64,000 nucleotides of DNA, taken from Lachnospiraceae bacterium (GTDB taxonomy: Bacteria; Bacillota; Clostridia; Lachnospirales; Lachnospiraceae). The notes beneath the pieces were generated by a model. It saw only the letters and a list, made by a program, of their open reading frames with translations. It did not search any database and was not told the DNA's origin. Location of the stretch: assembly GCA_015057025.1 (NCBI GenBank), contig SVFD01000001.1, positions 558,001 to 622,000 of the forward strand, given 5' to 3'. Both the position numbers and the translations under genes were made by a program. This document shows positions 1 through 64,000 of the stretch, piece by piece; within the stretch, counting starts at the first letter, position 1, and every line of letters begins with the position of its first letter.

Positions 1-1
1 T

Positions 2-478
2 ATTTCTGAGGGAATGGTACATACATTTGATATGGAAGGCGAGAAAATATATGCATGGGAGCCGTGGGAATGTTACGGACAAAAAAGCACATATCTTGAA
101 TTTTATGATAACGGAATTATTGATGACGGAATCGGACATTATCGTCAATATAATTCTAAGGGAGAAATCAAGACGGTGCTGACAGATATTCGGGATTGTA
201 GAAAAGTAACGGACGGAGAACAAGAGTGGACATATGTACTTACAGTATATAAGAATGGAGAGTTAGATATACAACTGGAATACGGGGAGTATGAATATGC
301 ATTAACAGATGTTATAGAAATAACACCCGAAGCACAAGAAATAAAGGAACAGTATGAGGCAATTCTAACTGAATTTAAGGATGCTAATGGAGCTGGAAAG
401 CGGATAATTAACATTTTTTTGTTAGAAGATGAGGATGTTTCATATGAGTATATTACCTATGAAGAGTTGTGTGGGTAG
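2..478 (+). CDS. Hypothetical protein, 5' end outside window
   Basis: The reading frame is open to the left edge of the window, so the ATG at 14 may be internal and the true start may lie upstream. The visible part (about 154 residues from that ATG) is acidic, rich in Tyr and Glu, and has no membrane segment or recognisable motif. It precedes a lipoprotein gene and the T7SS genes in the same orientation. A gene in this place could be a substrate, partner or immunity protein of the T7SS locus, but nothing in the sequence proves that. I do not recognise the family. Confidence 0.6.
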   Translation: MSEGMVHTFDMEGEKIYAWEPWECYGQKSTYLEFYDNGIIDDGIGHYRQYNSKGEIKTVLTDIRDCRKVTDGEQEWTYVLTVYKNGELDIQLEYGEYEYALTDVIEITPEAQEIKEQYEAILTEFKDANGAGKRIINIFLLEDEDVSYEYITYEELCG

Positions 479-528
479 ACATATAAGTTGCTAATTGAAG
501 CATTTTTAGAAGTCAGGAGAGTTAATTT

Positions 529-1587
529 ATGAGGAAGCATATAAGTACATCATTATTAGTAATATTAGTTTTATTAACAAGCATAGCCTGCAATGATTAT
601 CAGAGTTTGGAAGATTCAATGATTGACAGCAATAGTGAAAATGAGATAAGCGAAGAAAGCATAGAAAATGAAGTAAGCGAAGAATACGTAGAAAATGATA
701 GTGAGCAGAACTGCGTACAAGAAAGCGAAACGGTTTTTATCTTTGATGAGAATAACATAAGTAATTTGCAGGAAATAGTAGAAGAATTTCCATGGAAAGA
801 GGTTAGTGCATTATCTCACGAATGTGAGGTGGGAAACAGCATGTCCGAGACCACAGTGCCCCAAGAAATCATTGATGTTTTAATATCCGTCAATGATGAA
901 AATGCAGATGATAATTTAATTGTTGATTATGCTGCTGAAAATTATACGCTTATTGAACCGGAAGATGTTGAGGAGATTAGAAATTTTTTTGGAGACGTCC
1001 CAATTCTATATATTAGAGAGCTGGATATTGATTATGATAATGAAAAAGAGTATTTAGTGCTACATTCGGAGGGCAATAAGTATAGAGCTATGACGCTTTT
1101 TGAATATGTGGATGGAGAACTTAAAGAGTCCGTTCGTTTTTTTGATCACGAAGCATATTATGAATTGTTGGAGGTAAATGGTAAGTATTATATTCTTCTT
1201 GATACAACGATTGAGTATTATGATGAGATGACAGGGGAATGGGACAGTATCTCAATTAAGAGAAAAACCATAGAGTATAACGTGTATGAATATTATGGGA
1301 TGGATGAGTTGTCAGAAGATATATTCTTACAGGATGTGGACTTGCTTAATAGGAGAGATTGGAGGCAGGAGGATACGTATGAGTATGAGCTTATTTGCGG
1401 GAAACCTCAAATTTTAGAAAAAGAAATCGATAATGAAACGTATTATTATGTTGTAACTGATTTCAGACCTCATATTCGGGATGATAGAAAGGATGAATTG
1501 TTATTTGTTGTAAAGCGCGAAGATGAAAGTTACGAAATAGTAAAGGCATATTATCTTGCTGCAGATTTAGAGCTTAGTGTTGAATAA
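529..1587 (+). CDS. Putative lipoprotein of unknown function
   Basis: The N-terminus is a lipoprotein signal peptide: positive residues, a Leu/Val-rich core and a lipobox SIAC with Cys21. A low-complexity acidic linker with repeated SEE/NE units follows (about residues 30-75). The remaining 270 residues are acidic and Tyr-rich. A CAGGAGAG ribosome binding site supports the start. The predicted location is the outer face of the membrane. It lies 82 bp before the FHA/pseudoprotease gene of the T7SS locus. A surface immunity or accessory role is possible but only inferred from position. Confidence 0.75.
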   Translation: MRKHISTSLLVILVLLTSIACNDYQSLEDSMIDSNSENEISEESIENEVSEEYVENDSEQNCVQESETVFIFDENNISNLQEIVEEFPWKEVSALSHECEVGNSMSETTVPQEIIDVLISVNDENADDNLIVDYAAENYTLIEPEDVEEIRNFFGDVPILYIRELDIDYDNEKEYLVLHSEGNKYRAMTLFEYVDGELKESVRFFDHEAYYELLEVNGKYYILLDTTIEYYDEMTGEWDSISIKRKTIEYNVYEYYGMDELSEDIFLQDVDLLNRRDWRQEDTYEYELICGKPQILEKEIDNETYYYVVTDFRPHIRDDRKDELLFVVKREDESYEIVKAYYLAADLELSVE

Positions 1588-1669
1588 ATATAAATGTGTA
1601 CGTAAAGTGGGTATGTGTATGGAGAGATGGTGATTTAATCAATGTCTTTACCAGAAGGAGGAACAAAAA

Positions 1670-3316
1670 GTGAGAAAGAAATGGTCCATATTGTGGATAA
1701 TACCTGCACTATTTTTACATTTGTGCATTATTGTACATGCTACAGAGACTGATGCAGGAAATGAGAATAAATCAAGTGTTTTACAATTAGTCGTAATGTA
1801 CACGGATGAAGACGGCATAGAGCATCCGGTACAGGGAGGAAGCGGTTTTTTAATTGGCGATGAAGAATCCGGAGCCGGTTATGTAATTACGGCAAAAGAA
1901 GTTACCACTGTTTCTGAGGCGATTGCAGAGCAGGTGGTAGAACTATATACAGAAGATAAAGAAGTTGCAGAACTTGATTATACGATTAAGGCAGTAATCA
2001 GGCGAGATGTAATGATTGATGCGCAGATAGTGGTTGAAAGTGATGAGATGGGTGTTTCGATTTGGAAACTGTCACAACCATTGTATGATAGAAAGCCTCT
2101 CGTGCTTTGTGATGATGATTTGACAGATATTATGGGACAAGATGTATCTGTATTTGGATTCCCAACAGCACCTTCGCTTGAGACTGAGCCGGTTTATTAC
2201 ACCATGGATGATGTGATTTCACAGAATGGTGCATTTATTGGAGATGGTATTGAGAATAATGTGAAATATTTATATCACAATATTGTTCCGTCACAAGGAT
2301 TTATAGGTGGTCCTATTCTGAATTCAGATGGAAATGTAGTCGCTGTTTTCCAGTCAAAGCAGGCACAGAACGGATATTATTCATTGGAAGTATCGGAAAT
2401 CATTCCGGTGCTTGAAGCTTTAGGCATTCCGTATAACACGACGGGAAAAATTGCCGCAGAGTTACAGGCGGAACTGGATGCTATGGTACATAAAGAAGAA
2501 TTGCAGGAATTGATTAATGAAGCAGAAATGCTGGACGGCAAGTTATATACTGTAAATTCTTATAACGCATTGACGGAAACATTAACAGTGGCACAGGAAA
2601 TAAACAATAATTCTGATGCCACGCAGGAAGAGGTAGATACTGCAGTTGAGAATCTTAAGCTTTCTATAGAAGGTTTAGAGGAGAAAATACCGATTTGGAT
2701 TATTGTTGTTGTCGTGGCATTAATCATATTGGTAGTTTCATTAATTGTTGTGATTGTTTTAATGAAGACAAAGCCTAAGAGAGATGAGAAGAAGCTAAAG
2801 AAATTAGAGGAGATAACGGTGACGGAAGCTGCTCCGGTTTTTGATGAACAAAAAGTGCAGAAAGAGGACTATAAAAAGCTTGTAACTCAGAATATACAAT
2901 GTTTTGAAGAAAGTAAAGAAAACAATACGATTAATCAGTATGAAGGTTTTGGTGAAACTACTGTTTTTCAGCAGGACGACGCGGATAGTATGGAATTATA
3001 CTCCGGAAATACCGGAAAGCATGCCTACCTTATAAGAAAGCGTACTTGTGAAAAAATAATAATTTCTGAAGATGAATTTGTTCTGGGTAAAGATGCAAGT
3101 CAAACAGATTACTGTATTAACGGTAACTCTGCAATCAGCCGGGCACATGCTGTTATTATTTATAAAAATTCTCAGTATGACGTATCAGATAAAAATGCAA
3201 CGAACGGAACTTTTGTAAATGATGTTAAAGTTGCGCCTTTTCAAAAAGCATCGTTGAAAGACGGAGATATTTTAAGATTGGCTGATGAAAACTTTGAATT
3301 TAGAATTGGTGAGTAG
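1670..3316 (+). CDS. Membrane protein: trypsin-like pseudoprotease, FIVAR, TM, FHA
   Basis: Start is GTG behind a clear AGAAGGAGG. Order of parts: signal peptide (about 1-25), a trypsin-fold serine protease-like domain (about 35-255), a FIVAR-like three-helix segment (about 277-336), one transmembrane helix (about 342-365), and a C-terminal cytoplasmic FHA domain (about 450-546, with SRAHA and NGTFVN motifs). The protease fold is recognisable from GSGFLI, VFGFP and GGPI blocks, but the usual catalytic His is Lys76 (TAKEV) and the usual Ser is Ile212 (GFIGGP), so it should be inactive. It likely acts as an extracytoplasmic binding module linked to a phospho-dependent docking domain near EssC, which also begins with FHA-like folds. 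The role is inferred; the domains are seen. Confidence 0.85.
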   Translation: MRKKWSILWIIPALFLHLCIIVHATETDAGNENKSSVLQLVVMYTDEDGIEHPVQGGSGFLIGDEESGAGYVITAKEVTTVSEAIAEQVVELYTEDKEVAELDYTIKAVIRRDVMIDAQIVVESDEMGVSIWKLSQPLYDRKPLVLCDDDLTDIMGQDVSVFGFPTAPSLETEPVYYTMDDVISQNGAFIGDGIENNVKYLYHNIVPSQGFIGGPILNSDGNVVAVFQSKQAQNGYYSLEVSEIIPVLEALGIPYNTTGKIAAELQAELDAMVHKEELQELINEAEMLDGKLYTVNSYNALTETLTVAQEINNNSDATQEEVDTAVENLKLSIEGLEEKIPIWIIVVVVALIILVVSLIVVIVLMKTKPKRDEKKLKKLEEITVTEAAPVFDEQKVQKEDYKKLVTQNIQCFEESKENNTINQYEGFGETTVFQQDDADSMELYSGNTGKHAYLIRKRTCEKIIISEDEFVLGKDASQTDYCINGNSAISRAHAVIIYKNSQYDVSDKNATNGTFVNDVKVAPFQKASLKDGDILRLADENFEFRIGE

Positions 3317-3332
3317 TATAAAGGGATAGGTC

Positions 3333-3584
3333 ATGAAAGATAAAGTGATATTACAATTTGAGAGAGAAAAAACTAAAGAAAAGATGGATATAGAGGTTCC
3401 TTTACAAATTACAGTAAATGAATTATTACATGCTCTTAATCAGGGACTAAATTTGGGCATTGATTTAACAGATATGTCGCAGTGCTATCTGGTTTCCGAG
3501 AATCCGATCGCGTTATTAAAGGGTGATACTTTGTTGGAAGAGTACGGAATTCACGATGGTACAAAGATTTGTTTTAACAGGTAG
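3333..3584 (+). CDS. esaB: YukD/EsaB-like ubiquitin-fold T7SS protein
   Basis: An 83-residue protein with the beta-grasp pattern of the YukD/EsaB family: two N-terminal strands, a helix around VNELLHALNQGLNL, and a C-terminal LLEEYGIHDGTKICF segment typical of ubiquitin-like proteins. EsaB/YukD is a cytosolic component or regulator of T7SSb systems. It sits between the FHA protein and essC with short gaps, so the three are probably co-transcribed. Family assignment is by pattern; it is firm mainly because of the adjacent essC. Confidence 0.82.
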   Translation: MKDKVILQFEREKTKEKMDIEVPLQITVNELLHALNQGLNLGIDLTDMSQCYLVSENPIALLKGDTLLEEYGIHDGTKICFNR

Positions 3585-3592
3585 GATAAAAG

Positions 3593-6500
3593 ATGGATTA
3601 TAAATTAGCGATACACGGAACGAATTTTTACAAGGAAATTAAGCTTACAAAAGATTGGGCGAACGGACTCAGCATCGGAACCACAAAAGAATGCCAAATG
3701 CGTTTTTCGAAAGAAAGTTTTACAACAGATTTTGTGATTCAAATATTATCGAAAAACGGACAATGGATTGCAAAGTGCGATGATGCGGTATGTTTCAAAA
3801 AGGCCGGTGAGTTATATTCGCAAAATGAGCATTTAATGCTCTTAGAAAATATTTTTGTATGCGAAAATGTAACGAAAGAGGAATTTTTTTCATTAGAATT
3901 TTTAAGAGACTTTATTAATAAGACGCCGGATTATAACAGAATCATTTCCTGTCAAGATTGTAGGGAACTTACAGTAGGTGGAACAGAAGGTTGTACTGTT
4001 AGAATAAATGATCCGGTGGTAGCCGGAGATTATATTAAAATCATACGAGATGCAGGAACATGGTGTATTGACATACAGAATGCGAGATACGGCATCCTTT
4101 TGAATGGATTCCCGGTGAAGGAAAAACAAATTGAGTTACGAAACAGAGATATGATAACACTTAATGGTTTTTCATTCTTTTGGAAAGATATGAAATTATT
4201 TACTTCAGCAGAAGCTGATGTGGTAACACAGTTACCTATATCAGAGAAGTTATGGCAAAAGAACCATTTACAGTATCCGAAATTTGTTCGAAGCGCAAGA
4301 CAACAATTTGTGATTCCAAAGGAAAAAATAGATATATTATCACCTAAGGCAAAACAAGAGGAACCTAAAAAAAATCTTATTATGTCCTTACTGCCTATGA
4401 TGATTTCTATGGGCATGATGGCTATGATGCGTATGACAATGGGCGGTAATGTCATGTTTGTTGTTATGAGCATCGGAATGTGTTCAGTCAGTGCAGTAAT
4501 AGGTATTATCAATTATAAGAATGAGGGAAAGCAGTATAAGAAGAATATTGTAAAAAGAGAAAATGATTATAATCGATATATTGCAGAACAGGAAGAGAAT
4601 ATAAGACAGTTACAGGAAAAAGAGAGCATTATATCCGCACAGAAATATCCTTCTATTGAGGAAGAATTGAGATTTGTTGAAGATTTTGATGCACGTTTAT
4701 TTGAAAAGCAAAGGGAACATGAAGATTATTTATCCATAAGATTGGGTGAAGGTACGGTTGAATCACAGTGTGAAGTTGGGTATAGAAAGCAGGAATATCG
4801 TGAGATAGATGACCCGTTAATGGATTATCCTGAGCGTTTACATGGTAAATATAATTATATTGAGAATATGCCTGTTGTATTGGATTTAAGTAATATAAAT
4901 GCAGTTGGTTTTCTAGGCGATAGAACGCATTTATATCAAATGACAAAAAATTTGATACTGCAATTCTGTATTGAACATTATTATCAGGATGTAAGATTAT
5001 ATCTTCTTATGGGAAAAGATGACCGGCGCTATTTTGAATGGGCAAGATGGTTCCGAAATTTCAAGGAAGATAACGGTATGCAAAATTTTGGCTACGATGA
5101 AAATAGTAGTAAAGCGGTATTGGAATATTTGTATTCGCAGTTATCCGAACGCGAGAAGTTAAAAGAAAGCGATATAAAAAAGCTTACCACCAATATTGTT
5201 TTTATATATCGTTCGGATTTGTTGGGTGAGCATCCTGTAAGTAATTATTTAGAGCGAGCACGCCAATTAGGTTTCATATTCCTGTTTTTCGAGGAGTATG
5301 TAGAGAAGTTAAATCCTTATTGCAGTAAGAGAATTTTCTTGAGTAAGGATTCGTATGCCGGATATATACAGGATATTATGGATGGCGAACAGATACAACA
5401 CTTCAGATATTCCAGAGTACCAGCGGAAAAAGCGTTGGAAGTTGCAGAAAAAATGGCATGTGTATATGTTGATGAGGTGAGTTTGGAAGCCAGTCTGACT
5501 AAGAATATTACATTGTACGAGTTATTAGGCATCCGCAATGTGTATGACTTAAACCTTAAACAACGATGGAACAATTCCAAAATATATGAGTCAATGGCTG
5601 CTCCGCTTGGTGTTAAAAGTGGTGATGAAATCGTTAGTCTTGATTTACATGAGAAATTCCACGGACCGCATGGTCTTGTGGCAGGAACTACAGGTTCCGG
5701 AAAGAGTGAAATTTTACAGTCGTATATCTTATCAATGGCTACACTATTCCATCCCTATGAAGTCGGATTTATCATTATAGACTTTAAGGGCGGTGGAATG
5801 GTAAATCAGTTTAGGAAGTTGCCACACTTAAACGGAGCTATTACCAATATTGATGGTAAAGAAATTGACCGTTCATTATCCTCTATTAAAGCAGAATTAA
5901 GAAAACGTCAGAAGCTTTTTGCCGAGTATGAGGTAAATCATGTAAATGACTATATCAGACTTTACAAGCAGGGAAAAGCAAAGCAACCCTTGCCTCATTT
6001 GATTTTGATTGTAGATGAATTCGCAGAACTTAAGAGTGAACAACCGGAATTTATGAAAGAACTGATAAGTGCTGCCAGAATTGGGCGAAGCTTAGGTGTA
6101 CATCTAATACTTGCAACGCAGAAGCCTTCGGGCGTGGTAAATGAACAAATTTGGAGTAATTCCAAGTTCAAATTGTGTTTAAAAGTACAGAACCAAAGTG
6201 ATAGTAATGAGGTATTGAAATCTCCTCTTGCGGCAGAAATTAGAGAACCGGGGCGAGCTTATTTGCAAGTTGGTAATAACGAAATTTTCCAGTTGTTTCA
6301 ATCTGCTTACAGTGGGGCCCCTGTACCGAATGGTTCTATGGGTGAAGTGAAAAAATTTAAGATTGCTAAGGTGGACCTTAGTGGCCGTCGCGAGGTGTTA
6401 TACGAGCAGAAACCAAAGGAAGAGAAGGGAGGAGATACTCAGTTAGATGCGATAGTAGATTACGTAGAAGAGTATTGTAAACAAAATAAAATCCGGCGTT

Positions 6501-8101
6501 TACCGGATATCTGTTTGCCGCCACTTGCTGAGACAATACCCTATACCCTTGATAATTATAGTTATACAGGCTCAGACGTATGTGTTCCTATAGGTATGTA
6601 TGACGATCCAAGTAATCAATATCAAGGAATCATGGATATAAATTTCTCACAAGGACATACCTTTATTGTCGGTTCTTCTCAAATGGGTAAGACAAATTTG
6701 TTGCAAACTATGATAAGAGGGATTGCGTCGAGATATTCATCGAATGATGTACAGATGTATTTATTGGACTGTGCATCGCTGGTTCTTAAGAATTTTGAAG
6801 GATTAAAACATATAGGAGATGTTATTACTTACACGGAAGAAGACAAGTTTAAAAAATTTTTCAAAATGATGGAAGATGAACTGGCAAAGCGTAAAGATAT
6901 ACTTTCCAAAATGGGGCTGAGTTCTTATTCTGCATATTGTGAGGCCGGTGAGCATGAAATTCCGCAAATTATTATCATGCTTGATAATATTGGAATTTTT
7001 AGAGAAATGTTCAATTCATTAGAAAGCAAGTTTATTAAACTCATAAGAGAAGGAAGCTCCGTAGGAATCAGCCTTGTGGTAACCGGGCAACAATCTTCCG
7101 GGCTGTCATATCGTTACTTGTCAAATTTTTCAAAGCGCTTTGTTTTGTATTGTAATGATTCAAGTGAATATACAGCTATGCTTGAAAGATGTAGGACAGG
7201 ATTAAATGAAATTACCGGAAGGTGTTTATTTAGTATGAATAAAAGCATTTATGAAGGACAAGTATACTTGGCTTTCCCGGCAGAGAAGGAAATTGAACGA
7301 GTTAAGGAAATTAAAGCTTTTATAGAAGAAGTCAATCAAAAGGACGTGGGGAAAGGAGCTGTTAAGACACCATCAGTTCCGGCTGTATTAACAAAATCTA
7401 TGGTTCGTCAATTAATCGCAGATGATGATAAGCCTTATGTATTACCGCTTGGAATGAACTATGAAAATATGGAAGTTGATACAATTAATATGCAAAAATT
7501 CCAAATTTTTGGGGTATGCGGACAGGATGAATTAGGGCGACATGATTTTATCATGTATACCATAGAAGAATTACTGGCAAATAGTCAAAAGGCACCGGTA
7601 AATATATATATTTTTGATGATGAAGAGCAGGAACTAAAAGGATTAGAGGAAAAGGTTCAATATTATACTACCGGAACTAAAGAAATAAAAGAACGTCTGG
7701 AACTGCTTTATAAGAAGCTTCAAAAGAGTGAAGAAGCGGAGTTTACAAAGGAGAGCTTGGAATACATTGTGATAAACAATGATGCAGTATATGAGTTTAT
7801 TGGAAAGGAGGAGGGGTTATTGGAACTTTGTAGAAAGTGTCTGATTGAATATCCGGACGGTAAATTCACATTAGCACTTACTAAAGTTAGAAATGAAAGC
7901 TTATATAGTAAAGCAACACCGTTTGTTAAAATTTTAAAAGATGCATGCAATTTGTTTGTATTTGAGCAAATCGCTGATATTAAAATTTTTATGCCGGATA
8001 ATAAGATAAAAAAGAAATATACTCAAGCATTATCAAATCATGAAATGTATTTCAAGAGCGGCAACTATTTCGGTAAATATAAAATACCGAGTGGTGAGTA
8101 A
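3593..8101 (+). CDS. essC: EssC-type FtsK/SpoIIIE ATPase of type VII secretion
   Basis: At 1502 residues this has the usual EssC length and order. Two N-terminal FHA-like domains (about 1-100 and 110-205) are followed by a pair of Met-rich transmembrane helices (about 262-305). The linker precedes three FtsK/SpoIIIE domains. D1 has a full Walker A (GTTGSGKS, about 697) and Walker B (LILIVDEFAEL, about 803). D2 has a variant Walker A (GSSQMGKT, about 1026) and IIIMLDN. D3 is degenerate (GVCGQDELGRHD). EssC is the membrane motor that recruits and exports WXG100 and LXG substrates. Its gene directly precedes the two small Esx-type genes. No essA, essB or esaA homologue is seen in this window. 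Confidence 0.95.
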   Translation: MDYKLAIHGTNFYKEIKLTKDWANGLSIGTTKECQMRFSKESFTTDFVIQILSKNGQWIAKCDDAVCFKKAGELYSQNEHLMLLENIFVCENVTKEEFFSLEFLRDFINKTPDYNRIISCQDCRELTVGGTEGCTVRINDPVVAGDYIKIIRDAGTWCIDIQNARYGILLNGFPVKEKQIELRNRDMITLNGFSFFWKDMKLFTSAEADVVTQLPISEKLWQKNHLQYPKFVRSARQQFVIPKEKIDILSPKAKQEEPKKNLIMSLLPMMISMGMMAMMRMTMGGNVMFVVMSIGMCSVSAVIGIINYKNEGKQYKKNIVKRENDYNRYIAEQEENIRQLQEKESIISAQKYPSIEEELRFVEDFDARLFEKQREHEDYLSIRLGEGTVESQCEVGYRKQEYREIDDPLMDYPERLHGKYNYIENMPVVLDLSNINAVGFLGDRTHLYQMTKNLILQFCIEHYYQDVRLYLLMGKDDRRYFEWARWFRNFKEDNGMQNFGYDENSSKAVLEYLYSQLSEREKLKESDIKKLTTNIVFIYRSDLLGEHPVSNYLERARQLGFIFLFFEEYVEKLNPYCSKRIFLSKDSYAGYIQDIMDGEQIQHFRYSRVPAEKALEVAEKMACVYVDEVSLEASLTKNITLYELLGIRNVYDLNLKQRWNNSKIYESMAAPLGVKSGDEIVSLDLHEKFHGPHGLVAGTTGSGKSEILQSYILSMATLFHPYEVGFIIIDFKGGGMVNQFRKLPHLNGAITNIDGKEIDRSLSSIKAELRKRQKLFAEYEVNHVNDYIRLYKQGKAKQPLPHLILIVDEFAELKSEQPEFMKELISAARIGRSLGVHLILATQKPSGVVNEQIWSNSKFKLCLKVQNQSDSNEVLKSPLAAEIREPGRAYLQVGNNEIFQLFQSAYSGAPVPNGSMGEVKKFKIAKVDLSGRREVLYEQKPKEEKGGDTQLDAIVDYVEEYCKQNKIRRLPDICLPPLAETIPYTLDNYSYTGSDVCVPIGMYDDPSNQYQGIMDINFSQGHTFIVGSSQMGKTNLLQTMIRGIASRYSSNDVQMYLLDCASLVLKNFEGLKHIGDVITYTEEDKFKKFFKMMEDELAKRKDILSKMGLSSYSAYCEAGEHEIPQIIIMLDNIGIFREMFNSLESKFIKLIREGSSVGISLVVTGQQSSGLSYRYLSNFSKRFVLYCNDSSEYTAMLERCRTGLNEITGRCLFSMNKSIYEGQVYLAFPAEKEIERVKEIKAFIEEVNQKDVGKGAVKTPSVPAVLTKSMVRQLIADDDKPYVLPLGMNYENMEVDTINMQKFQIFGVCGQDELGRHDFIMYTIEELLANSQKAPVNIYIFDDEEQELKGLEEKVQYYTTGTKEIKERLELLYKKLQKSEEAEFTKESLEYIVINNDAVYEFIGKEEGLLELCRKCLIEYPDGKFTLALTKVRNESLYSKATPFVKILKDACNLFVFEQIADIKIFMPDNKIKKKYTQALSNHEMYFKSGNYFGKYKIPSGE

Positions 8102-8173
8102 ATATTAAATGAATGTATGGAAAGGGCTTATATGTCATTACCATAAAGGATGTATGTAAAGGAGGAAAAAGAA

Positions 8174-8539
8174 ATGGATACATCATTAGCAATAAACGGA
8201 TTGCCCGAGTTAACATTAACAGGTACGGCAACAACCGGAACTGTAGGAGGAAATGCAACAACAGTAAGTGCTGCATGTGAAAATCTGGATACCTATGCAA
8301 CTAGCATGGATGCCTTTATCGAAGAATTAGAGGCGCAGAAGGATGAGATATTACTGGGATGGGAAGGCGAAGCAGCAGACGCATTACGTGAAAGTTTTCC
8401 CGGTTTAATCGAAGCATTTCGTGAGGTTCCCCCTTCTATTCGTTCCATTTCGAATTGGGCCACAACAACAATGAATGCTTATGTACGAAGAGATCAGAGT
8501 ACTGCTGAGAGTATTAGAGCAATTTTAGGAGGTAAGTAA
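8174..8539 (+). CDS. WXG100-family secreted protein
   Basis: The product of 121 residues carries the WEG signature in the turn between two long helices (LLGWEGEAADAL), as in EsxA/YukE proteins. I place the start at the ATG at 8174 because AAAGGAGG lies 10 bases upstream; an in-frame ATG at 8150 would overlap that ribosome binding site. A Thr/Gly-rich N-terminal stretch precedes the helical hairpin and is longer than in minimal WXG100 proteins. It is presumably exported by the EssC machine, alone or as a dimer with the next gene product. Confidence 0.9.
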   Translation: MDTSLAINGLPELTLTGTATTGTVGGNATTVSAACENLDTYATSMDAFIEELEAQKDEILLGWEGEAADALRESFPGLIEAFREVPPSIRSISNWATTTMNAYVRRDQSTAESIRAILGGK

Positions 8540-8540
8540 A

Positions 8541-8852
8541 ATGTCAGAGATCGGTGGAGCTAGATTAACACAGAATACAGCAAGTCAGGCTGAGAAAGCA
8601 GAAGCTTTAGAAGAGATTGTGGTAAGAGTCGTTAATAAAATCGAAGAGATTGATGAAGAAATTAAGACAATTGTTGCCGGAGGAATTGAAGGTGAAGCAA
8701 TAGAGACTATGGCAACTACATATTTAAGAAACAGAGAAGTAATCAGTGATTATGTTAAGAAATTTGCAGCACTGGCTATTGTTTTGTATGAAGATTCTCA
8801 GAATATGAAAACTGTAGAAAGCAATGCAAATGTTGCAGCCGGTGGAAATTAA
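8541..8852 (+). CDS. WXG100-like small helical protein (no Trp)
   Basis: A 103-residue, two-helix, acidic protein that follows the WXG100 gene after one base, so the two are surely co-translated. The turn reads AGGIEGEA, where the glycine pattern of WXG is kept but the Trp is missing. In Esx pairs one partner often lacks a perfect motif. It is the likely heterodimer partner of the upstream WXG protein, or a second substrate. A strong hairpin follows at 8862. Confidence 0.82.
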   Translation: MSEIGGARLTQNTASQAEKAEALEEIVVRVVNKIEEIDEEIKTIVAGGIEGEAIETMATTYLRNREVISDYVKKFAALAIVLYEDSQNMKTVESNANVAAGGN

Positions 8853-8861
8853 GTGATTTAA

Positions 8862-8888
8862 GGGAAGCCGCTAATAATGCGGCTTCCC
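8862..8888 (+). terminator. Strong hairpin after the WXG pair
   Basis: A perfect 10-bp GC-rich stem (GGGAAGCCGC / GCGGCTTCCC) with a 7-base loop lies 10 bases after the second WXG stop codon. No T-run follows, so full termination is uncertain. It may stabilise the upstream WXG mRNA or partly attenuate expression of the downstream substrate gene. Confidence 0.6.
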
Positions 8889-8913
8889 ACTAAATAATAT
8901 ACAGGGGGATAGT

Positions 8914-11580
8914 ATGGCTGATACAGAGAAGGTATATGATTTTGCAATTAACCAAGCTTCGCTGGTAGAGGCGTTGGAAGAATATAAAAATATGGAAGAC
9001 ATGCTCTTGGAACTGAAAGACAGAAGCACATGTATTCATGAGTTGACCGCAAATTATAGTGGAGAGGCATGCAGTACATTGGAATGCAATATAGATTATT
9101 TTTTTAATGAAGGTGATTATGCATATGCGTATGAAATGGTATGTAAGGTGCGTGAACTAATGGAAAGCATATTACCGGAGGTAAATGCACTTTTGGCACG
9201 TTGTGCGGGCTTGAGAGAACAATTAGGTTCAGATGAATATGTTGAGCCGGTAGTTCCTACAGCGGAAGATGTTACACCATGGAATGATGGTATTTTGACA
9301 TTGGATTATAATCAAATATCTATTATTAAAAGTCTATGTGAAGATATTGCTGAAGAAAACGGACGATTAACCCAGAAGCTAAAAACGATTATGTTGGGCT
9401 GTCAAGATATTATTGAAGGAACGGATAAGGATTTAGAAGATGTTACCGATGCAATGAACAGACTGAATAGGGTTTTGAATTATAAGGAATCATTTGAATT
9501 ATATGAAAAAGGTGTTCGTGCTTTGGATGAAGAGATTGCATTACAGGTAAGATGTACATTGGACGGTGCAGCGAGTGTAGGAGCGGAATGTGGAGCAGAT
9601 TATATATCGGATGATTACCTGTATATGAGTGAAGATGAAATAGACGCATTGTTTGAAGATTTAAAAGCAAATGGCGACGAAGAAGAAATGATGGCTATAG
9701 CAAACAAGATATTCGAACAGGAACCTGAGGAATGGAATGAGGGGAATGCAAAGTACGTTGCTTTGGTGATGGAATATTCTTATGAGAACGGGAATTCAGA
9801 GATGTTCCAGAAATGTTTGGAAGAAGTTTGTTGTGGTGATTGTACTGTATACGAAGATACAAATAAGATTGATATGATTATGAATGAGTTAGACCCTGAA
9901 ACGCAGGGAGAACTGTATTATACGTTGAATCGTATTAATCTTACGGAAGGTGAGATATATGAGATTGAGTTTAGACAGAATGGAGATGAAAATCAGGTAT
10001 ATTTCCGTACAGGAGTTCCGGTATCTTCATACTATATGTATGAAGCAGAATATACCTATACTATAAATGATATGCAAAAGTTGATATCTCCGGAAGAAGA
10101 AGCGAAATTGTTGGCAATGGGATTTACATCAGAGCAGGTGGAGCAGTTACGTTTATGTGCAATAACGGATGCGGATGTGTCTTTCTGGGACCATATGGGT
10201 GGCTTAAATTATGATGAAGCATTCGGAGTTGATCCGAGAGGATTCTCAACATTAGGTGAAGCCACGTTTACACAGTTTAGCAATTCTATTTTATATATGC
10301 CGGGAGGTGGCCCCGAAGAATTTCAGACTTATGTAAACTCTATGTTGGGAACCAATTCCGAGAGATGTTTTGCAAATGAAAACTGTTATTATCAAATATA
10401 TTTGGAAATACTGAATACACATAGCGAGACAACTGCTGAATGCATGGAAGCACAGTTGTGGCAAATGGATTTGGTAGGAGACAGTGCTAAAGAAAATGAA
10501 CTGTTATGTGATGCGGCTCGTACATATGCACAGCCTTCCATGGAAATGAAGGGCTTCTGGTCTTCATTAGATATTGCCCTTGCCGCAGATACTAAGGCGG
10601 GAGAAAATAACTCCAATTATTACGGATTCTTTCCGGAGCGAGATGATTGGACCTATGGTTATGGATATGAGAGTGGAGACTGTACATTCCGAATTTCTGA
10701 GATACAGTGGAACGGGTGGGGAACGGAATGTTCGCAGATGAAATTTGATATTGAATTAGTAGACCGCAATTCGGGAGATGAAGGTTCTCTGATTAGCAGT
10801 CAACAGATTACCGTAAGTGTCAATTGGGATCATGATAAAACAATCGTGCCCAATGCTCTGAATGATTACAGGGAATTGGATGAGCAACGGACGGAAGCAG
10901 AGTCTGAATTCATTTTTGATTCTACCGTAAAGGTTATCGGTTTCTTCTCTCCGGAAGCTGAGAGGGTTCTGAATAGCATTGAAACAGCCGGAAAAGAGGG
11001 AGATGAAGCGCTATTTTATGATATATTAACAGATGAAATACAGAATACAGGTAACCCCATTGCGGACCGCATCACAAAGGGTACTTTATTGTGTTGGGAT
11101 ATCTACAGTGATTACAGAGATATGAAGGATAGCTATGATACAGAGTATGAAGCCTTGGGTGATAAGTCAGTTATGGACTGCTGGGGCTCTAACGTATCTG
11201 TTCAGATAGGTGAGAGAAACTATATTGTATATGAAGGCGTCTTTGAACCGGAAACCGTACAGAACTTCCAAAGCTGGAAAGAGAACGGATTAAGTGGATT
11301 GCCGGGAAATGAGTGGATGACGAAAGATGATATAGATGGAATCGAAAATGAAATTGAGTATCTTAATGAGGATTCCACGAATTTTGCAGAAAGAGTATTT
11401 CCTTATGATGAAGAGAAGCAGAAGCTGGCGAAAGAATACTTAAATGTTCTTATTCGTGGCGATGCGGATGCAATCGACATACTGGAGATGGACAGGGAAG
11501 TATTGATGGTATGTCTTAACGAGCTTCAACGGGTGGAAAATAGCTTGTATCAGGATAACTCATTTATAAATATTTGGTAG
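8914..11580 (+). CDS. Large LXG-like T7SS substrate candidate
   Basis: An 888-residue acidic protein with no signal peptide. The first 210 or so residues align by eye with the N-terminus of the lysozyme-bearing protein at 14871. Shared features are an N-terminal QASL/QSSL helix start, a YSGEA turn at about 47-52 in the place of WQGEA, EAYE-type CVRKVR helices, LLxRC, and YKxSFxxYxxGxxALxxxxA. This suggests an LXG-like helical targeting domain. The remainder (about 230-888) is rich in Tyr, Asp and Glu; I recognise no enzymatic motif in it. It is probably exported by the T7SS, with two LRR proteins encoded directly behind it as possible partner or immunity functions. Start ATG follows a CAGGGGGATAG site. 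Confidence 0.7.
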   Translation: MADTEKVYDFAINQASLVEALEEYKNMEDMLLELKDRSTCIHELTANYSGEACSTLECNIDYFFNEGDYAYAYEMVCKVRELMESILPEVNALLARCAGLREQLGSDEYVEPVVPTAEDVTPWNDGILTLDYNQISIIKSLCEDIAEENGRLTQKLKTIMLGCQDIIEGTDKDLEDVTDAMNRLNRVLNYKESFELYEKGVRALDEEIALQVRCTLDGAASVGAECGADYISDDYLYMSEDEIDALFEDLKANGDEEEMMAIANKIFEQEPEEWNEGNAKYVALVMEYSYENGNSEMFQKCLEEVCCGDCTVYEDTNKIDMIMNELDPETQGELYYTLNRINLTEGEIYEIEFRQNGDENQVYFRTGVPVSSYYMYEAEYTYTINDMQKLISPEEEAKLLAMGFTSEQVEQLRLCAITDADVSFWDHMGGLNYDEAFGVDPRGFSTLGEATFTQFSNSILYMPGGGPEEFQTYVNSMLGTNSERCFANENCYYQIYLEILNTHSETTAECMEAQLWQMDLVGDSAKENELLCDAARTYAQPSMEMKGFWSSLDIALAADTKAGENNSNYYGFFPERDDWTYGYGYESGDCTFRISEIQWNGWGTECSQMKFDIELVDRNSGDEGSLISSQQITVSVNWDHDKTIVPNALNDYRELDEQRTEAESEFIFDSTVKVIGFFSPEAERVLNSIETAGKEGDEALFYDILTDEIQNTGNPIADRITKGTLLCWDIYSDYRDMKDSYDTEYEALGDKSVMDCWGSNVSVQIGERNYIVYEGVFEPETVQNFQSWKENGLSGLPGNEWMTKDDIDGIENEIEYLNEDSTNFAERVFPYDEEKQKLAKEYLNVLIRGDADAIDILEMDREVLMVCLNELQRVENSLYQDNSFINIW

Positions 11581-11595
11581 AAGGAGAGTAAGAAC

Positions 11596-12585
11596 GTGAA
11601 GAAAAAAAAGATATTCTTAGCAGTTGGTATTATTGTAATGGCGGTTCTGTCAGTAATCATTGGATTCGCCATTTACCATAAGATAAATGTTCCATATGAG
11701 TACTATGTCAATGAGGATGGAACCGTTACTCTTGATAAATATTTAGGCGAAGAAGCCAATGTAGTGATACCGGAGACAATATATGGAAGAGAGGTAAAGG
11801 TAATTGACGTAATCTGTTTCTATGACAATCAGACATTGGAAACGGTTACCATACCGGATACTGTGGAGATTATTGAATCGCGTGCATTTGGTAGTTGTTA
11901 TAGTTTAGAAACAGTGTATGGTGGTGCAAATGTAAGAGAGATCGAATCACATGCATTTTCGGGGTGTCGCATGTTGTCTGCATATCCTTGGTCCGATGAA
12001 TTGGAATCGATAGGAGATTACGCTTTTTTAGCTACAGGTTTAACAGAAATAATATTGCCATCAGAAGTGAGGACAATTGGGAATTTGGCTTTTGCAAATT
12101 GTTTTCAACTTGTAAAGATAGAAATACCGGAAGGTGTAGAAGAAATAGGAAGGGGTATTTTCGATGGTGTTGAAAATATCCCAGAGCTTATAGGGTATGC
12201 TTCTTCCGATTATTTGATTGTAGGGCAGGGAATTCTTATCAATTACCCGGATGATGAGGAAATCGTAGTCATACCGGAAGGTGTAAAGCAGGTGGCATCC
12301 TGTTGCCATGATGGAGAGCAATTAAAGGAATTATATATACCGGAGGGAGTTACTAGGATTAATAAGTTTGTGGTTCTGTCCGTTCATGGGGTTACCATAT
12401 ATATTCCGTCCACCGCAACAGAGATTGGAAAAGATGCGGATGGTTATATTGCAAACAGTATGGAGGAATCAACACTTGTAGTAGTGGAAGGTTCTTATGG
12501 AGAAGAATATGCCGAGAAGATGAATGACTTGTATGGGACAAAATATATAGTAGTGGATAAGATAGAGTATCCGGAAGCGGATTAG
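11596..12585 (+). CDS. Membrane-anchored BspA-type leucine-rich repeat protein
   Basis: GTG start behind GAAGGAGAG. An N-terminal transmembrane anchor (about 6-27) is followed by BspA/LRR_5 repeats built on the pattern IPDTVExIExxAFxxC, seen at least five times between residues 60 and 250. Such repeats form extracellular protein-binding solenoids. The gene begins 15 bp after the large LXG-like gene and is followed by a paralogue, so the two LRR proteins probably serve the secreted protein as partners, receptors or immunity factors. Which of these is true is not visible. Confidence 0.82.
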   Translation: MKKKKIFLAVGIIVMAVLSVIIGFAIYHKINVPYEYYVNEDGTVTLDKYLGEEANVVIPETIYGREVKVIDVICFYDNQTLETVTIPDTVEIIESRAFGSCYSLETVYGGANVREIESHAFSGCRMLSAYPWSDELESIGDYAFLATGLTEIILPSEVRTIGNLAFANCFQLVKIEIPEGVEEIGRGIFDGVENIPELIGYASSDYLIVGQGILINYPDDEEIVVIPEGVKQVASCCHDGEQLKELYIPEGVTRINKFVVLSVHGVTIYIPSTATEIGKDADGYIANSMEESTLVVVEGSYGEEYAEKMNDLYGTKYIVVDKIEYPEAD

Positions 12586-12608
12586 GAAGTTTTTAGAGAG
12601 AGGTTTTT

Positions 12609-13562
12609 ATGAATAAGAAGTGGAAAACAGTACTTATCATTGTTTCGGTAATGACCATGCTTTTCATCGGCTGGATAATAGTGTTGCCTTATATAAAACC
12701 GGTTGAGGTCAAAGGGATTATTTTGCCATATAAATATGAAGTATACGGAGATTATGTAAAAATTCTAAAGTATACGGGAGATAGTGAGCGAGCAAGGATA
12801 CCTGAAAGAATTTGGGGACGAAAAGTAACTGTTATAGATATAGGGGCATTTTCGGAAAATAATAAAATTGAAAAAGTTGTGATTGGAGATAATGTAGAGA
12901 TAATACATGTAGCTGCATTTAAAGGTTGTATCAATTTAAGAGAAGTAGAGTTCCCAGAGGAATTGACTGCAATATATGGTAGTGCGTTCAAGAGTTGCAG
13001 TGCTTTGGAAAGTGTGGAACTGCCGGCGCAACTGGAAGTGATAGGTAGTAGTGTGTTTAGAGATTGTACGTCCCTTAGCAGTATTCAAATTCCGGAAAGT
13101 GTACAGTATATCGGATATAAAGCATTTTTTGATTGTTCTAATTTGCAATATATAGAAATTCCGAAGAGCATACCAAGAATTGAAGGCGAAGCTTTTGGAA
13201 GAACCAAATGGATGGAGCAACAGACGGAGGACTTTGTAATTGCAGGAGATGGAGTGCTAATTGCATATCAGGGAGATGATAAGATTGTATATATACCGGA
13301 CGGAGTTAAGGCGTTTGGGGCTGTATTTGATGAAAAAATAGATTATATTGATAGAATAGTAATACCAGAAAGTGTTCAAATCGTATATTGGGATAGGATT
13401 GGTCTTGATATAGAAGAAGAGTTTATAGAAGTTTTAATAGAGAATGATGAGATTCTTTTAGAAGAAAAATGTTTTGAAGGGATGATTATTATAGCTCGAG
13501 AGAACTCTGCGGGACATCAATATGCAAAGGATCACGGAGAAGAGTGGATAAGATTGGATTAA
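12609..13562 (+). CDS. Second membrane-anchored BspA-type LRR protein
   Basis: A 317-residue paralogue of the preceding protein: Lys-rich N-terminus, transmembrane anchor (about 6-28), then BspA-type repeats such as IPESVQYIGYKAFFDC and ELPAQLEVIGSSVFRDC. Both proteins share a mid-segment of the form DFVIAGDGVLIAYQGD / YLIVGQGILINYPDD before the last repeats, which shows common descent by duplication. An AGAGAGG site precedes the ATG. It ends the first transcription block of the array; an 86-bp AT-rich gap follows. Confidence 0.82.
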   Translation: MNKKWKTVLIIVSVMTMLFIGWIIVLPYIKPVEVKGIILPYKYEVYGDYVKILKYTGDSERARIPERIWGRKVTVIDIGAFSENNKIEKVVIGDNVEIIHVAAFKGCINLREVEFPEELTAIYGSAFKSCSALESVELPAQLEVIGSSVFRDCTSLSSIQIPESVQYIGYKAFFDCSNLQYIEIPKSIPRIEGEAFGRTKWMEQQTEDFVIAGDGVLIAYQGDDKIVYIPDGVKAFGAVFDEKIDYIDRIVIPESVQIVYWDRIGLDIEEEFIEVLIENDEILLEEKCFEGMIIIARENSAGHQYAKDHGEEWIRLD

Positions 13563-13648
13563 TTTTTTCTTATCAAAATTATAACAAATAATATTAAAAA
13601 AGATATGCAGAAAGGTATTTAGATGTTTTTAGAAGGAGGGATTTATAT

Positions 13649-13963
13649 ATGGAAATTATACCTGCAAATATATCAGTAGATTCTGAAAGTGTATATCGAA
13701 CCTCATCTGATATTGAAGAAGCAAAGGATGATATAGTGGTCGCATATACAGATTTGGATACTGCGAATGAAACTTTTATAGAGGGGTTAGAAGGTGATGT
13801 TAAAACCAATTTCGACCGTATTATTACTGTTACTGATAATGCAATTACTACAATGAATCAAACATTAACGAACTTAATTAATGAGATGGATTCATATTCG
13901 GCCATGATGAATGGAGTAGATACTTTGGCTAGTGTGCAGATTGGAGGAAGTACAGATGAGTAG
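13649..13963 (+). CDS. Small helical LXG-partner-like protein (LapA/YwqI type)
   Basis: A 104-residue all-helical acidic protein without signal peptide, with a central turn FIEGLEGDV. In LXG toxin loci, two small helical proteins of the WXG100 superfamily (DUF3130/DUF5344 and DUF3958/DUF5082 types) precede the toxin and help its export. Size, position and pairing with the next gene fit that pattern. AGAAGGAGG precedes the start. The assignment is by architecture, not by a diagnostic motif. Confidence 0.68.
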   Translation: MEIIPANISVDSESVYRTSSDIEEAKDDIVVAYTDLDTANETFIEGLEGDVKTNFDRIITVTDNAITTMNQTLTNLINEMDSYSAMMNGVDTLASVQIGGSTDE

Positions 13964-14306
13964 TTGTAGATGTGATGAAATTGAGAAATATACGACATAT
14001 AAGGAAACACTTGAATTATATCTGGCAGAATTTAATGCTTGTGATGATATGCTTGTAAATATTTCTGATGATCTTACAACATTAAAAGAGAAAGTTGGTG
14101 CGGCATACTATGCAAATAATATGAGTTCAACAGTAAACTGGATAGGTAATCTTGATGCGAGTATGATCAAAATCAAAGGTACATATCAGGAGAAATTTAA
14201 TACACGCTTGGAAGGAATTAAATCAATATTATCACAATTAAGTGCAGAAGATGCTGAGTTTCATGAAGAAGAGGAAGCTCAGGCATTGACGATGGGAGAT
14301 TGTTGA
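13956..14306 (+). CDS. Small helical LXG-partner-like protein (LapB/YwqH type)
   Basis: I choose the ATG at 13956 (MSSCRCDEIE), which has GGAGG at 13943 and overlaps the previous stop by 8 bases; the same start geometry and the same MSSCRC N-terminus recur in the paralogue at 14516. The product has 116 residues with two long helices and an acidic FHEEEEAQA tail. The overlap indicates translational coupling with the upstream partner. No LXG protein follows this pair directly; a second module begins instead, so its cognate toxin may have been lost or may be elsewhere. Confidence 0.72.
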   Translation: MSSCRCDEIEKYTTYKETLELYLAEFNACDDMLVNISDDLTTLKEKVGAAYYANNMSSTVNWIGNLDASMIKIKGTYQEKFNTRLEGIKSILSQLSAEDAEFHEEEEAQALTMGDC

Positions 14307-14357
14307 TTTAATAGAGGGAGATTAACAAAACTTTGTACAGAATAGAGAGGAGGAAAA

Positions 14358-14523
14358 ATGCAAATTGTTCTTGAGAAATTTAGTATTAGGGATACTGTAA
14401 TTGGGACAAAGAGTAGAATCTGTTCTTGTCAAATTGGCGGAAGAATTAGAGATGTTTGCTACAAAGATACAAACAATAGACGCAGAGGCTGCTTATATGG
14501 CGGGAGGATATGCTAATGAGTAG
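14358..14523 (+). pseudogene. Frameshifted remnant of a LapA/YwqI-like gene
   Basis: A good ribosome binding site (GAGAGGAGG) leads into ATG at 14358, but that frame stops early at about 14516. The plus-one frame from about 14401 encodes a C-terminus LAEELEMFATKIQTIDAEAA...YANE that stops at TAG 14521-14523. That end overlaps the next gene start exactly as the intact gene at 13649 overlaps 13956. I read this as a shortened, frameshifted duplicate of the 13649 gene. Confidence 0.6.
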
Positions 14524-14878
14524 TTGTAGATGTGAGGATATCAAAAGATGTAAAGAAAAGATTGAAAAGATAATATACATTGAAAGTTCATTAAATGCAA
14601 TGGATGCTCAAGTGACTAATTTAAATAATATAACGAGTAGTTTATTTGGAAAAGTAGGATTTGCATATGAAGGTATAAATGTAGAAGAATTCAAAGGTAT
14701 TATTACCGATTTGGATAATGATATCTATGGTGTTAAGAGAGATTTTCAGGCGGTACTTTCAAATAAAAAACAACTAATAAAAAATGAACTGCAATGTTTA
14801 GAGAATGAAGACCGAGATTTTCATGAAGAGGAAAAGATGGCTGCACTTGCCAGAGAGGAGGGAATCATTAGTGAATAA
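14516..14878 (+). CDS. Second LapB/YwqH-like helical partner protein
   Basis: A 120-residue paralogue of the 13956 product: it shares the MSSCRC N-terminus, a central KVGFAYEG turn matching KVGAAYYA, and the tail EDRDFHEEE. I choose ATG 14516, which has GGGAGG 9 bases upstream; an in-frame ATG two codons earlier is less well spaced. It overlaps the LXG-lysozyme start by 8 bases, so partner and substrate should be made together. Expected role: binding the LXG domain and escorting it to EssC. Confidence 0.74.
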   Translation: MSSCRCEDIKRCKEKIEKIIYIESSLNAMDAQVTNLNNITSSLFGKVGFAYEGINVEEFKGIITDLDNDIYGVKRDFQAVLSNKKQLIKNELQCLENEDRDFHEEEKMAALAREEGIISE

Positions 14879-16415
14879 TATGAATGAATTTAGAATTGAG
14901 CAATCCTCCTTGATACAAGCTTTGGAACACTATAGAGAAATGGAGACAGTACTGGAAGAAGAACGGGAAAATTTACAGAATATTATATCTCAGGAGTCTT
15001 CAAAATGGCAGGGAGAGGCGGCGGAAGTGGCTGTCAGCAGTATGAATTCCTTTCTTCAAACAGGAGAATATAATGAAGCATATGAATGTGTACGCAAGGT
15101 GCGTCTGTGTATGGAGGATACATTGGATCAGGTCAGTGCCTTGCTGGTTAGATGCGAAGATTTTCCCAAACAATTGGAAAGTGATACATATATAGAATCC
15201 ATGCGTCCGGCTTGTGGAGACTATACATTAAGAAACGGCGGTGTTCTGTATCTGGATTATGGGAAAGCAATGGTTATTCCTGACTTGTGCGATCAAATAT
15301 CAGAAGCGGCAGAATATTTAGGAACGGTTTTGAAACAAAGTATGGAAGACTGCAGAGGCATTATTGACGATATAGATGGGTATCAGAATCGTGTTGATGA
15401 AGCGGTTAGAAAAGTAAAAAGAGTAGAAAACTATAAATTATCCTTTCAGAAGTATGTGCAGGGAATCAAGGCACTGGAGAATGATGTTGCGGTGTGTCTG
15501 GCAGGGATGAAGGATGAGCCTGGAGTTGATGTTAGTACTATGGAAGAATCGGATAGTATTGAAAGAGATATTACAAGAATTTCAGAAGCTAAGAAATATG
15601 ATGTTGCAGAGGAAATACTAAGAAGATATTTAACAAAGCTAGGAATGGATCCTGTTGAGCAAAATATGTTAATAGAAATACTAAGAGAAAAGAATCCTAA
15701 TATGCTATCAACTTTATATGCTGTTAGTAGATATAGCAGTGCAGATATGGATGATGTATTAGAAGAAATAATAAATTATTATAATTCTAATTTAGAATGC
15801 AAAATGTTGAGTTCAGACGGGATATATAAATTAAGAGATATCGAACTTGCAGAATATCAAATATCCGACTTATGTGTATTAGATGATGAAGGAGAAATAA
15901 TTGGGATTTGGCCATACTATGTGATGATAAACGCTGGAAATGGAACACATTACAATGATGGTGGTATAACGATAGGATACGGGCATCATATAAATGCTGA
16001 AGAATGGAAATTAGTGGATGGTGAGGAGCACGTACTGCTTTCGCAATATGTGCCTGAAGATGTAATCATATCTGGCATTGTTGTAAATAATAGTGAGTTG
16101 ACTTTATCAGGCAATGTTTTAGTAGATGGCGCTAATTATGTGCCTATTGATGAAGCAAATCAAATATTGGCAGAAGATATTATCTATCATAGTAATGAGG
16201 TTGCTGATTTCTTGGAGGAAAATGGAATTGAAGTGACGCAGGGACAATTTGATGCACTTGTAATATACCGATTTAACAGAGGTCATTTATCGCAGACTGC
16301 AATAGATTATTTGCGTGAAGGAAATATGAGCGAAGAGGATTGGCGTGCTGTGTGGACTGGAGGCGAAGAACGGGAAAAATTGTGTCAGGAGTTATTTTTT
16401 GGAACGGAGGGATAA
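14871..16415 (+). CDS. LXG-like T7SS effector with GH24-type lysozyme domain
   Basis: The start is GTG 14871 (GAGGAGGG 8 bases upstream); ATG 14880 is an alternative. The first 210 residues form the LXG-like helical domain, with a WXG-type turn SKWQGEAA near residue 50. A helical linker follows. From about residue 320 the sequence resembles T4/GH24 muramidases: ITIGYGHH (Gly369-His372), a QFDALVIYRFNRG helix, and a TAIDYLREG...WRAVW ending. GH24 enzymes cut the MurNAc-GlcNAc bond. The catalytic Glu is probably in DDEGE, 25-30 residues before GYGH, but this spacing is longer than in T4 lysozyme, so activity is uncertain. It has no signal peptide, as expected for T7SS export. A lipoprotein gene follows after one base. 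Confidence 0.78.
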   Translation: MNNMNEFRIEQSSLIQALEHYREMETVLEEERENLQNIISQESSKWQGEAAEVAVSSMNSFLQTGEYNEAYECVRKVRLCMEDTLDQVSALLVRCEDFPKQLESDTYIESMRPACGDYTLRNGGVLYLDYGKAMVIPDLCDQISEAAEYLGTVLKQSMEDCRGIIDDIDGYQNRVDEAVRKVKRVENYKLSFQKYVQGIKALENDVAVCLAGMKDEPGVDVSTMEESDSIERDITRISEAKKYDVAEEILRRYLTKLGMDPVEQNMLIEILREKNPNMLSTLYAVSRYSSADMDDVLEEIINYYNSNLECKMLSSDGIYKLRDIELAEYQISDLCVLDDEGEIIGIWPYYVMINAGNGTHYNDGGITIGYGHHINAEEWKLVDGEEHVLLSQYVPEDVIISGIVVNNSELTLSGNVLVDGANYVPIDEANQILAEDIIYHSNEVADFLEENGIEVTQGQFDALVIYRFNRGHLSQTAIDYLREGNMSEEDWRAVWTGGEEREKLCQELFFGTEG

Positions 16416-16416
16416 G

Positions 16417-17100
16417 ATGAGAGTAAAAAAAGTAATAAATATTATGATTTTGTGCGGATTATTAGGAGCGCTTATTGCAGGTTGCAATCAATCAAATATG
16501 TCAGAGGATGAAAAGATTATGCAAACAGGCACATCAGCATCAGAAACAGAGGAAATATCTGAAACAATAGTAGGAGAAGAAGTTGAAAATCAAACAACAG
16601 AAATAGAGGAGAATGTATATCATCAAAATGATGCATATAAGATATTCTATGGTACGTGGGAGATTACAAGCGTGGTATGTGAGCATAGTAGGCTTGGTGG
16701 AGACGCCGGATATGCGGATATAGTAGGGTGGCAAATAACCTATTTGCCAACTTTATTTGAATGTAACGGTGCGAGTATTGAGAATCCGAATTATCTAATT
16801 ACAATTTTTCCAGCAGGTAGTCCTAAATCTTTTATAGATGATTTTATCGTTATGGACTCATTATTACCGGATAGTGATTTTTATGTATGGGTTGAAATTG
16901 TAGATAAACCGTCTTGGAGTGAGTTGGGTATTGATTATGATGAGTATGAGTCAGAAATGTATACAGGATGTGAATTTTTTGTCAAAGATGATGCTACGCT
17001 GTATTGTGTTGCAAATAATTGTGTGTACGAACTGACACGGGTTAGTTATATGGACGGATATGATGTAATAGATGCAACAACCTATCATGAAAGATGGTAA
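16417..17100 (+). CDS. Lipoprotein, candidate immunity protein to the lysozyme effector
   Basis: The ATG at 16417 is one base after the effector stop and has ACGGAGGG upstream. The signal peptide ends in the lipobox LIAGC with Cys23. A Glu/Thr-rich linker leads into a domain of about 155 residues opening with FYGTWEITSV, a pattern of small beta-barrel proteins. A surface-tethered protein made together with a muramidase would be well placed to shield the producer's own wall. The immunity role is inferred from coupling and location; I do not recognise the domain. Confidence 0.75.
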   Translation: MRVKKVINIMILCGLLGALIAGCNQSNMSEDEKIMQTGTSASETEEISETIVGEEVENQTTEIEENVYHQNDAYKIFYGTWEITSVVCEHSRLGGDAGYADIVGWQITYLPTLFECNGASIENPNYLITIFPAGSPKSFIDDFIVMDSLLPDSDFYVWVEIVDKPSWSELGIDYDEYESEMYTGCEFFVKDDATLYCVANNCVYELTRVSYMDGYDVIDATTYHERW

Positions 17101-17135
17101 ATTAATATCGGTATGATTAAAATAAACGATTCATA

Positions 17136-17228
17136 GCAAAACTTAACATACGCTTAAAAGAAATTAAATCAATAATAACGTAATTAGGTAAAGAAGAGGA
17201 AGTAACAAATAGCGGAATTGAAGATTAG
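17136..17228 (+). pseudogene. Decayed C-terminal fragment of a LapB/YwqH-like gene
   Basis: Read from 17136, the frame gives AKLNIRLKEIKSII, a stop, then LGKEEEV. This matches the C-terminal part of the 13956 product (EKFNTRLEGIKSILSQLSAE). The nucleotides agree closely over roughly 60 bases. It is the leftover of a third partner module, lying directly outside the left inverted repeat. Confidence 0.65.
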
Positions 17229-17245
17229 ATTAAATAAGTTGAAGA

Positions 17246-17270
17246 GTACGGATAATAGAGGATTATCTTT
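17246..17270 (+). repeat. Left copy of 25-bp perfect inverted repeat
   Basis: The 25 bases from GTACGG to ATCTTT are the exact reverse complement of 21658-21682. Inside lies a short dyad, GATAAT-AGAGG-ATTATC, typical of the two half-sites bound by a tyrosine recombinase. The copy ends 22 bases before the ATG of the ATP-grasp/radical-SAM gene. Confidence 0.92.
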
Positions 17271-17292
17271 AAAGAAAGGTAAGAAGAAGGAA

Positions 17293-20124
17293 ATGCTTTT
17301 TTTTATAAAAAATAAAACTTTAATAACGATAATATCGACAATTTTTCCCCCTGGATTGATTATTTGGTTAATAATTGCAAGCTTTTTTGAAATAGATAAT
17401 AAAATATCGATAACGGATATAGTTGCCTTAGTATTATCTGTATTGACAATTATTATAACGTTTAAAATTTATCTTGAGCAAAGAAACGACAACGATAACA
17501 TACGTTTTACAGGATCCTATAATAAAATTTATAAAGAAATCTTTTCGATGCGAAAAGACGTAACGAATATATTAAAAATTTCAAAACAATATGAATTTTA
17601 CTATGAACTTGACACAATTAAGTCTCATATTGAAATTGAAGAAAAAGTGCTAGACCATTTAACAAGAATAGAAAATTTCTTCACTTTAGTAGGGAATAAT
17701 AAAAAAGTAACGAAGACATTTGAAAAATTAACATCATATGCCTTTTATCAGCGTATTATTGCATTTTATCCCTACATACTATACGTCAGAAAAAATAATG
17801 AGAATATGTTTACTCAGATCGTAGAGGTAATAAATTTAATGGAAAAAATGCAGAAAATCAAAAGCAGAATACAATTAGAAAAAAACAAATGTTATATAGG
17901 AATACGTGAATCAGACATATTATACACTTCAAATTATTTCAAGAAAAGTGTATGCATTTTTTCACAAAATGTAAGAAAAGATGATTTTTCCGTAAGACCT
18001 AATCAAAATATTCCTAATAAAGAAACTATTCTCTATTATAATAAAGGATTAGATACAATAAAGAGTAAAGGCAATAAATATGTATTCTATAATCAAAATG
18101 AAGCATACAATTTTCCACCACATATTTTAGCCCAAACTATATGTCTTAATAAATTAGAACTTCTTTCTTTTTTAAATAATAAATTATCAGTTAAAGAATG
18201 GCTTGCTCAAAATAATGTACCTATTATACCTTATGAAACATTTTTAGGAAAAGATATCCTATTATCAAAATTATCAGACAGTTTTTCAAAAGCGGAAGAA
18301 TTCGTTGTACAATCATACCATGGTGGCGGAGGTATCGGAACCTTTCTTTTTAATCATTCAACCAGTTATAATGTGAGAAGACAAATAAATATGCTACAAC
18401 AATATATAGTTTCTCCCTATATACCAAGCATTTCTGCCAATACGCATATTTTTATATCAGATAAGCAGATCATATTGTCACCTGCGTCAATACAAATTAT
18501 CGAACTACACAATAATCAATTATGTTATAGAGGGTGTGACTATATTGCCTTTAGAACGCTACCAAATTCTATTAAAGAAAAAATTAAGGATGAAAGTCTT
18601 AGTGTTGCACAGTTGTTGTTAGAAAAAGGCTATCGTGGTATTGCCGGTATAGATTTTATTATTGATAAAGAGGATAATGTATATGTTTCAGAAATTAATC
18701 CCAGATTTCAAGCATCTACAATCTTACTGGATAAATATTTGTCAAAAAACAAAAAAACTCCCGAGGCAAAAAGTACACTTGAGATAAATGAAATGGCTTT
18801 CTTAGGAGGAATGATTTCTACCCTATGTTTTACAGATGAAATAAATTTGAGTTGCTATTATTATTATAAAGACGAGTTTGATGTAAAAGAGTATAAAAAC
18901 AAATTTGAAATCTTTGAAAGGAATAATTGTGAAATATTAGCAGACGGAGTTATAGAAGATATGAATTTGAATAAAATAGGTGATAATTCATATTTATATC
19001 GTGTTGTTTTTCCTCATGCAATATGTGCTATATCTCCTGATAAGGACCTTTGGATTCATAATAATATTCAAATTGGTCCCAAACCTAAAGATACTATATC
19101 ATTAAAGATTGCATTATTAAATCAAGGTGTACGTTTGGATAGTACTTTCCAAAATGTAAAAAACGGAGTTTACAATTCTATTGATATAAAATTACTTGAG
19201 AACTCTATATATGATTCAATAAATATAAATTGCGCATATAATATTCATCATTCAAATTATAGTCCTTTTTATATAAAAAATCAGAATGGAATAGCAAAAC
19301 TTTTCTATAATTATGATAACTTATGCGACGTATTGATTGAAACAAATTCCTTGGAACAATTTACTGAAACTGAGCGTGAAATCTTATATCTGGCAACAGA
19401 TCGTTTACGAATTAATATAATATCAGGGTGTGAGAATAAAAATATTGGTCAAGGATGCAAATTTTGCAATGTATCAATATCAAATAAAACATTTACATAT
19501 AAACAAATTATTGACGCTTTAGAACATTTAAAAACAACCCAAAAGACATTTGAACATATTATGCTTGGCGGCGGAAGTCGTTTAGATGCTGGCGGTTGGA
19601 AATTAATCATACAAATATGTAATTATTTGAAAAATGATGAATATTATAGAAATAAACCGCTTTCTCTGATGTCAATGTTACCTTCAGAGGCAATCCTCAA
19701 TAAACTAAAAGAAGCCGGTATTGAAGAAGTTGCTTTTAACATTGAAGTTGCAAATGAAAGACTCGCGAAATGTTTAATGCCCGCAAAACATAAAGAAGGC
19801 AAGGAGGCATATTATAATATATTAAATAAATCAGTAAATATTTTCGGAGAGGGCAATGTTCGCTCAGCATTAATTGTAGGATTAGACCAAAAAGAGGAAT
19901 TATATAATGAAATATTAACGTTAGCTGATATGAATGTTATACCTTGTTTATCCGCATTGCGAATTCTTCCCGGTTCTTCAATGGAAAATGCACTTCCGCC
20001 AAGTAATGAATATCTCATAGATGTATATAATCATAGTTGTGCTCTATTAAAAGAACTTGGCGGAAGCATAAAAGATCTTGGTCCGAAGTGTAACAGTTGT
20101 CGAAATAACATGTTACATTTATAA
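17293..20124 (+). CDS. Membrane-anchored ATP-grasp / radical-SAM fusion protein
   Basis: I choose ATG 17293 (GAAGAAGG upstream) over an in-frame TTG at 17218, whose reading would run through the inverted repeat; this gives 943 residues. Two N-terminal transmembrane helices (about 10-60) lead into a helical domain. An ATP-grasp ligase domain follows (about 240-490: SYHGGGGIGTF, GIAGIDF, SEINPRFQAST). After a connecting region comes a radical-SAM domain (about 700-900) with Cys713-x8-Cys722-x2-Cys725 as likely 4Fe-4S ligands and LGGGSR as a SAM-binding block. The cluster spacing differs from the classical CX3CX2C. A second pair, Cys933/Cys936, is at the C-terminus. ATP-grasp enzymes join a carboxylate to an amine; radical-SAM enzymes rearrange or functionalise unreactive carbons. 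The combined substrate is unknown. The gene is visibly more AT-rich than its neighbours. Confidence 0.8.
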   Translation: MLFFIKNKTLITIISTIFPPGLIIWLIIASFFEIDNKISITDIVALVLSVLTIIITFKIYLEQRNDNDNIRFTGSYNKIYKEIFSMRKDVTNILKISKQYEFYYELDTIKSHIEIEEKVLDHLTRIENFFTLVGNNKKVTKTFEKLTSYAFYQRIIAFYPYILYVRKNNENMFTQIVEVINLMEKMQKIKSRIQLEKNKCYIGIRESDILYTSNYFKKSVCIFSQNVRKDDFSVRPNQNIPNKETILYYNKGLDTIKSKGNKYVFYNQNEAYNFPPHILAQTICLNKLELLSFLNNKLSVKEWLAQNNVPIIPYETFLGKDILLSKLSDSFSKAEEFVVQSYHGGGGIGTFLFNHSTSYNVRRQINMLQQYIVSPYIPSISANTHIFISDKQIILSPASIQIIELHNNQLCYRGCDYIAFRTLPNSIKEKIKDESLSVAQLLLEKGYRGIAGIDFIIDKEDNVYVSEINPRFQASTILLDKYLSKNKKTPEAKSTLEINEMAFLGGMISTLCFTDEINLSCYYYYKDEFDVKEYKNKFEIFERNNCEILADGVIEDMNLNKIGDNSYLYRVVFPHAICAISPDKDLWIHNNIQIGPKPKDTISLKIALLNQGVRLDSTFQNVKNGVYNSIDIKLLENSIYDSININCAYNIHHSNYSPFYIKNQNGIAKLFYNYDNLCDVLIETNSLEQFTETEREILYLATDRLRINIISGCENKNIGQGCKFCNVSISNKTFTYKQIIDALEHLKTTQKTFEHIMLGGGSRLDAGGWKLIIQICNYLKNDEYYRNKPLSLMSMLPSEAILNKLKEAGIEEVAFNIEVANERLAKCLMPAKHKEGKEAYYNILNKSVNIFGEGNVRSALIVGLDQKEELYNEILTLADMNVIPCLSALRILPGSSMENALPPSNEYLIDVYNHSCALLKELGGSIKDLGPKCNSCRNNMLHL

Positions 20125-20129
20125 AAATC

Positions 20130-21614
20130 TTATTTAATATTTTTCTTTCTAAAAATTATAATATCTTTATCATAAAATGAATCAATATCAGTTTTTAATT
20201 GTTGAGTAATGTCTTCAATATATTGATTCATTTTTTTGTTTGAATATTTATCTTTAGTATTCATTAATTGTTCTTTACATAAGTTAATTCGTGCATCAGT
20301 ATACATTTTAAACATATCTTGCGCTGCTTCTTCATATTGTTGAATGTAGGTAGATTCTTTTTTCTTTTTATCAATTGAATCTATAATTTTCCAAATAAAA
20401 TCACTTATAGTTGCTACGCTTGCTATACCGCAGAATACATCAATAACAATTTCAAAAGGAGAATGGTTTGATAACGCAACGCGAAAACCTGTTTGTCCTA
20501 ATTCAACTCGCGAAAGTTTTTCATTTAGCACATTGCATAGTTCGTTAACATATTTAACACCATCCCTATTTTTCTTACAAATATTTGTTCTTACTTTTAT
20601 TTTAAGATTAATTGAATTACTGTTTCCGGATAACAACATTTCTCTTATCTCACCATAATACAACAAGCTATTGTTAATATTATCAATAGGCAAGTCTTTG
20701 CCGGTAATATAAAGGTCCATTTCCTTTAATATTTTTTGTGTTATGACTTCGTCCAATAATTCAAATCTCTGTGCTAATCGACAGAAGTAACGAATCAATC
20801 GAAAATCTTTTTTCGCAATTGATTTGTTAATGCCCATTAGAAGTGTCTCTTTGGCGGCAGATATTTCACCTTGTATAATTTGTAAATTACATATAGGAAA
20901 ATATTCTTCTTGTCCGTAATAATACGGAATAAGGGTATTTATCTGTCGAAGGTATTCTGCTTTGGTAATGGTTTTCTTCTGGGTTTTAAAATATATAGCG
21001 TCATCGTTATCAAAGCAGTTTGCTATTCCAATAACATATGCAGCTTGATAAAAGGGAAAAGAGACATTCTCAAATGAACTTTTAAATAATTCGATAAATT
21101 CTACATTTACATGTCCTAAATCAACATTTTTTAAGGTTGTATTATTTATCTTAATCCCCTCTAATGTACAGCTACTAAATACACAATTATTAATTGTACT
21201 TTTTAAAAAGAGCGCATTAAGAAAACTACTATTTTTGAAAATTATATTTTCAATATTGCATTTTATAAAATTACTTTGACTATAATTATTTCCGCTAAAA
21301 TATGTATTTTCTTCACAGCATATATTGGAATTGTTAAAAGTGCAATTTACAAAACCATTGCCGTTTACTTGACAATTCAAAAAATCGATATTATTAAAAC
21401 ATGATCCTACAAAAGCATTTTCATATAATTTATTATTTTCAAAAATATAGTTTATAAAAGTACTTCTTTTTAAACTTTCATTCAGATAGTTTGCCGTATT
21501 TATTTCCCTCTTTTGATAATTACCGATAAACTTATTGTTATTTACTTTTTCGTCAGGATAATTTTCCCATAATTTACTTGTTGCCTGTTTTATTGCTTCT
21601 TCTGTATAATACAT
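20130..21614 (-). CDS. Pentapeptide-repeat protein with C-terminal membrane-associated domain
   Basis: The start is ATG 21614, with GGAGG 5 bases upstream; an in-frame ATG at 21626 overlaps that site and lacks its own. The protein has about 494 residues. From about 25 to 190 it carries degenerate pentapeptide repeats (units such as FINYIFENNKLYENAF and SNFIKCNIENIIF), which fold as a right-handed beta-helix. A middle helical region follows, then a segment IVIDVFCGIASVATISDF (about 405) hydrophobic enough to contact a membrane, and a charged coiled tail. It converges on the ATP-grasp/radical-SAM gene with 5 bases between stops. The gene is AT-rich like its neighbour. Function unknown. Confidence 0.75.
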   Translation of the reverse strand: MYYTEEAIKQATSKLWENYPDEKVNNNKFIGNYQKREINTANYLNESLKRSTFINYIFENNKLYENAFVGSCFNNIDFLNCQVNGNGFVNCTFNNSNICCEENTYFSGNNYSQSNFIKCNIENIIFKNSSFLNALFLKSTINNCVFSSCTLEGIKINNTTLKNVDLGHVNVEFIELFKSSFENVSFPFYQAAYVIGIANCFDNDDAIYFKTQKKTITKAEYLRQINTLIPYYYGQEEYFPICNLQIIQGEISAAKETLLMGINKSIAKKDFRLIRYFCRLAQRFELLDEVITQKILKEMDLYITGKDLPIDNINNSLLYYGEIREMLLSGNSNSINLKIKVRTNICKKNRDGVKYVNELCNVLNEKLSRVELGQTGFRVALSNHSPFEIVIDVFCGIASVATISDFIWKIIDSIDKKKKESTYIQQYEEAAQDMFKMYTDARINLCKEQLMNTKDKYSNKKMNQYIEDITQQLKTDIDSFYDKDIIIFRKKNIK

Positions 21615-21657
21615 ATTTTCCTCCATTTATTATTTATAAGTCTCTTACAATTTAGTG

Positions 21658-21682
21658 AAAGATAATCCTCTATTATCCGTAC
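21658..21682 (-). repeat. Right copy of 25-bp perfect inverted repeat
   Basis: Reverse complement of 17246-17270 without a mismatch, reading from AAAGAT to CCGTAC on the plus strand. It lies 44 bases upstream of the pentapeptide-repeat start codon and directly beside the terminator at 21684. Confidence 0.92.
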
Positions 21683-21683
21683 A

Positions 21684-21709
21684 AAAAGGCACCTTTCCAG
21701 GTGCCTTTT
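21684..21709 (-). terminator. Terminator of the recombinase gene, abutting the inverted repeat
   Basis: A perfect 11-bp stem (AAAAGGCACCT / AGGTGCCTTTT) with loop TTCC. It stands about 80 bases past the recombinase stop, and its arm ends in T residues in both directions. It should stop leftward readthrough into the cassette and rightward transcripts leaving it. Confidence 0.85.
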
Positions 21710-21790
21710 CCTCTCAACCAACATATTCTTTTTATCCCGTATGCCTACTTCCACATCCCCTTTCCTTCATTTACATATTAATCATCCCCC

Positions 21791-22711
21791 TCACACCCTA
21801 AAATCCTTCCTCGGATGCTTCGTCGTCAAAATATCCCTCTGTTTTGCCATTGCCACATGGGTATAAATCTCCGTAATATGGATAGAACTGTGTCCCAGCA
21901 TTTCCTGGATGTAGCGGATATCCACGTCCGCCTCTAAGAGGCTGGTGGCAAAAGTGTGCCGGAACATGTGGGGCGTGATGTGTAAGTCGATGGAGGCAAG
22001 GGCAGAGTACTTGCGTATCATGCGGCGGACGGTCTGGTCGGAGAGTGGGCGCATGGATTGGTTTACGAAGAAGTGTCCGCAGGCGTCAATTTCTTCGCTG
22101 AAGGCATTACAGTATTCGAGAAGAATCTGATAAACGGCATCGTTTCCAATCTGGATATGACGTTCCTTGGACCCTTTTCCGAAGATTAGGATGTTGCGGC
22201 TTGTAAGATTCACGTCTTCTCTTTTGAGGGAGCAAAGCTCGGAAATACGCATGCCGGTGGCAAAGAGCAGTTCAACAACAGCAACATCCCGCAGGCAGTT
22301 TTTCTTTCGGAAAGTGGTGGTGGCATGGGCATATTCTTTATACATGATAACAAGAAGCTGTTCCATGGTCTGCAAAGGGATAGTTTTGGGGAGGATAATC
22401 GGCTCGCGGAACTTAATATGTATTTTATTAAAAGGATTGATTTCAATATAATTCCGGTACTCCAAATAGTGGAAAAAAGCCTTCAGGGAAGCAATTTTTC
22501 GCTTTGCGGTTTTGGGCTTATAAGTAAGATGCAGTGTCTTAATATATTCTTCTAAAAGGGTAGGAGTGATACTGAGAATATTTTCTGCACGGACAGTATC
22601 AGAGAATTGACGCAAGTCAATGCGGTATGCCTTTAGGGTTTTGGGGTCTAAGCGTTTCTGGTATTGACAGAACTCCAAATATTCGATGGTTATCTTTTGC
22701 AAATGATTCAT
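21791..22711 (-). CDS. Tyrosine recombinase (XerC/D, RecV-like)
   Basis: The ATG at 22711 has AAAGGAG 9-10 bases upstream and gives 306 residues, the usual size. The N-terminal SAM-like DNA-binding domain (about 1-90) is followed by the catalytic domain with the full set: Arg155 (ATGMRISEL), Lys182 (GKGSKER), His248 and Arg251 (HMFRH), His274 (LGHSS) and the nucleophile Tyr283 (IYTHV). The enzyme should cut and rejoin DNA at paired sites. Its position next to a perfect inverted repeat suggests it inverts the 17246-21682 segment, as RecV-type enzymes do in Clostridioides. A longer open frame upstream (to 23335) is antisense to the gene at 22850 and is not used. Confidence 0.9.
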   Translation of the reverse strand: MNHLQKITIEYLEFCQYQKRLDPKTLKAYRIDLRQFSDTVRAENILSITPTLLEEYIKTLHLTYKPKTAKRKIASLKAFFHYLEYRNYIEINPFNKIHIKFREPIILPKTIPLQTMEQLLVIMYKEYAHATTTFRKKNCLRDVAVVELLFATGMRISELCSLKREDVNLTSRNILIFGKGSKERHIQIGNDAVYQILLEYCNAFSEEIDACGHFFVNQSMRPLSDQTVRRMIRKYSALASIDLHITPHMFRHTFATSLLEADVDIRYIQEMLGHSSIHITEIYTHVAMAKQRDILTTKHPRKDFRV

Positions 22712-22739
22712 ATGGGTGCGCTCCTTTGTGTTTTTGCCT

Positions 22740-22767
22740 ATTGTAACAGATTTTACAAAGAAGCCAA
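22740..22767 (-). promoter_or_regulatory. Putative sigma-A promoter of the recombinase gene
   Basis: On the minus strand TTGGCT, 16 bases, TACAAT, about 30 bases before the start codon. A plausible vegetative promoter by pattern only. Confidence 0.5.
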
Positions 22768-22790
22768 TAACAAATGCATGCCTTGGAATA

Positions 22791-22818
22791 TTGCCATTTG
22801 GGATAAAAGGTATATAAT
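22791..22818 (+). promoter_or_regulatory. Putative sigma-A promoter for the 22850 gene
   Basis: TTGCCA, 16 bases, TATAAT, followed by GAAAGGA and the start codon at 22850. The spacing and the exact -10 box make this a good candidate. Confidence 0.65.
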
Positions 22819-22849
22819 AAAAGCAAATCACTGAAAGGAATACCCACTG

Positions 22850-23329
22850 ATGAAAAAGAAACTCACGCTTGGATTCAGAATATTCTACATAACCTTGTTT
22901 GCGGCAATTCTGTTTGCGGCGATTTGGTTTCTGTTGCCAAGAATACATGGTGAAGTCACAGCTACCATTAATGGTACAAGTTACGTGCCGGATAGCATAA
23001 GCTGCAAATATGAGGTTGCAGAAGATGAATTGAAGGTAGTTTCTTTTAAAACAGACGAAGGACTTAAGTTTTTTAATCATGGATTTGCAAAAGATTGTTT
23101 TGAGTATACTTTTTACATCAGTGATGAGGAACTCGATACAGAGGTAACGATTTTTTATATTAAAGGAAGAAACCGGTCTTTTAGAAACTTGGATATAGAA
23201 GTGGATATTTATGAAGAGGGAGATGCGTGGTGTGCTGATGTGACGGTGGATAAGGCCGGGCAACTGTATCAGGAGTCCTTTTATGATATCGAGAAGAGTG
23301 GTATTGAGATGAGGGTAAGTGATATATAG
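22850..23329 (+). CDS. Small membrane-anchored protein of unknown function
   Basis: A 159-residue protein with one N-terminal transmembrane segment (about 8-30, ending LLPRIHGEV) and an extracytoplasmic beta-rich domain with two Cys residues near the middle (ISCKYEV and AKDCFEY) and one near the end. It has its own promoter and a terminator at 23356. A long antisense frame runs through it but has no ribosome binding site here. I do not recognise the family. Confidence 0.72.
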   Translation: MKKKLTLGFRIFYITLFAAILFAAIWFLLPRIHGEVTATINGTSYVPDSISCKYEVAEDELKVVSFKTDEGLKFFNHGFAKDCFEYTFYISDEELDTEVTIFYIKGRNRSFRNLDIEVDIYEEGDAWCADVTVDKAGQLYQESFYDIEKSGIEMRVSDI

Positions 23330-23355
23330 GAGCATTCGTAAGGGAAAATAAAAGT

Positions 23356-23387
23356 TAAGGGAACTTTACAATCACGTAAAGTTCCCT
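23356..23387. terminator. Bidirectional terminator between convergent genes
   Basis: A perfect 13-bp stem starting AAGGGAACTTTAC with a 6-base loop, flanked by A and T runs on opposite sides. It serves the 22850 gene and the oppositely oriented gene ending at 23399. Confidence 0.88.
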
Positions 23388-23398
23388 TTTACTACTTC

Positions 23399-24658
23399 TC
23401 ACGGCTCCGATATCCCCGTCACTCCAACATAAATATTAGAAATGGAATACCAGGTAGCAAAGTTAGTAATGCCCGTAGGTTCAAGATTAAAAATCTGCTG
23501 AAAGCTTCTTACTGCTTCCGCTGTTCCGGGACCGTAGACACCGTCTTCCGCAACTCCGGGAAGTGCCGGGTAATTCTGTTTAATACGATTTAACTGTTGT
23601 TGAAGTTGTAACACTTTACTTCCTCTGGAGCCTATGGTTAAATCATAGCCGGGCCAGGAAGCTGGCACCCCATCAATCTGTTCAGCTGTATTGATAAACA
23701 TATCATTTCCGTAATAATAACGGATAATATCAATGGCAGAATAGCCTTCTTCACCTAAGTACATGGAACCCCATTGACTCAGGCCGTTGCAGGTGGTACG
23801 ACGCCCGTCGCAGTAGGAGGTAAAAATGGGTTGTCGTACACCGGGACGTGATAAGTAGTTATTGAAAATTGAGTCCACGATGCGGTCAATATTGGCATAA
23901 ATATTTCGGCCGTAAATAAATTTCTGGTCATAGGCGGTAGAAGAAGTAATGGTAAAAGAGTATCCACGGTTTCTATACCACTCCGTATATACGCGATTTA
24001 GCGTAAAACTCATAATCGCCAATGTGTTAGCATAAATTGTGCTTTCCGGCCAGGTGGGAAAAATTTCGCTGCTGACCACGTTCTTAATATAATCACGATA
24101 AGGGACATAATAATTTGGGGCGGTATTATCATTAGGCACTCCGTCGTGAACAATGATAGTTTCGGGAATTACCACTCTGGATAAAACAATTTCGCCGCTT
24201 TCATCTATGGGTTTAATTTCTTCTTCAGGTATTTTGGCAGGATAATCGCCCACCAGAGTATGTATCGGAATATTAATGGTTCCGGCACCTGTGCCGAATC
24301 GGACAGGAACTAATGCGGCGGGTTGAATGGAAGTTTCATCTGCCAACATTTCAGAGCCGTTGATGGTCAGCGGTTCATAACCGTCAGCAAGAATGATAAA
24401 ACGGTATTGTGAAAACGGTTGCGGACTGTCTGCATTTAAGGAATAGGACAGGGGCGGAGTGGGAAGCGTAATCGCTTCGGTCTGTCCTGATGAGTTTGTA
24501 ACTAATGTATAAAGCAGATTATCGGGTTCTTCTGACGAAAATACCTGAATCTGAGCATTGGGTATGGGAATAGTGGTAGATACCCTTGTAACAAAGAAAA
24601 CAAGTCTTCCGGAGTTTGTGCTTGTTTCGGGAGTCATAATATCCATGAGTAACCTCAT
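23399..24658 (-). CDS. SpoIID-like protein with peptidoglycan-binding domain
   Basis: This 419-residue protein has an N-terminal beta-rich domain (about 15-125, FFVTRVSTTIPIPNAQIQVF, like a carboxypeptidase-regulatory fold). A SpoIID-like domain follows (about 185-325: YVPYRDYIKNVVSSE, TSYCDGRRTTCNGLSQWGS, YYYGNDM). The C-terminal PG_binding_1 domain spans about 338-412 (GSRGSKVLQLQQQLN, DGVYGPGTAEAVRSFQ). SpoIID is a lytic transglycosylase that acts on denuded glycan. No signal peptide is visible. An alternative start at 24646 also has a ribosome binding site. A role in wall remodelling or spore formation is inferred from the domains. Confidence 0.85.
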   Translation of the reverse strand: MRLLMDIMTPETSTNSGRLVFFVTRVSTTIPIPNAQIQVFSSEEPDNLLYTLVTNSSGQTEAITLPTPPLSYSLNADSPQPFSQYRFIILADGYEPLTINGSEMLADETSIQPAALVPVRFGTGAGTINIPIHTLVGDYPAKIPEEEIKPIDESGEIVLSRVVIPETIIVHDGVPNDNTAPNYYVPYRDYIKNVVSSEIFPTWPESTIYANTLAIMSFTLNRVYTEWYRNRGYSFTITSSTAYDQKFIYGRNIYANIDRIVDSIFNNYLSRPGVRQPIFTSYCDGRRTTCNGLSQWGSMYLGEEGYSAIDIIRYYYGNDMFINTAEQIDGVPASWPGYDLTIGSRGSKVLQLQQQLNRIKQNYPALPGVAEDGVYGPGTAEAVRSFQQIFNLEPTGITNFATWYSISNIYVGVTGISEP

Positions 24659-24682
24659 AAGTTTCCTTGGAAAAAGATATGC

Positions 24683-24714
24683 AAAAAGACGCTTTGATAT
24701 GTATCAAAGCGTCT
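24683..24714 (-). terminator. Terminator after the LSDY-motif gene
   Basis: A perfect 12-bp stem (AGACGCTTTGAT / ATCAAAGCGTCT) with a 4-base loop and a T5 run on the minus strand, 21 bases past the stop of the gene at 24735. Confidence 0.88.
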
Positions 24715-24734
24715 GAAAATTCATTTGTATATTA

Positions 24735-25235
24735 TTAAACTATATAATCAAAAGAAGGTGTAGCCATGTTTTTAATTACACCGCCCATATTTGTATAACT
24801 TACGGTACGATTTCTTTTCATAAGATCCGATAAAACATCGGTTTTCTTTGCGGTATCGTTTGTATCAGATTCTGCTTTCTTGTCAGCAGTAGCAGTTTCT
24901 GTTTTCTCTACTACCTTACCGTCTTCTGTTTCGGCAACTACCTTATCAGTTTCTTCCTTGGCAGGTGTTCTGGAAGCTTTCAGCTTCTCTAAAATATCTG
25001 CAGAAGACTTGGAAGTGTCTTCATCACTGCCTACTGTATCATAATATGCAGACATCAGCTTGTTATAGCTTCCCGATTTGATTAAAGAATAATCTGAGAG
25101 GGAAGAGTACATTCCGCTTGAAGAACCACCTAAAATATTGCTTGTTAAGGAAGCCATGGATGACGAACCATAACTGTTTGTGTTGTACATATTCTGAAAT
25201 AAAGATGAAGCATTATATAAACCACCGATATTCAT
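24735..25235 (-). CDS. Small LSDY/GSY-motif protein
   Basis: The ATG at 25235 has GGGAGGCG upstream, giving 166 residues. The N-terminal third is Ser/Gly/Asn/Met-rich (NMYNTNSYGSSSM) and ends in LSDY-SLIK-SGSY-NKLM-SAYY. The same block is found in the FliD-C-like protein at 51634. The middle is low-complexity Lys/Glu/Thr/Ala; the tail is MGGVIKNMATPSFDYIV. No signal peptide or transmembrane segment is seen. The shared motif links it to the flagellum-flavoured cluster of this window. Confidence 0.75.
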   Translation of the reverse strand: MNIGGLYNASSLFQNMYNTNSYGSSSMASLTSNILGGSSSGMYSSLSDYSLIKSGSYNKLMSAYYDTVGSDEDTSKSSADILEKLKASRTPAKEETDKVVAETEDGKVVEKTETATADKKAESDTNDTAKKTDVLSDLMKRNRTVSYTNMGGVIKNMATPSFDYIV

Positions 25236-25299
25236 TTGTTCGCCTCCCTTCCTGAAATATATGCATAGTCTAATCACATTATTACATATTCCTATGCTA

Positions 25300-25328
25300 A
25301 TTATAATACAGTTTCGGCAATACTGCAA
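25300..25328 (-). promoter_or_regulatory. Putative sigma-A promoter of the LSDY-motif gene
   Basis: Minus strand TTGCAG, 17 bases, TATAAT, about 65 bases before the start codon at 25235. Confidence 0.68.
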
Positions 25329-25384
25329 GGCTTTTCACCATAAAAAATATAATAACTAAATATAGTATTTTTTTGCTGGTTTTA

Positions 25385-25414
25385 TTGCTTTACACCCACA
25401 AATAGTGCTATAAT
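25385..25414 (+). promoter_or_regulatory. Putative promoter of the DUF5717 operon
   Basis: An exact TATAAT at 25409-25414 preceded at 18 bases by TTGCTT. About 60 bases lie between the -10 box and the start codon at 25476. Confidence 0.55.
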
Positions 25415-25475
25415 GTATGAGTTGAATTAGGATAGGTGTACTATGCCTAAATACGGATGAAAAGAGGTGAGCAAT

Positions 25476-28400
25476 TTGAAAAGAGCAGTTCTTTCCATGC
25501 TGGAAGAAAATTATGCATTTGAGAATAATAAGGGAAGTCTGGACTTTTCCTGCAATATTATCGAAATGACCTTTGATAAGTCTGAGCAGAGAAAAGGAAC
25601 TTTTCAAATTAAAAATGTGGCTGAGACGCCTATGGAAGGATATATTTTATCCGACAATATGCGTATGCAGTGCCTGACACCGATTTTCAGAGGCGAAAGT
25701 GCAGAAATTACATATTGTTTTGACAGTGCCGGAATGGAGCCCGGTGATGTGGTTAAGGGCGAATTTCAGATTATTTCCAATAAGGGAGAATACACGCTTT
25801 CTTTTGAGGTAGCAAGAGAGAAACATTATTTAAACAGCAGCATGGGGAATATTAAGAACTTGTTCCACTTTGCAAATCTTGCCAAAACTAATTGGGAGGA
25901 AGCGGTGCAGCTCTATTATTCTTCCGGTTTTGCACAGATACTGGAGGGCAATGATGCCCAGTATATCAGTACATACAGAGGCTTGTGTACCAAACCCGGG
26001 AACGAACAGAATCTGGATGAGTTTCTTGTGGCAGTCAAGAAAAAGAGTCATGTTTCATACGAAACCGATGTCAAAGAAATTCGTATAAAGAACCCTGATG
26101 ATACGGTTATGAAAGAAATTACCGTAAATAAAAACGGTTGGGGCTACGTTTCTGTGGATGTGGCCGTGGAAGGGTATTTTGTCGGCATTGAAAAGGAAGT
26201 TTATACGGAAGACGATTTCCTTGGTAATGTATGCCGTATTCCGGTTTATTTGGAGCCTGAGCATATGCATCAGGGTATCAATTACGGAAAAATTATTATT
26301 ACCACCCCCAAGCAGGTACTGGAAGTGGTTGTTGTAGCTGAGTATTATCCTGTTTCCGTAAAAGAAGAAGCGGAGTATGAATGGCTGCAGCTTACTGCCG
26401 GAGTGATGAAAGAATACATTGACTTCCGTTTGGGCAAACAGGATACACAGGCTTGGATTGAAAAAACTGCTCCTCTTGTGGAAAAAATGTCGGGAACGGA
26501 AGAGAAAAATATTATTGCAAGCCTATATAAAGCTCAGCTTCTTTTGGCGCAGGACCGTACCCAGGATGCGGACTATGTTTTAACCCGTGTAGAAGAGTGG
26601 ATGTCGGAAGAGAAGCAGATTCCGGAAATTTATGGTTACTTTTTATATTTGACGACCCTTTTAAACCGGGACGAAAGTTATACCGATAAAGTGGCACATA
26701 AAGTAAAGAAAATGTTCCAGAGAGAGCAGGATAATTTCCGTCTTGCGTGGCTTATGTTATATCTGCAGAAGAATCTTTTCTTCCATGAAGACAAGAAGTG
26801 GGAGTTTTTGGAAGAACGTTACGACAGAGGCTCCAACAGCCCCATTCTTTATGTGGAAGCCTTACAACTTCTGTGGGAACAGCCGTCTCTTTTGATTAAA
26901 TTGGAAGGTTATGAAATCAGCCTTTTATTATTTGCAATGAAGCATGATGTTTTAAATATTGCAATAGCAGAAAGAATCCAGTTTTTAATCAGTCGTGAAA
27001 AGGAATATGATTTCCGCATTTATGCAATTTTAAAATATTGTTATGAAAAGTGCCCTACAAAGGAAATGGTACAGGCCATCTGTACTTATCTTATGAAGGG
27101 AAATTGTATTGGTAAAGAATATTTCCCTTGGTATGCCAAGGCAGTAGAGGAAGAACTTCGTCTTACCAGATTATATGAATATTACATGATGTCTATTGAT
27201 TTAAATTATAAGGGTGAATTGCCCAAGATGGTCATGATGTATTTTGCATACCAGAACAATCTGGATTATGAGCGTATGGCATTTTTGTATGCCAACGTAT
27301 GGGAACACCGAGGGATTTATCCGGAAATTGCCTTGTCTTATACGGAGCATTTGGAGGATTTTGTCAGAGAACAAATTGCATGCGGACATGTGAATGCGCA
27401 TTTGATTAAACTGTATAAGCGTATTTTAGTACCGGCTATTATGGATGTGAAATTTGCCAATGACGCAGCACCCATGATTTTTATGCATGAAGTAATCGTA
27501 GATGATGCCAACGTAAGAAATGTAATTGTAATTCATGAGCATATGAAGGGCGAAGCCTCTTATCCGGTAGAAGACGGTAAAGCATATGTACCCATCTACA
27601 GTATTTATTATAAACTACTGTTTGAAGACGGCTACGGAAACCGATATGTACCTAATGAATTTATGAAGCCGGTTTCCGTACTCTTTGATGAGGAATTGTT
27701 TAAAACGGTTCTTCCCATGACACAGGAGAAAACAGGACTGCTTTTATACTACTGCGAAGACAGAAGGAATTACATCAATATAACGGATGTGAATGTATAT
27801 ACATATGCAAGGCTTTTGCGCTCGGAAGAAATTACGGAAAACTATCGTAAGGAACTGCAGGTTGCATTGATTAAGTATTATTTTGAGCAGGATTATATTC
27901 GCGAATTGGATGAACTGCTTATGGAAACCGAACCGGAGAGACTCAGTGCAGTGGAACGTGCAGATATCATACATATCATGGTGGCCCGCGGAATGTACGA
28001 TATTGCCTTTGATTGGACATGCCTATACGGAGCAGAGCATGTTGATACAAAGACGGTTTTACGACTTTGCAGCAGACTTTTGGAACGCAGGGATTTCGAA
28101 GAAGATGAGAGTATGCTGGGGCTGTGTACGTATGTGTATCGTAAGAATCGTTATGATGAAAATATTTTATCTTACCTTGTGCAATATTTTGAAGGCGGAA
28201 TTCGTGAATTAAGAGCACTTTTACGTAATAGTGACGGTTTTGCCATTGATACATATACACTGTTGGAACGTCTTATTGTGCAGTCTCTGTTTGCAGGTGT
28301 GTATATGGGTGAAAAAATGAAATTGTATGAAGCCTATGTACAAAAGCGAGGTAATCATGATATTGAGAAGGCTTTTTTGACAAGGTGTGCGTACGATTAT

Positions 28401-29033
28401 TTTGTGGAACAGTGCGTAACCGATACTACCGTATTTGAGCGCATGGAACAGTTTATGTCCGAAGGTGAGAAGTTAAGCCGAGTATGTCGTCTGGCTGTTT
28501 TGAAGCATGCGTCGGAAACAGATGCATCAGGCTGGAATACGGAATTGCTTACGGAATTGCTTGCCGGCGAAATTGCACTGGGAAATTGTTTCCCGTTCTT
28601 TCCGGCTTTTGCAGAACATATCAAGGAAGTACTTCCTTTTACGGACAGAACCTTTGTGGAATATCGCGGAGAACCGGGAAGCCGGGTGGTTATTCATTAT
28701 GCCATTGAAAGAGACAACGGAGGCGAGACAGAATACCGCAAAGAGGAGATGCGAAATCTTTACGGGGGCATTTTTGTAAAAAGTTTTATCCTGTTTTGCG
28801 GTGAAAATATTCAGTACTATATTACGGAGCAAAGCGGTAATAGAGAGCAGTTAACACAAAGCAGTATGATTCAGAGAAGTGAATCCGAGAAGCCGGTAGG
28901 AAGCTGGAGATTCGCACTATTAAATGAAGTGGTGCTCAGTAAAGAAATGCAGGATTATGAGTCCTGTGCAATCATGTTAAGTGATTACAGAAAAAAAGAT
29001 TTTATGATTCGGGAGATTTTTGGGAATAAATAA
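25476..29033 (+). CDS. DUF5717-family protein
   Basis: I prefer TTG 25476 (MKRAVLSMLEENYAF) because AGAGGTGA lies 6-9 bases upstream and the family typically begins M-K-x-x-I/V-L-x-L; GTG 25467 overlaps that site. The product is about 1185 residues. It has an N-terminal beta-sandwich-like region (about 20-110: GTFQIKN, FDSAGMEPGDVVKGEF, GEYTLSFEV) repeated once further on, then a long helical, TPR-like middle and a beta-rich end. There is no signal peptide. It starts a tight operon with an Hsp70-like protein, a TPR protein and a coiled-coil membrane protein. This set recurs in Lachnospiraceae, but the function is unknown to me. Confidence 0.82.
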   Translation: MKRAVLSMLEENYAFENNKGSLDFSCNIIEMTFDKSEQRKGTFQIKNVAETPMEGYILSDNMRMQCLTPIFRGESAEITYCFDSAGMEPGDVVKGEFQIISNKGEYTLSFEVAREKHYLNSSMGNIKNLFHFANLAKTNWEEAVQLYYSSGFAQILEGNDAQYISTYRGLCTKPGNEQNLDEFLVAVKKKSHVSYETDVKEIRIKNPDDTVMKEITVNKNGWGYVSVDVAVEGYFVGIEKEVYTEDDFLGNVCRIPVYLEPEHMHQGINYGKIIITTPKQVLEVVVVAEYYPVSVKEEAEYEWLQLTAGVMKEYIDFRLGKQDTQAWIEKTAPLVEKMSGTEEKNIIASLYKAQLLLAQDRTQDADYVLTRVEEWMSEEKQIPEIYGYFLYLTTLLNRDESYTDKVAHKVKKMFQREQDNFRLAWLMLYLQKNLFFHEDKKWEFLEERYDRGSNSPILYVEALQLLWEQPSLLIKLEGYEISLLLFAMKHDVLNIAIAERIQFLISREKEYDFRIYAILKYCYEKCPTKEMVQAICTYLMKGNCIGKEYFPWYAKAVEEELRLTRLYEYYMMSIDLNYKGELPKMVMMYFAYQNNLDYERMAFLYANVWEHRGIYPEIALSYTEHLEDFVREQIACGHVNAHLIKLYKRILVPAIMDVKFANDAAPMIFMHEVIVDDANVRNVIVIHEHMKGEASYPVEDGKAYVPIYSIYYKLLFEDGYGNRYVPNEFMKPVSVLFDEELFKTVLPMTQEKTGLLLYYCEDRRNYINITDVNVYTYARLLRSEEITENYRKELQVALIKYYFEQDYIRELDELLMETEPERLSAVERADIIHIMVARGMYDIAFDWTCLYGAEHVDTKTVLRLCSRLLERRDFEEDESMLGLCTYVYRKNRYDENILSYLVQYFEGGIRELRALLRNSDGFAIDTYTLLERLIVQSLFAGVYMGEKMKLYEAYVQKRGNHDIEKAFLTRCAYDYFVEQCVTDTTVFERMEQFMSEGEKLSRVCRLAVLKHASETDASGWNTELLTELLAGEIALGNCFPFFPAFAEHIKEVLPFTDRTFVEYRGEPGSRVVIHYAIERDNGGETEYRKEEMRNLYGGIFVKSFILFCGENIQYYITEQSGNREQLTQSSMIQRSESEKPVGSWRFALLNEVVLSKEMQDYESCAIMLSDYRKKDFMIREIFGNK

Positions 29034-29053
29034 AATTTCCGTGAGGTGTGGCT

Positions 29054-30358
29054 ATGCTGACAGAAATCAAGGATGTATTTGAAAAAATGAATAAAGACCG
29101 TTATGTCATCGGTTATGATCTGACAAACCAATACGTTCAGATGAGTTTCTGTCGTATAGACAGTGATAATCCGGAAACTTTCAGCGTGGCGGAAGAAGAG
29201 GAACAGTATAATATTCCTATGGTGCTGTGTCATAAAAGAAGCACGGGACAGTGGTTAATCGGCGAGGAAGCATTGAAGTGTGCAGATGAAGGCGATGGAA
29301 TGGCGGTTACGGATTTTCTTGCGACGGCAAAGTCCGGAGGCACGGTATTTATTGACCGGGAAGAATATCACGCAAGAGATTTACTGGCACTATTTTTAAA
29401 ACGAAGTTTGAATATGTTACCGGTTATGGCAACACCGGAAAAGATTGCCAATATAACCATAGCATTACGTGGGGCTGATGTGGAAATGATTAAGATGCTG
29501 CAGTCTGCGGTGAGTATTTTGAAGGTGGACGCGGATAGAATCTCTTTTACAGGTTATGAAGAGTGCGTATTCTTCTATATGCTGTATCAGAATGCAGAGC
29601 TTAAGAATCATCAGATTCTGGTATTCGATGCGGGAGATGAGAATCTTTGGAGTTATCGGTTAGAGAGAAATCATTTTACGAATCCCAGTATTGCCATGGT
29701 GGAAGCTGTGGAATATCCGGATTTTAAGGTAAGGGATCAGAGATATTTAAGTAAGACCGAGAAGGACAGTAAGTTATTGCAGATTGCTACACAGATTTGT
29801 GAAAACAGGGTATTCTCAGGTGTATTCTTAATCGGTGAAGGGTTTTATGATGATTGGTGTAATAACTCATTACGTTTCCTGTGCAGAAACCGTAGGGTAT
29901 TCAAGGGAAATAATCTTTTCAGCAAGGGTGCGTGCCTTGCGGCAAAAGAAAAAGCCAATCCTTCGGGATATGAGAAGAGTATCCGTTATTTCGGTATAGA
30001 CAGATTGAAATGTAATATTGGTATTCAGGCATTTGAAGGGGGTAAGGAAATAAATATTCCCATGATAAATGCCGGTGAACATTGGTATGAGGCCGAGGCA
30101 AAGACTGAAATACTTCTTCATGAATCGGACAGCATACCGATAACTGTAGAATACATAAACAGCAGACAGGTTGCGGTAGCAGATTTTGTTTTAAAAGGAT
30201 TGCCTGTAAGCCCTAACCGCATGACGCGTATTGAATTGGATGTAAAAATGACATCTGAGACAAGGGTGGTTTTACATGCTGTGGACTTGGGATTCGGAGA
30301 AATATATCCTTCATCCCAGAAAGAGTGGAAAGAAGAAATGGACCTGCAATATCAGTAA
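29054..30358 (+). CDS. Hsp70-like ATPase-fold protein (DUF5716 type)
   Basis: ATG 29054 is spaced correctly from GAGG; GTG 29048 is too close to it. The 434-residue protein opens with VIGYDLTNQYVQMSF, like the phosphate-1 loop of the actin/Hsp70 fold, and continues with IGEEALKCADEG, NITIALRGA and ILVFDAGDENLW (a phosphate-2-like block). From about residue 320 a beta-rich tail (SIPITVEYINSRQVAV, TRIELDV) recalls an Hsp70 substrate-binding part. It probably binds a nucleotide; the client is unknown. It lies 20 bases behind the DUF5717 gene. Confidence 0.78.
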   Translation: MLTEIKDVFEKMNKDRYVIGYDLTNQYVQMSFCRIDSDNPETFSVAEEEEQYNIPMVLCHKRSTGQWLIGEEALKCADEGDGMAVTDFLATAKSGGTVFIDREEYHARDLLALFLKRSLNMLPVMATPEKIANITIALRGADVEMIKMLQSAVSILKVDADRISFTGYEECVFFYMLYQNAELKNHQILVFDAGDENLWSYRLERNHFTNPSIAMVEAVEYPDFKVRDQRYLSKTEKDSKLLQIATQICENRVFSGVFLIGEGFYDDWCNNSLRFLCRNRRVFKGNNLFSKGACLAAKEKANPSGYEKSIRYFGIDRLKCNIGIQAFEGGKEINIPMINAGEHWYEAEAKTEILLHESDSIPITVEYINSRQVAVADFVLKGLPVSPNRMTRIELDVKMTSETRVVLHAVDLGFGEIYPSSQKEWKEEMDLQYQ

Positions 30359-30379
30359 GTGCAGGGAAAGGATGATAAA

Positions 30380-31207
30380 GTGGGTAAAGTATACGAATGT
30401 ATCGGAAGGAAAGCAAATAAACCCTTCTTTTTAGAGAAGGTGTGTTGCAATATCTATTCTGCGGAAGAATTGGTATATTGCGTATATGAAAATGCAGAAC
30501 TTTTGGAAAAAGATATCTTTACAACTGAATTGGCAAATTGGTTAGAGGATGAATGCGATGCCGGAAAGATGGCAGACCGTCTGTATCATCTTTTAAGCAA
30601 GGATGCAACAACACAGGAATTTGCTAAAGTGTTATTGGAAGAGTTTCCTTATGTCAGTGCAGGGCAACAGGCAAGATTCCTTGAATTGTTGCAGGAAGAA
30701 GACGGTGGAAACGGACCGGAGCGGAGAAAGAAGCGTGGTGATTACTTTTTACAAAAGGGGCGCTATGTATATGCTTTGAATGAATACGAAAGTGCCTTGT
30801 CGGCAATGAATGAATATGATGCGGAAATGATGGCTTGCATTTATCATAATATGGGCATGGCAAGAGCAGGACTGTTCCTGTTAGAGCAGGCGCAAGAGGA
30901 TTTCCTAAAGGCCTATGAATTGGATGGCAAGGAAGAACATTATTATTATTATGCTGCGGCAATGCGTTTTAGCATGTCAGAGGGAGAATACATTCGAACC
31001 ATCAGTGAAGATGTGCAGATGAGTGAAGTGACATTAAAACTGGAAGCGCGGATGCAGGAGGCAAATGATAAGTGGAAGAACGGTCCGGGAGCAGCATTTG
31101 AAGAAGAAAAGACTGCGTATAAAGCAGGCGGAAGTATGCAGTACGAAGAGTGGATTGGTAAAACGGTTTCGGAATTAAAGGAAGATTATCGCAGATATAT
31201 TCAGTAG
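30380..31207 (+). CDS. TPR-like helical repeat protein of the DUF5717 operon
   Basis: GTG 30380 is chosen because AAAGGA stands 6-7 bases upstream; the in-frame GTG 30359 directly follows the preceding stop. The 275-residue protein starts GKVYECIGRKANKPFFLEKV, and the middle (about 125-195) contains TPR-like helix pairs (YVYALNEYESALSAM, CIYHNMGMARAGLFLLEQAQEDFLKAYEL). Such repeats mediate protein contacts. The context suggests that it joins the Hsp70-like protein and the DUF5717 protein in one complex. Confidence 0.78.
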   Translation: MGKVYECIGRKANKPFFLEKVCCNIYSAEELVYCVYENAELLEKDIFTTELANWLEDECDAGKMADRLYHLLSKDATTQEFAKVLLEEFPYVSAGQQARFLELLQEEDGGNGPERRKKRGDYFLQKGRYVYALNEYESALSAMNEYDAEMMACIYHNMGMARAGLFLLEQAQEDFLKAYELDGKEEHYYYYAAAMRFSMSEGEYIRTISEDVQMSEVTLKLEARMQEANDKWKNGPGAAFEEEKTAYKAGGSMQYEEWIGKTVSELKEDYRRYIQ

Positions 31208-31219
31208 CGGAGAAATACA

Positions 31220-32398
31220 ATGGGTTTTTGGAAAAAATTATTCGGTAGTAAAAAAAATATAACTGAATATGAAACAGAGTTTGATGAGGCACAGTATTAT
31301 GAAGTATCCAACTTGACGGATGCAACTCAAAGAGAAAGATATATCGAAAGCTGTTTGGAGCAGATGAAGACTGCGTCGGACGAAATTGATATGTTAAACC
31401 GAGAGTATGATGCAGTGACTGCCTACCTGAATGATACGGATGAAATTGAACAACTTCCTGAACATCTGCGTAATCCTATTGAGGATTGTGCTACAAAGTT
31501 GTTGCGATTGGAGAAAGAATTCCGCAATTATACTGCAAAAGATAATCATTTGAGTAGCGAAGACTATGCTTTGATGGAACGTATTGAGGATGAAATGCCG
31601 GCCGGTTATGAGAAACTTCGTGACAGCGAGGAATATCAGAAGCTTGTCAAAGAAGATATGAGACGCTTAGAAGGTGAAAAACAGGCGTACTATTATCGAA
31701 AAGCAGAAATGAAAGGTATGCTTTCCAATGTAAAAGGAGTATTTTTTATTTGCGTAGTGGCAGCAGTTACCTGCGTGATTATGTTATTCATTCTTCAATT
31801 CGGATTCGAATTGGATGTGAGAATCGGTTATATTCTCACTGCAGGAGCAGCGGCAATTGCCTTTACGGTGCTGTTTGTTAAGAATCTTGACATGCAACAG
31901 GAAGCTGCCAAAATAGAAAAAAGTATTGCGAAGCTGATACATATGCATAATGCTGTTAAAATCCGTTATGTAAATAATACAAATCTTTTGGAATATCTTT
32001 ATATGAAATATAATGTGGATAGTGCCAAAGAGTTGAAAGAGTTATGGGATTGTTATGTATCGGAACGGGCAGAGCGAGAACGTTTTGAGCAAACAAAATA
32101 TGATATTACTTTTTATCGTGATGAATTATTGCAACGTATGCGTAAATTGCATATTGCAGATCCGGATATCTGGATACATCAGGCAGAGGCATTAATAAAT
32201 CGTAAAGAAATGGTGGAAATTCGACATAGCCTGATTGAAAGACGTCAGAATCTGCGTAAGCAGATGGAATACAATAAGGATATCGCGGTAGATGCACAAA
32301 CCAAACTTAAGGATATGATTCACGCATATCCCCAGTATGCCAATCAGGTTTTGCAACAGTTGGAAGTGTTTGAACAACAGGCAAAAACAAGATTGTAA
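31220..32398 (+). CDS. Coiled-coil membrane protein of the DUF5717 operon
   Basis: A 392-residue protein with two adjacent transmembrane helices in the middle (about 172-195 and 202-222) flanked by long charged coiled coils on both sides (about 30-165 and 225-390). The hairpin topology puts both coiled coils on the same side, most likely the cytoplasm. It could anchor the DUF5717/Hsp70-like/TPR set to the membrane. GGAG 8 bases upstream supports the start; a hairpin at 32432 ends the operon. Confidence 0.8.
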   Translation: MGFWKKLFGSKKNITEYETEFDEAQYYEVSNLTDATQRERYIESCLEQMKTASDEIDMLNREYDAVTAYLNDTDEIEQLPEHLRNPIEDCATKLLRLEKEFRNYTAKDNHLSSEDYALMERIEDEMPAGYEKLRDSEEYQKLVKEDMRRLEGEKQAYYYRKAEMKGMLSNVKGVFFICVVAAVTCVIMLFILQFGFELDVRIGYILTAGAAAIAFTVLFVKNLDMQQEAAKIEKSIAKLIHMHNAVKIRYVNNTNLLEYLYMKYNVDSAKELKELWDCYVSERAERERFEQTKYDITFYRDELLQRMRKLHIADPDIWIHQAEALINRKEMVEIRHSLIERRQNLRKQMEYNKDIAVDAQTKLKDMIHAYPQYANQVLQQLEVFEQQAKTRL

Positions 32399-32431
32399 AA
32401 TATATAATATTGTGTATAATGTATAAAATGT

Positions 32432-32459
32432 AATCCGCTGTTGTAAGTAGCAGCGGATT
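32432..32459 (+). terminator. Hairpin ending the DUF5717 operon
   Basis: A 9-bp stem AATCCGCTG / CAGCGGATT with a 10-base loop, 33 bases after the last stop. The T-run is short, so strength is uncertain. Confidence 0.65.
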
Positions 32460-32537
32460 TAAACTTTAAAGCTGTTTGGAGTTAAGATATTTTAATAAAT
32501 ATATACTTGGTCTGAATAATAAAGGGAATTTAAAAGT

Positions 32538-34154
32538 ATGAAGAAAAAAATATGGATTGTGGCAGTGATTCTTCTGGCAGTCAATCTGGCAGCAGGTGTT
32601 TTTATATGGTATGCATGGAGTAAAACATACAGTAATCTCACCATTGAAGCAGGTACGGAGATTACGGCACAAGCTTTTATCAAGGGAAATGTAAAAAGCA
32701 TCTCTTTTGCGGAGGACAGCCCTGTGGTTGATACTTCGGTTCCGGGTCGCTATGTATTAAAAGTAACGGCAGACGGTTTTACAAGGAATTGTGTACTTAA
32801 TGTAGTGGATACTATAGCGCCGGAGGCGGAACCGGTAAGCGTCTATATGTCAGTAGGCGAAACCTATGAGGCTGAGGATTTTGTCACCAATATTACGGAT
32901 GCTACAGTAGTAACGGCAAGTTTTGAGAACAGACCGGATTTCGGAGGATACGGACATCAGGAGGTAGAAGTTATTCTTACCGATGCCGGAGGTAATAGTG
33001 CGAAGGTTACAGCGGATTTGTACGTTCTAAAGGTAAACTTAATTGAAAATTATGTATGGGATGCGGCGGATGGTTTACCCCATGCAGATTGGTTTCTTAC
33101 CAAGGAGGGAGAAATCTCATACGATGGAATTGCACTGAATTCTGTTGATTTTACACTGGCAGGTGTTTATCCTGTGGGACTTAAGGTAGACGGAATCAGT
33201 TGTCAGGTAAATCTTGAAGTGACAGATACCAAGGCACCTGTATTTACGGTAAAAGAAACACAAGGATATTTAAATCATCCTATGGAAGCTGCTGAATTTG
33301 TAGATGTTGTCGAAGATGATACACAGGTTACATATGATTATAAAGAGGAGCCGGATTGGACAGCAGAGACTGCGCAGGAGGTTGTAGTCGTAGCTACAGA
33401 TTCTGCAGGTAATACTGCAGAAATGCCGTCAGTACTTACATTAATACCGGATGTTGAAGCACCGGTAATTATAGGAGCCGGAAATATTTCTGTTTGTCTC
33501 GGTGAAAATGTTTCTTATCGTACGGGAGTCAGTGCATATGATGAATGTGATGGAGATGTAACGATACAGATAGATAACAGTGCGGTAAATTTGACCGAGA
33601 TTGGGACCTATAAAGTTATTTATTCGGCAACAGATTCTTCAGGCAATGTGGCAACACGGGAAGTTAAACTTACTGTGTTGCCGGAGCAAAACGAGAACAT
33701 AACATTGGATATGATGTATGCGGAAGCCGATAAGATAATTGCAGAGATTATTACTGATGATATGACGGATTATCAGAAGGCAGAGGCAATTTATAATTGG
33801 ACAAGATGGAAAATCGGTTTTATCAGTGATTCACAGAAAGAAGACTGGGTAAAATCAGCTTATGACGGATTCATATATCGTAAAGGCGATTGCTACACTT
33901 ATGCATGTGTTGCAAAAGCTTTGTTAACAAGGGTAGGAATTCCCAATGTGGATATCTGGCGTAATTCCACAACAAGCAGTCACTATTGGAATTTGGTGGA
34001 CACCGGTGAAGGTTGGTATCATTTCGATGCTACGCCAAGAGCGGATAAAACCATAGTGTTTATGTGGTCGGAAACGCAGCTTGTATCGGACGAAGCTGTA
34101 CGCCGAAGTCACGTGTATGACCATTCATTGTTTCCGACAGTAAATGCAAATTAA
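32538..34154 (+). CDS. Membrane-anchored transglutaminase-like protein with Ig-like domains
   Basis: One N-terminal membrane anchor (about 4-26) is followed by four beta-sandwich segments of the DUF5011/HYR Ig-like type (about 30-395, each ending in motifs like TDSSGNVATREVKLTV). The C-terminal transglutaminase/cysteine-protease core has a complete triad: Cys452 (GDCYTYACVAKALL), His482 (SSHYWNLV) and Asp497 (HFDATPR). In bacteria this fold acts as an amidase, protease or crosslinker on the outer surface. It stands between the DUF5717 operon and the dlt-type operon, 74 bp before the racemase gene. Confidence 0.85.
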   Translation: MKKKIWIVAVILLAVNLAAGVFIWYAWSKTYSNLTIEAGTEITAQAFIKGNVKSISFAEDSPVVDTSVPGRYVLKVTADGFTRNCVLNVVDTIAPEAEPVSVYMSVGETYEAEDFVTNITDATVVTASFENRPDFGGYGHQEVEVILTDAGGNSAKVTADLYVLKVNLIENYVWDAADGLPHADWFLTKEGEISYDGIALNSVDFTLAGVYPVGLKVDGISCQVNLEVTDTKAPVFTVKETQGYLNHPMEAAEFVDVVEDDTQVTYDYKEEPDWTAETAQEVVVVATDSAGNTAEMPSVLTLIPDVEAPVIIGAGNISVCLGENVSYRTGVSAYDECDGDVTIQIDNSAVNLTEIGTYKVIYSATDSSGNVATREVKLTVLPEQNENITLDMMYAEADKIIAEIITDDMTDYQKAEAIYNWTRWKIGFISDSQKEDWVKSAYDGFIYRKGDCYTYACVAKALLTRVGIPNVDIWRNSTTSSHYWNLVDTGEGWYHFDATPRADKTIVFMWSETQLVSDEAVRRSHVYDHSLFPTVNAN

Positions 34155-34227
34155 CAGACGAACCAAAGTAGGGGCTTAGTGTATTAAGAAACTTTTAACA
34201 TATGAAAAGATGTAATAGGGAGAAAAA

Positions 34228-34938
34228 ATGAAGAAATTAGGTGTTATCGGGGGGATGGGACCTCTTGCTACCGCCATTTTTATGGAAACGGTAATCGAGA
34301 TGACAGCTGCTTCCGGAGATAATGAGCATATTTCCATGGACATTATAAATATCCCTTCTATTCCTGACAGAACGGCATATATATTAGGAAAAAGTCAGGA
34401 AAGTCCCGTTGATGAAATAATAAGAGTCAGGGAAGAACTGGAAGCAAGAGGGGCAGATGTGCTTGCCATGCCTTGTAATACAGCGTTTTACTTTTATAAT
34501 GATATAGTAAAAGAAAGTAAGATTCCCTTAATTCACGCTATTGATGAAACCGCGGGTTGTTTGAAAGAAGCAGGGATAAAATGCGTGGGGATTCTTGCAA
34601 CAGACGGCACCATTGAGACCGGTTTGTTTCAGAAGGTACTAAAGGAGCATGAAATTCAGGCGGTTATTCCGGATGCGGAGTGTCAAAGTAAAGTGATGAG
34701 TATGATTTACGAAGATGTGAAAGCCGGAAGAAGAATTACCGAAACGAAGGTGAGAACGGTGGAAAAATATTTAAGAAATGCCGGTGCAGAATGTCTTGTG
34801 CTTGGGTGTACTGAACTTACCGTTTTGAAACGATGCGGACTTGTAAAGATGAGATGTCTGGACACGCTGGAGGTAATGGCAAGAAAGGCTGTTATGGAGT
34901 GCGGTGTCTTAAAAGAGAAATATAAGAAGCTGATATAG
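34228..34938 (+). CDS. Aspartate/glutamate racemase family protein
   Basis: A 236-residue protein with the family's N-terminal VIGGMGPLAT and the two catalytic Cys regions, Cys83 in AMPCNTAF and Cys194 in VLGCTELT. These enzymes interconvert L and D forms of Asp or Glu using two cysteines. It lies 26 bp before the dltA-type gene in the same orientation, so it could supply a D-amino acid to the ligase. Whether the product is D-Asp, D-Glu or another D-amino acid cannot be read from the sequence. Confidence 0.88.
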   Translation: MKKLGVIGGMGPLATAIFMETVIEMTAASGDNEHISMDIINIPSIPDRTAYILGKSQESPVDEIIRVREELEARGADVLAMPCNTAFYFYNDIVKESKIPLIHAIDETAGCLKEAGIKCVGILATDGTIETGLFQKVLKEHEIQAVIPDAECQSKVMSMIYEDVKAGRRITETKVRTVEKYLRNAGAECLVLGCTELTVLKRCGLVKMRCLDTLEVMARKAVMECGVLKEKYKKLI

Positions 34939-34964
34939 GCGGCGGAAAATAAGAGGATGGAAAC

Positions 34965-36488
34965 ATGCAAAATCATGTTTTGGATTATTTGGACAATATC
35001 ATTACCAAGTGCCCTGATAAGGTGGCATTTGCCAATGACAAAGAAGAATTAACATTTAGGGATGTGTATGATAAGACCCGTTCTATAGGAAGTTACGTAC
35101 ATAAACAGGGTATTTATAAAGAGCCTGTTATTGTATTTATGAATAAGCATCCCAAGACGGTTACGGCATTTTTTGGAGTAATTGAAGGTGGTTGCTTTTA
35201 TGTTCCCATAGATGAACAGATGCCAGCGGCAAGAATCAATCTGATTCTTGAAAATGTAAAGCCCCGGTTAATGATATGTGATGATAAAACCATAAAAAAA
35301 GCAGAAACATTTGATACTACAGCCAAGGCGGTTCTTTATGAAGATATTGCAGACACGGAAGTTAACGAGAAAGCTTTAGTGGAAATCAGAGAACGGGCCA
35401 TTGATACAGACCCGATATATATTGTTTTTACTTCGGGTTCTACAGGAGTGCCTAAAGGTGTGGCTGCGTGTCATAGAAGTGTGTTGGATTATATTGAGCA
35501 GTTAAGTGAGGTGTTAAAATTTGATGAAAATACCGTTTTCGGAAATCAGACACCGCTTTACTTTGATGCTTGCTTAAAAGAGCTCTATCCTACCTTGAAA
35601 TTTGGGGCAACGACCTATTTGATACCTAAAGGGCATTTCATGATGCCCATTAAATTGGTGGAATTTTTGAATGAAAAGAAAGTCAATACTGTATGTTGGG
35701 TAGTGTCAGCATTGACGATGATTTCAAGTTTGCAGACCTTTGATACCGTTACTCCTAAATATTTAAAAACCATAGCGTTCGGTAGTGAGGTCTTTCCCGT
35801 GAAGCAGTTTAATTTATGGAAGACTACTTTGCCGGAGGCGGATTTTGTGAATTTGTACGGTCCTACGGAAGGTACGGGAATGTGCTGTTATTACAGGGCT
35901 GACCGTCTCTTTGAAGAGGGCGAGAGTATTCCTATAGGACGACCTTTTAAAAATACCGAGATTATGTTGTTGGATGAAAATAACAAATTAGCAGATACGG
36001 GAGAACTTTGCATCAGAGGAACTTCCGTAACGTTGGGTTATTACAATAATCCTCAAAAGACGGCAGAAGCTTTTGTACAGAATCCATTAAACAGTGCTTA
36101 TCCGGAATTGATATACCGTACCGGTGATATTGCAACCAGAAATGAGGCAGGAGAACTTGTTTTTGTATCCCGCAAGGATTATCAGATAAAACATATGGGA
36201 CATCGCATCGAATTGGGAGAAATTGAGGCTAATGTGAATGCCTTGCAAAATATTCAGACCTGTGCCTGTGTATATTCCAAACTGGATGAAAAGATTGTTC
36301 TCTATTACGTGGGTGATAAGGATAAAGCAACTTTAATTAAAGAATTAAGAGAAAAACTGCCGCGTTATATGATACCAAATGAACTTGAGAAACTGCAGAC
36401 CATGCTTTTTACGCCTAACGGAAAAATTGACCGTAAGGCATTGCTGGTAAAATACGAGGAAACAAAACAGGCTTGCGCAACAGAGTAA
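34965..36488 (+). CDS. dltA: DltA-type D-alanine:carrier-protein ligase
   Basis: An adenylate-forming enzyme of 507 residues with FTSGSTGVPKGV, NLYGPTEGT, YRTGD and the C-terminal PNGKIDRKAL lysine. Length and order match DltA, which activates D-alanine with ATP and loads it onto the phosphopantetheine arm of DltC in the cytoplasm. DltC, DltB and a DltD-like gene follow. The racemase-family gene upstream raises the possibility of another D-amino acid as substrate. AGAGGA precedes the start. Confidence 0.9.
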   Translation: MQNHVLDYLDNIITKCPDKVAFANDKEELTFRDVYDKTRSIGSYVHKQGIYKEPVIVFMNKHPKTVTAFFGVIEGGCFYVPIDEQMPAARINLILENVKPRLMICDDKTIKKAETFDTTAKAVLYEDIADTEVNEKALVEIRERAIDTDPIYIVFTSGSTGVPKGVAACHRSVLDYIEQLSEVLKFDENTVFGNQTPLYFDACLKELYPTLKFGATTYLIPKGHFMMPIKLVEFLNEKKVNTVCWVVSALTMISSLQTFDTVTPKYLKTIAFGSEVFPVKQFNLWKTTLPEADFVNLYGPTEGTGMCCYYRADRLFEEGESIPIGRPFKNTEIMLLDENNKLADTGELCIRGTSVTLGYYNNPQKTAEAFVQNPLNSAYPELIYRTGDIATRNEAGELVFVSRKDYQIKHMGHRIELGEIEANVNALQNIQTCACVYSKLDEKIVLYYVGDKDKATLIKELREKLPRYMIPNELEKLQTMLFTPNGKIDRKALLVKYEETKQACATE

Positions 36489-36530
36489 AAAACACTATAA
36501 TAAGTGCGCATTATACATAGGAGGTCTGGT

Positions 36531-36758
36531 ATGGACAGATTATTGGAAATTTTATCGGATTTACATCCGGAGATTGATTTTGAAGAGTATACAACTTTAA
36601 TTGATGACGGTGTTTTGGATTCATTTGATATTGTAACTTTGATTTCTGAAATTAATGAAGAGTTTGATGTAGTTATCTCTGCGGAATATATCATTCCTGA
36701 GAATTTTAATTCTGCAGAAGCCCTTTATGCATTGATTGAAAGATTAGAGGAAGAATAA
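36531..36758 (+). CDS. dltC: D-alanyl carrier protein DltC
   Basis: The ATG at 36531 has AGGAGG upstream and gives 75 residues, the size of DltC. The attachment site is Ser31 in DGVLDSFDIV, where phosphopantetheine is linked. It is a small acidic acyl-carrier-type protein that accepts the activated D-amino acid from DltA and hands it to DltB at the membrane. It lies 3 bp before dltB. Confidence 0.92.
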   Translation: MDRLLEILSDLHPEIDFEEYTTLIDDGVLDSFDIVTLISEINEEFDVVISAEYIIPENFNSAEALYALIERLEEE

Positions 36759-36761
36759 AAG

Positions 36762-38354
36762 ATGCTTTTTACATCCTACAGCTTTCTTGCTTTTCTGCTG
36801 ATACTTTTTCTTTTATATTACATAGTACCGAAAAAGTGTCAGTGGGTACTTTTGCTGATTGCCGGCTATGTTTTTTATGCGCATGCCGGCTGGGAGTGTT
36901 TCCTTTTTATCGGAGTAACTACCATCACAACTTATGGCGTGGGCTTGCTTATTGATAGAAACCATAATCAACAGAAAGCATATTTGGCAGAGAATAAGGC
37001 GAGTTTATCCAAAGAAGAAAAGAAGGCTTATAAAGAGAAACAAAAGAATAAGCGGTTTGCCTTGATGGTAGTGTGTCTTGTGTTGAATTTCGGCATTCTG
37101 GCAGTGCTTAAATATACTAATTTTGCCATAGCTAATATTAATGGTATTCTGGAGATGGCAGGCAGTGAAAAAGTATTGGCATTTCAGGATTTGATTCTGC
37201 CTTTAGGAATATCTTTTTATACCTTTCAAAGTATGGGGTATTTGATTGATATTCACCGGGGCAAGTACAGTGCACAAAAGAATCTTTTCAAGTTTGCCCT
37301 GTTTGTATCCTTTTTTCCCCAGTTAATTCAAGGGCCTATCAGCAGATACGATGATTTGGAAAAAAGTTTGTTTGCGCAACATGCTTTTGATTGGCATACC
37401 ATAAGCTTTGGACTTCAGAGAATTTTGTGGGGATTTTTTAAGAAACTGGTGATTGCGGACAGAATGCTAATCGGTGTAAATGCCCTGATTGGAGATACCC
37501 AAACTTATACGGGATTTTATGTTTTTATGGGCATGCTTTTTTATGCATTGCAGCTGTACGCAGACTTTACCGGTGGTATTGATATTACTATAGGTATTGC
37601 CCAGACTCTTGGCATTCCTGTACAGGAGAATTTTATCCGTCCTTACTTTTCGAAAGGAATCAAAGAATACTGGAGAAGATGGCATATTTCATTGGGTAGC
37701 TGGTTTACGGATTATTTATTTTACCCCATATCCGTATGCAAGCCTATGTTAAAAATCTCCAAATGGAGTCGTAAGCTTTTGGGAGAACACATTGGTAAAA
37801 GAGTTCCGGTATATGCGGCAAGCATTGCGGTTTGGTTTGTAACCGGTATCTGGCATGGCGCTGCATGGAATTTCATTGTCTGGGGGCTTGGAAACTGTTT
37901 CTTTATTATGCTTTCACAAGAGTGTGAACCATTATATGATAAGTTTCATGCCCGTTTTCAGGTAAAAGATAAAACATGGTTTAAGGCATTTCAGATTATA
38001 AGAACCTTTTTACTTATGAGTTCTTTGCGTATGTTGGATTGTTACCGGAATGTGCCCATGACTTTTAAGATGTTTGGCAGTATGTTTACAGACTGGAATG
38101 TAAAAGAGGCGATTACGGTAGGGATGTGGAATCTGGGCTTGGGTGCACATGATTATATTATATTGTTGATAGGTGTATTGCTTTTATTTATGGTAAGTAT
38201 GCTGGGACGTCGCGGCAGCGTAAGAGAAATGATTGCAAGAAAGCCGGCATGGGTATCTGTTGCGGTATTCGGAACCGTTTTTATTGCAACAATATTGTTT
38301 GGTGCATATGGTATGGGTTATGATGCAAGCCAGTTTATATATAATCAATTCTAG
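36762..38354 (+). CDS. dltB: MBOAT-family transferase DltB
   Basis: A polytopic membrane protein of 530 residues with the MBOAT hallmarks: YWRRWHISLGSWF (His308) and TGIWHGAAWNF (His365, the conserved catalytic position). A loop of charged residues (about 70-100) follows the first helices. DltB transfers the D-amino acid from DltC across the membrane for esterification of teichoic acids. Similar proteins can acetylate polysaccharides, but the dltA/dltC neighbours settle the role. Confidence 0.92.
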   Translation: MLFTSYSFLAFLLILFLLYYIVPKKCQWVLLLIAGYVFYAHAGWECFLFIGVTTITTYGVGLLIDRNHNQQKAYLAENKASLSKEEKKAYKEKQKNKRFALMVVCLVLNFGILAVLKYTNFAIANINGILEMAGSEKVLAFQDLILPLGISFYTFQSMGYLIDIHRGKYSAQKNLFKFALFVSFFPQLIQGPISRYDDLEKSLFAQHAFDWHTISFGLQRILWGFFKKLVIADRMLIGVNALIGDTQTYTGFYVFMGMLFYALQLYADFTGGIDITIGIAQTLGIPVQENFIRPYFSKGIKEYWRRWHISLGSWFTDYLFYPISVCKPMLKISKWSRKLLGEHIGKRVPVYAASIAVWFVTGIWHGAAWNFIVWGLGNCFFIMLSQECEPLYDKFHARFQVKDKTWFKAFQIIRTFLLMSSLRMLDCYRNVPMTFKMFGSMFTDWNVKEAITVGMWNLGLGAHDYIILLIGVLLLFMVSMLGRRGSVREMIARKPAWVSVAVFGTVFIATILFGAYGMGYDASQFIYNQF

Positions 38355-38410
38355 TAATTCTATGACTATGTTAAATTATTTTGGAAAGAACCTATAAAGG
38401 TGATAAAAGT

Positions 38411-39460
38411 ATGACAGAAATGAAAAAAAGACGCAGTAAGTCCATTGCGGGTGTTGCAATTGTTTTGGTTGCAGTAGTTGTGGTGCTCGCGCTTCTTCAG
38501 CGGCTTGTAATGCCTAAATATATGGGCGAAGTCAAAGAAGGTGCTTTGATTGGCGAATACTATGATGAAGACAAAGATTTCGATGTAGTATTTATCGGTG
38601 ACTGTGAAGTGTATGAAAATTTTGTTCCGGCAACTTTGTGGGAAAATTACGGGATTAATTCTTATATCAGAGGTAGTGCCCAACAGTTGATTTGGCAGTC
38701 TTATTATCTGATGGAAGAGACTCTTACTTATGAAAAACCTGATGTGATTGTATTTAATGTTTTGTCTTTGCAATATAATGAGCCGCAAAAGGAAGCATAT
38801 AACCGCATGACAATTGATGGAATGCGTTGGTCTCCTTCTAAGATAAAATGTATTCAGGCATCTATGTTTGAGAGTGAAAGTTTTATAGAGTATGTGTTTC
38901 CGATTCTGCGTTACCATGACAGATGGAGCGAACTGGAAAAAGAAGATTTTCGCTATTTGTTTGGTGCAGAGAAAGTCGGACATAACGGATACTATATGCA
39001 GGTTGGAGTGGAGCCGGTAGTATATATCCCGGAAGGAAAAATTCTTGGCGATTATTCCTTTGGTGAGAATGCCTGGAGCTATTTGGATAAAATGGTTGCT
39101 TTATGTGAGGAGAATGATGTAGAATTGGTTCTGATAAAAGCTCCCAGCCTATATCCTGTATGGTATCCTGAATGGGATGAGCAAGTGATAAGTTATGCTG
39201 AAGAACACGGTTTAAAGTATATTAATTTTTTGGAACATACGGAAGAAATTGGGCTAGACTTTAGTACAGATACATATGATGCAGGATTGCATTTGAATCT
39301 GTACGGAGCAGTTAAGCTTACGGATTATTTCGGAGCTTGGCTGATAGAGGAATGTGATTTAGGTGACAGACGGGGAGAGGAAGATTTGACCCAAATCTGG
39401 GATGATAAATTGCAGAAATTTTATCAACAGAAAGAGGAACTGGAGGAAAAAGAACAATGA
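38411..39460 (+). CDS. DltD-like SGNH-fold protein with Cys in the nucleophile block
   Basis: The ATG at 38411 lies after AAAGGTGATAAAAGT; the product has 349 residues. A single N-terminal transmembrane anchor (about 12-32) is followed by an extracytoplasmic SGNH-like domain. Block I reads FIGDCEVYENF, so Cys65 occupies the place of the usual Ser. The closing block is DAGLHLN with Asp290 and His294. DltD completes D-alanylation outside the membrane. The protein is shorter and diverged from Bacillus DltD, so I leave the symbol blank. It overlaps the next gene by 4 bases. Confidence 0.78.
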   Translation: MTEMKKRRSKSIAGVAIVLVAVVVVLALLQRLVMPKYMGEVKEGALIGEYYDEDKDFDVVFIGDCEVYENFVPATLWENYGINSYIRGSAQQLIWQSYYLMEETLTYEKPDVIVFNVLSLQYNEPQKEAYNRMTIDGMRWSPSKIKCIQASMFESESFIEYVFPILRYHDRWSELEKEDFRYLFGAEKVGHNGYYMQVGVEPVVYIPEGKILGDYSFGENAWSYLDKMVALCEENDVELVLIKAPSLYPVWYPEWDEQVISYAEEHGLKYINFLEHTEEIGLDFSTDTYDAGLHLNLYGAVKLTDYFGAWLIEECDLGDRRGEEDLTQIWDDKLQKFYQQKEELEEKEQ

Positions 39461-40086
39461 AAAAAATTGTATTAGCGGTTATGATGATGGCAATGATAGC
39501 TATGCTTACGGCGTGCACCGAAGCGGCAGATACGGTTACGGATATGAATGACACCGTTTCTGACGCAGAGACAATTCTGCAGGATTATAAAGAAACAATG
39601 GATAATGTAGATGAAATGGGTGAAGATGCATTGGACGGAAGTGTAGATGTTTCTGTGCAGACAAATAATACATCACTGGATGATTATAAGTTTGTATATA
39701 ATGGAACAACGATTGCACCGGATATGAATACCAACGAGTTTATGGATGCGTTGGGAGAACCGTTACAGTATTATGAAGTAAAGAGTTGTGCGTTTGAGGG
39801 TATGGACAAAATTTATACCTATACAAGCTTTGAAATCGGAACTTATCCCAATGGTGATGATGATTTGGTATCTTACATTTATTTTAAAGATGATACCGTA
39901 ACCACTGAGGAAGGCGCTTATATAGGTATGTCTAAAGCGGATGTACTTGCTTTATATGGTGATAATTATGAAGATAATGCAGGAGTAATTACATATTCCA
40001 AGGGCGGAATGGAATTACGATTTATCTTTAGTGGTGAAAGTCTTGCATCTATTGAGTATTCCACTACTGTTCTAGACGAGACTTAA
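39457..40086 (+). CDS. Lipoprotein at the end of the dlt operon
   Basis: A signal peptide with lipobox MLTAC (Cys20) and an ATGA overlap with the preceding stop, so it is translationally coupled to the dlt genes. An acidic Asp/Thr-rich linker (about 21-70) leads to a domain of about 130 residues with YIGMSKADVLALYGDNY, a pattern seen in small beta-lactamase-inhibitor-like or SmpA/OmlA-like folds. A role in envelope homeostasis alongside D-alanylation is inferred only from the operon. Confidence 0.8.
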   Translation: MKKIVLAVMMMAMIAMLTACTEAADTVTDMNDTVSDAETILQDYKETMDNVDEMGEDALDGSVDVSVQTNNTSLDDYKFVYNGTTIAPDMNTNEFMDALGEPLQYYEVKSCAFEGMDKIYTYTSFEIGTYPNGDDDLVSYIYFKDDTVTTEEGAYIGMSKADVLALYGDNYEDNAGVITYSKGGMELRFIFSGESLASIEYSTTVLDET

Positions 40087-40345
40087 TTTCTTCAGCTTTT
40101 TGCATGGTTTCTTCCATTTCTTCACTGCGGAAAGAAGCGATGTTTTTACGATTGGTAACAACACTGTACATCCACATAATAATCCATGCCATAATAGGAA
40201 GAACTATGGTTCCTATCATGCAACTGAAAAAAACAGTATTCTTATTTGGAAAATCAAGAAAGGCAATCACAAAGGTTGCCAAAATAAAGCAGATAATCAG
40301 GATTACAGTGATAAGTGCTAAAATGCGTTTAAAGTTTTTTTTCAT
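40064..40345 (-). CDS. Small two-helix membrane protein
   Basis: ATG 40345 gives 93 residues with two transmembrane segments (about 8-30 and 38-63) and a charged C-terminal helix (FRSEEMEETMQKAEEIKSRL). Its 3' end overlaps the lipoprotein gene tail-to-tail by 23 bases. The ribosome binding site is weak (AGTGAG). No family recognised. Confidence 0.6.
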   Translation of the reverse strand: MKKNFKRILALITVILIICFILATFVIAFLDFPNKNTVFFSCMIGTIVLPIMAWIIMWMYSVVTNRKNIASFRSEEMEETMQKAEEIKSRLEQ

Positions 40346-40422
40346 ATATTTACTCACTTTTTCTATAGAATTTGTTTTAAAATACCTTAAAAAGCAGTAT
40401 ATCATAGAAAAAAAGCGAGGGC

Positions 40423-40448
40423 AATCTGAAAAGAGGGCTTTTCAGATT
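40423..40448. repeat. Palindrome between divergent genes
   Basis: An 11-bp perfect dyad AATCTGAAAAG / CTTTTCAGATT with a 4-base loop in the divergent gap before the SEC-C gene. It could be a leftward-facing transcription stop or an operator; no firm choice is possible. Confidence 0.5.
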
Positions 40449-40524
40449 TTAAAAAATGTTATATACTAGATGTCAGCGTGAGGAAAACACGATTTAATTG
40501 CTAGAGAAAAGGATGGATTAAGAT

Positions 40525-41025
40525 ATGTTATTATTGGAAATCTGGAGAGCACAGGCATATAATCAGACTGCAAATAAGGCTCAGTTGCAGAATTTATGGA
40601 GCAAATATTTTGTCAAGGAGAAGGAAATCTACAAGCAGTTGCTTGCAAATCCTGATGAAGAAGTAAAAGGTACCGTTGCAGAACTTGCAACCAAATACAA
40701 AACAGACTTAAGTTTCATGACAGGTTTCTTAGATGGTATTAACGACAGTTTGAAGGTTCCCAACCCTATTGAAACCATGGAAGAACATACTGAAGTAAGT
40801 CTTGCTTTTGACAAGGAACTTCTTTATAAGAACATGGTAGGTGCAGATGCAGATTGGCTTTATAATTTGCCTGAATGGGATGCAATCTTTGATGAGGATA
40901 AGAGAAAGGCTCTTTACAAAGAGCAGAAGTCTTCTACAACTATTGTTAAAGAAGATAAAGTATATCCCAACGATCCCTGCCCATGCGGAAGCGGCAAGAA
41001 GTATAAGAAGTGTTGCGGAAAGTAA
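40525..41025 (+). CDS. SEC-C zinc-motif protein
   Basis: A 166-residue protein with a helical body and a C-terminal SEC-C motif [15 protein letters not shown], the zinc-binding tail also found on SecA that contacts SecB and ribosomes. The body ([24 protein letters not shown]) is a helical domain common in Clostridia of unknown function. A terminator follows at 41043. Confidence 0.85.
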
Positions 41026-41042
41026 TTAAAAAATAAGCATAC

Positions 41043-41074
41043 AAAGCCGATGCATTTTATGATGCATCGGTTTT
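41043..41074 (+). terminator. Terminator after the SEC-C gene
   Basis: Nine GC-containing pairs (CCGATGCAT / ATGCATCGG) extended by A-T pairs and ending in TTTT, 17 bases after the stop codon. Confidence 0.82.
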
Positions 41075-41135
41075 CGTGATAAATGACAGACTTAAGATTA
41101 GGAGTAGAATTTGCTTTTGGCAAATCAGAACTACG

Positions 41136-41594
41136 ATGAAAAGCAGAGTAGAAGAAGCGGTTAGAAAATTTGAAAGCGGCTACAACTGTGCCCAAGCAGT
41201 ATTTGCGACTTATGCTGATCTTTTTGGAATGAGCGAAGAGGATGCGCTGAAGCTTGCAAGCCCCATGGGAGGCGGTATGGGAAGAATGCGCGAGGTGTGT
41301 GGAACCGTATCAGCTATGGCATTGTTGGAAGGCTTAAAAGAGGGAAATACAGACCCATTGGATAAGGCGGCGCAAGGGCGAACTTATGAGACGGTGCGGA
41401 GCTTAAGCGATAGTTTTACTGAAGAAAACGGAAGTATTATTTGTCGTGAACTTTTGGGAATTCTCTCGAAAGAAAAGAGCGCAGTACCGTCGGAGCGTAC
41501 CAAGGAATATTATCAGTCCCGTCCATGTACAAGGCTGGTTGCAAGTGCGGCGCGGATTGTTGAAGAGCAATTATTGCTCGATATAATGGATTAG
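41136..41594 (+). CDS. C_GCAxxG_C_C family protein
   Basis: I place the start at ATG 41136 (MKSRVEEAVRKFESGYNCAQAVF); the same frame is open farther upstream but has no better start. The 152-residue protein has the family's spaced cysteines: NCAQAVF, EVCGTVSAMALLEG, IICRELLG and PCTRLV. The pattern suggests metal or cluster binding and a redox-related role; the biochemistry is not established. No strong ribosome binding site is visible. It precedes thrS. Confidence 0.75.
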   Translation: MKSRVEEAVRKFESGYNCAQAVFATYADLFGMSEEDALKLASPMGGGMGRMREVCGTVSAMALLEGLKEGNTDPLDKAAQGRTYETVRSLSDSFTEENGSIICRELLGILSKEKSAVPSERTKEYYQSRPCTRLVASAARIVEEQLLLDIMD

Positions 41595-41599
41595 AGCAG

Positions 41600-41618
41600 T
41601 GTGACAGTATCTGTCACA
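41600..41618 (+). promoter_or_regulatory. Short hairpin before thrS
   Basis: TGTGACAG-TAT-CTGTCACA, an 8-bp perfect stem 20 bases before the thrS start. It is too small for a T-box leader and could be an operator or a translational element. Confidence 0.45.
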
Positions 41619-41637
41619 GGGAAAGGCAGGAATATTT

Positions 41638-43599
41638 ATGAAAATTACATTAAAAGACGGAAGCGTCAAAGAATATGGTCAGGCAATGGCCATTATCGAT
41701 ATTGCAAAGGATATCAGCGAAGGTCTTGCACGTGCGGCATGTGCAGGTGAAGTAAACGGTGAGGTAAAAGATTTAAGAACCGTGATTGATGCAGATTGCG
41801 AGTTAAATATTTTAACAGCAAACGACCCGAAGGGACTTGCTGTTTATCGTCATACCACAGCACATGTTATGGCAGAAGCCGTGAAGAGAGTGTTCCCGGA
41901 AGCAAAACTTACCATCGGACCTTCTATCGATAATGGTTTTTACTATGATTTCGACCATGCGGCTTTTTCAAGAGATGACCTTGATAAAATTGAAGCTGAA
42001 ATGAAGAAAATCATCAAAGAAGGCAAGACTTTGGAACGCTTTACTTTAAGCAGAGAAGAAGCAATTAAGTTTATGGAAGACAGAAATGAGCCTTACAAGG
42101 TAGAGTTAATCAGAGACCTTCCTGAAGGTTCAGAGATTTCGTTCTACAGCCAGGGTGAATTTACAGACCTTTGTGCAGGTCCTCACTTAATGAGCACTAA
42201 GACAATTAAGGCATTTAAGCTTACTTCTTCATCAGGTGCATATTGGCGCGGAAATTCTGATAATGCTATGTTACAGAGAATCTACGGAACTTCTTTTGCA
42301 AAGAAAGAAGAATTGGAAGATTACCTTGCATATTTGGAAGATATCAAGAATAGAGACCATAATAAAATCGGTCGTGAAATGGAACTTTTTACAACTGTTG
42401 ACGTAATCGGTCAGGGTCTTCCCTTGCTTATGCCTAAGGGTGCTAAGATGATCCAGACCATGCAACGTTGGATTGAAGACTTAGAGGATAATGAGTGGGG
42501 CTATGTACGTACCAAGACTCCGCTTATGGCAAAGAGTGATTTGTATAAAATTTCCGGACACTGGGATCATTATAAAGAAGGTATGTTTGTAATGGGTGAT
42601 GAAGAAAAGGACAAAGAAGTATTTGCCCTTCGTCCCATGACCTGTCCGTTCCAGTATTATGTATTTAAGGCAAGTCAGAAGTCATATCGTGACCTTCCTA
42701 TCCGTTACGGTGAGACATCTACCTTGTTTAGAAACGAAGATTCCGGCGAAATGCATGGGCTTACACGTGTACGTCAGTTTACTATCTCAGAAGGTCACTT
42801 AATCGTAAGACCTGACCAGATGGTAGAAGAGTTTAAGAACTGTCTTGCTCTTGCAAAACATTGCTTAACAACTCTCGGTGTGGAAGAAGACGTAACTTAT
42901 CACTTGTCTAAATGGGATCCCGATAACAGCGCGAAGTATATTGGTGAGCCTGAAGTATGGGAGCAGACAGAACAGCATATCCGTGATATTTTAATTGAAT
43001 TGGATATTCCTTTCACAGAGGATGTGGGAGAAGCTGCTTTCTACGGCCCCAAGGTTGATATCAATGCAAAGAACGTATACGGTAAGGAAGATACCATGAT
43101 TACCATTCAGTGGGATGCCCTTCTTTCCGAACAGTTTGATATGTACTATATTGATCAGAACGGCGATAAGGTTCGTCCTTATATTATTCACAGAACCTCT
43201 ATGGGTTGCTATGAAAGAACTCTTGCATGGTTGACAGAGAAGTTTGCAGGTAAGTTCCCTACATGGTTATGCCCCGAGCAGGTTCGTGTACTTCCTATTT
43301 CAGAGAAGTATGCAGATTACGCTGACAAGGTATTAAAAGAACTTAAGAAAAACGGCATTCTTGCAACGATTGATAACCGTTCCGAAAAAATCGGATACAA
43401 AATTCGTGAAACCAGAATGGCAAGAGTACCTTATATGTTGGTTGTGGGCCAGCAGGAAGAAGAACAGGGTAAGGTATCTGTAAGAAGCCGTTTCGCAGGT
43501 GATGAAGGCCAGAAGGATTTAGCTGACTTTATCAAAGACATTTGCGAAGAAATCAGAACTAAGGAAATCCGAAAAGTGACGGTTGAGGAACAAAAGTAA
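41638..43599 (+). CDS. thrS: Threonyl-tRNA synthetase
   Basis: A 653-residue protein with the full architecture: TGS domain (about 1-60), second-additional editing domain with HTTAHVMAEA and CAGPHLM (about 65-225), class II catalytic core (motif 2 around STLFRNEDSGEMHGLTRVRQF, zinc-site Cys in MTCPFQYYVF) and C-terminal anticodon-binding domain (RVLPISEKY onward). It charges tRNA-Thr and removes mischarged Ser. It is preceded by GAAAGGCAGG. No T-box is seen in the short upstream gap, which is unusual for the family in Firmicutes. Confidence 0.96.
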   Translation: MKITLKDGSVKEYGQAMAIIDIAKDISEGLARAACAGEVNGEVKDLRTVIDADCELNILTANDPKGLAVYRHTTAHVMAEAVKRVFPEAKLTIGPSIDNGFYYDFDHAAFSRDDLDKIEAEMKKIIKEGKTLERFTLSREEAIKFMEDRNEPYKVELIRDLPEGSEISFYSQGEFTDLCAGPHLMSTKTIKAFKLTSSSGAYWRGNSDNAMLQRIYGTSFAKKEELEDYLAYLEDIKNRDHNKIGREMELFTTVDVIGQGLPLLMPKGAKMIQTMQRWIEDLEDNEWGYVRTKTPLMAKSDLYKISGHWDHYKEGMFVMGDEEKDKEVFALRPMTCPFQYYVFKASQKSYRDLPIRYGETSTLFRNEDSGEMHGLTRVRQFTISEGHLIVRPDQMVEEFKNCLALAKHCLTTLGVEEDVTYHLSKWDPDNSAKYIGEPEVWEQTEQHIRDILIELDIPFTEDVGEAAFYGPKVDINAKNVYGKEDTMITIQWDALLSEQFDMYYIDQNGDKVRPYIIHRTSMGCYERTLAWLTEKFAGKFPTWLCPEQVRVLPISEKYADYADKVLKELKKNGILATIDNRSEKIGYKIRETRMARVPYMLVVGQQEEEQGKVSVRSRFAGDEGQKDLADFIKDICEEIRTKEIRKVTVEEQK

Positions 43600-43685
43600 T
43601 TCAATAAATTAAAAATTTAATGATGTATAAAAATAGTCTGCCATGGTGAAACTAAATTATGAAATTGATTTAAGGAGGTTTTGCC

Positions 43686-44003
43686 ATGGCAGAATTAAGT
43701 TGTAAAGCGGAAACATGTACCTATAATAAGGACCATTATTGTTGCAAGGGTGACATCATGGTAGGCGGTAAGCATGCTGACTCTACAGAGGGTACTTGCT
43801 GTGAAAGCTTTGTACCCGTAAAAGGTGATTCTTACACTAATACTACAAAGCACCCCAGCGCAACCATCAGCATTGACTGTGAAGCAGTAAAATGCGTTTA
43901 TAACAACAATTATAAGTGCGTTGCCAAGAAGGTTGATATCTTAGGCAACGGTGCAATGAATAGTGCCGGAACAGCATGTGGTACTTTTAAGGAAGCGAAG
44001 TAA
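43686..44003 (+). CDS. Cys-rich protein with two DUF1540 repeats
   Basis: A 105-residue protein with two copies of the DUF1540 pattern: Cys, x5-6, Cys, aromatic, x5-6, Cys and a closing Cys (CKAETCTYNKDHYCC and CEAVKCVYNNNYKC). Spacing suggests metal binding. It is short and has a strong AAGGAGG site and its own terminator, so it is probably well expressed. Function unknown. Confidence 0.85.
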   Translation: MAELSCKAETCTYNKDHYCCKGDIMVGGKHADSTEGTCCESFVPVKGDSYTNTTKHPSATISIDCEAVKCVYNNNYKCVAKKVDILGNGAMNSAGTACGTFKEAK

Positions 44004-44022
44004 AAATAAATAAAATCGAAGG

Positions 44023-44058
44023 AAAGGCAGAGAAGAGATAATCTTCCCTGCCTTTTTT
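44023..44058 (+). terminator. Terminator after the DUF1540 gene
   Basis: An AAAGGCAG...CTGCCTTT stem extended inward with one mismatch (GAAGA / TCTTC) and followed by T7, 20 bases after the stop. Confidence 0.88.
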
Positions 44059-44114
44059 TATTGAAAAGGTTAAAAAGTAAATTGATGGGTTATATAAGTT
44101 TTTTAAAAAAATAG

Positions 44115-44143
44115 TTGACAAATGATTTCGAATTAATTATATT
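44115..44143 (+). promoter_or_regulatory. Sigma-A promoter of the FAD oxidoreductase-tetR operon
   Basis: TTGACA, 17 bases, TATATT: a near-consensus vegetative promoter whose -10 box is overlapped by the palindrome starting at 44141. Confidence 0.85.
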
Positions 44144-44171
44144 GAATATAAATTCAATGAAAATAAATTCA
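44141..44171 (+). promoter_or_regulatory. Probable TetR operator, tandem palindromes
   Basis: ATTGAAT-ATAA-ATTCAAT (44141-44158) is a perfect dyad, followed by a second TGAA..TAAATTCA copy (44158-44171). They cover the -10 box and transcription start. A TetR repressor is encoded as the second gene of the operon, so autoregulation is likely. Confidence 0.72.
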
Positions 44172-44204
44172 ACAATATTACATCAAATAAAGGAGACTAA
44201 CAAA

Positions 44205-45701
44205 ATGAAAAACAACAAAAAAGAAAAAGTAATCATCATTGGTGGCGGCATTGCAGGACTTTCAGCAGGAATTTATGCACTGCGCGCAGGTTTTGAAGCA
44301 GAAATTTATGAAAAGAATGCCATTCCCGGCGGTGAATGTATCGGATGGAACCGTAAAGGATATCACATTGATAACTGCATTCATTGGCTGACAGGAACTA
44401 AAAAAGGTACAGAACTTTATGACGTTTGGAAGACTGTTGAGGCACTGGATGACGAGATGGAATATGCACCTATCAATTCTTTTTATACGTCTACATATAA
44501 GGGGCAGAAGGTGACTCTTTGGAATGATTTGAAGCGTACCGAAGAGGAATTAATTGCAATTTCCCCTGAAGACGAAGAAGAGATTAAGAAGTTTATTCAG
44601 TACGTGGAATATTCCAAGCAGTGTCTGTTCCCGGCAAAGAAGCCAATGGAAATGTGGGGCGTTAAGGATTACATCAATATGGGTAAGACAATGATGGATT
44701 TTCCTAAGGTAATGAAGGAATTCGGTGCAATATCCCTTGAGGAATACAGCAAAAGATTTAAGCATCCCTTACTTCAGCATTTGATGTGTGATTATCTGCC
44801 TAAGTCATACTGTACCTATTCTTTTCTGGTTTCTTATGCCACAATGGCAGACGGAAACGGAAATATACCTATGGGAGCATCTCTTCAGATGTCTTTGCGC
44901 ATGGAGAAAAAATATAAAGACATGGGCGGGAAAATTTGCTATAATAAAGGCGTTAAGAAAATAAATATTGCCAAGAAAAAGGCTACAGGTATTGAACTTG
45001 AGGACGGTACTTTTATCGAAGGCGATTATGTGATACCGACTGTAGATACACATTTGTTGTTCAATAAATTGCTTTCCAAGGAATATATGCCGAAGGAATT
45101 GCGAGAAGCGTATGATGCACCCAAGGCATATCCTGCGACCAGCGGATTCCAGGTGGCATTTGCGGTAGAACTTTTACCGAATGAGGGTGAGACCGTATTT
45201 ATCGATATTGATCCGCTTTGCGTAGGTCAAAGAAGTTTTGAGAGAATGTATGTGAAATCATACGGATATGATCCTGTTTTTATCAAAGATGGTAAAACGG
45301 TGATTCAGACCTGCATTACACAGACTGATGAGGATTACGAATTCTGGAAGAGTTTATCACCTGAGGAATATAAAGCAACCAAAGAAAAACTTGTGAAAGA
45401 AGTAAAACTGCGCATTGAAAAGGCGTTTCCTGAATATGCAGGCAAGATGGAGTTTCTGGATGCGTGGACACCGCTTACTTACGAGAGATATTGCAACGCA
45501 TATCACGGAAGCTATATGAGTTTTGTCACGACGCCTATGGGTAAGCAGATTAAGATGAAGGGGCAGCTGAAGGGGATTAAGAACCTGTATGTTGCCGGTC
45601 AGTGGACCAATTCTCCCGGCGGTCTTCCCGTTGCGGTGGCAAGCGGCAAATTTGCAATCCAGAGAATTCTTAAGAAGCAGAGAAAAAGCATTGAGATATA
45701 A
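44205..45701 (+). CDS. FAD-dependent oxidoreductase, phytoene-desaturase/CrtI type
   Basis: The ATG at 44205 follows AAAGGAGAC; the product has 498 residues. The N-terminus is a Rossmann FAD fold, VIIIGGGIAGLSAGIYALRAGFEAEIYEK, and the C-terminus has the second FAD block NLYVAGQWTNSPGGLPVAVASG, as in CrtI and carotenoid isomerases. In anaerobic Clostridia such proteins are probably not carotenoid enzymes; the substrate may be a hydrophobic compound or fatty acid. A TetR gene 12 bases downstream and the operator upstream suggest induction by a ligand, perhaps the substrate. Confidence 0.86.
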   Translation: MKNNKKEKVIIIGGGIAGLSAGIYALRAGFEAEIYEKNAIPGGECIGWNRKGYHIDNCIHWLTGTKKGTELYDVWKTVEALDDEMEYAPINSFYTSTYKGQKVTLWNDLKRTEEELIAISPEDEEEIKKFIQYVEYSKQCLFPAKKPMEMWGVKDYINMGKTMMDFPKVMKEFGAISLEEYSKRFKHPLLQHLMCDYLPKSYCTYSFLVSYATMADGNGNIPMGASLQMSLRMEKKYKDMGGKICYNKGVKKINIAKKKATGIELEDGTFIEGDYVIPTVDTHLLFNKLLSKEYMPKELREAYDAPKAYPATSGFQVAFAVELLPNEGETVFIDIDPLCVGQRSFERMYVKSYGYDPVFIKDGKTVIQTCITQTDEDYEFWKSLSPEEYKATKEKLVKEVKLRIEKAFPEYAGKMEFLDAWTPLTYERYCNAYHGSYMSFVTTPMGKQIKMKGQLKGIKNLYVAGQWTNSPGGLPVAVASGKFAIQRILKKQRKSIEI

Positions 45702-45713
45702 AAGAGGACAGTT

Positions 45714-46280
45714 ATGACCAGAAAAGAGCAGAAGGAAGAAAGAAGAAAAGCAATTTTAATGACGGCATTGGACCTTTTTGTAAATCAAGGTTACTATGAA
45801 ACCAAGATTACGGACATTGCAGCAGCTGTTCCTATGAGTACGGGGCTTATGTTTCATTATTTTGAGTCCAAAGAAGAACTTTTGCTTGAACTGGTGAAAA
45901 TGGGTGCCGGTGCAACGAAGTTTGCGGATAAAATGCCTGAAATTCCTCCGGAGATTTATTTTACGGAATTTTTAAAGAGGCTGTTTGATTTTTCGAAAAG
46001 TCAGCCCTGGGTTTTTAATATGTTTATTCTTATGGGGCAGGCAAGAAGAGTTGGTATGCCGGAAGAAGCAAGAAAGATTGCGCTGTCCGTAAATACCATA
46101 GAAGAGTCTGCCAAGATGATAGAGAAAGGGCAGGAGACTGGCGTGTTTCGTCAGGGAGATGCATTACTCTTATCCATGTGTTTCTGGGCAACCGTGCAGG
46201 GAATTATGGAGGAGATGGCAGTGCATAAGGATATGAAGGCACCGGATCCTGAGTGGATTATGGGGATTTTGAGGAAGTAA
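45714..46280 (+). CDS. TetR/AcrR family repressor
   Basis: An 188-residue regulator with an N-terminal TetR helix-turn-helix (ILMTALDLFVNQGYYETKITDIAAAV...FHYFESKEELLLEL, about 13-62) and a C-terminal ligand-binding helical domain. It follows the oxidoreductase in one operon and probably binds the tandem palindrome at 44141. A terminator follows at 46291. Confidence 0.92.
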   Translation: MTRKEQKEERRKAILMTALDLFVNQGYYETKITDIAAAVPMSTGLMFHYFESKEELLLELVKMGAGATKFADKMPEIPPEIYFTEFLKRLFDFSKSQPWVFNMFILMGQARRVGMPEEARKIALSVNTIEESAKMIEKGQETGVFRQGDALLLSMCFWATVQGIMEEMAVHKDMKAPDPEWIMGILRK

Positions 46281-46290
46281 GAAAGTATAG

Positions 46291-46324
46291 AGCCGAGAGG
46301 AGTGAAATTCTCTCGGCTTTATTT
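46291..46324 (+). terminator. Terminator after tetR
   Basis: AGCCGAGAG / CTCTCGGCT stem (9-10 bp) with a T-rich tail, 10 bases after the stop. Confidence 0.85.
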
Positions 46325-46414
46325 TATATTCATATGGAAAGATATCCAAAACCACGCATTGCGTTGCTTGGGGTGATGTGATATAATATTTCAAAAGAAT
46401 AAAGAGGTGAAGTA

Positions 46415-46624
46415 ATGATGGATACTCAAAATAAAATAAAGGAACTTAGAATTAAAACAGGATTAAACAGGAAAGAGTTTTCTGAACATATTGGAATTCC
46501 ACTTCGTACTATTGAGGATTGGGAGGCGGGACGCAGAAATCCGCCGGAATATATTCCAAAACTAATTGATTATCAACTAAAGTATGAAGAATTAATGAAT
46601 GAATTAAGGGAGGGATGTGAGTGA
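46415..46624 (+). CDS. XRE-type HTH regulator, putative antitoxin
   Basis: A 69-residue protein that is almost only a Cro/CI helix-turn-helix (IKELRIKTGLNRKEFSEHIGIPLRTIEDWEAG). It has AAAGAGG upstream. The stop overlaps the start of the next gene (GTGA at 46621), so the two are coupled. A lone XRE protein with a coupled small partner is the usual layout of a toxin-antitoxin pair with antitoxin first. Confidence 0.85.
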   Translation: MMDTQNKIKELRIKTGLNRKEFSEHIGIPLRTIEDWEAGRRNPPEYIPKLIDYQLKYEELMNELREGCE

Positions 46625-47142
46625 GTAATAATATAACTATTATTACAGACTCGATAGGAAAAAAGATCGTATTAATCAATGATTTGCGATTCAAAGGAAA
46701 GACAAAAGAAGAATGGAATGAGATTGAGATTTTTTTAAAAGAATATATTGGAAAGTATTATGAAATCAGCGAAACAGCAGAAAAGATTTATATTGGAAAA
46801 GATTTTCCGGACGAATTTGTTCATGGAAAAGATAAAACGATATTAAAGGGGCCGAATCTAAAGGCAAAAGCAAACGCGTCTCTGGCAATAGGGGAATTAA
46901 TTGAAATTGCAGATAATAAGTCGGTTTCGCCGGATTACGGAAATAAGCATGGAAAGAAATCGAAATATGGATGGTATCGCTATGATACAAGATTGGCATT
47001 GCCGGTTTATAATGATGATGGAGAGGTTCAAAGATATAACATTTATAAGTTAAGAATGTTAGTACGGCATGATGAAGACGGAAAATTATATTTATATGAT
47101 TTTTTAAGAACAAAAAAAGAAACGAGTAGCCCGCTTGAGTAG
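46621..47142 (+). CDS. BECR-fold nuclease-like protein (PBECR type), putative toxin
   Basis: GTG start within the antitoxin stop; 173 residues. The C-terminal part (KYGWYRYDTRLALPVYN, RYNIYKLRMLVRHDEDGKLYLYDFLRTKKETSSPLE) resembles the PBECR domain, a barnase/EndoU/colicin/RelE-like RNase found in phage polyvalent proteins and MuF-type toxins. His in VRHDEDG and the Lys/Thr tail are the likely active residues by analogy. The middle (ANASLAIGELIEIA) is helical. Proposed role: RNase toxin held by the XRE protein. The resemblance is from memory of the motif and needs a profile search. Confidence 0.65.
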   Translation: MSNNITIITDSIGKKIVLINDLRFKGKTKEEWNEIEIFLKEYIGKYYEISETAEKIYIGKDFPDEFVHGKDKTILKGPNLKAKANASLAIGELIEIADNKSVSPDYGNKHGKKSKYGWYRYDTRLALPVYNDDGEVQRYNIYKLRMLVRHDEDGKLYLYDFLRTKKETSSPLE

Positions 47143-47278
47143 AAACTGTACGGTCGTAAAACTCATTTCTTATAAAGTTATGTTATATGATTTGGTTGAT
47201 GGTGTCAAGAGAGTTTTTTAAGTATTACATATTTCATAATAAATATAAGAAAAATATTTGAAGAATAGTATTATATAA

Positions 47279-47310
47279 ATTAAGTCGAAAGCGTTGCCTT
47301 TCGACTTAAT
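47279..47310. terminator. Strong hairpin in the gap before the LytTR operon
   Basis: A perfect 13-bp stem starting ATTAAGTCGAAAG with a 6-base loop. A weak AT tail follows, so it is a possible terminator of the XRE/nuclease pair. The gap 47143-47424 otherwise holds the element at 47317 and a promoter. Confidence 0.62.
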
Positions 47311-47316
47311 ATATAT

Positions 47317-47342
47317 TTCACAACATAAAAAGGTCGTTTCGC
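47317..47342 (+). promoter_or_regulatory. Putative LytTR-regulator binding element
   Basis: These 26 bases match 49691-49716 at 20 positions (shared core ACAACA...AAAAGG.CG.TTC). The second site contains a 9-bp direct repeat with a 21-bp period, the spacing of LytTR targets. Lying upstream of the LytTR response regulator gene, it may mediate autoregulation. Confidence 0.6.
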
Positions 47343-47392
47343 GCAAACGGAATATAAAAAAGAGATAATCAAGTCGATAAACCTACCGGGGA

Positions 47393-47398
47393 TATAAT
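47393..47398 (+). promoter_or_regulatory. Consensus -10 box upstream of the LytTR operon
   Basis: TATAAT in GATATAATG with no good -35 box at the expected distance, as in activator-dependent promoters. Transcription would begin just before the 32-codon ORF at 47425. Confidence 0.55.
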
Positions 47399-47424
47399 GT
47401 CTTTTAGAAAGGTTAGGTAAGGTT

Positions 47425-47523
47425 TATGTCTATAACAATTGGAAACAATAAGAGTGTTACGGACAGTTTTATCCAAAAGATGTATTCTCTCAGTTCTGCA
47501 ACCGGATTTGATATAAAGGCATA
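47425..47523 (+). CDS. 32-residue small ORF upstream of the LytTR system
   Basis: ATG with AAGG 4 bases upstream, encoding MSITIGNNKSVTDSF...GFDIKA and stopping 31 bases before the response regulator. It has no signal peptide or double-Gly leader. It may be a real small protein, a leader ORF, or the decayed start of a paralogue of the downstream cluster proteins. Confidence 0.4.
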
Positions 47524-47554
47524 AAAGTATAAAAATTGCAAAGGAACCAAAACT

Positions 47555-48262
47555 ATGCGAATAGCAATTTGTGATGATGAAAAGAACATCAGGGAATTAA
47601 TCGGAAATAAGATAACAAAGCAATACCCGGAGGCGGAGATTGTATTCTTTTCGTCCGGAGAAGAACTGCTTTTATCAAATTGGCAGATGGATATTTTATT
47701 TTTAGACATACAGATGTCCGGCAGAAACGGTATGGAGATTGCCAAAGAGCTACGACTAAAAGATAAAAATATGATAATCATTTTTGTAACAGCTGTAGAG
47801 GAGTACGTGTTTCACGCATTCGATGTAGGAGCTTTTCATTATATTGTAAAACCGATTGATGATACAAAATTTACAGATGTACTTCACAGGGCAGCAGAGG
47901 AGTTGAATTCACAGAAGCTAAATCGAAAAGAGTCGGAAGAAAAATATTTAATGATTCATAACGGTGGAGTACATACTAAGGTTGCGATAGAAGATATTGT
48001 CTATGCAGAGGTTTTTAACCGTAAAGTAGTGATCCATAAAACAGATGAAACAATGGAATATTACGGCAAAATGTCGGCCCTTGAGGCAATGGCAGGGGAT
48101 AGTTTTTTCAGACCCCACAGGGCATATCTTATCAATTTTAAGTATGTTGAAAAATATGATGCGAATACGATTTATCTGGAAAAGGGAAGTGTTCTTATGG
48201 CAAAGCAGAAATATCCCGAGTTCGTTAAAAAGTATATGAAGTATATTCAAAAGAGGGGATAA
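47555..48262 (+). CDS. LytTR-family response regulator
   Basis: A 235-residue regulator: REC domain with the acidic pair Asp7/Asp8 and the phosphoacceptor Asp51 (LFLDIQMSG), then a LytTR DNA-binding domain (about 130-230: VHTKVAIEDIVYAEVFNRKVVIH, FFRPHRAYLINFKYVEKY). AgrA/VirR-type proteins bind paired 9-bp direct repeats. Candidate sites occur at 47317 and 49691. AAAGGA precedes the start. It is coupled to the histidine kinase behind it. Confidence 0.93.
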   Translation: MRIAICDDEKNIRELIGNKITKQYPEAEIVFFSSGEELLLSNWQMDILFLDIQMSGRNGMEIAKELRLKDKNMIIIFVTAVEEYVFHAFDVGAFHYIVKPIDDTKFTDVLHRAAEELNSQKLNRKESEEKYLMIHNGGVHTKVAIEDIVYAEVFNRKVVIHKTDETMEYYGKMSALEAMAGDSFFRPHRAYLINFKYVEKYDANTIYLEKGSVLMAKQKYPEFVKKYMKYIQKRG

Positions 48263-48268
48263 CCGTTT

Positions 48269-49636
48269 ATGTATAACATGGAAACATATTGGGCAATCGC
48301 AAATCATACAATCGCAATCTTAGGTATTATAATATTCGGTTGGCTGTTTTATAAGTTTGTTAAGCCGTTTATGAAAGAAAAAGCGTTTTATGTTGGAATA
48401 AGTTATTCCGTAATCATGCTTATTTTATACTGCGTGCCATGGGAGATTACATATCCATACCTTTGGAGTGTATTTGCGGCGTGCGTGGCTATGTGTCTCT
48501 TGGAAAGAAGAAACATCAAACAGAAAATATTATTGGCGACGGTGATGTACCTATTCCGCTGGATGGTGTATGGGGTAATACTGTTGCTTAGAGATATTAT
48601 GTTTGCTCTTTTTATCAATACACCATATATGCTTATGCATCCGGTAGCACAATGGGTAACCTATGTTATTGTGGAGCTGATATACTACAGTGTGGCCATA
48701 GCGATTATGTATCTGGTAATCAAGCTGTTTCATAAAGTGTATGTAAATAAAAAAGAAGATATATCAGGAAAAGAATTGATATTGCTTTTTGCCACGCTGT
48801 TGACAGTGATGATAGGGTATTTTACTTTTAATTACTTTTCAAATGTGTATTTGAAAGACATGGAAGTCTATATCTGGAATGTTCATCCGGGGTACACTTT
48901 TTTGCGGGTGATTTATCAGATTGTTTCTTTTGTAGCCATATTGATTGCAATTGTAACTTATCAGAAGATAAAGGAGAAACAGCGTGAGGAAAAAGTCAAT
49001 ATCCTTTTGGCAGAGCAGATTGAGAATACGAAGCAACATATCGGCGAAGTAGAAAGACTGTATGGGGATATACGGGCATTAAAACATGATATAGGTAATC
49101 ATATTTCTGTATTGGAAAATCTTTTGCTGAAGAATGAAACCCAAGAGGCTGAAAAGTACTTGTCTGAATTGAAAGCGACTTGGAATGAGAGTGTGGGAGA
49201 AATAAAAACAGGAAACCCTGTTACAGATGTGATTTTGATGCAGAAGAAAAAAGAAGCGGAGGAAAAAGGGATTGATTTTGAATGCAATTTCTTTTATCCG
49301 TCGGATACAAATATTAATGCCTTTGATGTCAGTGTAATTTTAAATAATGCTATTCAAAATGCGTTTGAAGGGGTTGTTGGTTGTGAAAGTCCGTATATAT
49401 TCATATCAGCTTACCGCAAGAAAAACGCGTATGTTGTAGAGGTAAAAAACAGTATTTGTAAAAGCGTAGATATTGAAGACGAAACAGGTTTGCCGGAGAC
49501 CACAAAGAAAGATAAGGGAAGCCATGGATTTGGTCTTGTAAATATCCGAAGGGTGGCGCAGAGGTATTATGGTGATATCGATATCAGTCAGGAAGAAAAG
49601 AGTTTTACGTTGACGGTTATGTTGATGCTTGACTAA
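48269..49636 (+). CDS. GHKL (AgrC-type) sensor histidine kinase
   Basis: A 455-residue kinase with about six transmembrane helices (10-220), a coiled-coil linker and a GHKL catalytic domain. The phosphoacceptor is His273 in RALKHDIGNHISVL; the N box is VILNNAIQNAFEG and the G box GSHGFGLVNI. This architecture is typical of peptide-sensing AgrC/ComD kinases. No pheromone processing gene (agrB-type) is seen nearby, so the signal is unknown. Confidence 0.92.
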   Translation: MYNMETYWAIANHTIAILGIIIFGWLFYKFVKPFMKEKAFYVGISYSVIMLILYCVPWEITYPYLWSVFAACVAMCLLERRNIKQKILLATVMYLFRWMVYGVILLLRDIMFALFINTPYMLMHPVAQWVTYVIVELIYYSVAIAIMYLVIKLFHKVYVNKKEDISGKELILLFATLLTVMIGYFTFNYFSNVYLKDMEVYIWNVHPGYTFLRVIYQIVSFVAILIAIVTYQKIKEKQREEKVNILLAEQIENTKQHIGEVERLYGDIRALKHDIGNHISVLENLLLKNETQEAEKYLSELKATWNESVGEIKTGNPVTDVILMQKKKEAEEKGIDFECNFFYPSDTNINAFDVSVILNNAIQNAFEGVVGCESPYIFISAYRKKNAYVVEVKNSICKSVDIEDETGLPETTKKDKGSHGFGLVNIRRVAQRYYGDIDISQEEKSFTLTVMLMLD

Positions 49637-49643
49637 AAATAGG

Positions 49644-49685
49644 GACACAATTTTGTACAAATTTGTATGAATTGTGTCTTTTGTT
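49644..49685 (+). terminator. Terminator after the sensor kinase gene
   Basis: GACACAATT / AATTGTGTC stem with a 17-base loop (itself partly paired) and a T-rich tail (TTTTGTTTTT), 8 bases after the stop. Confidence 0.78.
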
Positions 49686-49690
49686 TTTGC

Positions 49691-49720
49691 TTTACAACAG
49701 GAAAAGGGCGGTTCACAACA
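49691..49720 (+). promoter_or_regulatory. LytTR-type direct repeat upstream of the 49826 operon
   Basis: TTTACAACA at 49691-49699 and TTCACAACA at 49712-49720 are direct repeats with a 12-base spacer, a 21-bp period that puts both on the same DNA face. This is the geometry of LytTR binding sites. The left 26 bases also match the element at 47317. Confidence 0.65.
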
Positions 49721-49825
49721 AGTCTATTTAGTGTGAAGTTTTATCTTCCGAAATAGGAAGTAGCAGAAGTGTTTTTATATTTAGAAATGGATTTCTAATT
49801 AATACAATCAAGGAGGATGATGCGT

Positions 49826-50776
49826 ATGAATCTTACATCAAAAGTAAGCTATAGCGGACTAAATGTTCAAAATGCGCAAAGACTGAAAGATATTCGACGG
49901 GCAGAAGAGGAAGTTAGTTCGTATTACAATGATTTAGGCGGTGTAACTTACGAAAAAACAATCTCTGATTCCACATCAGCAGGGCTTGGGTTTATTCAAG
50001 AAATGGAAAAGAAACTCAGTGGTACAAAGTTTTTTGTTGGTACGGTAAGTTACGGGCAAACCTATGGTAATTCGTCAGATGTTAATTTTGTTGTGAATCC
50101 AAAATTTTTGAGCGAGTTAGGGACGGATGAAGCAACAAGAAAACAATTTGAAGAAGATGTTAAGTATCTAAATGATTTTCCCAAAAGATTTAGAGAACAA
50201 CAACTTGCAAATGGACGGGAAATTGTTAGTCAGGGTTGGTTCTGTGATGAGAATGGTAATTGGGGCGGATGGTCAATCAGCAGACCTGCAAAACAGGGTT
50301 CTGTTCTGCAAGATATGGCAGATAATGCAGAGAAAATAAGACAAGAGAGACTGGAAGAACAAAAGAACGCAGAGTTAGAGCTAAAAGAATATTTTGGTGA
50401 CCGTTTTAAAGGTTTTCGTGTTGAGTGGTTAGAAGAGAATGTGACGTCGGAAGAAGTCGAGAATGCAGAAGAGACAGATGAGGCTTCTGAAGAAGAAAGC
50501 GAGAGCATGTCCGGTAGGATAGGCGTGAATTTTGGTAAGACTGCAAGGAAAATTGCGGCAGCCAAAACAAGAGAACAACTACGGGCAGTGATAGCGGAAA
50601 TAGAAGGCGATATGCAGGAAGTCAAGGATGGCATTGAAAAAGGTTGGTGCGATCAGGCGGAGATGGAAAAAGTAAAACTTCTAATGTCTATGGCACAGAA
50701 TCGAATGGGACAGGTGGAAGACAGAGAGGCGACACCGGAAGAAGAAAGTATGTTTTTGATGGCATCACTAATGTAA
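49826..50776 (+). CDS. Unknown cytoplasmic-type protein, first of flagellum-flavoured cluster
   Basis: The ATG at 49826 is 9 bases after GGAGG; an ATG at 49817 is too close. The 316-residue protein has no signal peptide. The first half (MNLTSKVSYSGLNVQN...VGTVSYGQTYGNSSDVNFVVNP, SQGWFCDENGNWGGWS) looks like a folded domain; the second half is Glu-rich and helical. I do not recognise the family. The LytTR-type repeat upstream suggests control by the adjacent two-component system. Confidence 0.75.
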   Translation: MNLTSKVSYSGLNVQNAQRLKDIRRAEEEVSSYYNDLGGVTYEKTISDSTSAGLGFIQEMEKKLSGTKFFVGTVSYGQTYGNSSDVNFVVNPKFLSELGTDEATRKQFEEDVKYLNDFPKRFREQQLANGREIVSQGWFCDENGNWGGWSISRPAKQGSVLQDMADNAEKIRQERLEEQKNAELELKEYFGDRFKGFRVEWLEENVTSEEVENAEETDEASEEESESMSGRIGVNFGKTARKIAAAKTREQLRAVIAEIEGDMQEVKDGIEKGWCDQAEMEKVKLLMSMAQNRMGQVEDREATPEEESMFLMASLM

Positions 50777-50795
50777 ATTCAAGGAGGAATAGAGT

Positions 50796-51620
50796 ATGAA
50801 AATTAATGGTTTGAACGGAACAAATACACAATTTGGCGGAATGAATATGAAAGCAACAGATTCCGTCGGTAAAAATATTCAGAACAGGATTGCTAATGCA
50901 CAGAAACAGTTGCAGGAACTTTCTGCAAATACGGAAATGAGCATAGAAGAAAAACTGAAAAAGAGACAGGAAATCCAGCAGGAAATTACGGACTTAAATA
51001 ATGAGTTAAGACAACATCAGATTGAAGAGAGAATGAAAAAGCAACAGACAAAGAGTTCGTCTATGAATGATATGCTTGGCGGCAGTAAGACAGTGGCACC
51101 TAAAGTAGGAAAGAAAAGCGCGGGAATATCACAGGGAAGTATGAAGGCTATTATTTCGGCGGATTCCGCTATGGCACAGGCACGGGTACAAGGAAGTGCG
51201 GCTTCTCAAATGGAAGGCAGGGCCAGTGTGTTGGAAACGGAGATTAAATTAGATGCTGCCCGAGGCGGAAATGTGGAAGCAAAGAAAGAGGAACTTGCAG
51301 AGGTTAAGCAGAAAGCGGATGCGGCGCAGGATGCCCAACTGAATACCTTATCTGATGCGAATAAAGAACTTGAAGCCGCTGCGAAAGCAGAACGGCAGGC
51401 AGAAAAGGCAGAGGATAAAGATAAAAAGACTGATAAAAAGATAGATAAGAAGGAAGCGGTTTCAGAGAAAAAAGAAGATAAAAATGTGGCAGGTATAGAG
51501 GAAAAAGAATCTTTCAATATTGATGTGGAAGTAGAAATAACAGATATTGAAACCGCAAATGTTTCAACGGTATCTGAATCGGAAACCGCTACATATAACC
51601 ATGTTGATGTTCGCTTATAA
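50796..51620 (+). CDS. FlxA-like coiled-coil protein
   Basis: A 274-residue protein. Residues about 25-85 (RIANAQKQLQELSANTEMS, EEKLKKRQEIQQEITDLN) fit the FlxA-like pattern, a short helical hairpin found in flagellum-associated proteins. A Gly/Ser segment, an Ala/Glu-rich coiled coil and a Lys/Asp low-complexity stretch (DKDKKTDKKIDKK) follow. There is no signal peptide. AAGGAGG precedes the start. FlxA in E. coli is expressed with the flagellar regulon; its role is not established. Confidence 0.72.
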   Translation: MKINGLNGTNTQFGGMNMKATDSVGKNIQNRIANAQKQLQELSANTEMSIEEKLKKRQEIQQEITDLNNELRQHQIEERMKKQQTKSSSMNDMLGGSKTVAPKVGKKSAGISQGSMKAIISADSAMAQARVQGSAASQMEGRASVLETEIKLDAARGGNVEAKKEELAEVKQKADAAQDAQLNTLSDANKELEAAAKAERQAEKAEDKDKKTDKKIDKKEAVSEKKEDKNVAGIEEKESFNIDVEVEITDIETANVSTVSESETATYNHVDVRL

Positions 51621-51633
51621 GGAGGTAGAAATT

Positions 51634-52386
51634 ATGTCAGAAATCAATCATTTCAATGATTATGCAAGTAAATACAACACGAAGGCAGATTATTCATATT
51701 TGTTTGGAGGAATGCAGGCACCGTCGGCAGGCAGCACTTTTAGCCTTTCAGATTATGCGGCAATCAAGAACGGCAGCTACGGAAAACTTTTAAAAGCATA
51801 TTATGCACAGCAGGATGCGCAAAAGGCAGCTTCTGTCGGCGATTCCGTACAGAAGTCAACCCTTATGAAAACCGGAGCGGATGCGTTGAAGAAATCAGCA
51901 GAAATTTTAAATAATGGCGGACTCTGGGAAAAGAAAAAAATTACAAAGAAAGATGAAAAGACAGGAGTAGAAATCGAGACGGAAGATTATGATTGGAATG
52001 CAATTACAAAGGCTGTAAAGTCATTTGTGGAGGATTACAATGATGTGGTAGAACAGTCCGGAGATGCCAATGCAAAGGATGTACTTAGAAATGCAGTTTG
52101 GCTGACGGGTATGGTTGAGTCGAATGAGAAGATGCTTTCAAAGATTGGAATTAGCGTAAGCAAGGGGAATAAAATGGAACTGGATGAAGAAGCACTCAAA
52201 AAAGCGGATATCAGTTCTTTTAAAACATTGTTTACAGGACATAATTCATTGGCAGATAAGGTAGCTATGAAAGCGAAAAATATTTCGAATGCAGCGGCAA
52301 GAACAAGTGGTACATATAAGAGCAATGGAAAATACAATAATACATTGTCGGAGCTTGTATCCAAGAAGGTAGACGAGGAAGTGTAA
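51634..52386 (+). CDS. FliD-C-like protein with LSDY/GSY motif
   Basis: The ATG at 51634 has AAGGAGG upstream and gives 250 residues. The N-terminal part carries LSDY-AAIK-NGSY-GKLL-KAYY (about 45-65), also present in the 24735 product. The C-terminal half matches the end of flagellar cap protein FliD: VKSFVEDYNDVVEQ, LSKIGISVSKGNKMELDEEALKKA, FKTLFTGHNSLADKV. It is much shorter than FliD and lacks the filament-binding middle domain. A cap-like or adaptor role at an export apparatus is inferred. Confidence 0.75.
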   Translation: MSEINHFNDYASKYNTKADYSYLFGGMQAPSAGSTFSLSDYAAIKNGSYGKLLKAYYAQQDAQKAASVGDSVQKSTLMKTGADALKKSAEILNNGGLWEKKKITKKDEKTGVEIETEDYDWNAITKAVKSFVEDYNDVVEQSGDANAKDVLRNAVWLTGMVESNEKMLSKIGISVSKGNKMELDEEALKKADISSFKTLFTGHNSLADKVAMKAKNISNAAARTSGTYKSNGKYNNTLSELVSKKVDEEV

Positions 52387-52410
52387 TCTTTATAAAAGTG
52401 TACATTCATA

Positions 52411-52437
52411 TAAAGAATTCTAATTATCCTCCGATAT
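52411..52437 (+). promoter_or_regulatory. Putative sigma-28 (FliA/SigD) promoter
   Basis: TAAA, 15 bases, TCCGATAT: seven of eight bases of the SigD -10 consensus GCCGATAT with exact spacing. It would drive the gene at 52581, with a hairpin in the leader. Confidence 0.68.
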
Positions 52438-52456
52438 ATATTATAAGCTAAGGACG

Positions 52457-52499
52457 GCGTCTGTTTTCAAAGGATTGAATGTGAAAATAGGCGCTGTTT
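52457..52499 (+). terminator. Terminator-like hairpin between sigma-28 promoter and gene
   Basis: A 12-bp stem with two G-T pairs (GCGTCTGTTTTC / GAAAATAGGCGC), 14-base loop and a TGTTTTT tail. It can end the operon 49826-52386, but it also lies downstream of the promoter at 52411, so it could attenuate the 52581 gene. Confidence 0.7.
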
Positions 52500-52580
52500 T
52501 TATGTACGATATATACCACTTGGACCGTGGCGGAGAAAGGTGCAATCCGGACTGACAGAAGGATTGCGGAAAGGATTATT

Positions 52581-53432
52581 ATGGGTATAAACGGAGTAGA
52601 TTCATACTATACACAAGATTTTGCAGTACAGAATCAGGAAAAAGGGAATGATTCTTTGACTACAGAATTTGAGTTAAAAGGTAATACTGCGACATCGCAG
52701 GAAAATGCAGGTAATAAAAAGCCACTCGGTCTTACGACTGTCGGAAACCAAGGCTATGTAGCTACATATGCGGATTCTTCTACGGCGCAGGATCCTGTTA
52801 TTAAGGTGGGAGATTGTGAGATTCACGTCAATGATGTGGATCCGCGCAATGCTACCAAAATGGAAATGTTTGCGTTGATGTCTTATATGGAGGATAAAGG
52901 GCTTATTCAAAACCGGGGTATGAAGTCTTTTAACAAGATGACAGCGTATGCTTCGCAGGCAGAATACAATGGATATTGCAATGGTATTTATGACGAAAAT
53001 GCGGCATGGACAACGAAGCGGGACTGGACAGGAATCCTGGAAAACGCGAAAGGAAGTTTTATGCGTAATCCGCAGACTTATAAACAAGGTTTGGAGTGCG
53101 AAAACATCATTGATAATTTAGGAAAGTGGAGTGTGGCTTCTTATGCGTCCGGCGAAGAAACGAAAACTGACGATTACTGGAAAATAATCAGCGACAGAAA
53201 AAATGAAATCTATGAGAAAGTAAAGAACGGTGACACGGAAGAAACATTTCAGATTGGAGGCAGTTCTTTTACACAGAAAGAATGGGATAAGTTGCTTTCG
53301 GAAGTAGATGACATTATGGAAGAAGTGCGCAAGGCGATGCGGGAAGAGCATCAGAAGCGTGTTGAAGAGGCTACAGAGGAAGAAAACGTAAAAAGGGCGG
53401 AAGGTATAGTTGAGGCGGATATAGTATCTTAA
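52581..53432 (+). CDS. Unknown protein of the flagellum-flavoured cluster
   Basis: The ATG at 52581 follows GGAAAGGA; 283 residues, no signal peptide. The N-terminus (MGINGVDSYYTQDFAVQN) resembles the short unstructured starts of flagellar export substrates. A domain with VKVGDCEIHVNDVDPRNATKMEMFALMSYMEDKGL follows, then helices ending in a Glu-rich tail. I do not recognise the family; the sigma-28-like promoter upstream connects it to motility genes. Confidence 0.7.
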   Translation: MGINGVDSYYTQDFAVQNQEKGNDSLTTEFELKGNTATSQENAGNKKPLGLTTVGNQGYVATYADSSTAQDPVIKVGDCEIHVNDVDPRNATKMEMFALMSYMEDKGLIQNRGMKSFNKMTAYASQAEYNGYCNGIYDENAAWTTKRDWTGILENAKGSFMRNPQTYKQGLECENIIDNLGKWSVASYASGEETKTDDYWKIISDRKNEIYEKVKNGDTEETFQIGGSSFTQKEWDKLLSEVDDIMEEVRKAMREEHQKRVEEATEEENVKRAEGIVEADIVS

Positions 53433-53455
53433 GGATTTCAATATTTTACCGATAT
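53429..53455 (+). promoter_or_regulatory. Second sigma-28-like promoter
   Basis: TTAA, 15 bases, ACCGATAT, and the flanks also resemble the site at 52411 (both continue ATA and later ATAAG). It begins 4 bases before the end of the 52581 gene and would drive the gene at 53514. Confidence 0.6.
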
Positions 53456-53513
53456 ATACGATAAGAGAGTTTAGGTAAAAGGATTTACCGTTAGGAATAC
53501 ACGGAGGTATATT

Positions 53514-54254
53514 ATGATATCGGGAACCATATATAACGCGGGCAAAATGCTTGAACTGACTCGGAAATGGGAGCAGAAGAAAAATTCTGGCAATATTGTT
53601 AAAAGACAAGAGAAAGAATTGACACCTGAAGAACGTCAATTGCAGAATTATCAGGAAGATTTGGAGAGAATGCGCGAGGGCAATGAATACAGTGCTATTT
53701 ATGCCAAAATTCAGAGCGGGCAAGATTTGAGTCCGGCTGAGGAAGATAAACTTCGCGCAAGGGACCCTAAAATGTATATGGAATATAAAGCCGATAAGAT
53801 GGAGCAGGAAGCCTACGAGAAAAGGCTGAAAAACTGCCGTACCAAGGAAGAAGCACAGAAACTTCACGTGAACCGCATGAACGGCAAACTTTCGGAGTTG
53901 AAATCCATCGTGAATAATCCTAACATACCTAAAAGCGAGAAGATAAAAGAAGCACAGCGTATATTGGGTGATACAAACAAAACAGTTCAGGTATTTCAGG
54001 AATTTGCAAAAAGCGCTGAATTTAAAGACCTGCCTACGGAAGAAGAAATTATGAAAGCAAAGCAGGCAGAAGCTGAGTACAATAAAGAGAAGGTTTCTGT
54101 TGATAGTGATGCCGAAGGCGAGATGAAAGAGCAAACAGAAGTTATTACTGATATTTCCGCATCTGATAAAAAGATTCTGGAAGAAATGTATGAACTTGAG
54201 GAAAAGCATTTTGGCGAGGAAAAAAAGACAGTGAAGATTGACGTGGTACTGTAA
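53514..54254 (+). CDS. Charged helical protein of the flagellum-flavoured cluster
   Basis: A 246-residue, strongly charged helical protein. A central region (ELTPEERQLQNYQEDLERMREGNEYSAIYAKIQSGQDLSPAEEDKLRARDPKMY) is followed by long helices rich in Lys and Glu. There is no signal peptide or transmembrane segment. ACGGAGG precedes the start. A long antisense frame covers this gene but has no start signal. Function unknown; the promoter suggests co-expression with the preceding gene. Confidence 0.72.
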   Translation: MISGTIYNAGKMLELTRKWEQKKNSGNIVKRQEKELTPEERQLQNYQEDLERMREGNEYSAIYAKIQSGQDLSPAEEDKLRARDPKMYMEYKADKMEQEAYEKRLKNCRTKEEAQKLHVNRMNGKLSELKSIVNNPNIPKSEKIKEAQRILGDTNKTVQVFQEFAKSAEFKDLPTEEEIMKAKQAEAEYNKEKVSVDSDAEGEMKEQTEVITDISASDKKILEEMYELEEKHFGEEKKTVKIDVVL

Positions 54255-54295
54255 TTCATGTTTCAGAATATAAGATAAGGATGGGTGAATTTCGA

Positions 54296-55204
54296 ATGAA
54301 TAAAGAAAAGAGTAGTAAAATTAATAAAAAGAATAATATGCTTATCATTGTGGGAATACTGGCCGTGTTAAATCTTTTACTTGGCTTATGTCCATTGGTA
54401 CAATGTATGAAAAATACAATAATGTTTTATACGGAAAGCGTAGATCATGGATATATAATTCCTAATTTTCAGATGTTAGCCGGTGTGAGCATCATTGCGC
54501 CGCATCTGATTGCGATTCTCTTGATTGATATATCCTTTTTACTTATGGCAATCGGAGGATTTTGCAGGAATAATATTGTTTCTGCAATTGGTCTTGCTTT
54601 GTGCGGAATCGCTTATATTCCGGCTAGATTATTTGATTATTTTTCGGATTTTATTGCGAGTGCGGACTGGATAAAATTTTGTATGGATTTTGAGGATTTG
54701 TTTGGGGCATTTTCTTATACTTCCCCACAGGATTATTTAAGACAGACTAATTTTTTTGCGGTATTATTGATTGGATTTTCCATATTATGTGTAGTAATTC
54801 TTCTTATTATGAGAACTGCCAATGCGAAAAAAAAGTGGGCCCAAATTCTTGGTTCCGTATTAGCGGTTCTGGCAACTTTGAATATTGTCATCACCGGCTT
54901 TATTGATATTATTTTGCTGAATATAAGAAATGGTATGTATTATTCTTTGACAGAAAGGGTTTCCTATTTAACATATTTTTTCGGCAATATCAAATATATA
55001 TTAGCGAAGTATTTTGAGGCGGACAGTTTTAATTCTATTTCTCTTTTGGAACCGATAGAATTTATATTTATTGATGCTTTTCTTATCTTCAGCATCAGTA
55101 TCATTGCGATTTCATCTGCTGTCATGATTATAAGAAAGAAAGCGGATAAGAAGGCTTCAGAATCATCACAGGAAAACACTATCGTTGTATCTGTACAAGA
55201 ATAG
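54296..55204 (+). CDS. Six-helix membrane protein of unknown function
   Basis: The ATG at 54296 is better spaced from GGTGA than the ATG at 54281. The 302-residue protein has about six transmembrane helices with Lys-rich N-terminus and C-terminus. It follows the flagellum-flavoured genes in the same orientation but has no shared motif with them. Its sequence is low in diagnostic residues; no transporter motif is seen. Confidence 0.7.
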   Translation: MNKEKSSKINKKNNMLIIVGILAVLNLLLGLCPLVQCMKNTIMFYTESVDHGYIIPNFQMLAGVSIIAPHLIAILLIDISFLLMAIGGFCRNNIVSAIGLALCGIAYIPARLFDYFSDFIASADWIKFCMDFEDLFGAFSYTSPQDYLRQTNFFAVLLIGFSILCVVILLIMRTANAKKKWAQILGSVLAVLATLNIVITGFIDIILLNIRNGMYYSLTERVSYLTYFFGNIKYILAKYFEADSFNSISLLEPIEFIFIDAFLIFSISIIAISSAVMIIRKKADKKASESSQENTIVVSVQE

Positions 55205-55215
55205 AAAAAATATTC

Positions 55216-55244
55216 TTGACTTCTTCCGCAAACTATGTTACATT
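55216..55244 (+). promoter_or_regulatory. infC: Promoter of the infC-rpmI-rplT operon
   Basis: TTGACT, 17 bases, TACATT, giving a leader of about 180 bases before infC. Confidence 0.7.
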
Positions 55245-55250
55245 TACATA

Positions 55251-55390
55251 CGGTCAGTAGACCATAGCAAGCAGAGTTATCCACTCTCACCCTGCGACAA
55301 TTGAGTTTCAGGCGTTTATGATTTTTATAAAATAAGGCGCAAGCCCTAATTTTGTATTTTGAGTGGATGGTTTATGCTATCCACTTTTTT
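55251..55390 (+). ncRNA. L20-type leader with transcription attenuator
   Basis: A terminator hairpin at 55362-55385 (AGTGGATGG / CTATCCACT) is followed by T6 directly before infC. An upstream segment ATCCACTC (55279-55286) can pair with GAGTGGAT (55361-55368) and would break the terminator. In Bacillus, ribosomal protein L20 binds such a leader and promotes termination. The pairing is seen; L20 control is by family knowledge. Confidence 0.75.
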
Positions 55391-55432
55391 GGTGATTTAA
55401 AACAACGAATTCTTTTATGGAGGTGCAAGGTC

Positions 55433-55939
55433 ATTAACGATTTTTTTATTAACGAACAGATTAGAGACAAAGAAGTACGTGTAATCGGAGCAGACGGCGA
55501 ACAGGTTGGTGTTATGTCTGCGAAAGAAGCAATGAAGATGGCAGAAGATGCAGGATTGGATCTTATCAAGATTGCCCCTACAGCGAAGCCCCCTGTATGC
55601 AAGATTGCAGATTACGGTAAATTTCGTTATGAGCAGGCACGTAAGGAAAAGGATGCCAAGAAGAAGCAGAAGACTGTAGAAATTAAAGAAATTCGTCTTT
55701 CACCCAACATTGATACGAATGACTTAAATACCAAGATGAATTCTGCAAGAAAGTTCTTAACCAAGGGAGATAAGGTAAAGGTTACCTTACGTTTCCGTGG
55801 ACGTGAAATGGCACATATGGCCAACAGCAAGCATATTTTGGACGATTTCGCGGCAGGACTTGCGGATGTGGCAGTAGTTGACAAAGAGCCTAAGGTGGAA
55901 GGCAAGAGCATGACAATGTTTTTAACTGAGAAACGCTAA
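55433..55939 (+). CDS. infC: Translation initiation factor IF-3 (AUU start)
   Basis: The start is ATT 55433 (INDFFINEQIRDKEVRVIG), 7 bases after GGAGGTG; an ATT-type start on infC is conserved in bacteria and lets IF-3 limit its own translation. The 168-residue protein has the N-domain (about 1-75), linker KFRYEQARKEKDAKKKQK and C-domain (EIRLSPNIDTNDLNTKM...MTMFLTEKR). It binds the 30S subunit and checks start codons. Confidence 0.95.
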   Translation: MNDFFINEQIRDKEVRVIGADGEQVGVMSAKEAMKMAEDAGLDLIKIAPTAKPPVCKIADYGKFRYEQARKEKDAKKKQKTVEIKEIRLSPNIDTNDLNTKMNSARKFLTKGDKVKVTLRFRGREMAHMANSKHILDDFAAGLADVAVVDKEPKVEGKSMTMFLTEKR

Positions 55940-55982
55940 GGCACAGTTAAAATAGAAAGATTTTAATCAGGAGGAACGAACA

Positions 55983-56180
55983 ATGCCTAAAATGAAAACA
56001 AGCAGAGCAGCTGCAAAGCGCTTTAAAGTGACAGGAACCGGTAAATTAAAGAGAAGCAAAGCTTATAAGAGTCATATCTTAACAAAGAAGTCTACAAAGA
56101 GAAAACGTAACTTAAGACAGTCTGCTATTACAGATGCAACAAACGTTAAGAATATGAAGAAGATTTTACCTTATATCTAA
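55983..56180 (+). CDS. rpmI: Ribosomal protein L35
   Basis: A 65-residue basic protein beginning [30 protein letters not shown], with the usual [15 protein letters not shown] region. It belongs to the 50S subunit and sits between infC and rplT as in most bacteria. CAGGAGG precedes the start. Confidence 0.96.
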
Positions 56181-56198
56181 GTAGGAGGAAGATAAGAA

Positions 56199-56555
56199 AT
56201 GGCTAGAATTAAAGGCGGCTTAAATGCTAAGAAAAAACATAATAGAGTATTAAAACTTGCAAAAGGTTACAGAGGAGCAAGATCTAAGCAGTATCGTGTT
56301 GCTAAGCAGTCAGTTATGAGAGCTTTAACTTCCGCTTACGCAGGCAGAAAGCAGAACAAGCGTCAGTTCAGACGTCTTTGGATTGCACGTATCAACGCTG
56401 CAGCAAGAATGAACGGTTTATCATACAGCAAGTTCATGTATGGTTTAAAGCTTGCTAACATCGACATCAACAGAAAGATGCTTGCTGAAATGGCAATCAA
56501 CGATGCGGCAGGATTTACAGCTTTAGCAGATATTGCTAAGAGTAAAATTGCTTAA
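56199..56555 (+). CDS. rplT: Ribosomal protein L20
   Basis: A 118-residue basic protein with the family motifs [12 protein letters not shown]-like start, [16 protein letters not shown] and [13 protein letters not shown]. It assembles early on 23S rRNA and in Firmicutes represses its own operon through the leader. A GGAGG site precedes the start; a UUCG-loop terminator follows. Confidence 0.96.
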
Positions 56556-56591
56556 TTGATTTTAAAATGGAATTTGTGCATTGGCACATTT

Positions 56592-56618
56592 AAAAAGACA
56601 GGTTCGCCTGTCTTTTTT
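56592..56618 (+). terminator. Terminator of the infC-rpmI-rplT operon
   Basis: An 11-bp stem AAAAAGACAGG with a TTCG tetraloop and a T7 end, about 37 bases after rplT. Confidence 0.92.
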
Positions 56619-56742
56619 TATGTAAAATATGCATTTTCGTCGTTTTTTCCTTGCAATAATGGACAACCTATAATAAACTGATATAGTATGGTTTAATATG
56701 TGGATATTATCGTCTTACATAAATAATAAGGAGAAAAAGGTT

Positions 56743-58068
56743 ATGCAGAATGAAAAGCAGAGATATTTGTTCTGGCTTAAAATTTTACTCACGATAGCCG
56801 CCCTGACTTTGGGTGTAATTTATTTTAAACAGATTTTGGCATTTGTTAGAGAAGGTTTTAGCATTATATCACCGTTCTTAATCGGGGCGCTGATTGCTTT
56901 TATTTTGAATTTGCCTATGCGCAGTATCGAAAAGCATCTTTTTGGTAAGGCTAAAGGTAAGTTTTGGTTAAAAATAAAGCGTCCGGTCAGTATTGTTTTG
57001 TCTATTGTGTTTATTTGCGGCTTATTAACATTACTTGCTTTCGCAGTGATTCCACAGGTGGTGGAAACTGCTGAGATGATACCGGATAAAGTTTCGGCTT
57101 TTTGGTATTCGACCTTGGAGTGGTTGGAAGCTTTGCTTGCTAAATATCCTAAGGAAACAGAAATGGTTATGGTAGAGCTTAATAAGCTGAGTGAAATAAA
57201 GGTTGACTGGCAGGCACTGATTATACAGGTAAAAGATTTCTTTTTTACAGGTTTTGGCGGTTCTTTTATTAAGAATATATTCAGTATCACCGGTAAAATC
57301 GGTGGGGGTATTTTTAATGCGGTTATTGCAATTATCTTCTCGATTTATATTCTTGCTCAGAAAGAGAAGCTTTGCATGCAGGGAAAACGAATTATGAGTG
57401 CTTTTCTCTCAGAGAAGGCATATCGGAAAACTGCAAAAGTAATTAGTGTTTTAATGACCAATACCAGCAATTTTATTGCAGGTCAGTGCATCGAAGCAGT
57501 AATCTTAGGCTTGCTTACCATGATTGCCATGGCAATTTTTAAATTTGACTATATTCTGTTGGTGGGTGTATTAGTTGCATTTACAGCATTAATTCCTGTA
57601 GTTGGAGGTTTTATCGGTTGCGGTATCGGTGCATTTTTGTTCCTGATTGATAATCCTGTAACAGCATTGTGGTTTGTCGTACTTTTTATTGTGGTACAGC
57701 AGATTGAAGGAAACTTAATTTACCCTTATGTGGTAGGAAATACAGTGGGACTTCCATCTATGTGGATTCTTGCAGCAATCACTGTCGGTGGAAGTGTAAT
57801 GGGTATCAGCGGTATGTTGTTCTTCATCCCCTTATTCTCGACTGCTTATATGTTGCTTCGAGATGAAGTGAATGAGCGAAACGGCAGGAAAGCCTGGACC
57901 GAGGCGGCCCTAAAAGAGAAGATAAAAGCCCACGATGATGAAGAGGATATTAAGAAGAAGCAGAATAAGCTGTTTGCACTTTTTAAGAAAAAGGATAGGG
58001 TTGTAAAAAGTGATAAGAATAAAAATGGGAAGAGCACTAATACAGTCGGTGAAGAGAAAGAAAAATAA
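56743..58068 (+). CDS. AI-2E family permease-like membrane protein
   Basis: The ATG at 56743 follows AAGGAG; 441 residues. About eight transmembrane helices with the AI-2E family layout: two N-terminal helices, a long extracytoplasmic-helix region, and a C-terminal bundle with GGFIGCGIGAF and QQIEGNLIYPYVVG (the conserved P-x-V-x-G-x-x block). A Lys-rich cytoplasmic tail follows (about 380-441). Some relatives export AI-2 or act as Na+/H+ antiporters; the substrate here is unknown. Confidence 0.86.
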   Translation: MQNEKQRYLFWLKILLTIAALTLGVIYFKQILAFVREGFSIISPFLIGALIAFILNLPMRSIEKHLFGKAKGKFWLKIKRPVSIVLSIVFICGLLTLLAFAVIPQVVETAEMIPDKVSAFWYSTLEWLEALLAKYPKETEMVMVELNKLSEIKVDWQALIIQVKDFFFTGFGGSFIKNIFSITGKIGGGIFNAVIAIIFSIYILAQKEKLCMQGKRIMSAFLSEKAYRKTAKVISVLMTNTSNFIAGQCIEAVILGLLTMIAMAIFKFDYILLVGVLVAFTALIPVVGGFIGCGIGAFLFLIDNPVTALWFVVLFIVVQQIEGNLIYPYVVGNTVGLPSMWILAAITVGGSVMGISGMLFFIPLFSTAYMLLRDEVNERNGRKAWTEAALKEKIKAHDDEEDIKKKQNKLFALFKKKDRVVKSDKNKNGKSTNTVGEEKEK

Positions 58069-58143
58069 TTTTTAGAAGTTTTAATAAACAAAAGAAATAT
58101 AAACGCATCTTTATATTTAAAGTGTGCAAGATGGGAGAAAACA

Positions 58144-60078
58144 ATGAAAGAAAAGAAAGAATTAACAGTGGTTTCCATTATTTTAGGAATCTTGCTGGCA
58201 GTTATTTTCGGTGCTGCCAATGCGTATTTGGGACTTAGAGTTGGTATGACAGTATCGGCTTCTATTCCTGCAGCGGTAATTTCTATGGCAATTATCCGTT
58301 TTATTTTACGCAGAAACTCTATTGTGGAAAACAATATGGTACAGACTATCGGTTCTGCCGGTGAATCTTTGGCGGCCGGTGCGATTTTTACCATGCCGGT
58401 ATTGTTTATGTGGGCAATCGAAGACGGCAGTGCAATGCCCAGTCTTCTTGAAATTATGTTGATTGCCTTGTGCGGCGGTATTTTGGGTGTACTTTTCATG
58501 GTGCCCTTACGTCAGACCTTAATTGTGGATGAACATGACAAGCTTCCTTATCCCGAAGGAACTGCATGTGCACAGGTTTTACAGGCCGGTGCCAGTGGTG
58601 GTGCAAAGGCAGGTACCGTATTCAGCGGTCTTGGTATTGCGGCAGTTTATAAGTTCATCGCAGACGGAATTAAAATCTTCCCTTCGGAAGTTGATTTCAG
58701 TATCAAAAAGTACAAAGGTGCAGGTATCGGTGTAGACGTTTTACCCGCATTGCTTGGTGTGGGTTATATCTGCGGTGCCAAAACTTCAGCATATATGTTT
58801 GCCGGCGGTGTACTTTCATGGCTTGTACTTATGCCTTTGATTTCCCTTTTTGGCGGAGATATGATTATGTATCCCGGTGAAATCGCAATTCAGGATATGG
58901 GAACCTGGGATCTTTGGAAATGTTATATCAGATACATCGGCGCAGGTGCGGTTGCAGCCGGCGGTATCATCAGTTTAATTAAATCATTACCTTTGATTAT
59001 CAAAACTTTTACACAGAGTATTAAAGGATTTAAATCAAACAAGGATGACCTTCCTATTTGGATGATTCTTGGCGGTGTGCTTGTTGTAGCCGTTGCAATG
59101 TGGTTGATTCCGGCAATTCCCGTTAACTTCTTCGGTGCATTGATTATTATCGTATTCGGTTTCTTCTTTGCAACCGTTTCATCCCGTATGGTAGGTATTG
59201 TAGGTAGCAGTAATAACCCTATTTCCGGTATGACCATTGCAGCGTTGATTATTGTATCCATCCTTTTAAAAGCAACCGGTAACGGCGGTAAGGAAGCTAT
59301 GGTTGCGGCTATCGCAATCGGTACTGTTGTTTGTATCGTTGCAGCTATGGCGGGTGATACCTCACAGGATTTAAAGACAGGTTTCCTTGTAGGTGCTACT
59401 CCTAAGAAACAGCAGATTGGTGAGTTAATCGGTGCAGTGGTTTCGGCTCTTGCAATCGGTGGTGTGCTTTACCTTTTAAATGAAGCATGGAGTTATGGCT
59501 CGGCAGAACTTCCTGCTCCTCAGGCAGGCATTATGAAACTGGTAGTTGAAGGTGTTATGGGTGAAAATCTGCCTTGGGGTCTTATCATTGCAGGTGCCGG
59601 CATTGCAATTGCCATGGAAATCATTGGTGGTTCCGTACTTCCTTTTGCAGTAGGTATGTATTTGCCTATCCACTTGAGTGCACCCATCATGTGCGGTGGT
59701 CTTGTAAAGCTTCTTGTTGAAAAGAATAAAAAAGCAAAAGCAGAGGAGAGAGAAGGACAGCTTGAAAATGGTATTCTTTTCTCATCAGGTATGATTGCAG
59801 GTGAAGGTTTAATCGGTATCCTTCTTGCAATTCTTGCTATTATTCCTACAGGTAAAGTGGATGCAGATGGTTTATCCATCAGTGTGGGACAGTTTATCGA
59901 CCTTTCCGGTAAATTCTCAACAGGAAATATCGGTGGTCTGGTATTCTTTGCATTATTGATTGGTTCATTCTTATTCTTTATTTATAAAAAGCATAAACCT
60001 TCTTTGGAAGAAGTAACAAGAGCAGAAATTGATGCTGAAGTTGCTGCAATGGAAGGTGTTGATAAAGAGCAGGAATAA
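58144..60078 (+). CDS. OPT-family oligopeptide transporter
   Basis: A 644-residue membrane protein with 14 or more helices and OPT hallmarks: AANAYLGLRVGMTVSASIPAAV near the start, NNMVQTIGSAGESLAAG, and PYPEGTACAQVLQAG. These proton-coupled symporters take up short peptides or metal chelates. The dipeptidase PepD gene follows after 65 bp, so peptide import with intracellular hydrolysis is the natural reading. Confidence 0.93.
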   Translation: MKEKKELTVVSIILGILLAVIFGAANAYLGLRVGMTVSASIPAAVISMAIIRFILRRNSIVENNMVQTIGSAGESLAAGAIFTMPVLFMWAIEDGSAMPSLLEIMLIALCGGILGVLFMVPLRQTLIVDEHDKLPYPEGTACAQVLQAGASGGAKAGTVFSGLGIAAVYKFIADGIKIFPSEVDFSIKKYKGAGIGVDVLPALLGVGYICGAKTSAYMFAGGVLSWLVLMPLISLFGGDMIMYPGEIAIQDMGTWDLWKCYIRYIGAGAVAAGGIISLIKSLPLIIKTFTQSIKGFKSNKDDLPIWMILGGVLVVAVAMWLIPAIPVNFFGALIIIVFGFFFATVSSRMVGIVGSSNNPISGMTIAALIIVSILLKATGNGGKEAMVAAIAIGTVVCIVAAMAGDTSQDLKTGFLVGATPKKQQIGELIGAVVSALAIGGVLYLLNEAWSYGSAELPAPQAGIMKLVVEGVMGENLPWGLIIAGAGIAIAMEIIGGSVLPFAVGMYLPIHLSAPIMCGGLVKLLVEKNKKAKAEEREGQLENGILFSSGMIAGEGLIGILLAILAIIPTGKVDADGLSISVGQFIDLSGKFSTGNIGGLVFFALLIGSFLFFIYKKHKPSLEEVTRAEIDAEVAAMEGVDKEQE

Positions 60079-60143
60079 AGCATTATAAAATTTAAAAATC
60101 ATAAGATAAAGAAATATAAGAGATTTATCTGTGAGGTATTTTT

Positions 60144-61595
60144 ATGAATTTAAATGATTTACAGCCCAAAGAGGTATTTCGGTTTTTTTATGAAATATGC
60201 CGGATACCTCACGGCAGTTATAATATTGATGCCATCAGTGATTATCTGGTGGCATTTGCCAAAGAAAGAAATCTGGAAGTTGTTCAGGACGAGTTAAAGA
60301 ACGTTATCATCAAAAAGCCTGCAACAGAAGGCTACGAGAAAGAAGAAACCCTGATTTTACAGGGCCATATGGATATGGTTGCCGTAAAAGATGCAGAATC
60401 GGATATCGATTTGGAAAAAGAATCCTTGCGCCTGAATTTTAAAGACGGCTGTCTCTATGCAGAAGGCACAAGTCTTGGCGGTGATGACGGTATTGCCATT
60501 GCTTATGCCCTGGCAATTCTGGATTCTGATACAATCAAACACCCGGCTTTGGAAGTAGTGATTACCGTAAACGAAGAAGTGGGAATGGATGGTGCCATCG
60601 GCATTGATTTATCCGGGTTAAAAGGTACAAGACTTTTAAACATTGATTCAGAGGAAGAAGGTGTGTTGCTTACTTCCTGTGCCGGCGGTATGCGCGTACA
60701 CGCCGTACTTCCTGTAAATAAAGTGCCTTTGGAAGGTGCTTGTGTGGAAATTACCCTAAGCGGTCTAAAAGGCGGGCATTCCGGTGCAGAAATTCATCAC
60801 GGTAGAGCCAATGCTAACCATACAATGGGCAGAATTTTAGCAGAGCTTTCTAAGAAAATGTCTTTCGGTATCGTAGAAATTTCCGGCGGTGAAAAGGACA
60901 ATGCGATTCCCTTGTATGCGGAGTCTGTACTGGCAGTTAAAGATGTGGATATGGCATTGATGAAAGCGGAATTAGAAGCATTGGAGGTAATGCTTAACAA
61001 GGAATATGCGGGCAAGGAAGAGAATATTTTAATTACTCTGCGTAAAAAAGAATGTGAAAACACTATGATGGCAGATAATGCCTCTACAGCGCGCATTTGT
61101 GAGTATCTCTGTGCGGTTCCTGATGGTGTAATCGCTATGAGCGGATTAAACCAAGGCTTTGTGGAAACATCGCTTAATTTGGGTGTTTTAAAGCTTACAG
61201 AGGCAGGCCTGGAAGCAGATTATGCATTGCGAAGCAGTATTGAGCAGTCGAAACTTTTCCTGCGTGACAGAGTGGATATGATTACGAGAGCTTTTGGCGG
61301 AACCTGCGAATTCTCCGGAGATTATCCCGGCTGGGAGTATAAGGCGGTTTCTCCCCTACGCGATAAAATGATTCGCGTTTATGAAGAGTGCTATGGAAGT
61401 TCACCGGAAGTGACGGCAATTCATGCCGGCTTGGAATGCGGTATTCTTTTGGAAAAAAAGAAAGACTTGGATTGTATTTCCTTTGGACCGGATATTTATG
61501 ATATCCATACCACAAAGGAACGTATGCCGGTTTATTCTGTAAAGAGAACATGGGAATATCTCTTGGCGGTGCTTGCGGAGAAAGAGAATGAGTAG
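60144..61595 (+). CDS. pepD: Aminoacyl-histidine dipeptidase (M20 family)
   Basis: A 483-residue M20C metallopeptidase with the metal-ligand blocks LQGHMDMV (His80 region), SLGGDDGIAIAYALA, VNEEVGMDGA (catalytic Glu pair), NIDSEEEG and a C-terminal His region IHAGLECGIL. The dimerisation lid spans about 205-380. It cleaves dipeptides in the cytoplasm using two zinc-type ions. Its position after the OPT transporter supports peptide use as nutrients. Confidence 0.93.
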   Translation: MNLNDLQPKEVFRFFYEICRIPHGSYNIDAISDYLVAFAKERNLEVVQDELKNVIIKKPATEGYEKEETLILQGHMDMVAVKDAESDIDLEKESLRLNFKDGCLYAEGTSLGGDDGIAIAYALAILDSDTIKHPALEVVITVNEEVGMDGAIGIDLSGLKGTRLLNIDSEEEGVLLTSCAGGMRVHAVLPVNKVPLEGACVEITLSGLKGGHSGAEIHHGRANANHTMGRILAELSKKMSFGIVEISGGEKDNAIPLYAESVLAVKDVDMALMKAELEALEVMLNKEYAGKEENILITLRKKECENTMMADNASTARICEYLCAVPDGVIAMSGLNQGFVETSLNLGVLKLTEAGLEADYALRSSIEQSKLFLRDRVDMITRAFGGTCEFSGDYPGWEYKAVSPLRDKMIRVYEECYGSSPEVTAIHAGLECGILLEKKKDLDCISFGPDIYDIHTTKERMPVYSVKRTWEYLLAVLAEKENE

Positions 61596-61669
61596 ATAGA
61601 TTCTGAGATATAAGGAATTTATATAAAAGTAACCAATGATTTTATACATTACAGAGAGGTAAAAATCTT

Positions 61670-63439
61670 ATGAAAAAGACACGAATGAAAATTGCAGTGC
61701 TGCTTGTATGTGTTATGACCCTTTTATTTGGAATGACCGTATATGCAGCAGATGCGGAGAACGCAGAAGCAGTTGTAGCTGCTGAAACGGCAGATGCTGT
61801 GGATGAGGTTGTTTACAGTGAAGAAGAAATGGCAACAGCTTTAGACTATGTAGACAATTATGATTCAAAGATTCAGGAAGATGGCGAAGCATTTGAAGCA
61901 AATTTGCAAAATGCAGTTGAGATTATCCGTTCGGATGTAAGTGTTTATGCAACTTTTATATCCCTTCTTCCACCCATCATTGCGATCGTACTTGCATTGA
62001 TTACTAAGGAAGTTTACATGTCTTTGTTTATCGGTATTTTATCGGGTTCCTTGCTTTATACAATGTTCCATCCGGTACAGACAGTAACCAAGACCTTTGA
62101 TACCATTATTGCAAAACTTGCAGATGGCTGGAATGTAGGTATTATCATTTTCCTTGTTATTCTTGGTATTATGGTTAGCCTTATTAACAAGGCAGGCGGT
62201 TCGGCAGCATATGGTGAATGGGCAGCTAAAAAGATTAAGGGCCGTAAGGGTGCTTCTCTTGCAACCTTTGCATTAGGTGCCATGATTTTTGTAGATGACT
62301 ATTTCAATTGTCTTACTGTAGGTAGTGTAATGCGTCCTGTTACAGATAAGAGTAAAATATCAAGGGCAAAGCTTGCATACTTAATTGATGCTACTGCAGC
62401 GCCGATTTGCATTATTGCACCGATTTCTTCATGGGCAGCGGCGGTAACTTCCGTAGCACCGGAGGGTGAAGGGTTATCCTTATTTATAAGATCAATTCCG
62501 TATAATTTTTATGCGTTATTAACTATTGTTATGGTAATTGCTATTTCTCTTATGGGCTTTGATTACGGTTCCATGAAAAAACATGAATTAAACGCAGAAA
62601 AAGGTGATTTGTTTACAAGCGGTAAGGAAGAGAATGAAACAGAAGCAGCACCTGCCAATACAAAGAAAGGCAGAGTTCTTGATTTAGTGCTTCCCGTTAT
62701 TGTGTTGATTGTGTCCTGTGTTATCGGTATGGTTTATACCGGTGGATTCTTTGATGGTGTTGATTTTATTACCGCATTTTCGGAATGTGATGCTTCCGTA
62801 GGTTTGGTATTAGGTTCTTTTGTTGCTCTTGCATTTACTTTTGTTTATTATTTGGTAACCGGAAGATTAAACTTTAAGGAATTGACAGATTCTTTTACAG
62901 AAGGATTTAAAGCCATGGTGCCTGCTATTATGATTCTTACCTTTGCATGGACATTAAGCGGAATTACCATGGATTTGGGAGCTAAGGTATTCGTAGCAGA
63001 ATTTGTACGAGCTAATGCAGCCGGGCTTACATGGCTCTTACCTGCAATTGTATTTGTGATTGCAGTTGGCCTTGCATTCTCAACCGGTACATCATGGGGA
63101 ACTTTTGGTATTTTGTTACCTATCGTGTGTGCTGTATTTCCCGGTGGCGGCGAACTTATGGTTATTTCAATTTCTGCCTGCCTTGCAGGTGCTGTTTGCG
63201 GTGACCATTGTTCACCTATTTCGGATACAACAATTATGGCATCGGCAGGTGCACAGTGTAACCATATTAATCATGTATCTACGCAGTTGCCTTATGCATT
63301 AACGGTAGCGACGGTTTCTTTTGTAACTTTCCTGATTGCAGGTTTGGTACAGAATGCGTTAATTGTATTACCTATAGGTATTGTGTTAATGATAGCTACA
63401 TTATTTGTTATTAAAACAATTTCGGCAAAGAAAGTTTAA
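61670..63439 (+). CDS. NhaC-type Na+/H+ antiporter with signal peptide and N-terminal extension
   Basis: The 589-residue protein begins with a typical secretory signal (KKTRMKIAVLLVCVMTLLFGMTVYAADA), followed by an acidic extracytoplasmic stretch of about 70 residues. The antiporter body then follows, with about 12 helices and NhaC family blocks (MIFVDDYFNCLTVGSVMRPVTDK, TSWGTFGILLPI, GDHCSPISDTTIMASAGA). Most members lack the signal-bearing extension. It exchanges sodium (or malate/lactate, in relatives) for protons. It overlaps the convergent regulator gene by 4 bases. Confidence 0.88.
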   Translation: MKKTRMKIAVLLVCVMTLLFGMTVYAADAENAEAVVAAETADAVDEVVYSEEEMATALDYVDNYDSKIQEDGEAFEANLQNAVEIIRSDVSVYATFISLLPPIIAIVLALITKEVYMSLFIGILSGSLLYTMFHPVQTVTKTFDTIIAKLADGWNVGIIIFLVILGIMVSLINKAGGSAAYGEWAAKKIKGRKGASLATFALGAMIFVDDYFNCLTVGSVMRPVTDKSKISRAKLAYLIDATAAPICIIAPISSWAAAVTSVAPEGEGLSLFIRSIPYNFYALLTIVMVIAISLMGFDYGSMKKHELNAEKGDLFTSGKEENETEAAPANTKKGRVLDLVLPVIVLIVSCVIGMVYTGGFFDGVDFITAFSECDASVGLVLGSFVALAFTFVYYLVTGRLNFKELTDSFTEGFKAMVPAIMILTFAWTLSGITMDLGAKVFVAEFVRANAAGLTWLLPAIVFVIAVGLAFSTGTSWGTFGILLPIVCAVFPGGGELMVISISACLAGAVCGDHCSPISDTTIMASAGAQCNHINHVSTQLPYALTVATVSFVTFLIAGLVQNALIVLPIGIVLMIATLFVIKTISAKKV

Positions 63440-64000
63440 ATGGGTTCAATCAGTATTTTTATAAGATACATTTCATCCTGTTTCATTAACAGATAATTAT
63501 TGTAAACAGTTATATATGTATCGCTGAGAATCCGGAAGGAATGATTGCCAATATACTGTTTTAGTAATTGAATTGAATTTGTAATAGAATCAAGAGAGCC
63601 TTTGTGAAGAATGAAAGCATATTGACCGGCAGGCTGTACCAGTGTCCGATTATCTGACATACCCGTGCGCAGTGGTGAGGTCAATAGAAATGATTTGTCA
63701 TTCTTATGCCAAGGGTTCTCTTTTTTGATAACATATCCTATTGGAAAAGGATAAACGGAGTTATTTTTACACGCATCAGTATGAGTTTTAAGCATATTCA
63801 TAAACTCTTTGGATGTGGATGGATGCTCATGCACTAAGGTGGCAAACATATTTTGCGGTTTGGTTTGCATATAAATCATGGGTTGAGTTTGGATGTCGTC
63901 TTCATGAATTACGGATGAAAGAATTTGTAAGTCGTCTATATACATAATGGTATTTTGCAAATGAAATAATTTTTGCTTCAGGGTATGCTCGGTTTCTTTT
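63436..64000 (-). CDS. MerR-type regulator with GyrI-like ligand domain, partial
   Basis: The frame runs open past the window end at 64000, so the DNA-binding N-terminus is missing. The visible part begins KETEHTLKQKLFHLQNTIMYIDDLQIL, the helical linker of MerR regulators. It continues into a GyrI-like/BmrR-type effector domain (PQNMFATLVHEHPS, FPIGYVIKK, QPAGQYAFILHKGSLDSITNSIQLL). Such proteins bind small hydrophobic or cationic drugs and activate efflux or detoxification genes. It overlaps the antiporter tail-to-tail by 4 bases. Confidence 0.72.
   Translation of the reverse strand, partial: KETEHTLKQKLFHLQNTIMYIDDLQILSSVIHEDDIQTQPMIYMQTKPQNMFATLVHEHPSTSKEFMNMLKTHTDACKNNSVYPFPIGYVIKKENPWHKNDKSFLLTSPLRTGMSDNRTLVQPAGQYAFILHKGSLDSITNSIQLLKQYIGNHSFRILSDTYITVYNNYLLMKQDEMYLIKILIEPI

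Follow-up and report, generated by a model that had tools for sequence, protein, structure and literature searches.

In the G segment of phage Mu and the C segment of phage P1, on which the serine invertases Gin and Cin act, alternative genes are placed next to a fixed outside sequence; the alternatives are homologous tail fibres, in phages. RecV acts on the cwpV and flagellar switches of Clostridioides difficile. Inversion of the G and C segments is reported to change host adsorption (PMC12529663), and invertible sites are named for cwpV and the flagellar switches (PMC5903667). The hsdS inversion by PsrA in Streptococcus pneumoniae is a tyrosine-recombinase inversion at a restriction-modification locus.

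The cassette described here works like the Mu G segment but stands outside that family. As in the Mu and P1 systems, an invertible segment brings alternative genes beside a fixed outside sequence; here, however, the enzyme is a tyrosine recombinase, the genes are unrelated, the loci are chromosomal, and the cargo varies from locus to locus. RecV-type switches are also DNA-inversion phase switches in Clostridia, but they concern short regulatory segments, whereas the present segments measure 1.9-6.7 kb and contain whole genes. Similarly, parts of a specificity gene are recombined at hsdS, while whole genes change place here. Positions 17246-21682 of the window (the whole stretch of 64,000 nucleotides that was analysed) are very probably a site-specific inversion cassette, which the adjoining recombinase would flip, exchanging the strongly expressed gene. 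The features are as follows:

3593..17100, + strand: T7SS-type operon, rightward (EssC-like, WXG100, other small and LRR proteins)
17246..17270, + strand: left recombination site (core GATAA-N7-TTATC at 17251-17267, centre TAGAGGA)
17293..20124, + strand: cargo gene 1, ATP-grasp and radical-SAM protein, recombinase-distal at present (Pfam, NCBIfam, homologues in five other cassettes)
20130..21614, - strand: cargo gene 2, pentapeptide-repeat protein, recombinase-proximal at present (Pfam; clusters with nine other cassettes)
21658..21682, - strand: right recombination site (core at 21661-21677)
21683..21709, - strand: hairpin resembling a terminator, with T after it, separating the right site from the recombinase (-19.7 kcal/mol, z -5.4)
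21791..22711, - strand: dedicated Xer-like tyrosine recombinase, 306 aa (Pfam, NCBIfam, tree, structure match)

In the proposed mechanism, the Xer-like recombinase would cut the two inverted dif-like sites (GATAA/TTATC arms, shared 7-bp centre) and flip the 4.4-kb segment between them, just inside which the two convergent genes start. The recombinase-distal gene would be transcribed from outside, in many relatives via a promoter near the site and in the window probably by read-through from the T7SS operon, while a terminator would shield the recombinase-side gene. The ATP-grasp/radical-SAM enzyme would thus be strongly expressed in the sequenced state and the pentapeptide protein in the flipped state. 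That the window recombinase is the cutter, that the window copy flips and that expression changes with orientation is what we infer from the sequence and its relatives.

A preliminary description had reported a perfect 25-bp inverted repeat around two convergent genes, containing a short recombinase-type dyad. The repeat (GTACGGATAATAGAGGATTATCTTT) is indeed present as two perfect inverted copies, the genes fill the interval, and the dyad corresponds to the core GATAA-N7-TTATC in both copies. The repeat lengthens to 32 nt at 91% identity, and exactly two copies with up to three mismatches occur in the 2.65-Mb genome. We take the site to be dif-like, by comparison with the dif sequence. An exact match of its 22-base part GTACGGATAATAGAGGATTATC was absent in the contig collection, which may omit near relatives of the window. 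Both genes start shortly inside a repeat, as had been proposed: cargo gene 1 probably at ATG 17293, 22 bases inside the left repeat, and cargo gene 2 probably at ATG 21614, 43 bases inside the right repeat, with 21626 as a possible alternative. A mechanical list of open reading frames puts the start of cargo gene 1 at TTG 17218, before the repeat.

The recombinase gene is complete, as described earlier: it runs from ATG 22711 to a stop codon whose last base is 21791, 108 bases beyond the right repeat. The protein matches Phage_integrase (Pfam, 1.7e-42), and its translation contains R, K, HxxR, H, and Y, the motif residues of tyrosine recombinases. By profile it is closest to XerC/XerD, with scores well under the equivalog cut-offs (235.2 against 335.15 bits and 234.1 against 329.6 bits), and the closest structure is XerD (1a0p); the integron-integrase model gives 96.7 bits (cut-off 265), so the enzyme is not IntI-type. 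Relatives with 58-63% identity occur in two other genomes among the 31 of the genus searched (G009 and, as a partial sequence, G014); in most of the 31, the nearest Xer protein is just 31-34% identical. A family-wide search at E<=1e-45 gave matches in 54 of 397 genomes; at the stricter E<=1e-70, 24 of 295 genomes of the order have one, 16 of these in five other families, to which the platform perhaps extends. In a tree of 125 rows, a branch with 100/100 support splits the recombinase family from eight housekeeping-type Xer proteins, while loci with and without cassettes intermingle. Xer/dif and integrons are thus akin in the nearest recombinases (XerC/XerD) and the dif-like dyad of the site; the present enzymes form a separate branch, however, and would act on inverted pairs with inversion as the predicted outcome, not dimer resolution or direct-repeat cassette arrays. 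Contigs carrying a row of several sites also raised the possibility of an integron, which was rejected since the pairs at complete loci are inverted rather than direct.

The sites, their pairing, the convergent layout, the association with the recombinase and a variety of cargo are observed repeatedly in other genomes. With the window counted, 118 distinct loci of the recombinase were analysed. Of 214 relatives the best 80 were kept as named loci, and regions were taken for 40 of the 58 listed family places with the recombinase, those omitted lying mainly at contig ends (L156, L158, L159, L160, and L162 duplicated named loci and were removed before counting). The exact core GATAA-N7-TTATC is found within 400 bp near the recombinase stop in 36 of the 80 named relatives. 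For the site matrix, training used the site next to the recombinase in 36 named loci and none of the distal partners, and pairs were accepted at up to two core mismatches. Inverted pairs of matching cores, spaced 1.9-6.7 kb apart, are present at 36 of the 118 loci; L103 and L161, one cassette in two states, are counted twice among these, and for L141 only the recombinase-adjacent pair enters the per-cassette statistics. At 25 loci a near site is followed by a contig end within 700 bp, at eight a near site has no partner, and 11 contain distant single sites only; L168 and L172 have a lone site with no partner across about 13 kb downstream. No site was found at 23 loci despite at least 7 kb of downstream DNA, nor at 14 with shorter DNA; the 23 site-less loci suggest that the recombinase may have other targets or targets in trans. 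The remaining locus, L134, has a direct pair only, around the recombinase; the one other direct-repeat pair, with two mismatches, lies between the two cassettes of L141.

In each of the 36 pairs the two copies agree in their 7-bp centre, while 25 different centres occur overall; 31 pairs have exact cores and five have one mismatch, never in the centre. Identity within pairs and variation between pairs is the pattern that a strand-exchange region would show. Control scans for pairs found none with a reversed matrix, none in five block shuffles and 0, 0, 0, 0, and 1 with five letter-permuted matrices. The degenerate site often has single matches (in 114 of 299 family genomes against 26 for the reversed pattern, and in 11 of 31 genomes of the genus against 0), and therefore only pairs were used as evidence. 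Since the same site recurs family-wide as inverted pairs, chance origin of the repeat in the window is excluded. The same type of site is seen beside the same recombinase family in many genera.

The layout is similarly constrained. The enclosed open reading frames of at least 100 aa point inward and converge in 35 of 36 cassettes, with L140 as the exception, and 23 cassettes contain exactly two. The first of them starts within 150 bp of the site at 32/36 left ends and 34/36 right ends. The recombinase faces the cassette in 34 loci (it faces away in L090 and L153), and in 29 of the 36 the nearer site is located 8-127 bp from its gene. The direct pair at L134 and the non-convergent genes of L140 are points against the switch model. 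Some cassettes are remote from any such recombinase: for L196 and L197 (radical-SAM/pentapeptide) the sole match at E<=1e-45 in the genome lies elsewhere. The genomes G178 and G090 contain a site-flanked ATP-grasp/radical-SAM and pentapeptide pair with the sole match about 144 kb away or on another contig, suggesting action in trans. As judged from these sequences, the cassette platform is widespread in Lachnospiraceae and its cargo exchangeable. Complete cassettes also occur in cultured relatives, namely Roseburia faecis M72 (L141) and Eubacterium plexicaudatum ASF492 (L153).

Inversion at the sites is documented, at the sequence level, by the close relatives L103 and L161, which carry the same cassette in opposite orientations. 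Their flanks align on the same strand (98.9% over 3,977 bp and 97.0% over 2,413 bp), while 4,682 bp of the interior between the sites aligns in reverse at 95.4%; the junction sequences agree as far as the site, itself included, and beyond it the gene differs, and one distal promoter-like sequence faces different genes in the two. A homologous SIR2/TIR cassette is also oriented oppositely to the recombinases in L084 and L184 (73.7%, 2,216 bp). The contig breaks off within 250 bp past the recombinase stop in 24 of the 80 named loci and within that distance before its start in four (p 1.8e-4), an excess expected if the reads hold both orientations. In L225, a 3,509-bp contig, the same outer flank (about 40 bp and the site) is present at both cassette ends, although a longer inverted repeat could alternatively account for the duplication. 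The earlier claim of an invertible cassette is thereby strongly supported through a recurring recombinase family and site type, and the opposite order, which was to be looked for in sister genomes, was found in the relatives L103/L161 for their own cassette; a close copy of the window cassette was not found in other genomes, and its flanking gene is present in four of the 31 genus genomes, its own included.

It had further been suggested that inversion swaps which gene receives transcription from the T7SS side. The rightward T7SS operon on the left, with an EssC-like protein combining FtsK/SpoIIIE and FHA domains, and the terminator on the right are both present. The hairpin likely shields the cassette from transcription of the recombinase; it was not among the hits of a consensus scan over 16000-23000. 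Promoter-like matches in that region are not in excess (44 versus 39.7 in shuffles, sd 5.1), neither a clear inward promoter on the distal side nor a terminator within 150 bp before the left site was found, and T7SS read-through into the distal gene is thus an assumption. As no T7SS genes were evident by eye near the cassettes of 19 relatives listed with their neighbours, the operon looks like incidental upstream DNA that provides local context only. A T7SS-related role of the window cargo was dropped, relatives with the same gene pair having other neighbours.

What stands of the suggestion is a tendency across the family. An inward sigma-70-like promoter scoring at least 9 occurs in 16 of 35 distal flanks but in 3 of 36 near flanks, the comparison values being 5 of 36 for distal flanks scanned in the outward direction and 9 of 180 for shuffles; 19 of the 35 stay below the threshold, and L140, whose distal flank comprises only a few bases, is excluded from distal counts. 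Because the matrix and the threshold (>=9) were self-made, both being fixed once the flanks of the window and 19 other loci had already been viewed by eye, and because the shuffles were mononucleotide, the promoter p-values are optimistic. Terminators toward the cassette are found in 10 of 36 near flanks versus 1 of 35 distal flanks. Distal promoters and near terminators together point to expression of the distal gene, which inversion would exchange; from this placement, the distal gene is likely on and the proximal gene low. The notion of two alternative genes read from the far side thus finds support, as a tendency, in promoter and terminator placement in relatives, and the swap itself is plausible on the same grounds, but no clear promoter was found beside the window cassette and the T7SS operon appears not to be part of the system.

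The cargo set comprises 95 proteins from 39 cassettes (the 36 together with L196, L197, and the second L141 cassette), L103 and L161 supplying the same proteins twice; 43 of the 93 relatives' proteins were scanned with Pfam and the others placed by similarity clusters. The clusters include pentapeptide (10), short ATP-grasp (9), TIR (8), glycosyltransferase (7), NTPases of about 1100 aa (6), ATP-grasp/radical-SAM (6), SIR2 (4), and smaller groups. One TIR member, L108_1, is linked only via a fusion-like member. A Mrr-type nuclease domain occurs in both scanned NTPases, L099 and L103; PADLOC found nothing for the large one in L103. In many cassettes, one side carries AAA/STAND-like, TPR, SIR2, TIR, or Mrr domains, and the opposite side ATP-grasp, radical-SAM, glycosyltransferase, carbamoyltransferase, SHMT-like, polyprenyl synthase, or methyltransferase domains. 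There is accordingly a tendency, judged by domain content, for a conflict or defence-type effector to lie opposite a biosynthetic enzyme; it is not a law, since 13 of 40 relatives' proteins from the main scan had no Pfam match.

The protein of cargo gene 1 matches ATP-grasp_3 (2.8e-13) and Radical_SAM (1.9e-8) in Pfam and variant_rSAM in NCBIfam (1.1e-31, under the model cut-off). It is 30-34% identical to the five cassette homologues, relative to which it has about 200 additional N-terminal residues with a hydrophobic stretch, probably anchoring the protein in the membrane; its nearest homologues in 299 family genomes are 31-34% identical. A DUF4760-like N-terminus fused to the enzyme, guessed from L197, was unsupported (E 0.23). 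The protein of cargo gene 2 matches Pentapeptide_4 (Pfam, 6.9e-11) and is 15-24% identical to its nine cluster members. PADLOC gave no match for either.

Related loci may differ in content: L079 and L086 hold different cargo between flanks of 90-94% identity, as do L084 and L088, which have one flanking stretch in common at 80%. This favours a mobile exchange unit, in which the recombinase swaps a two-gene cargo, both genes are always expressed, and inversion is a by-product; the far gene would be driven by the distal promoter and the near gene together with the recombinase. The lone sites of L168 and L172 and the 26 of 36 near flanks without a detected terminator agree with it, as would a need for co-expression of Thoeris-like partners on opposite arms. 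Near flanks, however, show little promoter enrichment (3/36 versus 7/180 in shuffles), and a neutral orientation would require neither the convergence nor the site-proximal starts described above. Such a unit is therefore an unlikely explanation.

Conserved partners bear on a second alternative, a dosage or timing device for bipartite systems, with strong expression of the distal gene and weak, recombinase-linked expression of the proximal one, so that a flip shifts the balance between the cooperating partners. ATP-grasp/radical-SAM proteins face pentapeptide proteins in 6/6 cassettes (the repeats are verified by Pfam in the window, L165, and L196), and SIR2 lies opposite TIR in 4/4; the 8-127 bp between site and recombinase gene would also permit read-through. 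Against this, some families change partner: pentapeptide proteins also lie opposite a different radical-SAM protein in L079 and opposite unrelated proteins in L090, L104, and L140, and glycosyltransferases lie opposite several effector types, they and ATP-grasp enzymes often facing NTPases. A dosage device is consequently doubtful, to about the same degree as the exchange unit. Recombinase-side positions (ATP-grasp/radical-SAM 3/4, SIR2 2/4, short ATP-grasp 4/9) indicate that both states occur across genomes. That the repeats represent the termini of some unrelated mobile element, or arose by chance, is highly improbable: variable cargo and the direct pair at L134 would fit, but the recurrence of site and recombinase family in many genera, the L103/L161 inversion and the near-empty controls (0-1) do not.

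The inversion switch preferred here has to accommodate the Thoeris-like pairs. Known Thoeris genes (ThsA/ThsB) are arranged as an operon, and both partners are required. PADLOC assigns ThsA to all four SIR2 proteins, which are SIR2-STALD (L076, L084, L141, L184; E 1.1e-59 or lower), and ThsB models match three of the four TIR partners, always below the candidate family PDC-S66; the TIR partner in L076 matches other TIR models only. Unlike in known Thoeris, the genes converge on an invertible segment. As known Thoeris needs both proteins, strict alternation fits these four cassettes badly; expression may be high/low rather than on/off, and a dosage role, frequent flipping, or leakiness of expression come into question.

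No description of such cassettes was found in the literature searched, whose reach excludes preprints and most subscription papers; the earlier remark that a described system of this form was not known thus holds within that scope. In the accessible text of PMC11892184, inverton group 139 (32 of 33 from Clostridia) is linked to a tyrosine-recombinase group, which could be related to the present enzymes, and two-gene cassettes are not described in that text. A survey of gene-altering inversions cited there (Nucleic Acids Res. 2023) might contain members.

The broader result is a family that combines one recombinase and one type of site with many exchangeable convergent gene pairs. There is about an even chance that it represents a modular Lachnospiraceae platform with effector and enzyme arms, including split Thoeris-like halves, in which inversion picks the half and creates two clonal phage-response states. 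Cassette pairing nominates the radical-SAM/ATP-grasp enzyme and the pentapeptide protein, both uncharacterised, as a functional pair, and because four cassettes place ThsA-like and TIR proteins on different arms, how such systems are regulated can be tested directly. Were expression to depend on orientation, many Lachnospiraceae would own a standard plug-in switch that alternates whole unrelated genes, several of them of immune type; phage defence would then be heterogeneous within clones, and the presence of recombinases adjoining defence genes would have a reason.

A 59-bp segment a short way left of the left recombination site of the window (17246-17270, + strand), at 17139-17197, shares 78% identity with 14193-14251, the 3' part of a small ORF (13932-14306) in the rightward T7SS-type operon. 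This segment is apparently a decayed copy of that gene.

Among the recombinase loci of relatives, L141 from Roseburia faecis M72 carries two cassettes inside 14 kb, with different 7-bp site centres:
67-5116, cassette
10974-13319, cassette
One of the two encodes a protein of the carbamoyltransferase cluster and a protein of the ~1100-aa NTPase cluster, and the other encodes ThsA-like and TIR proteins. A glycosyltransferase-like gene and a large NTPase-like gene constitute a cassette of genome G252 (L224 and L226); the contig with this cassette starts within the site, and a second contig, which carries one flank, overlaps it with its end.

At L107, L108, and L190, a second inverted site pair is nested just within the outer pair, at the cassette ends; the nested pairs have different centres and may represent older or alternative sites. 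L168 and L172 contain one site adjoining the recombinase and no partner across ~13 kb downstream; perhaps they are empty loci. L134 is the sole locus among the 118 with a direct site pair and no inverted one (6266-11114). As the direct pair encloses the recombinase together with other genes, the whole unit could therefore be excised.
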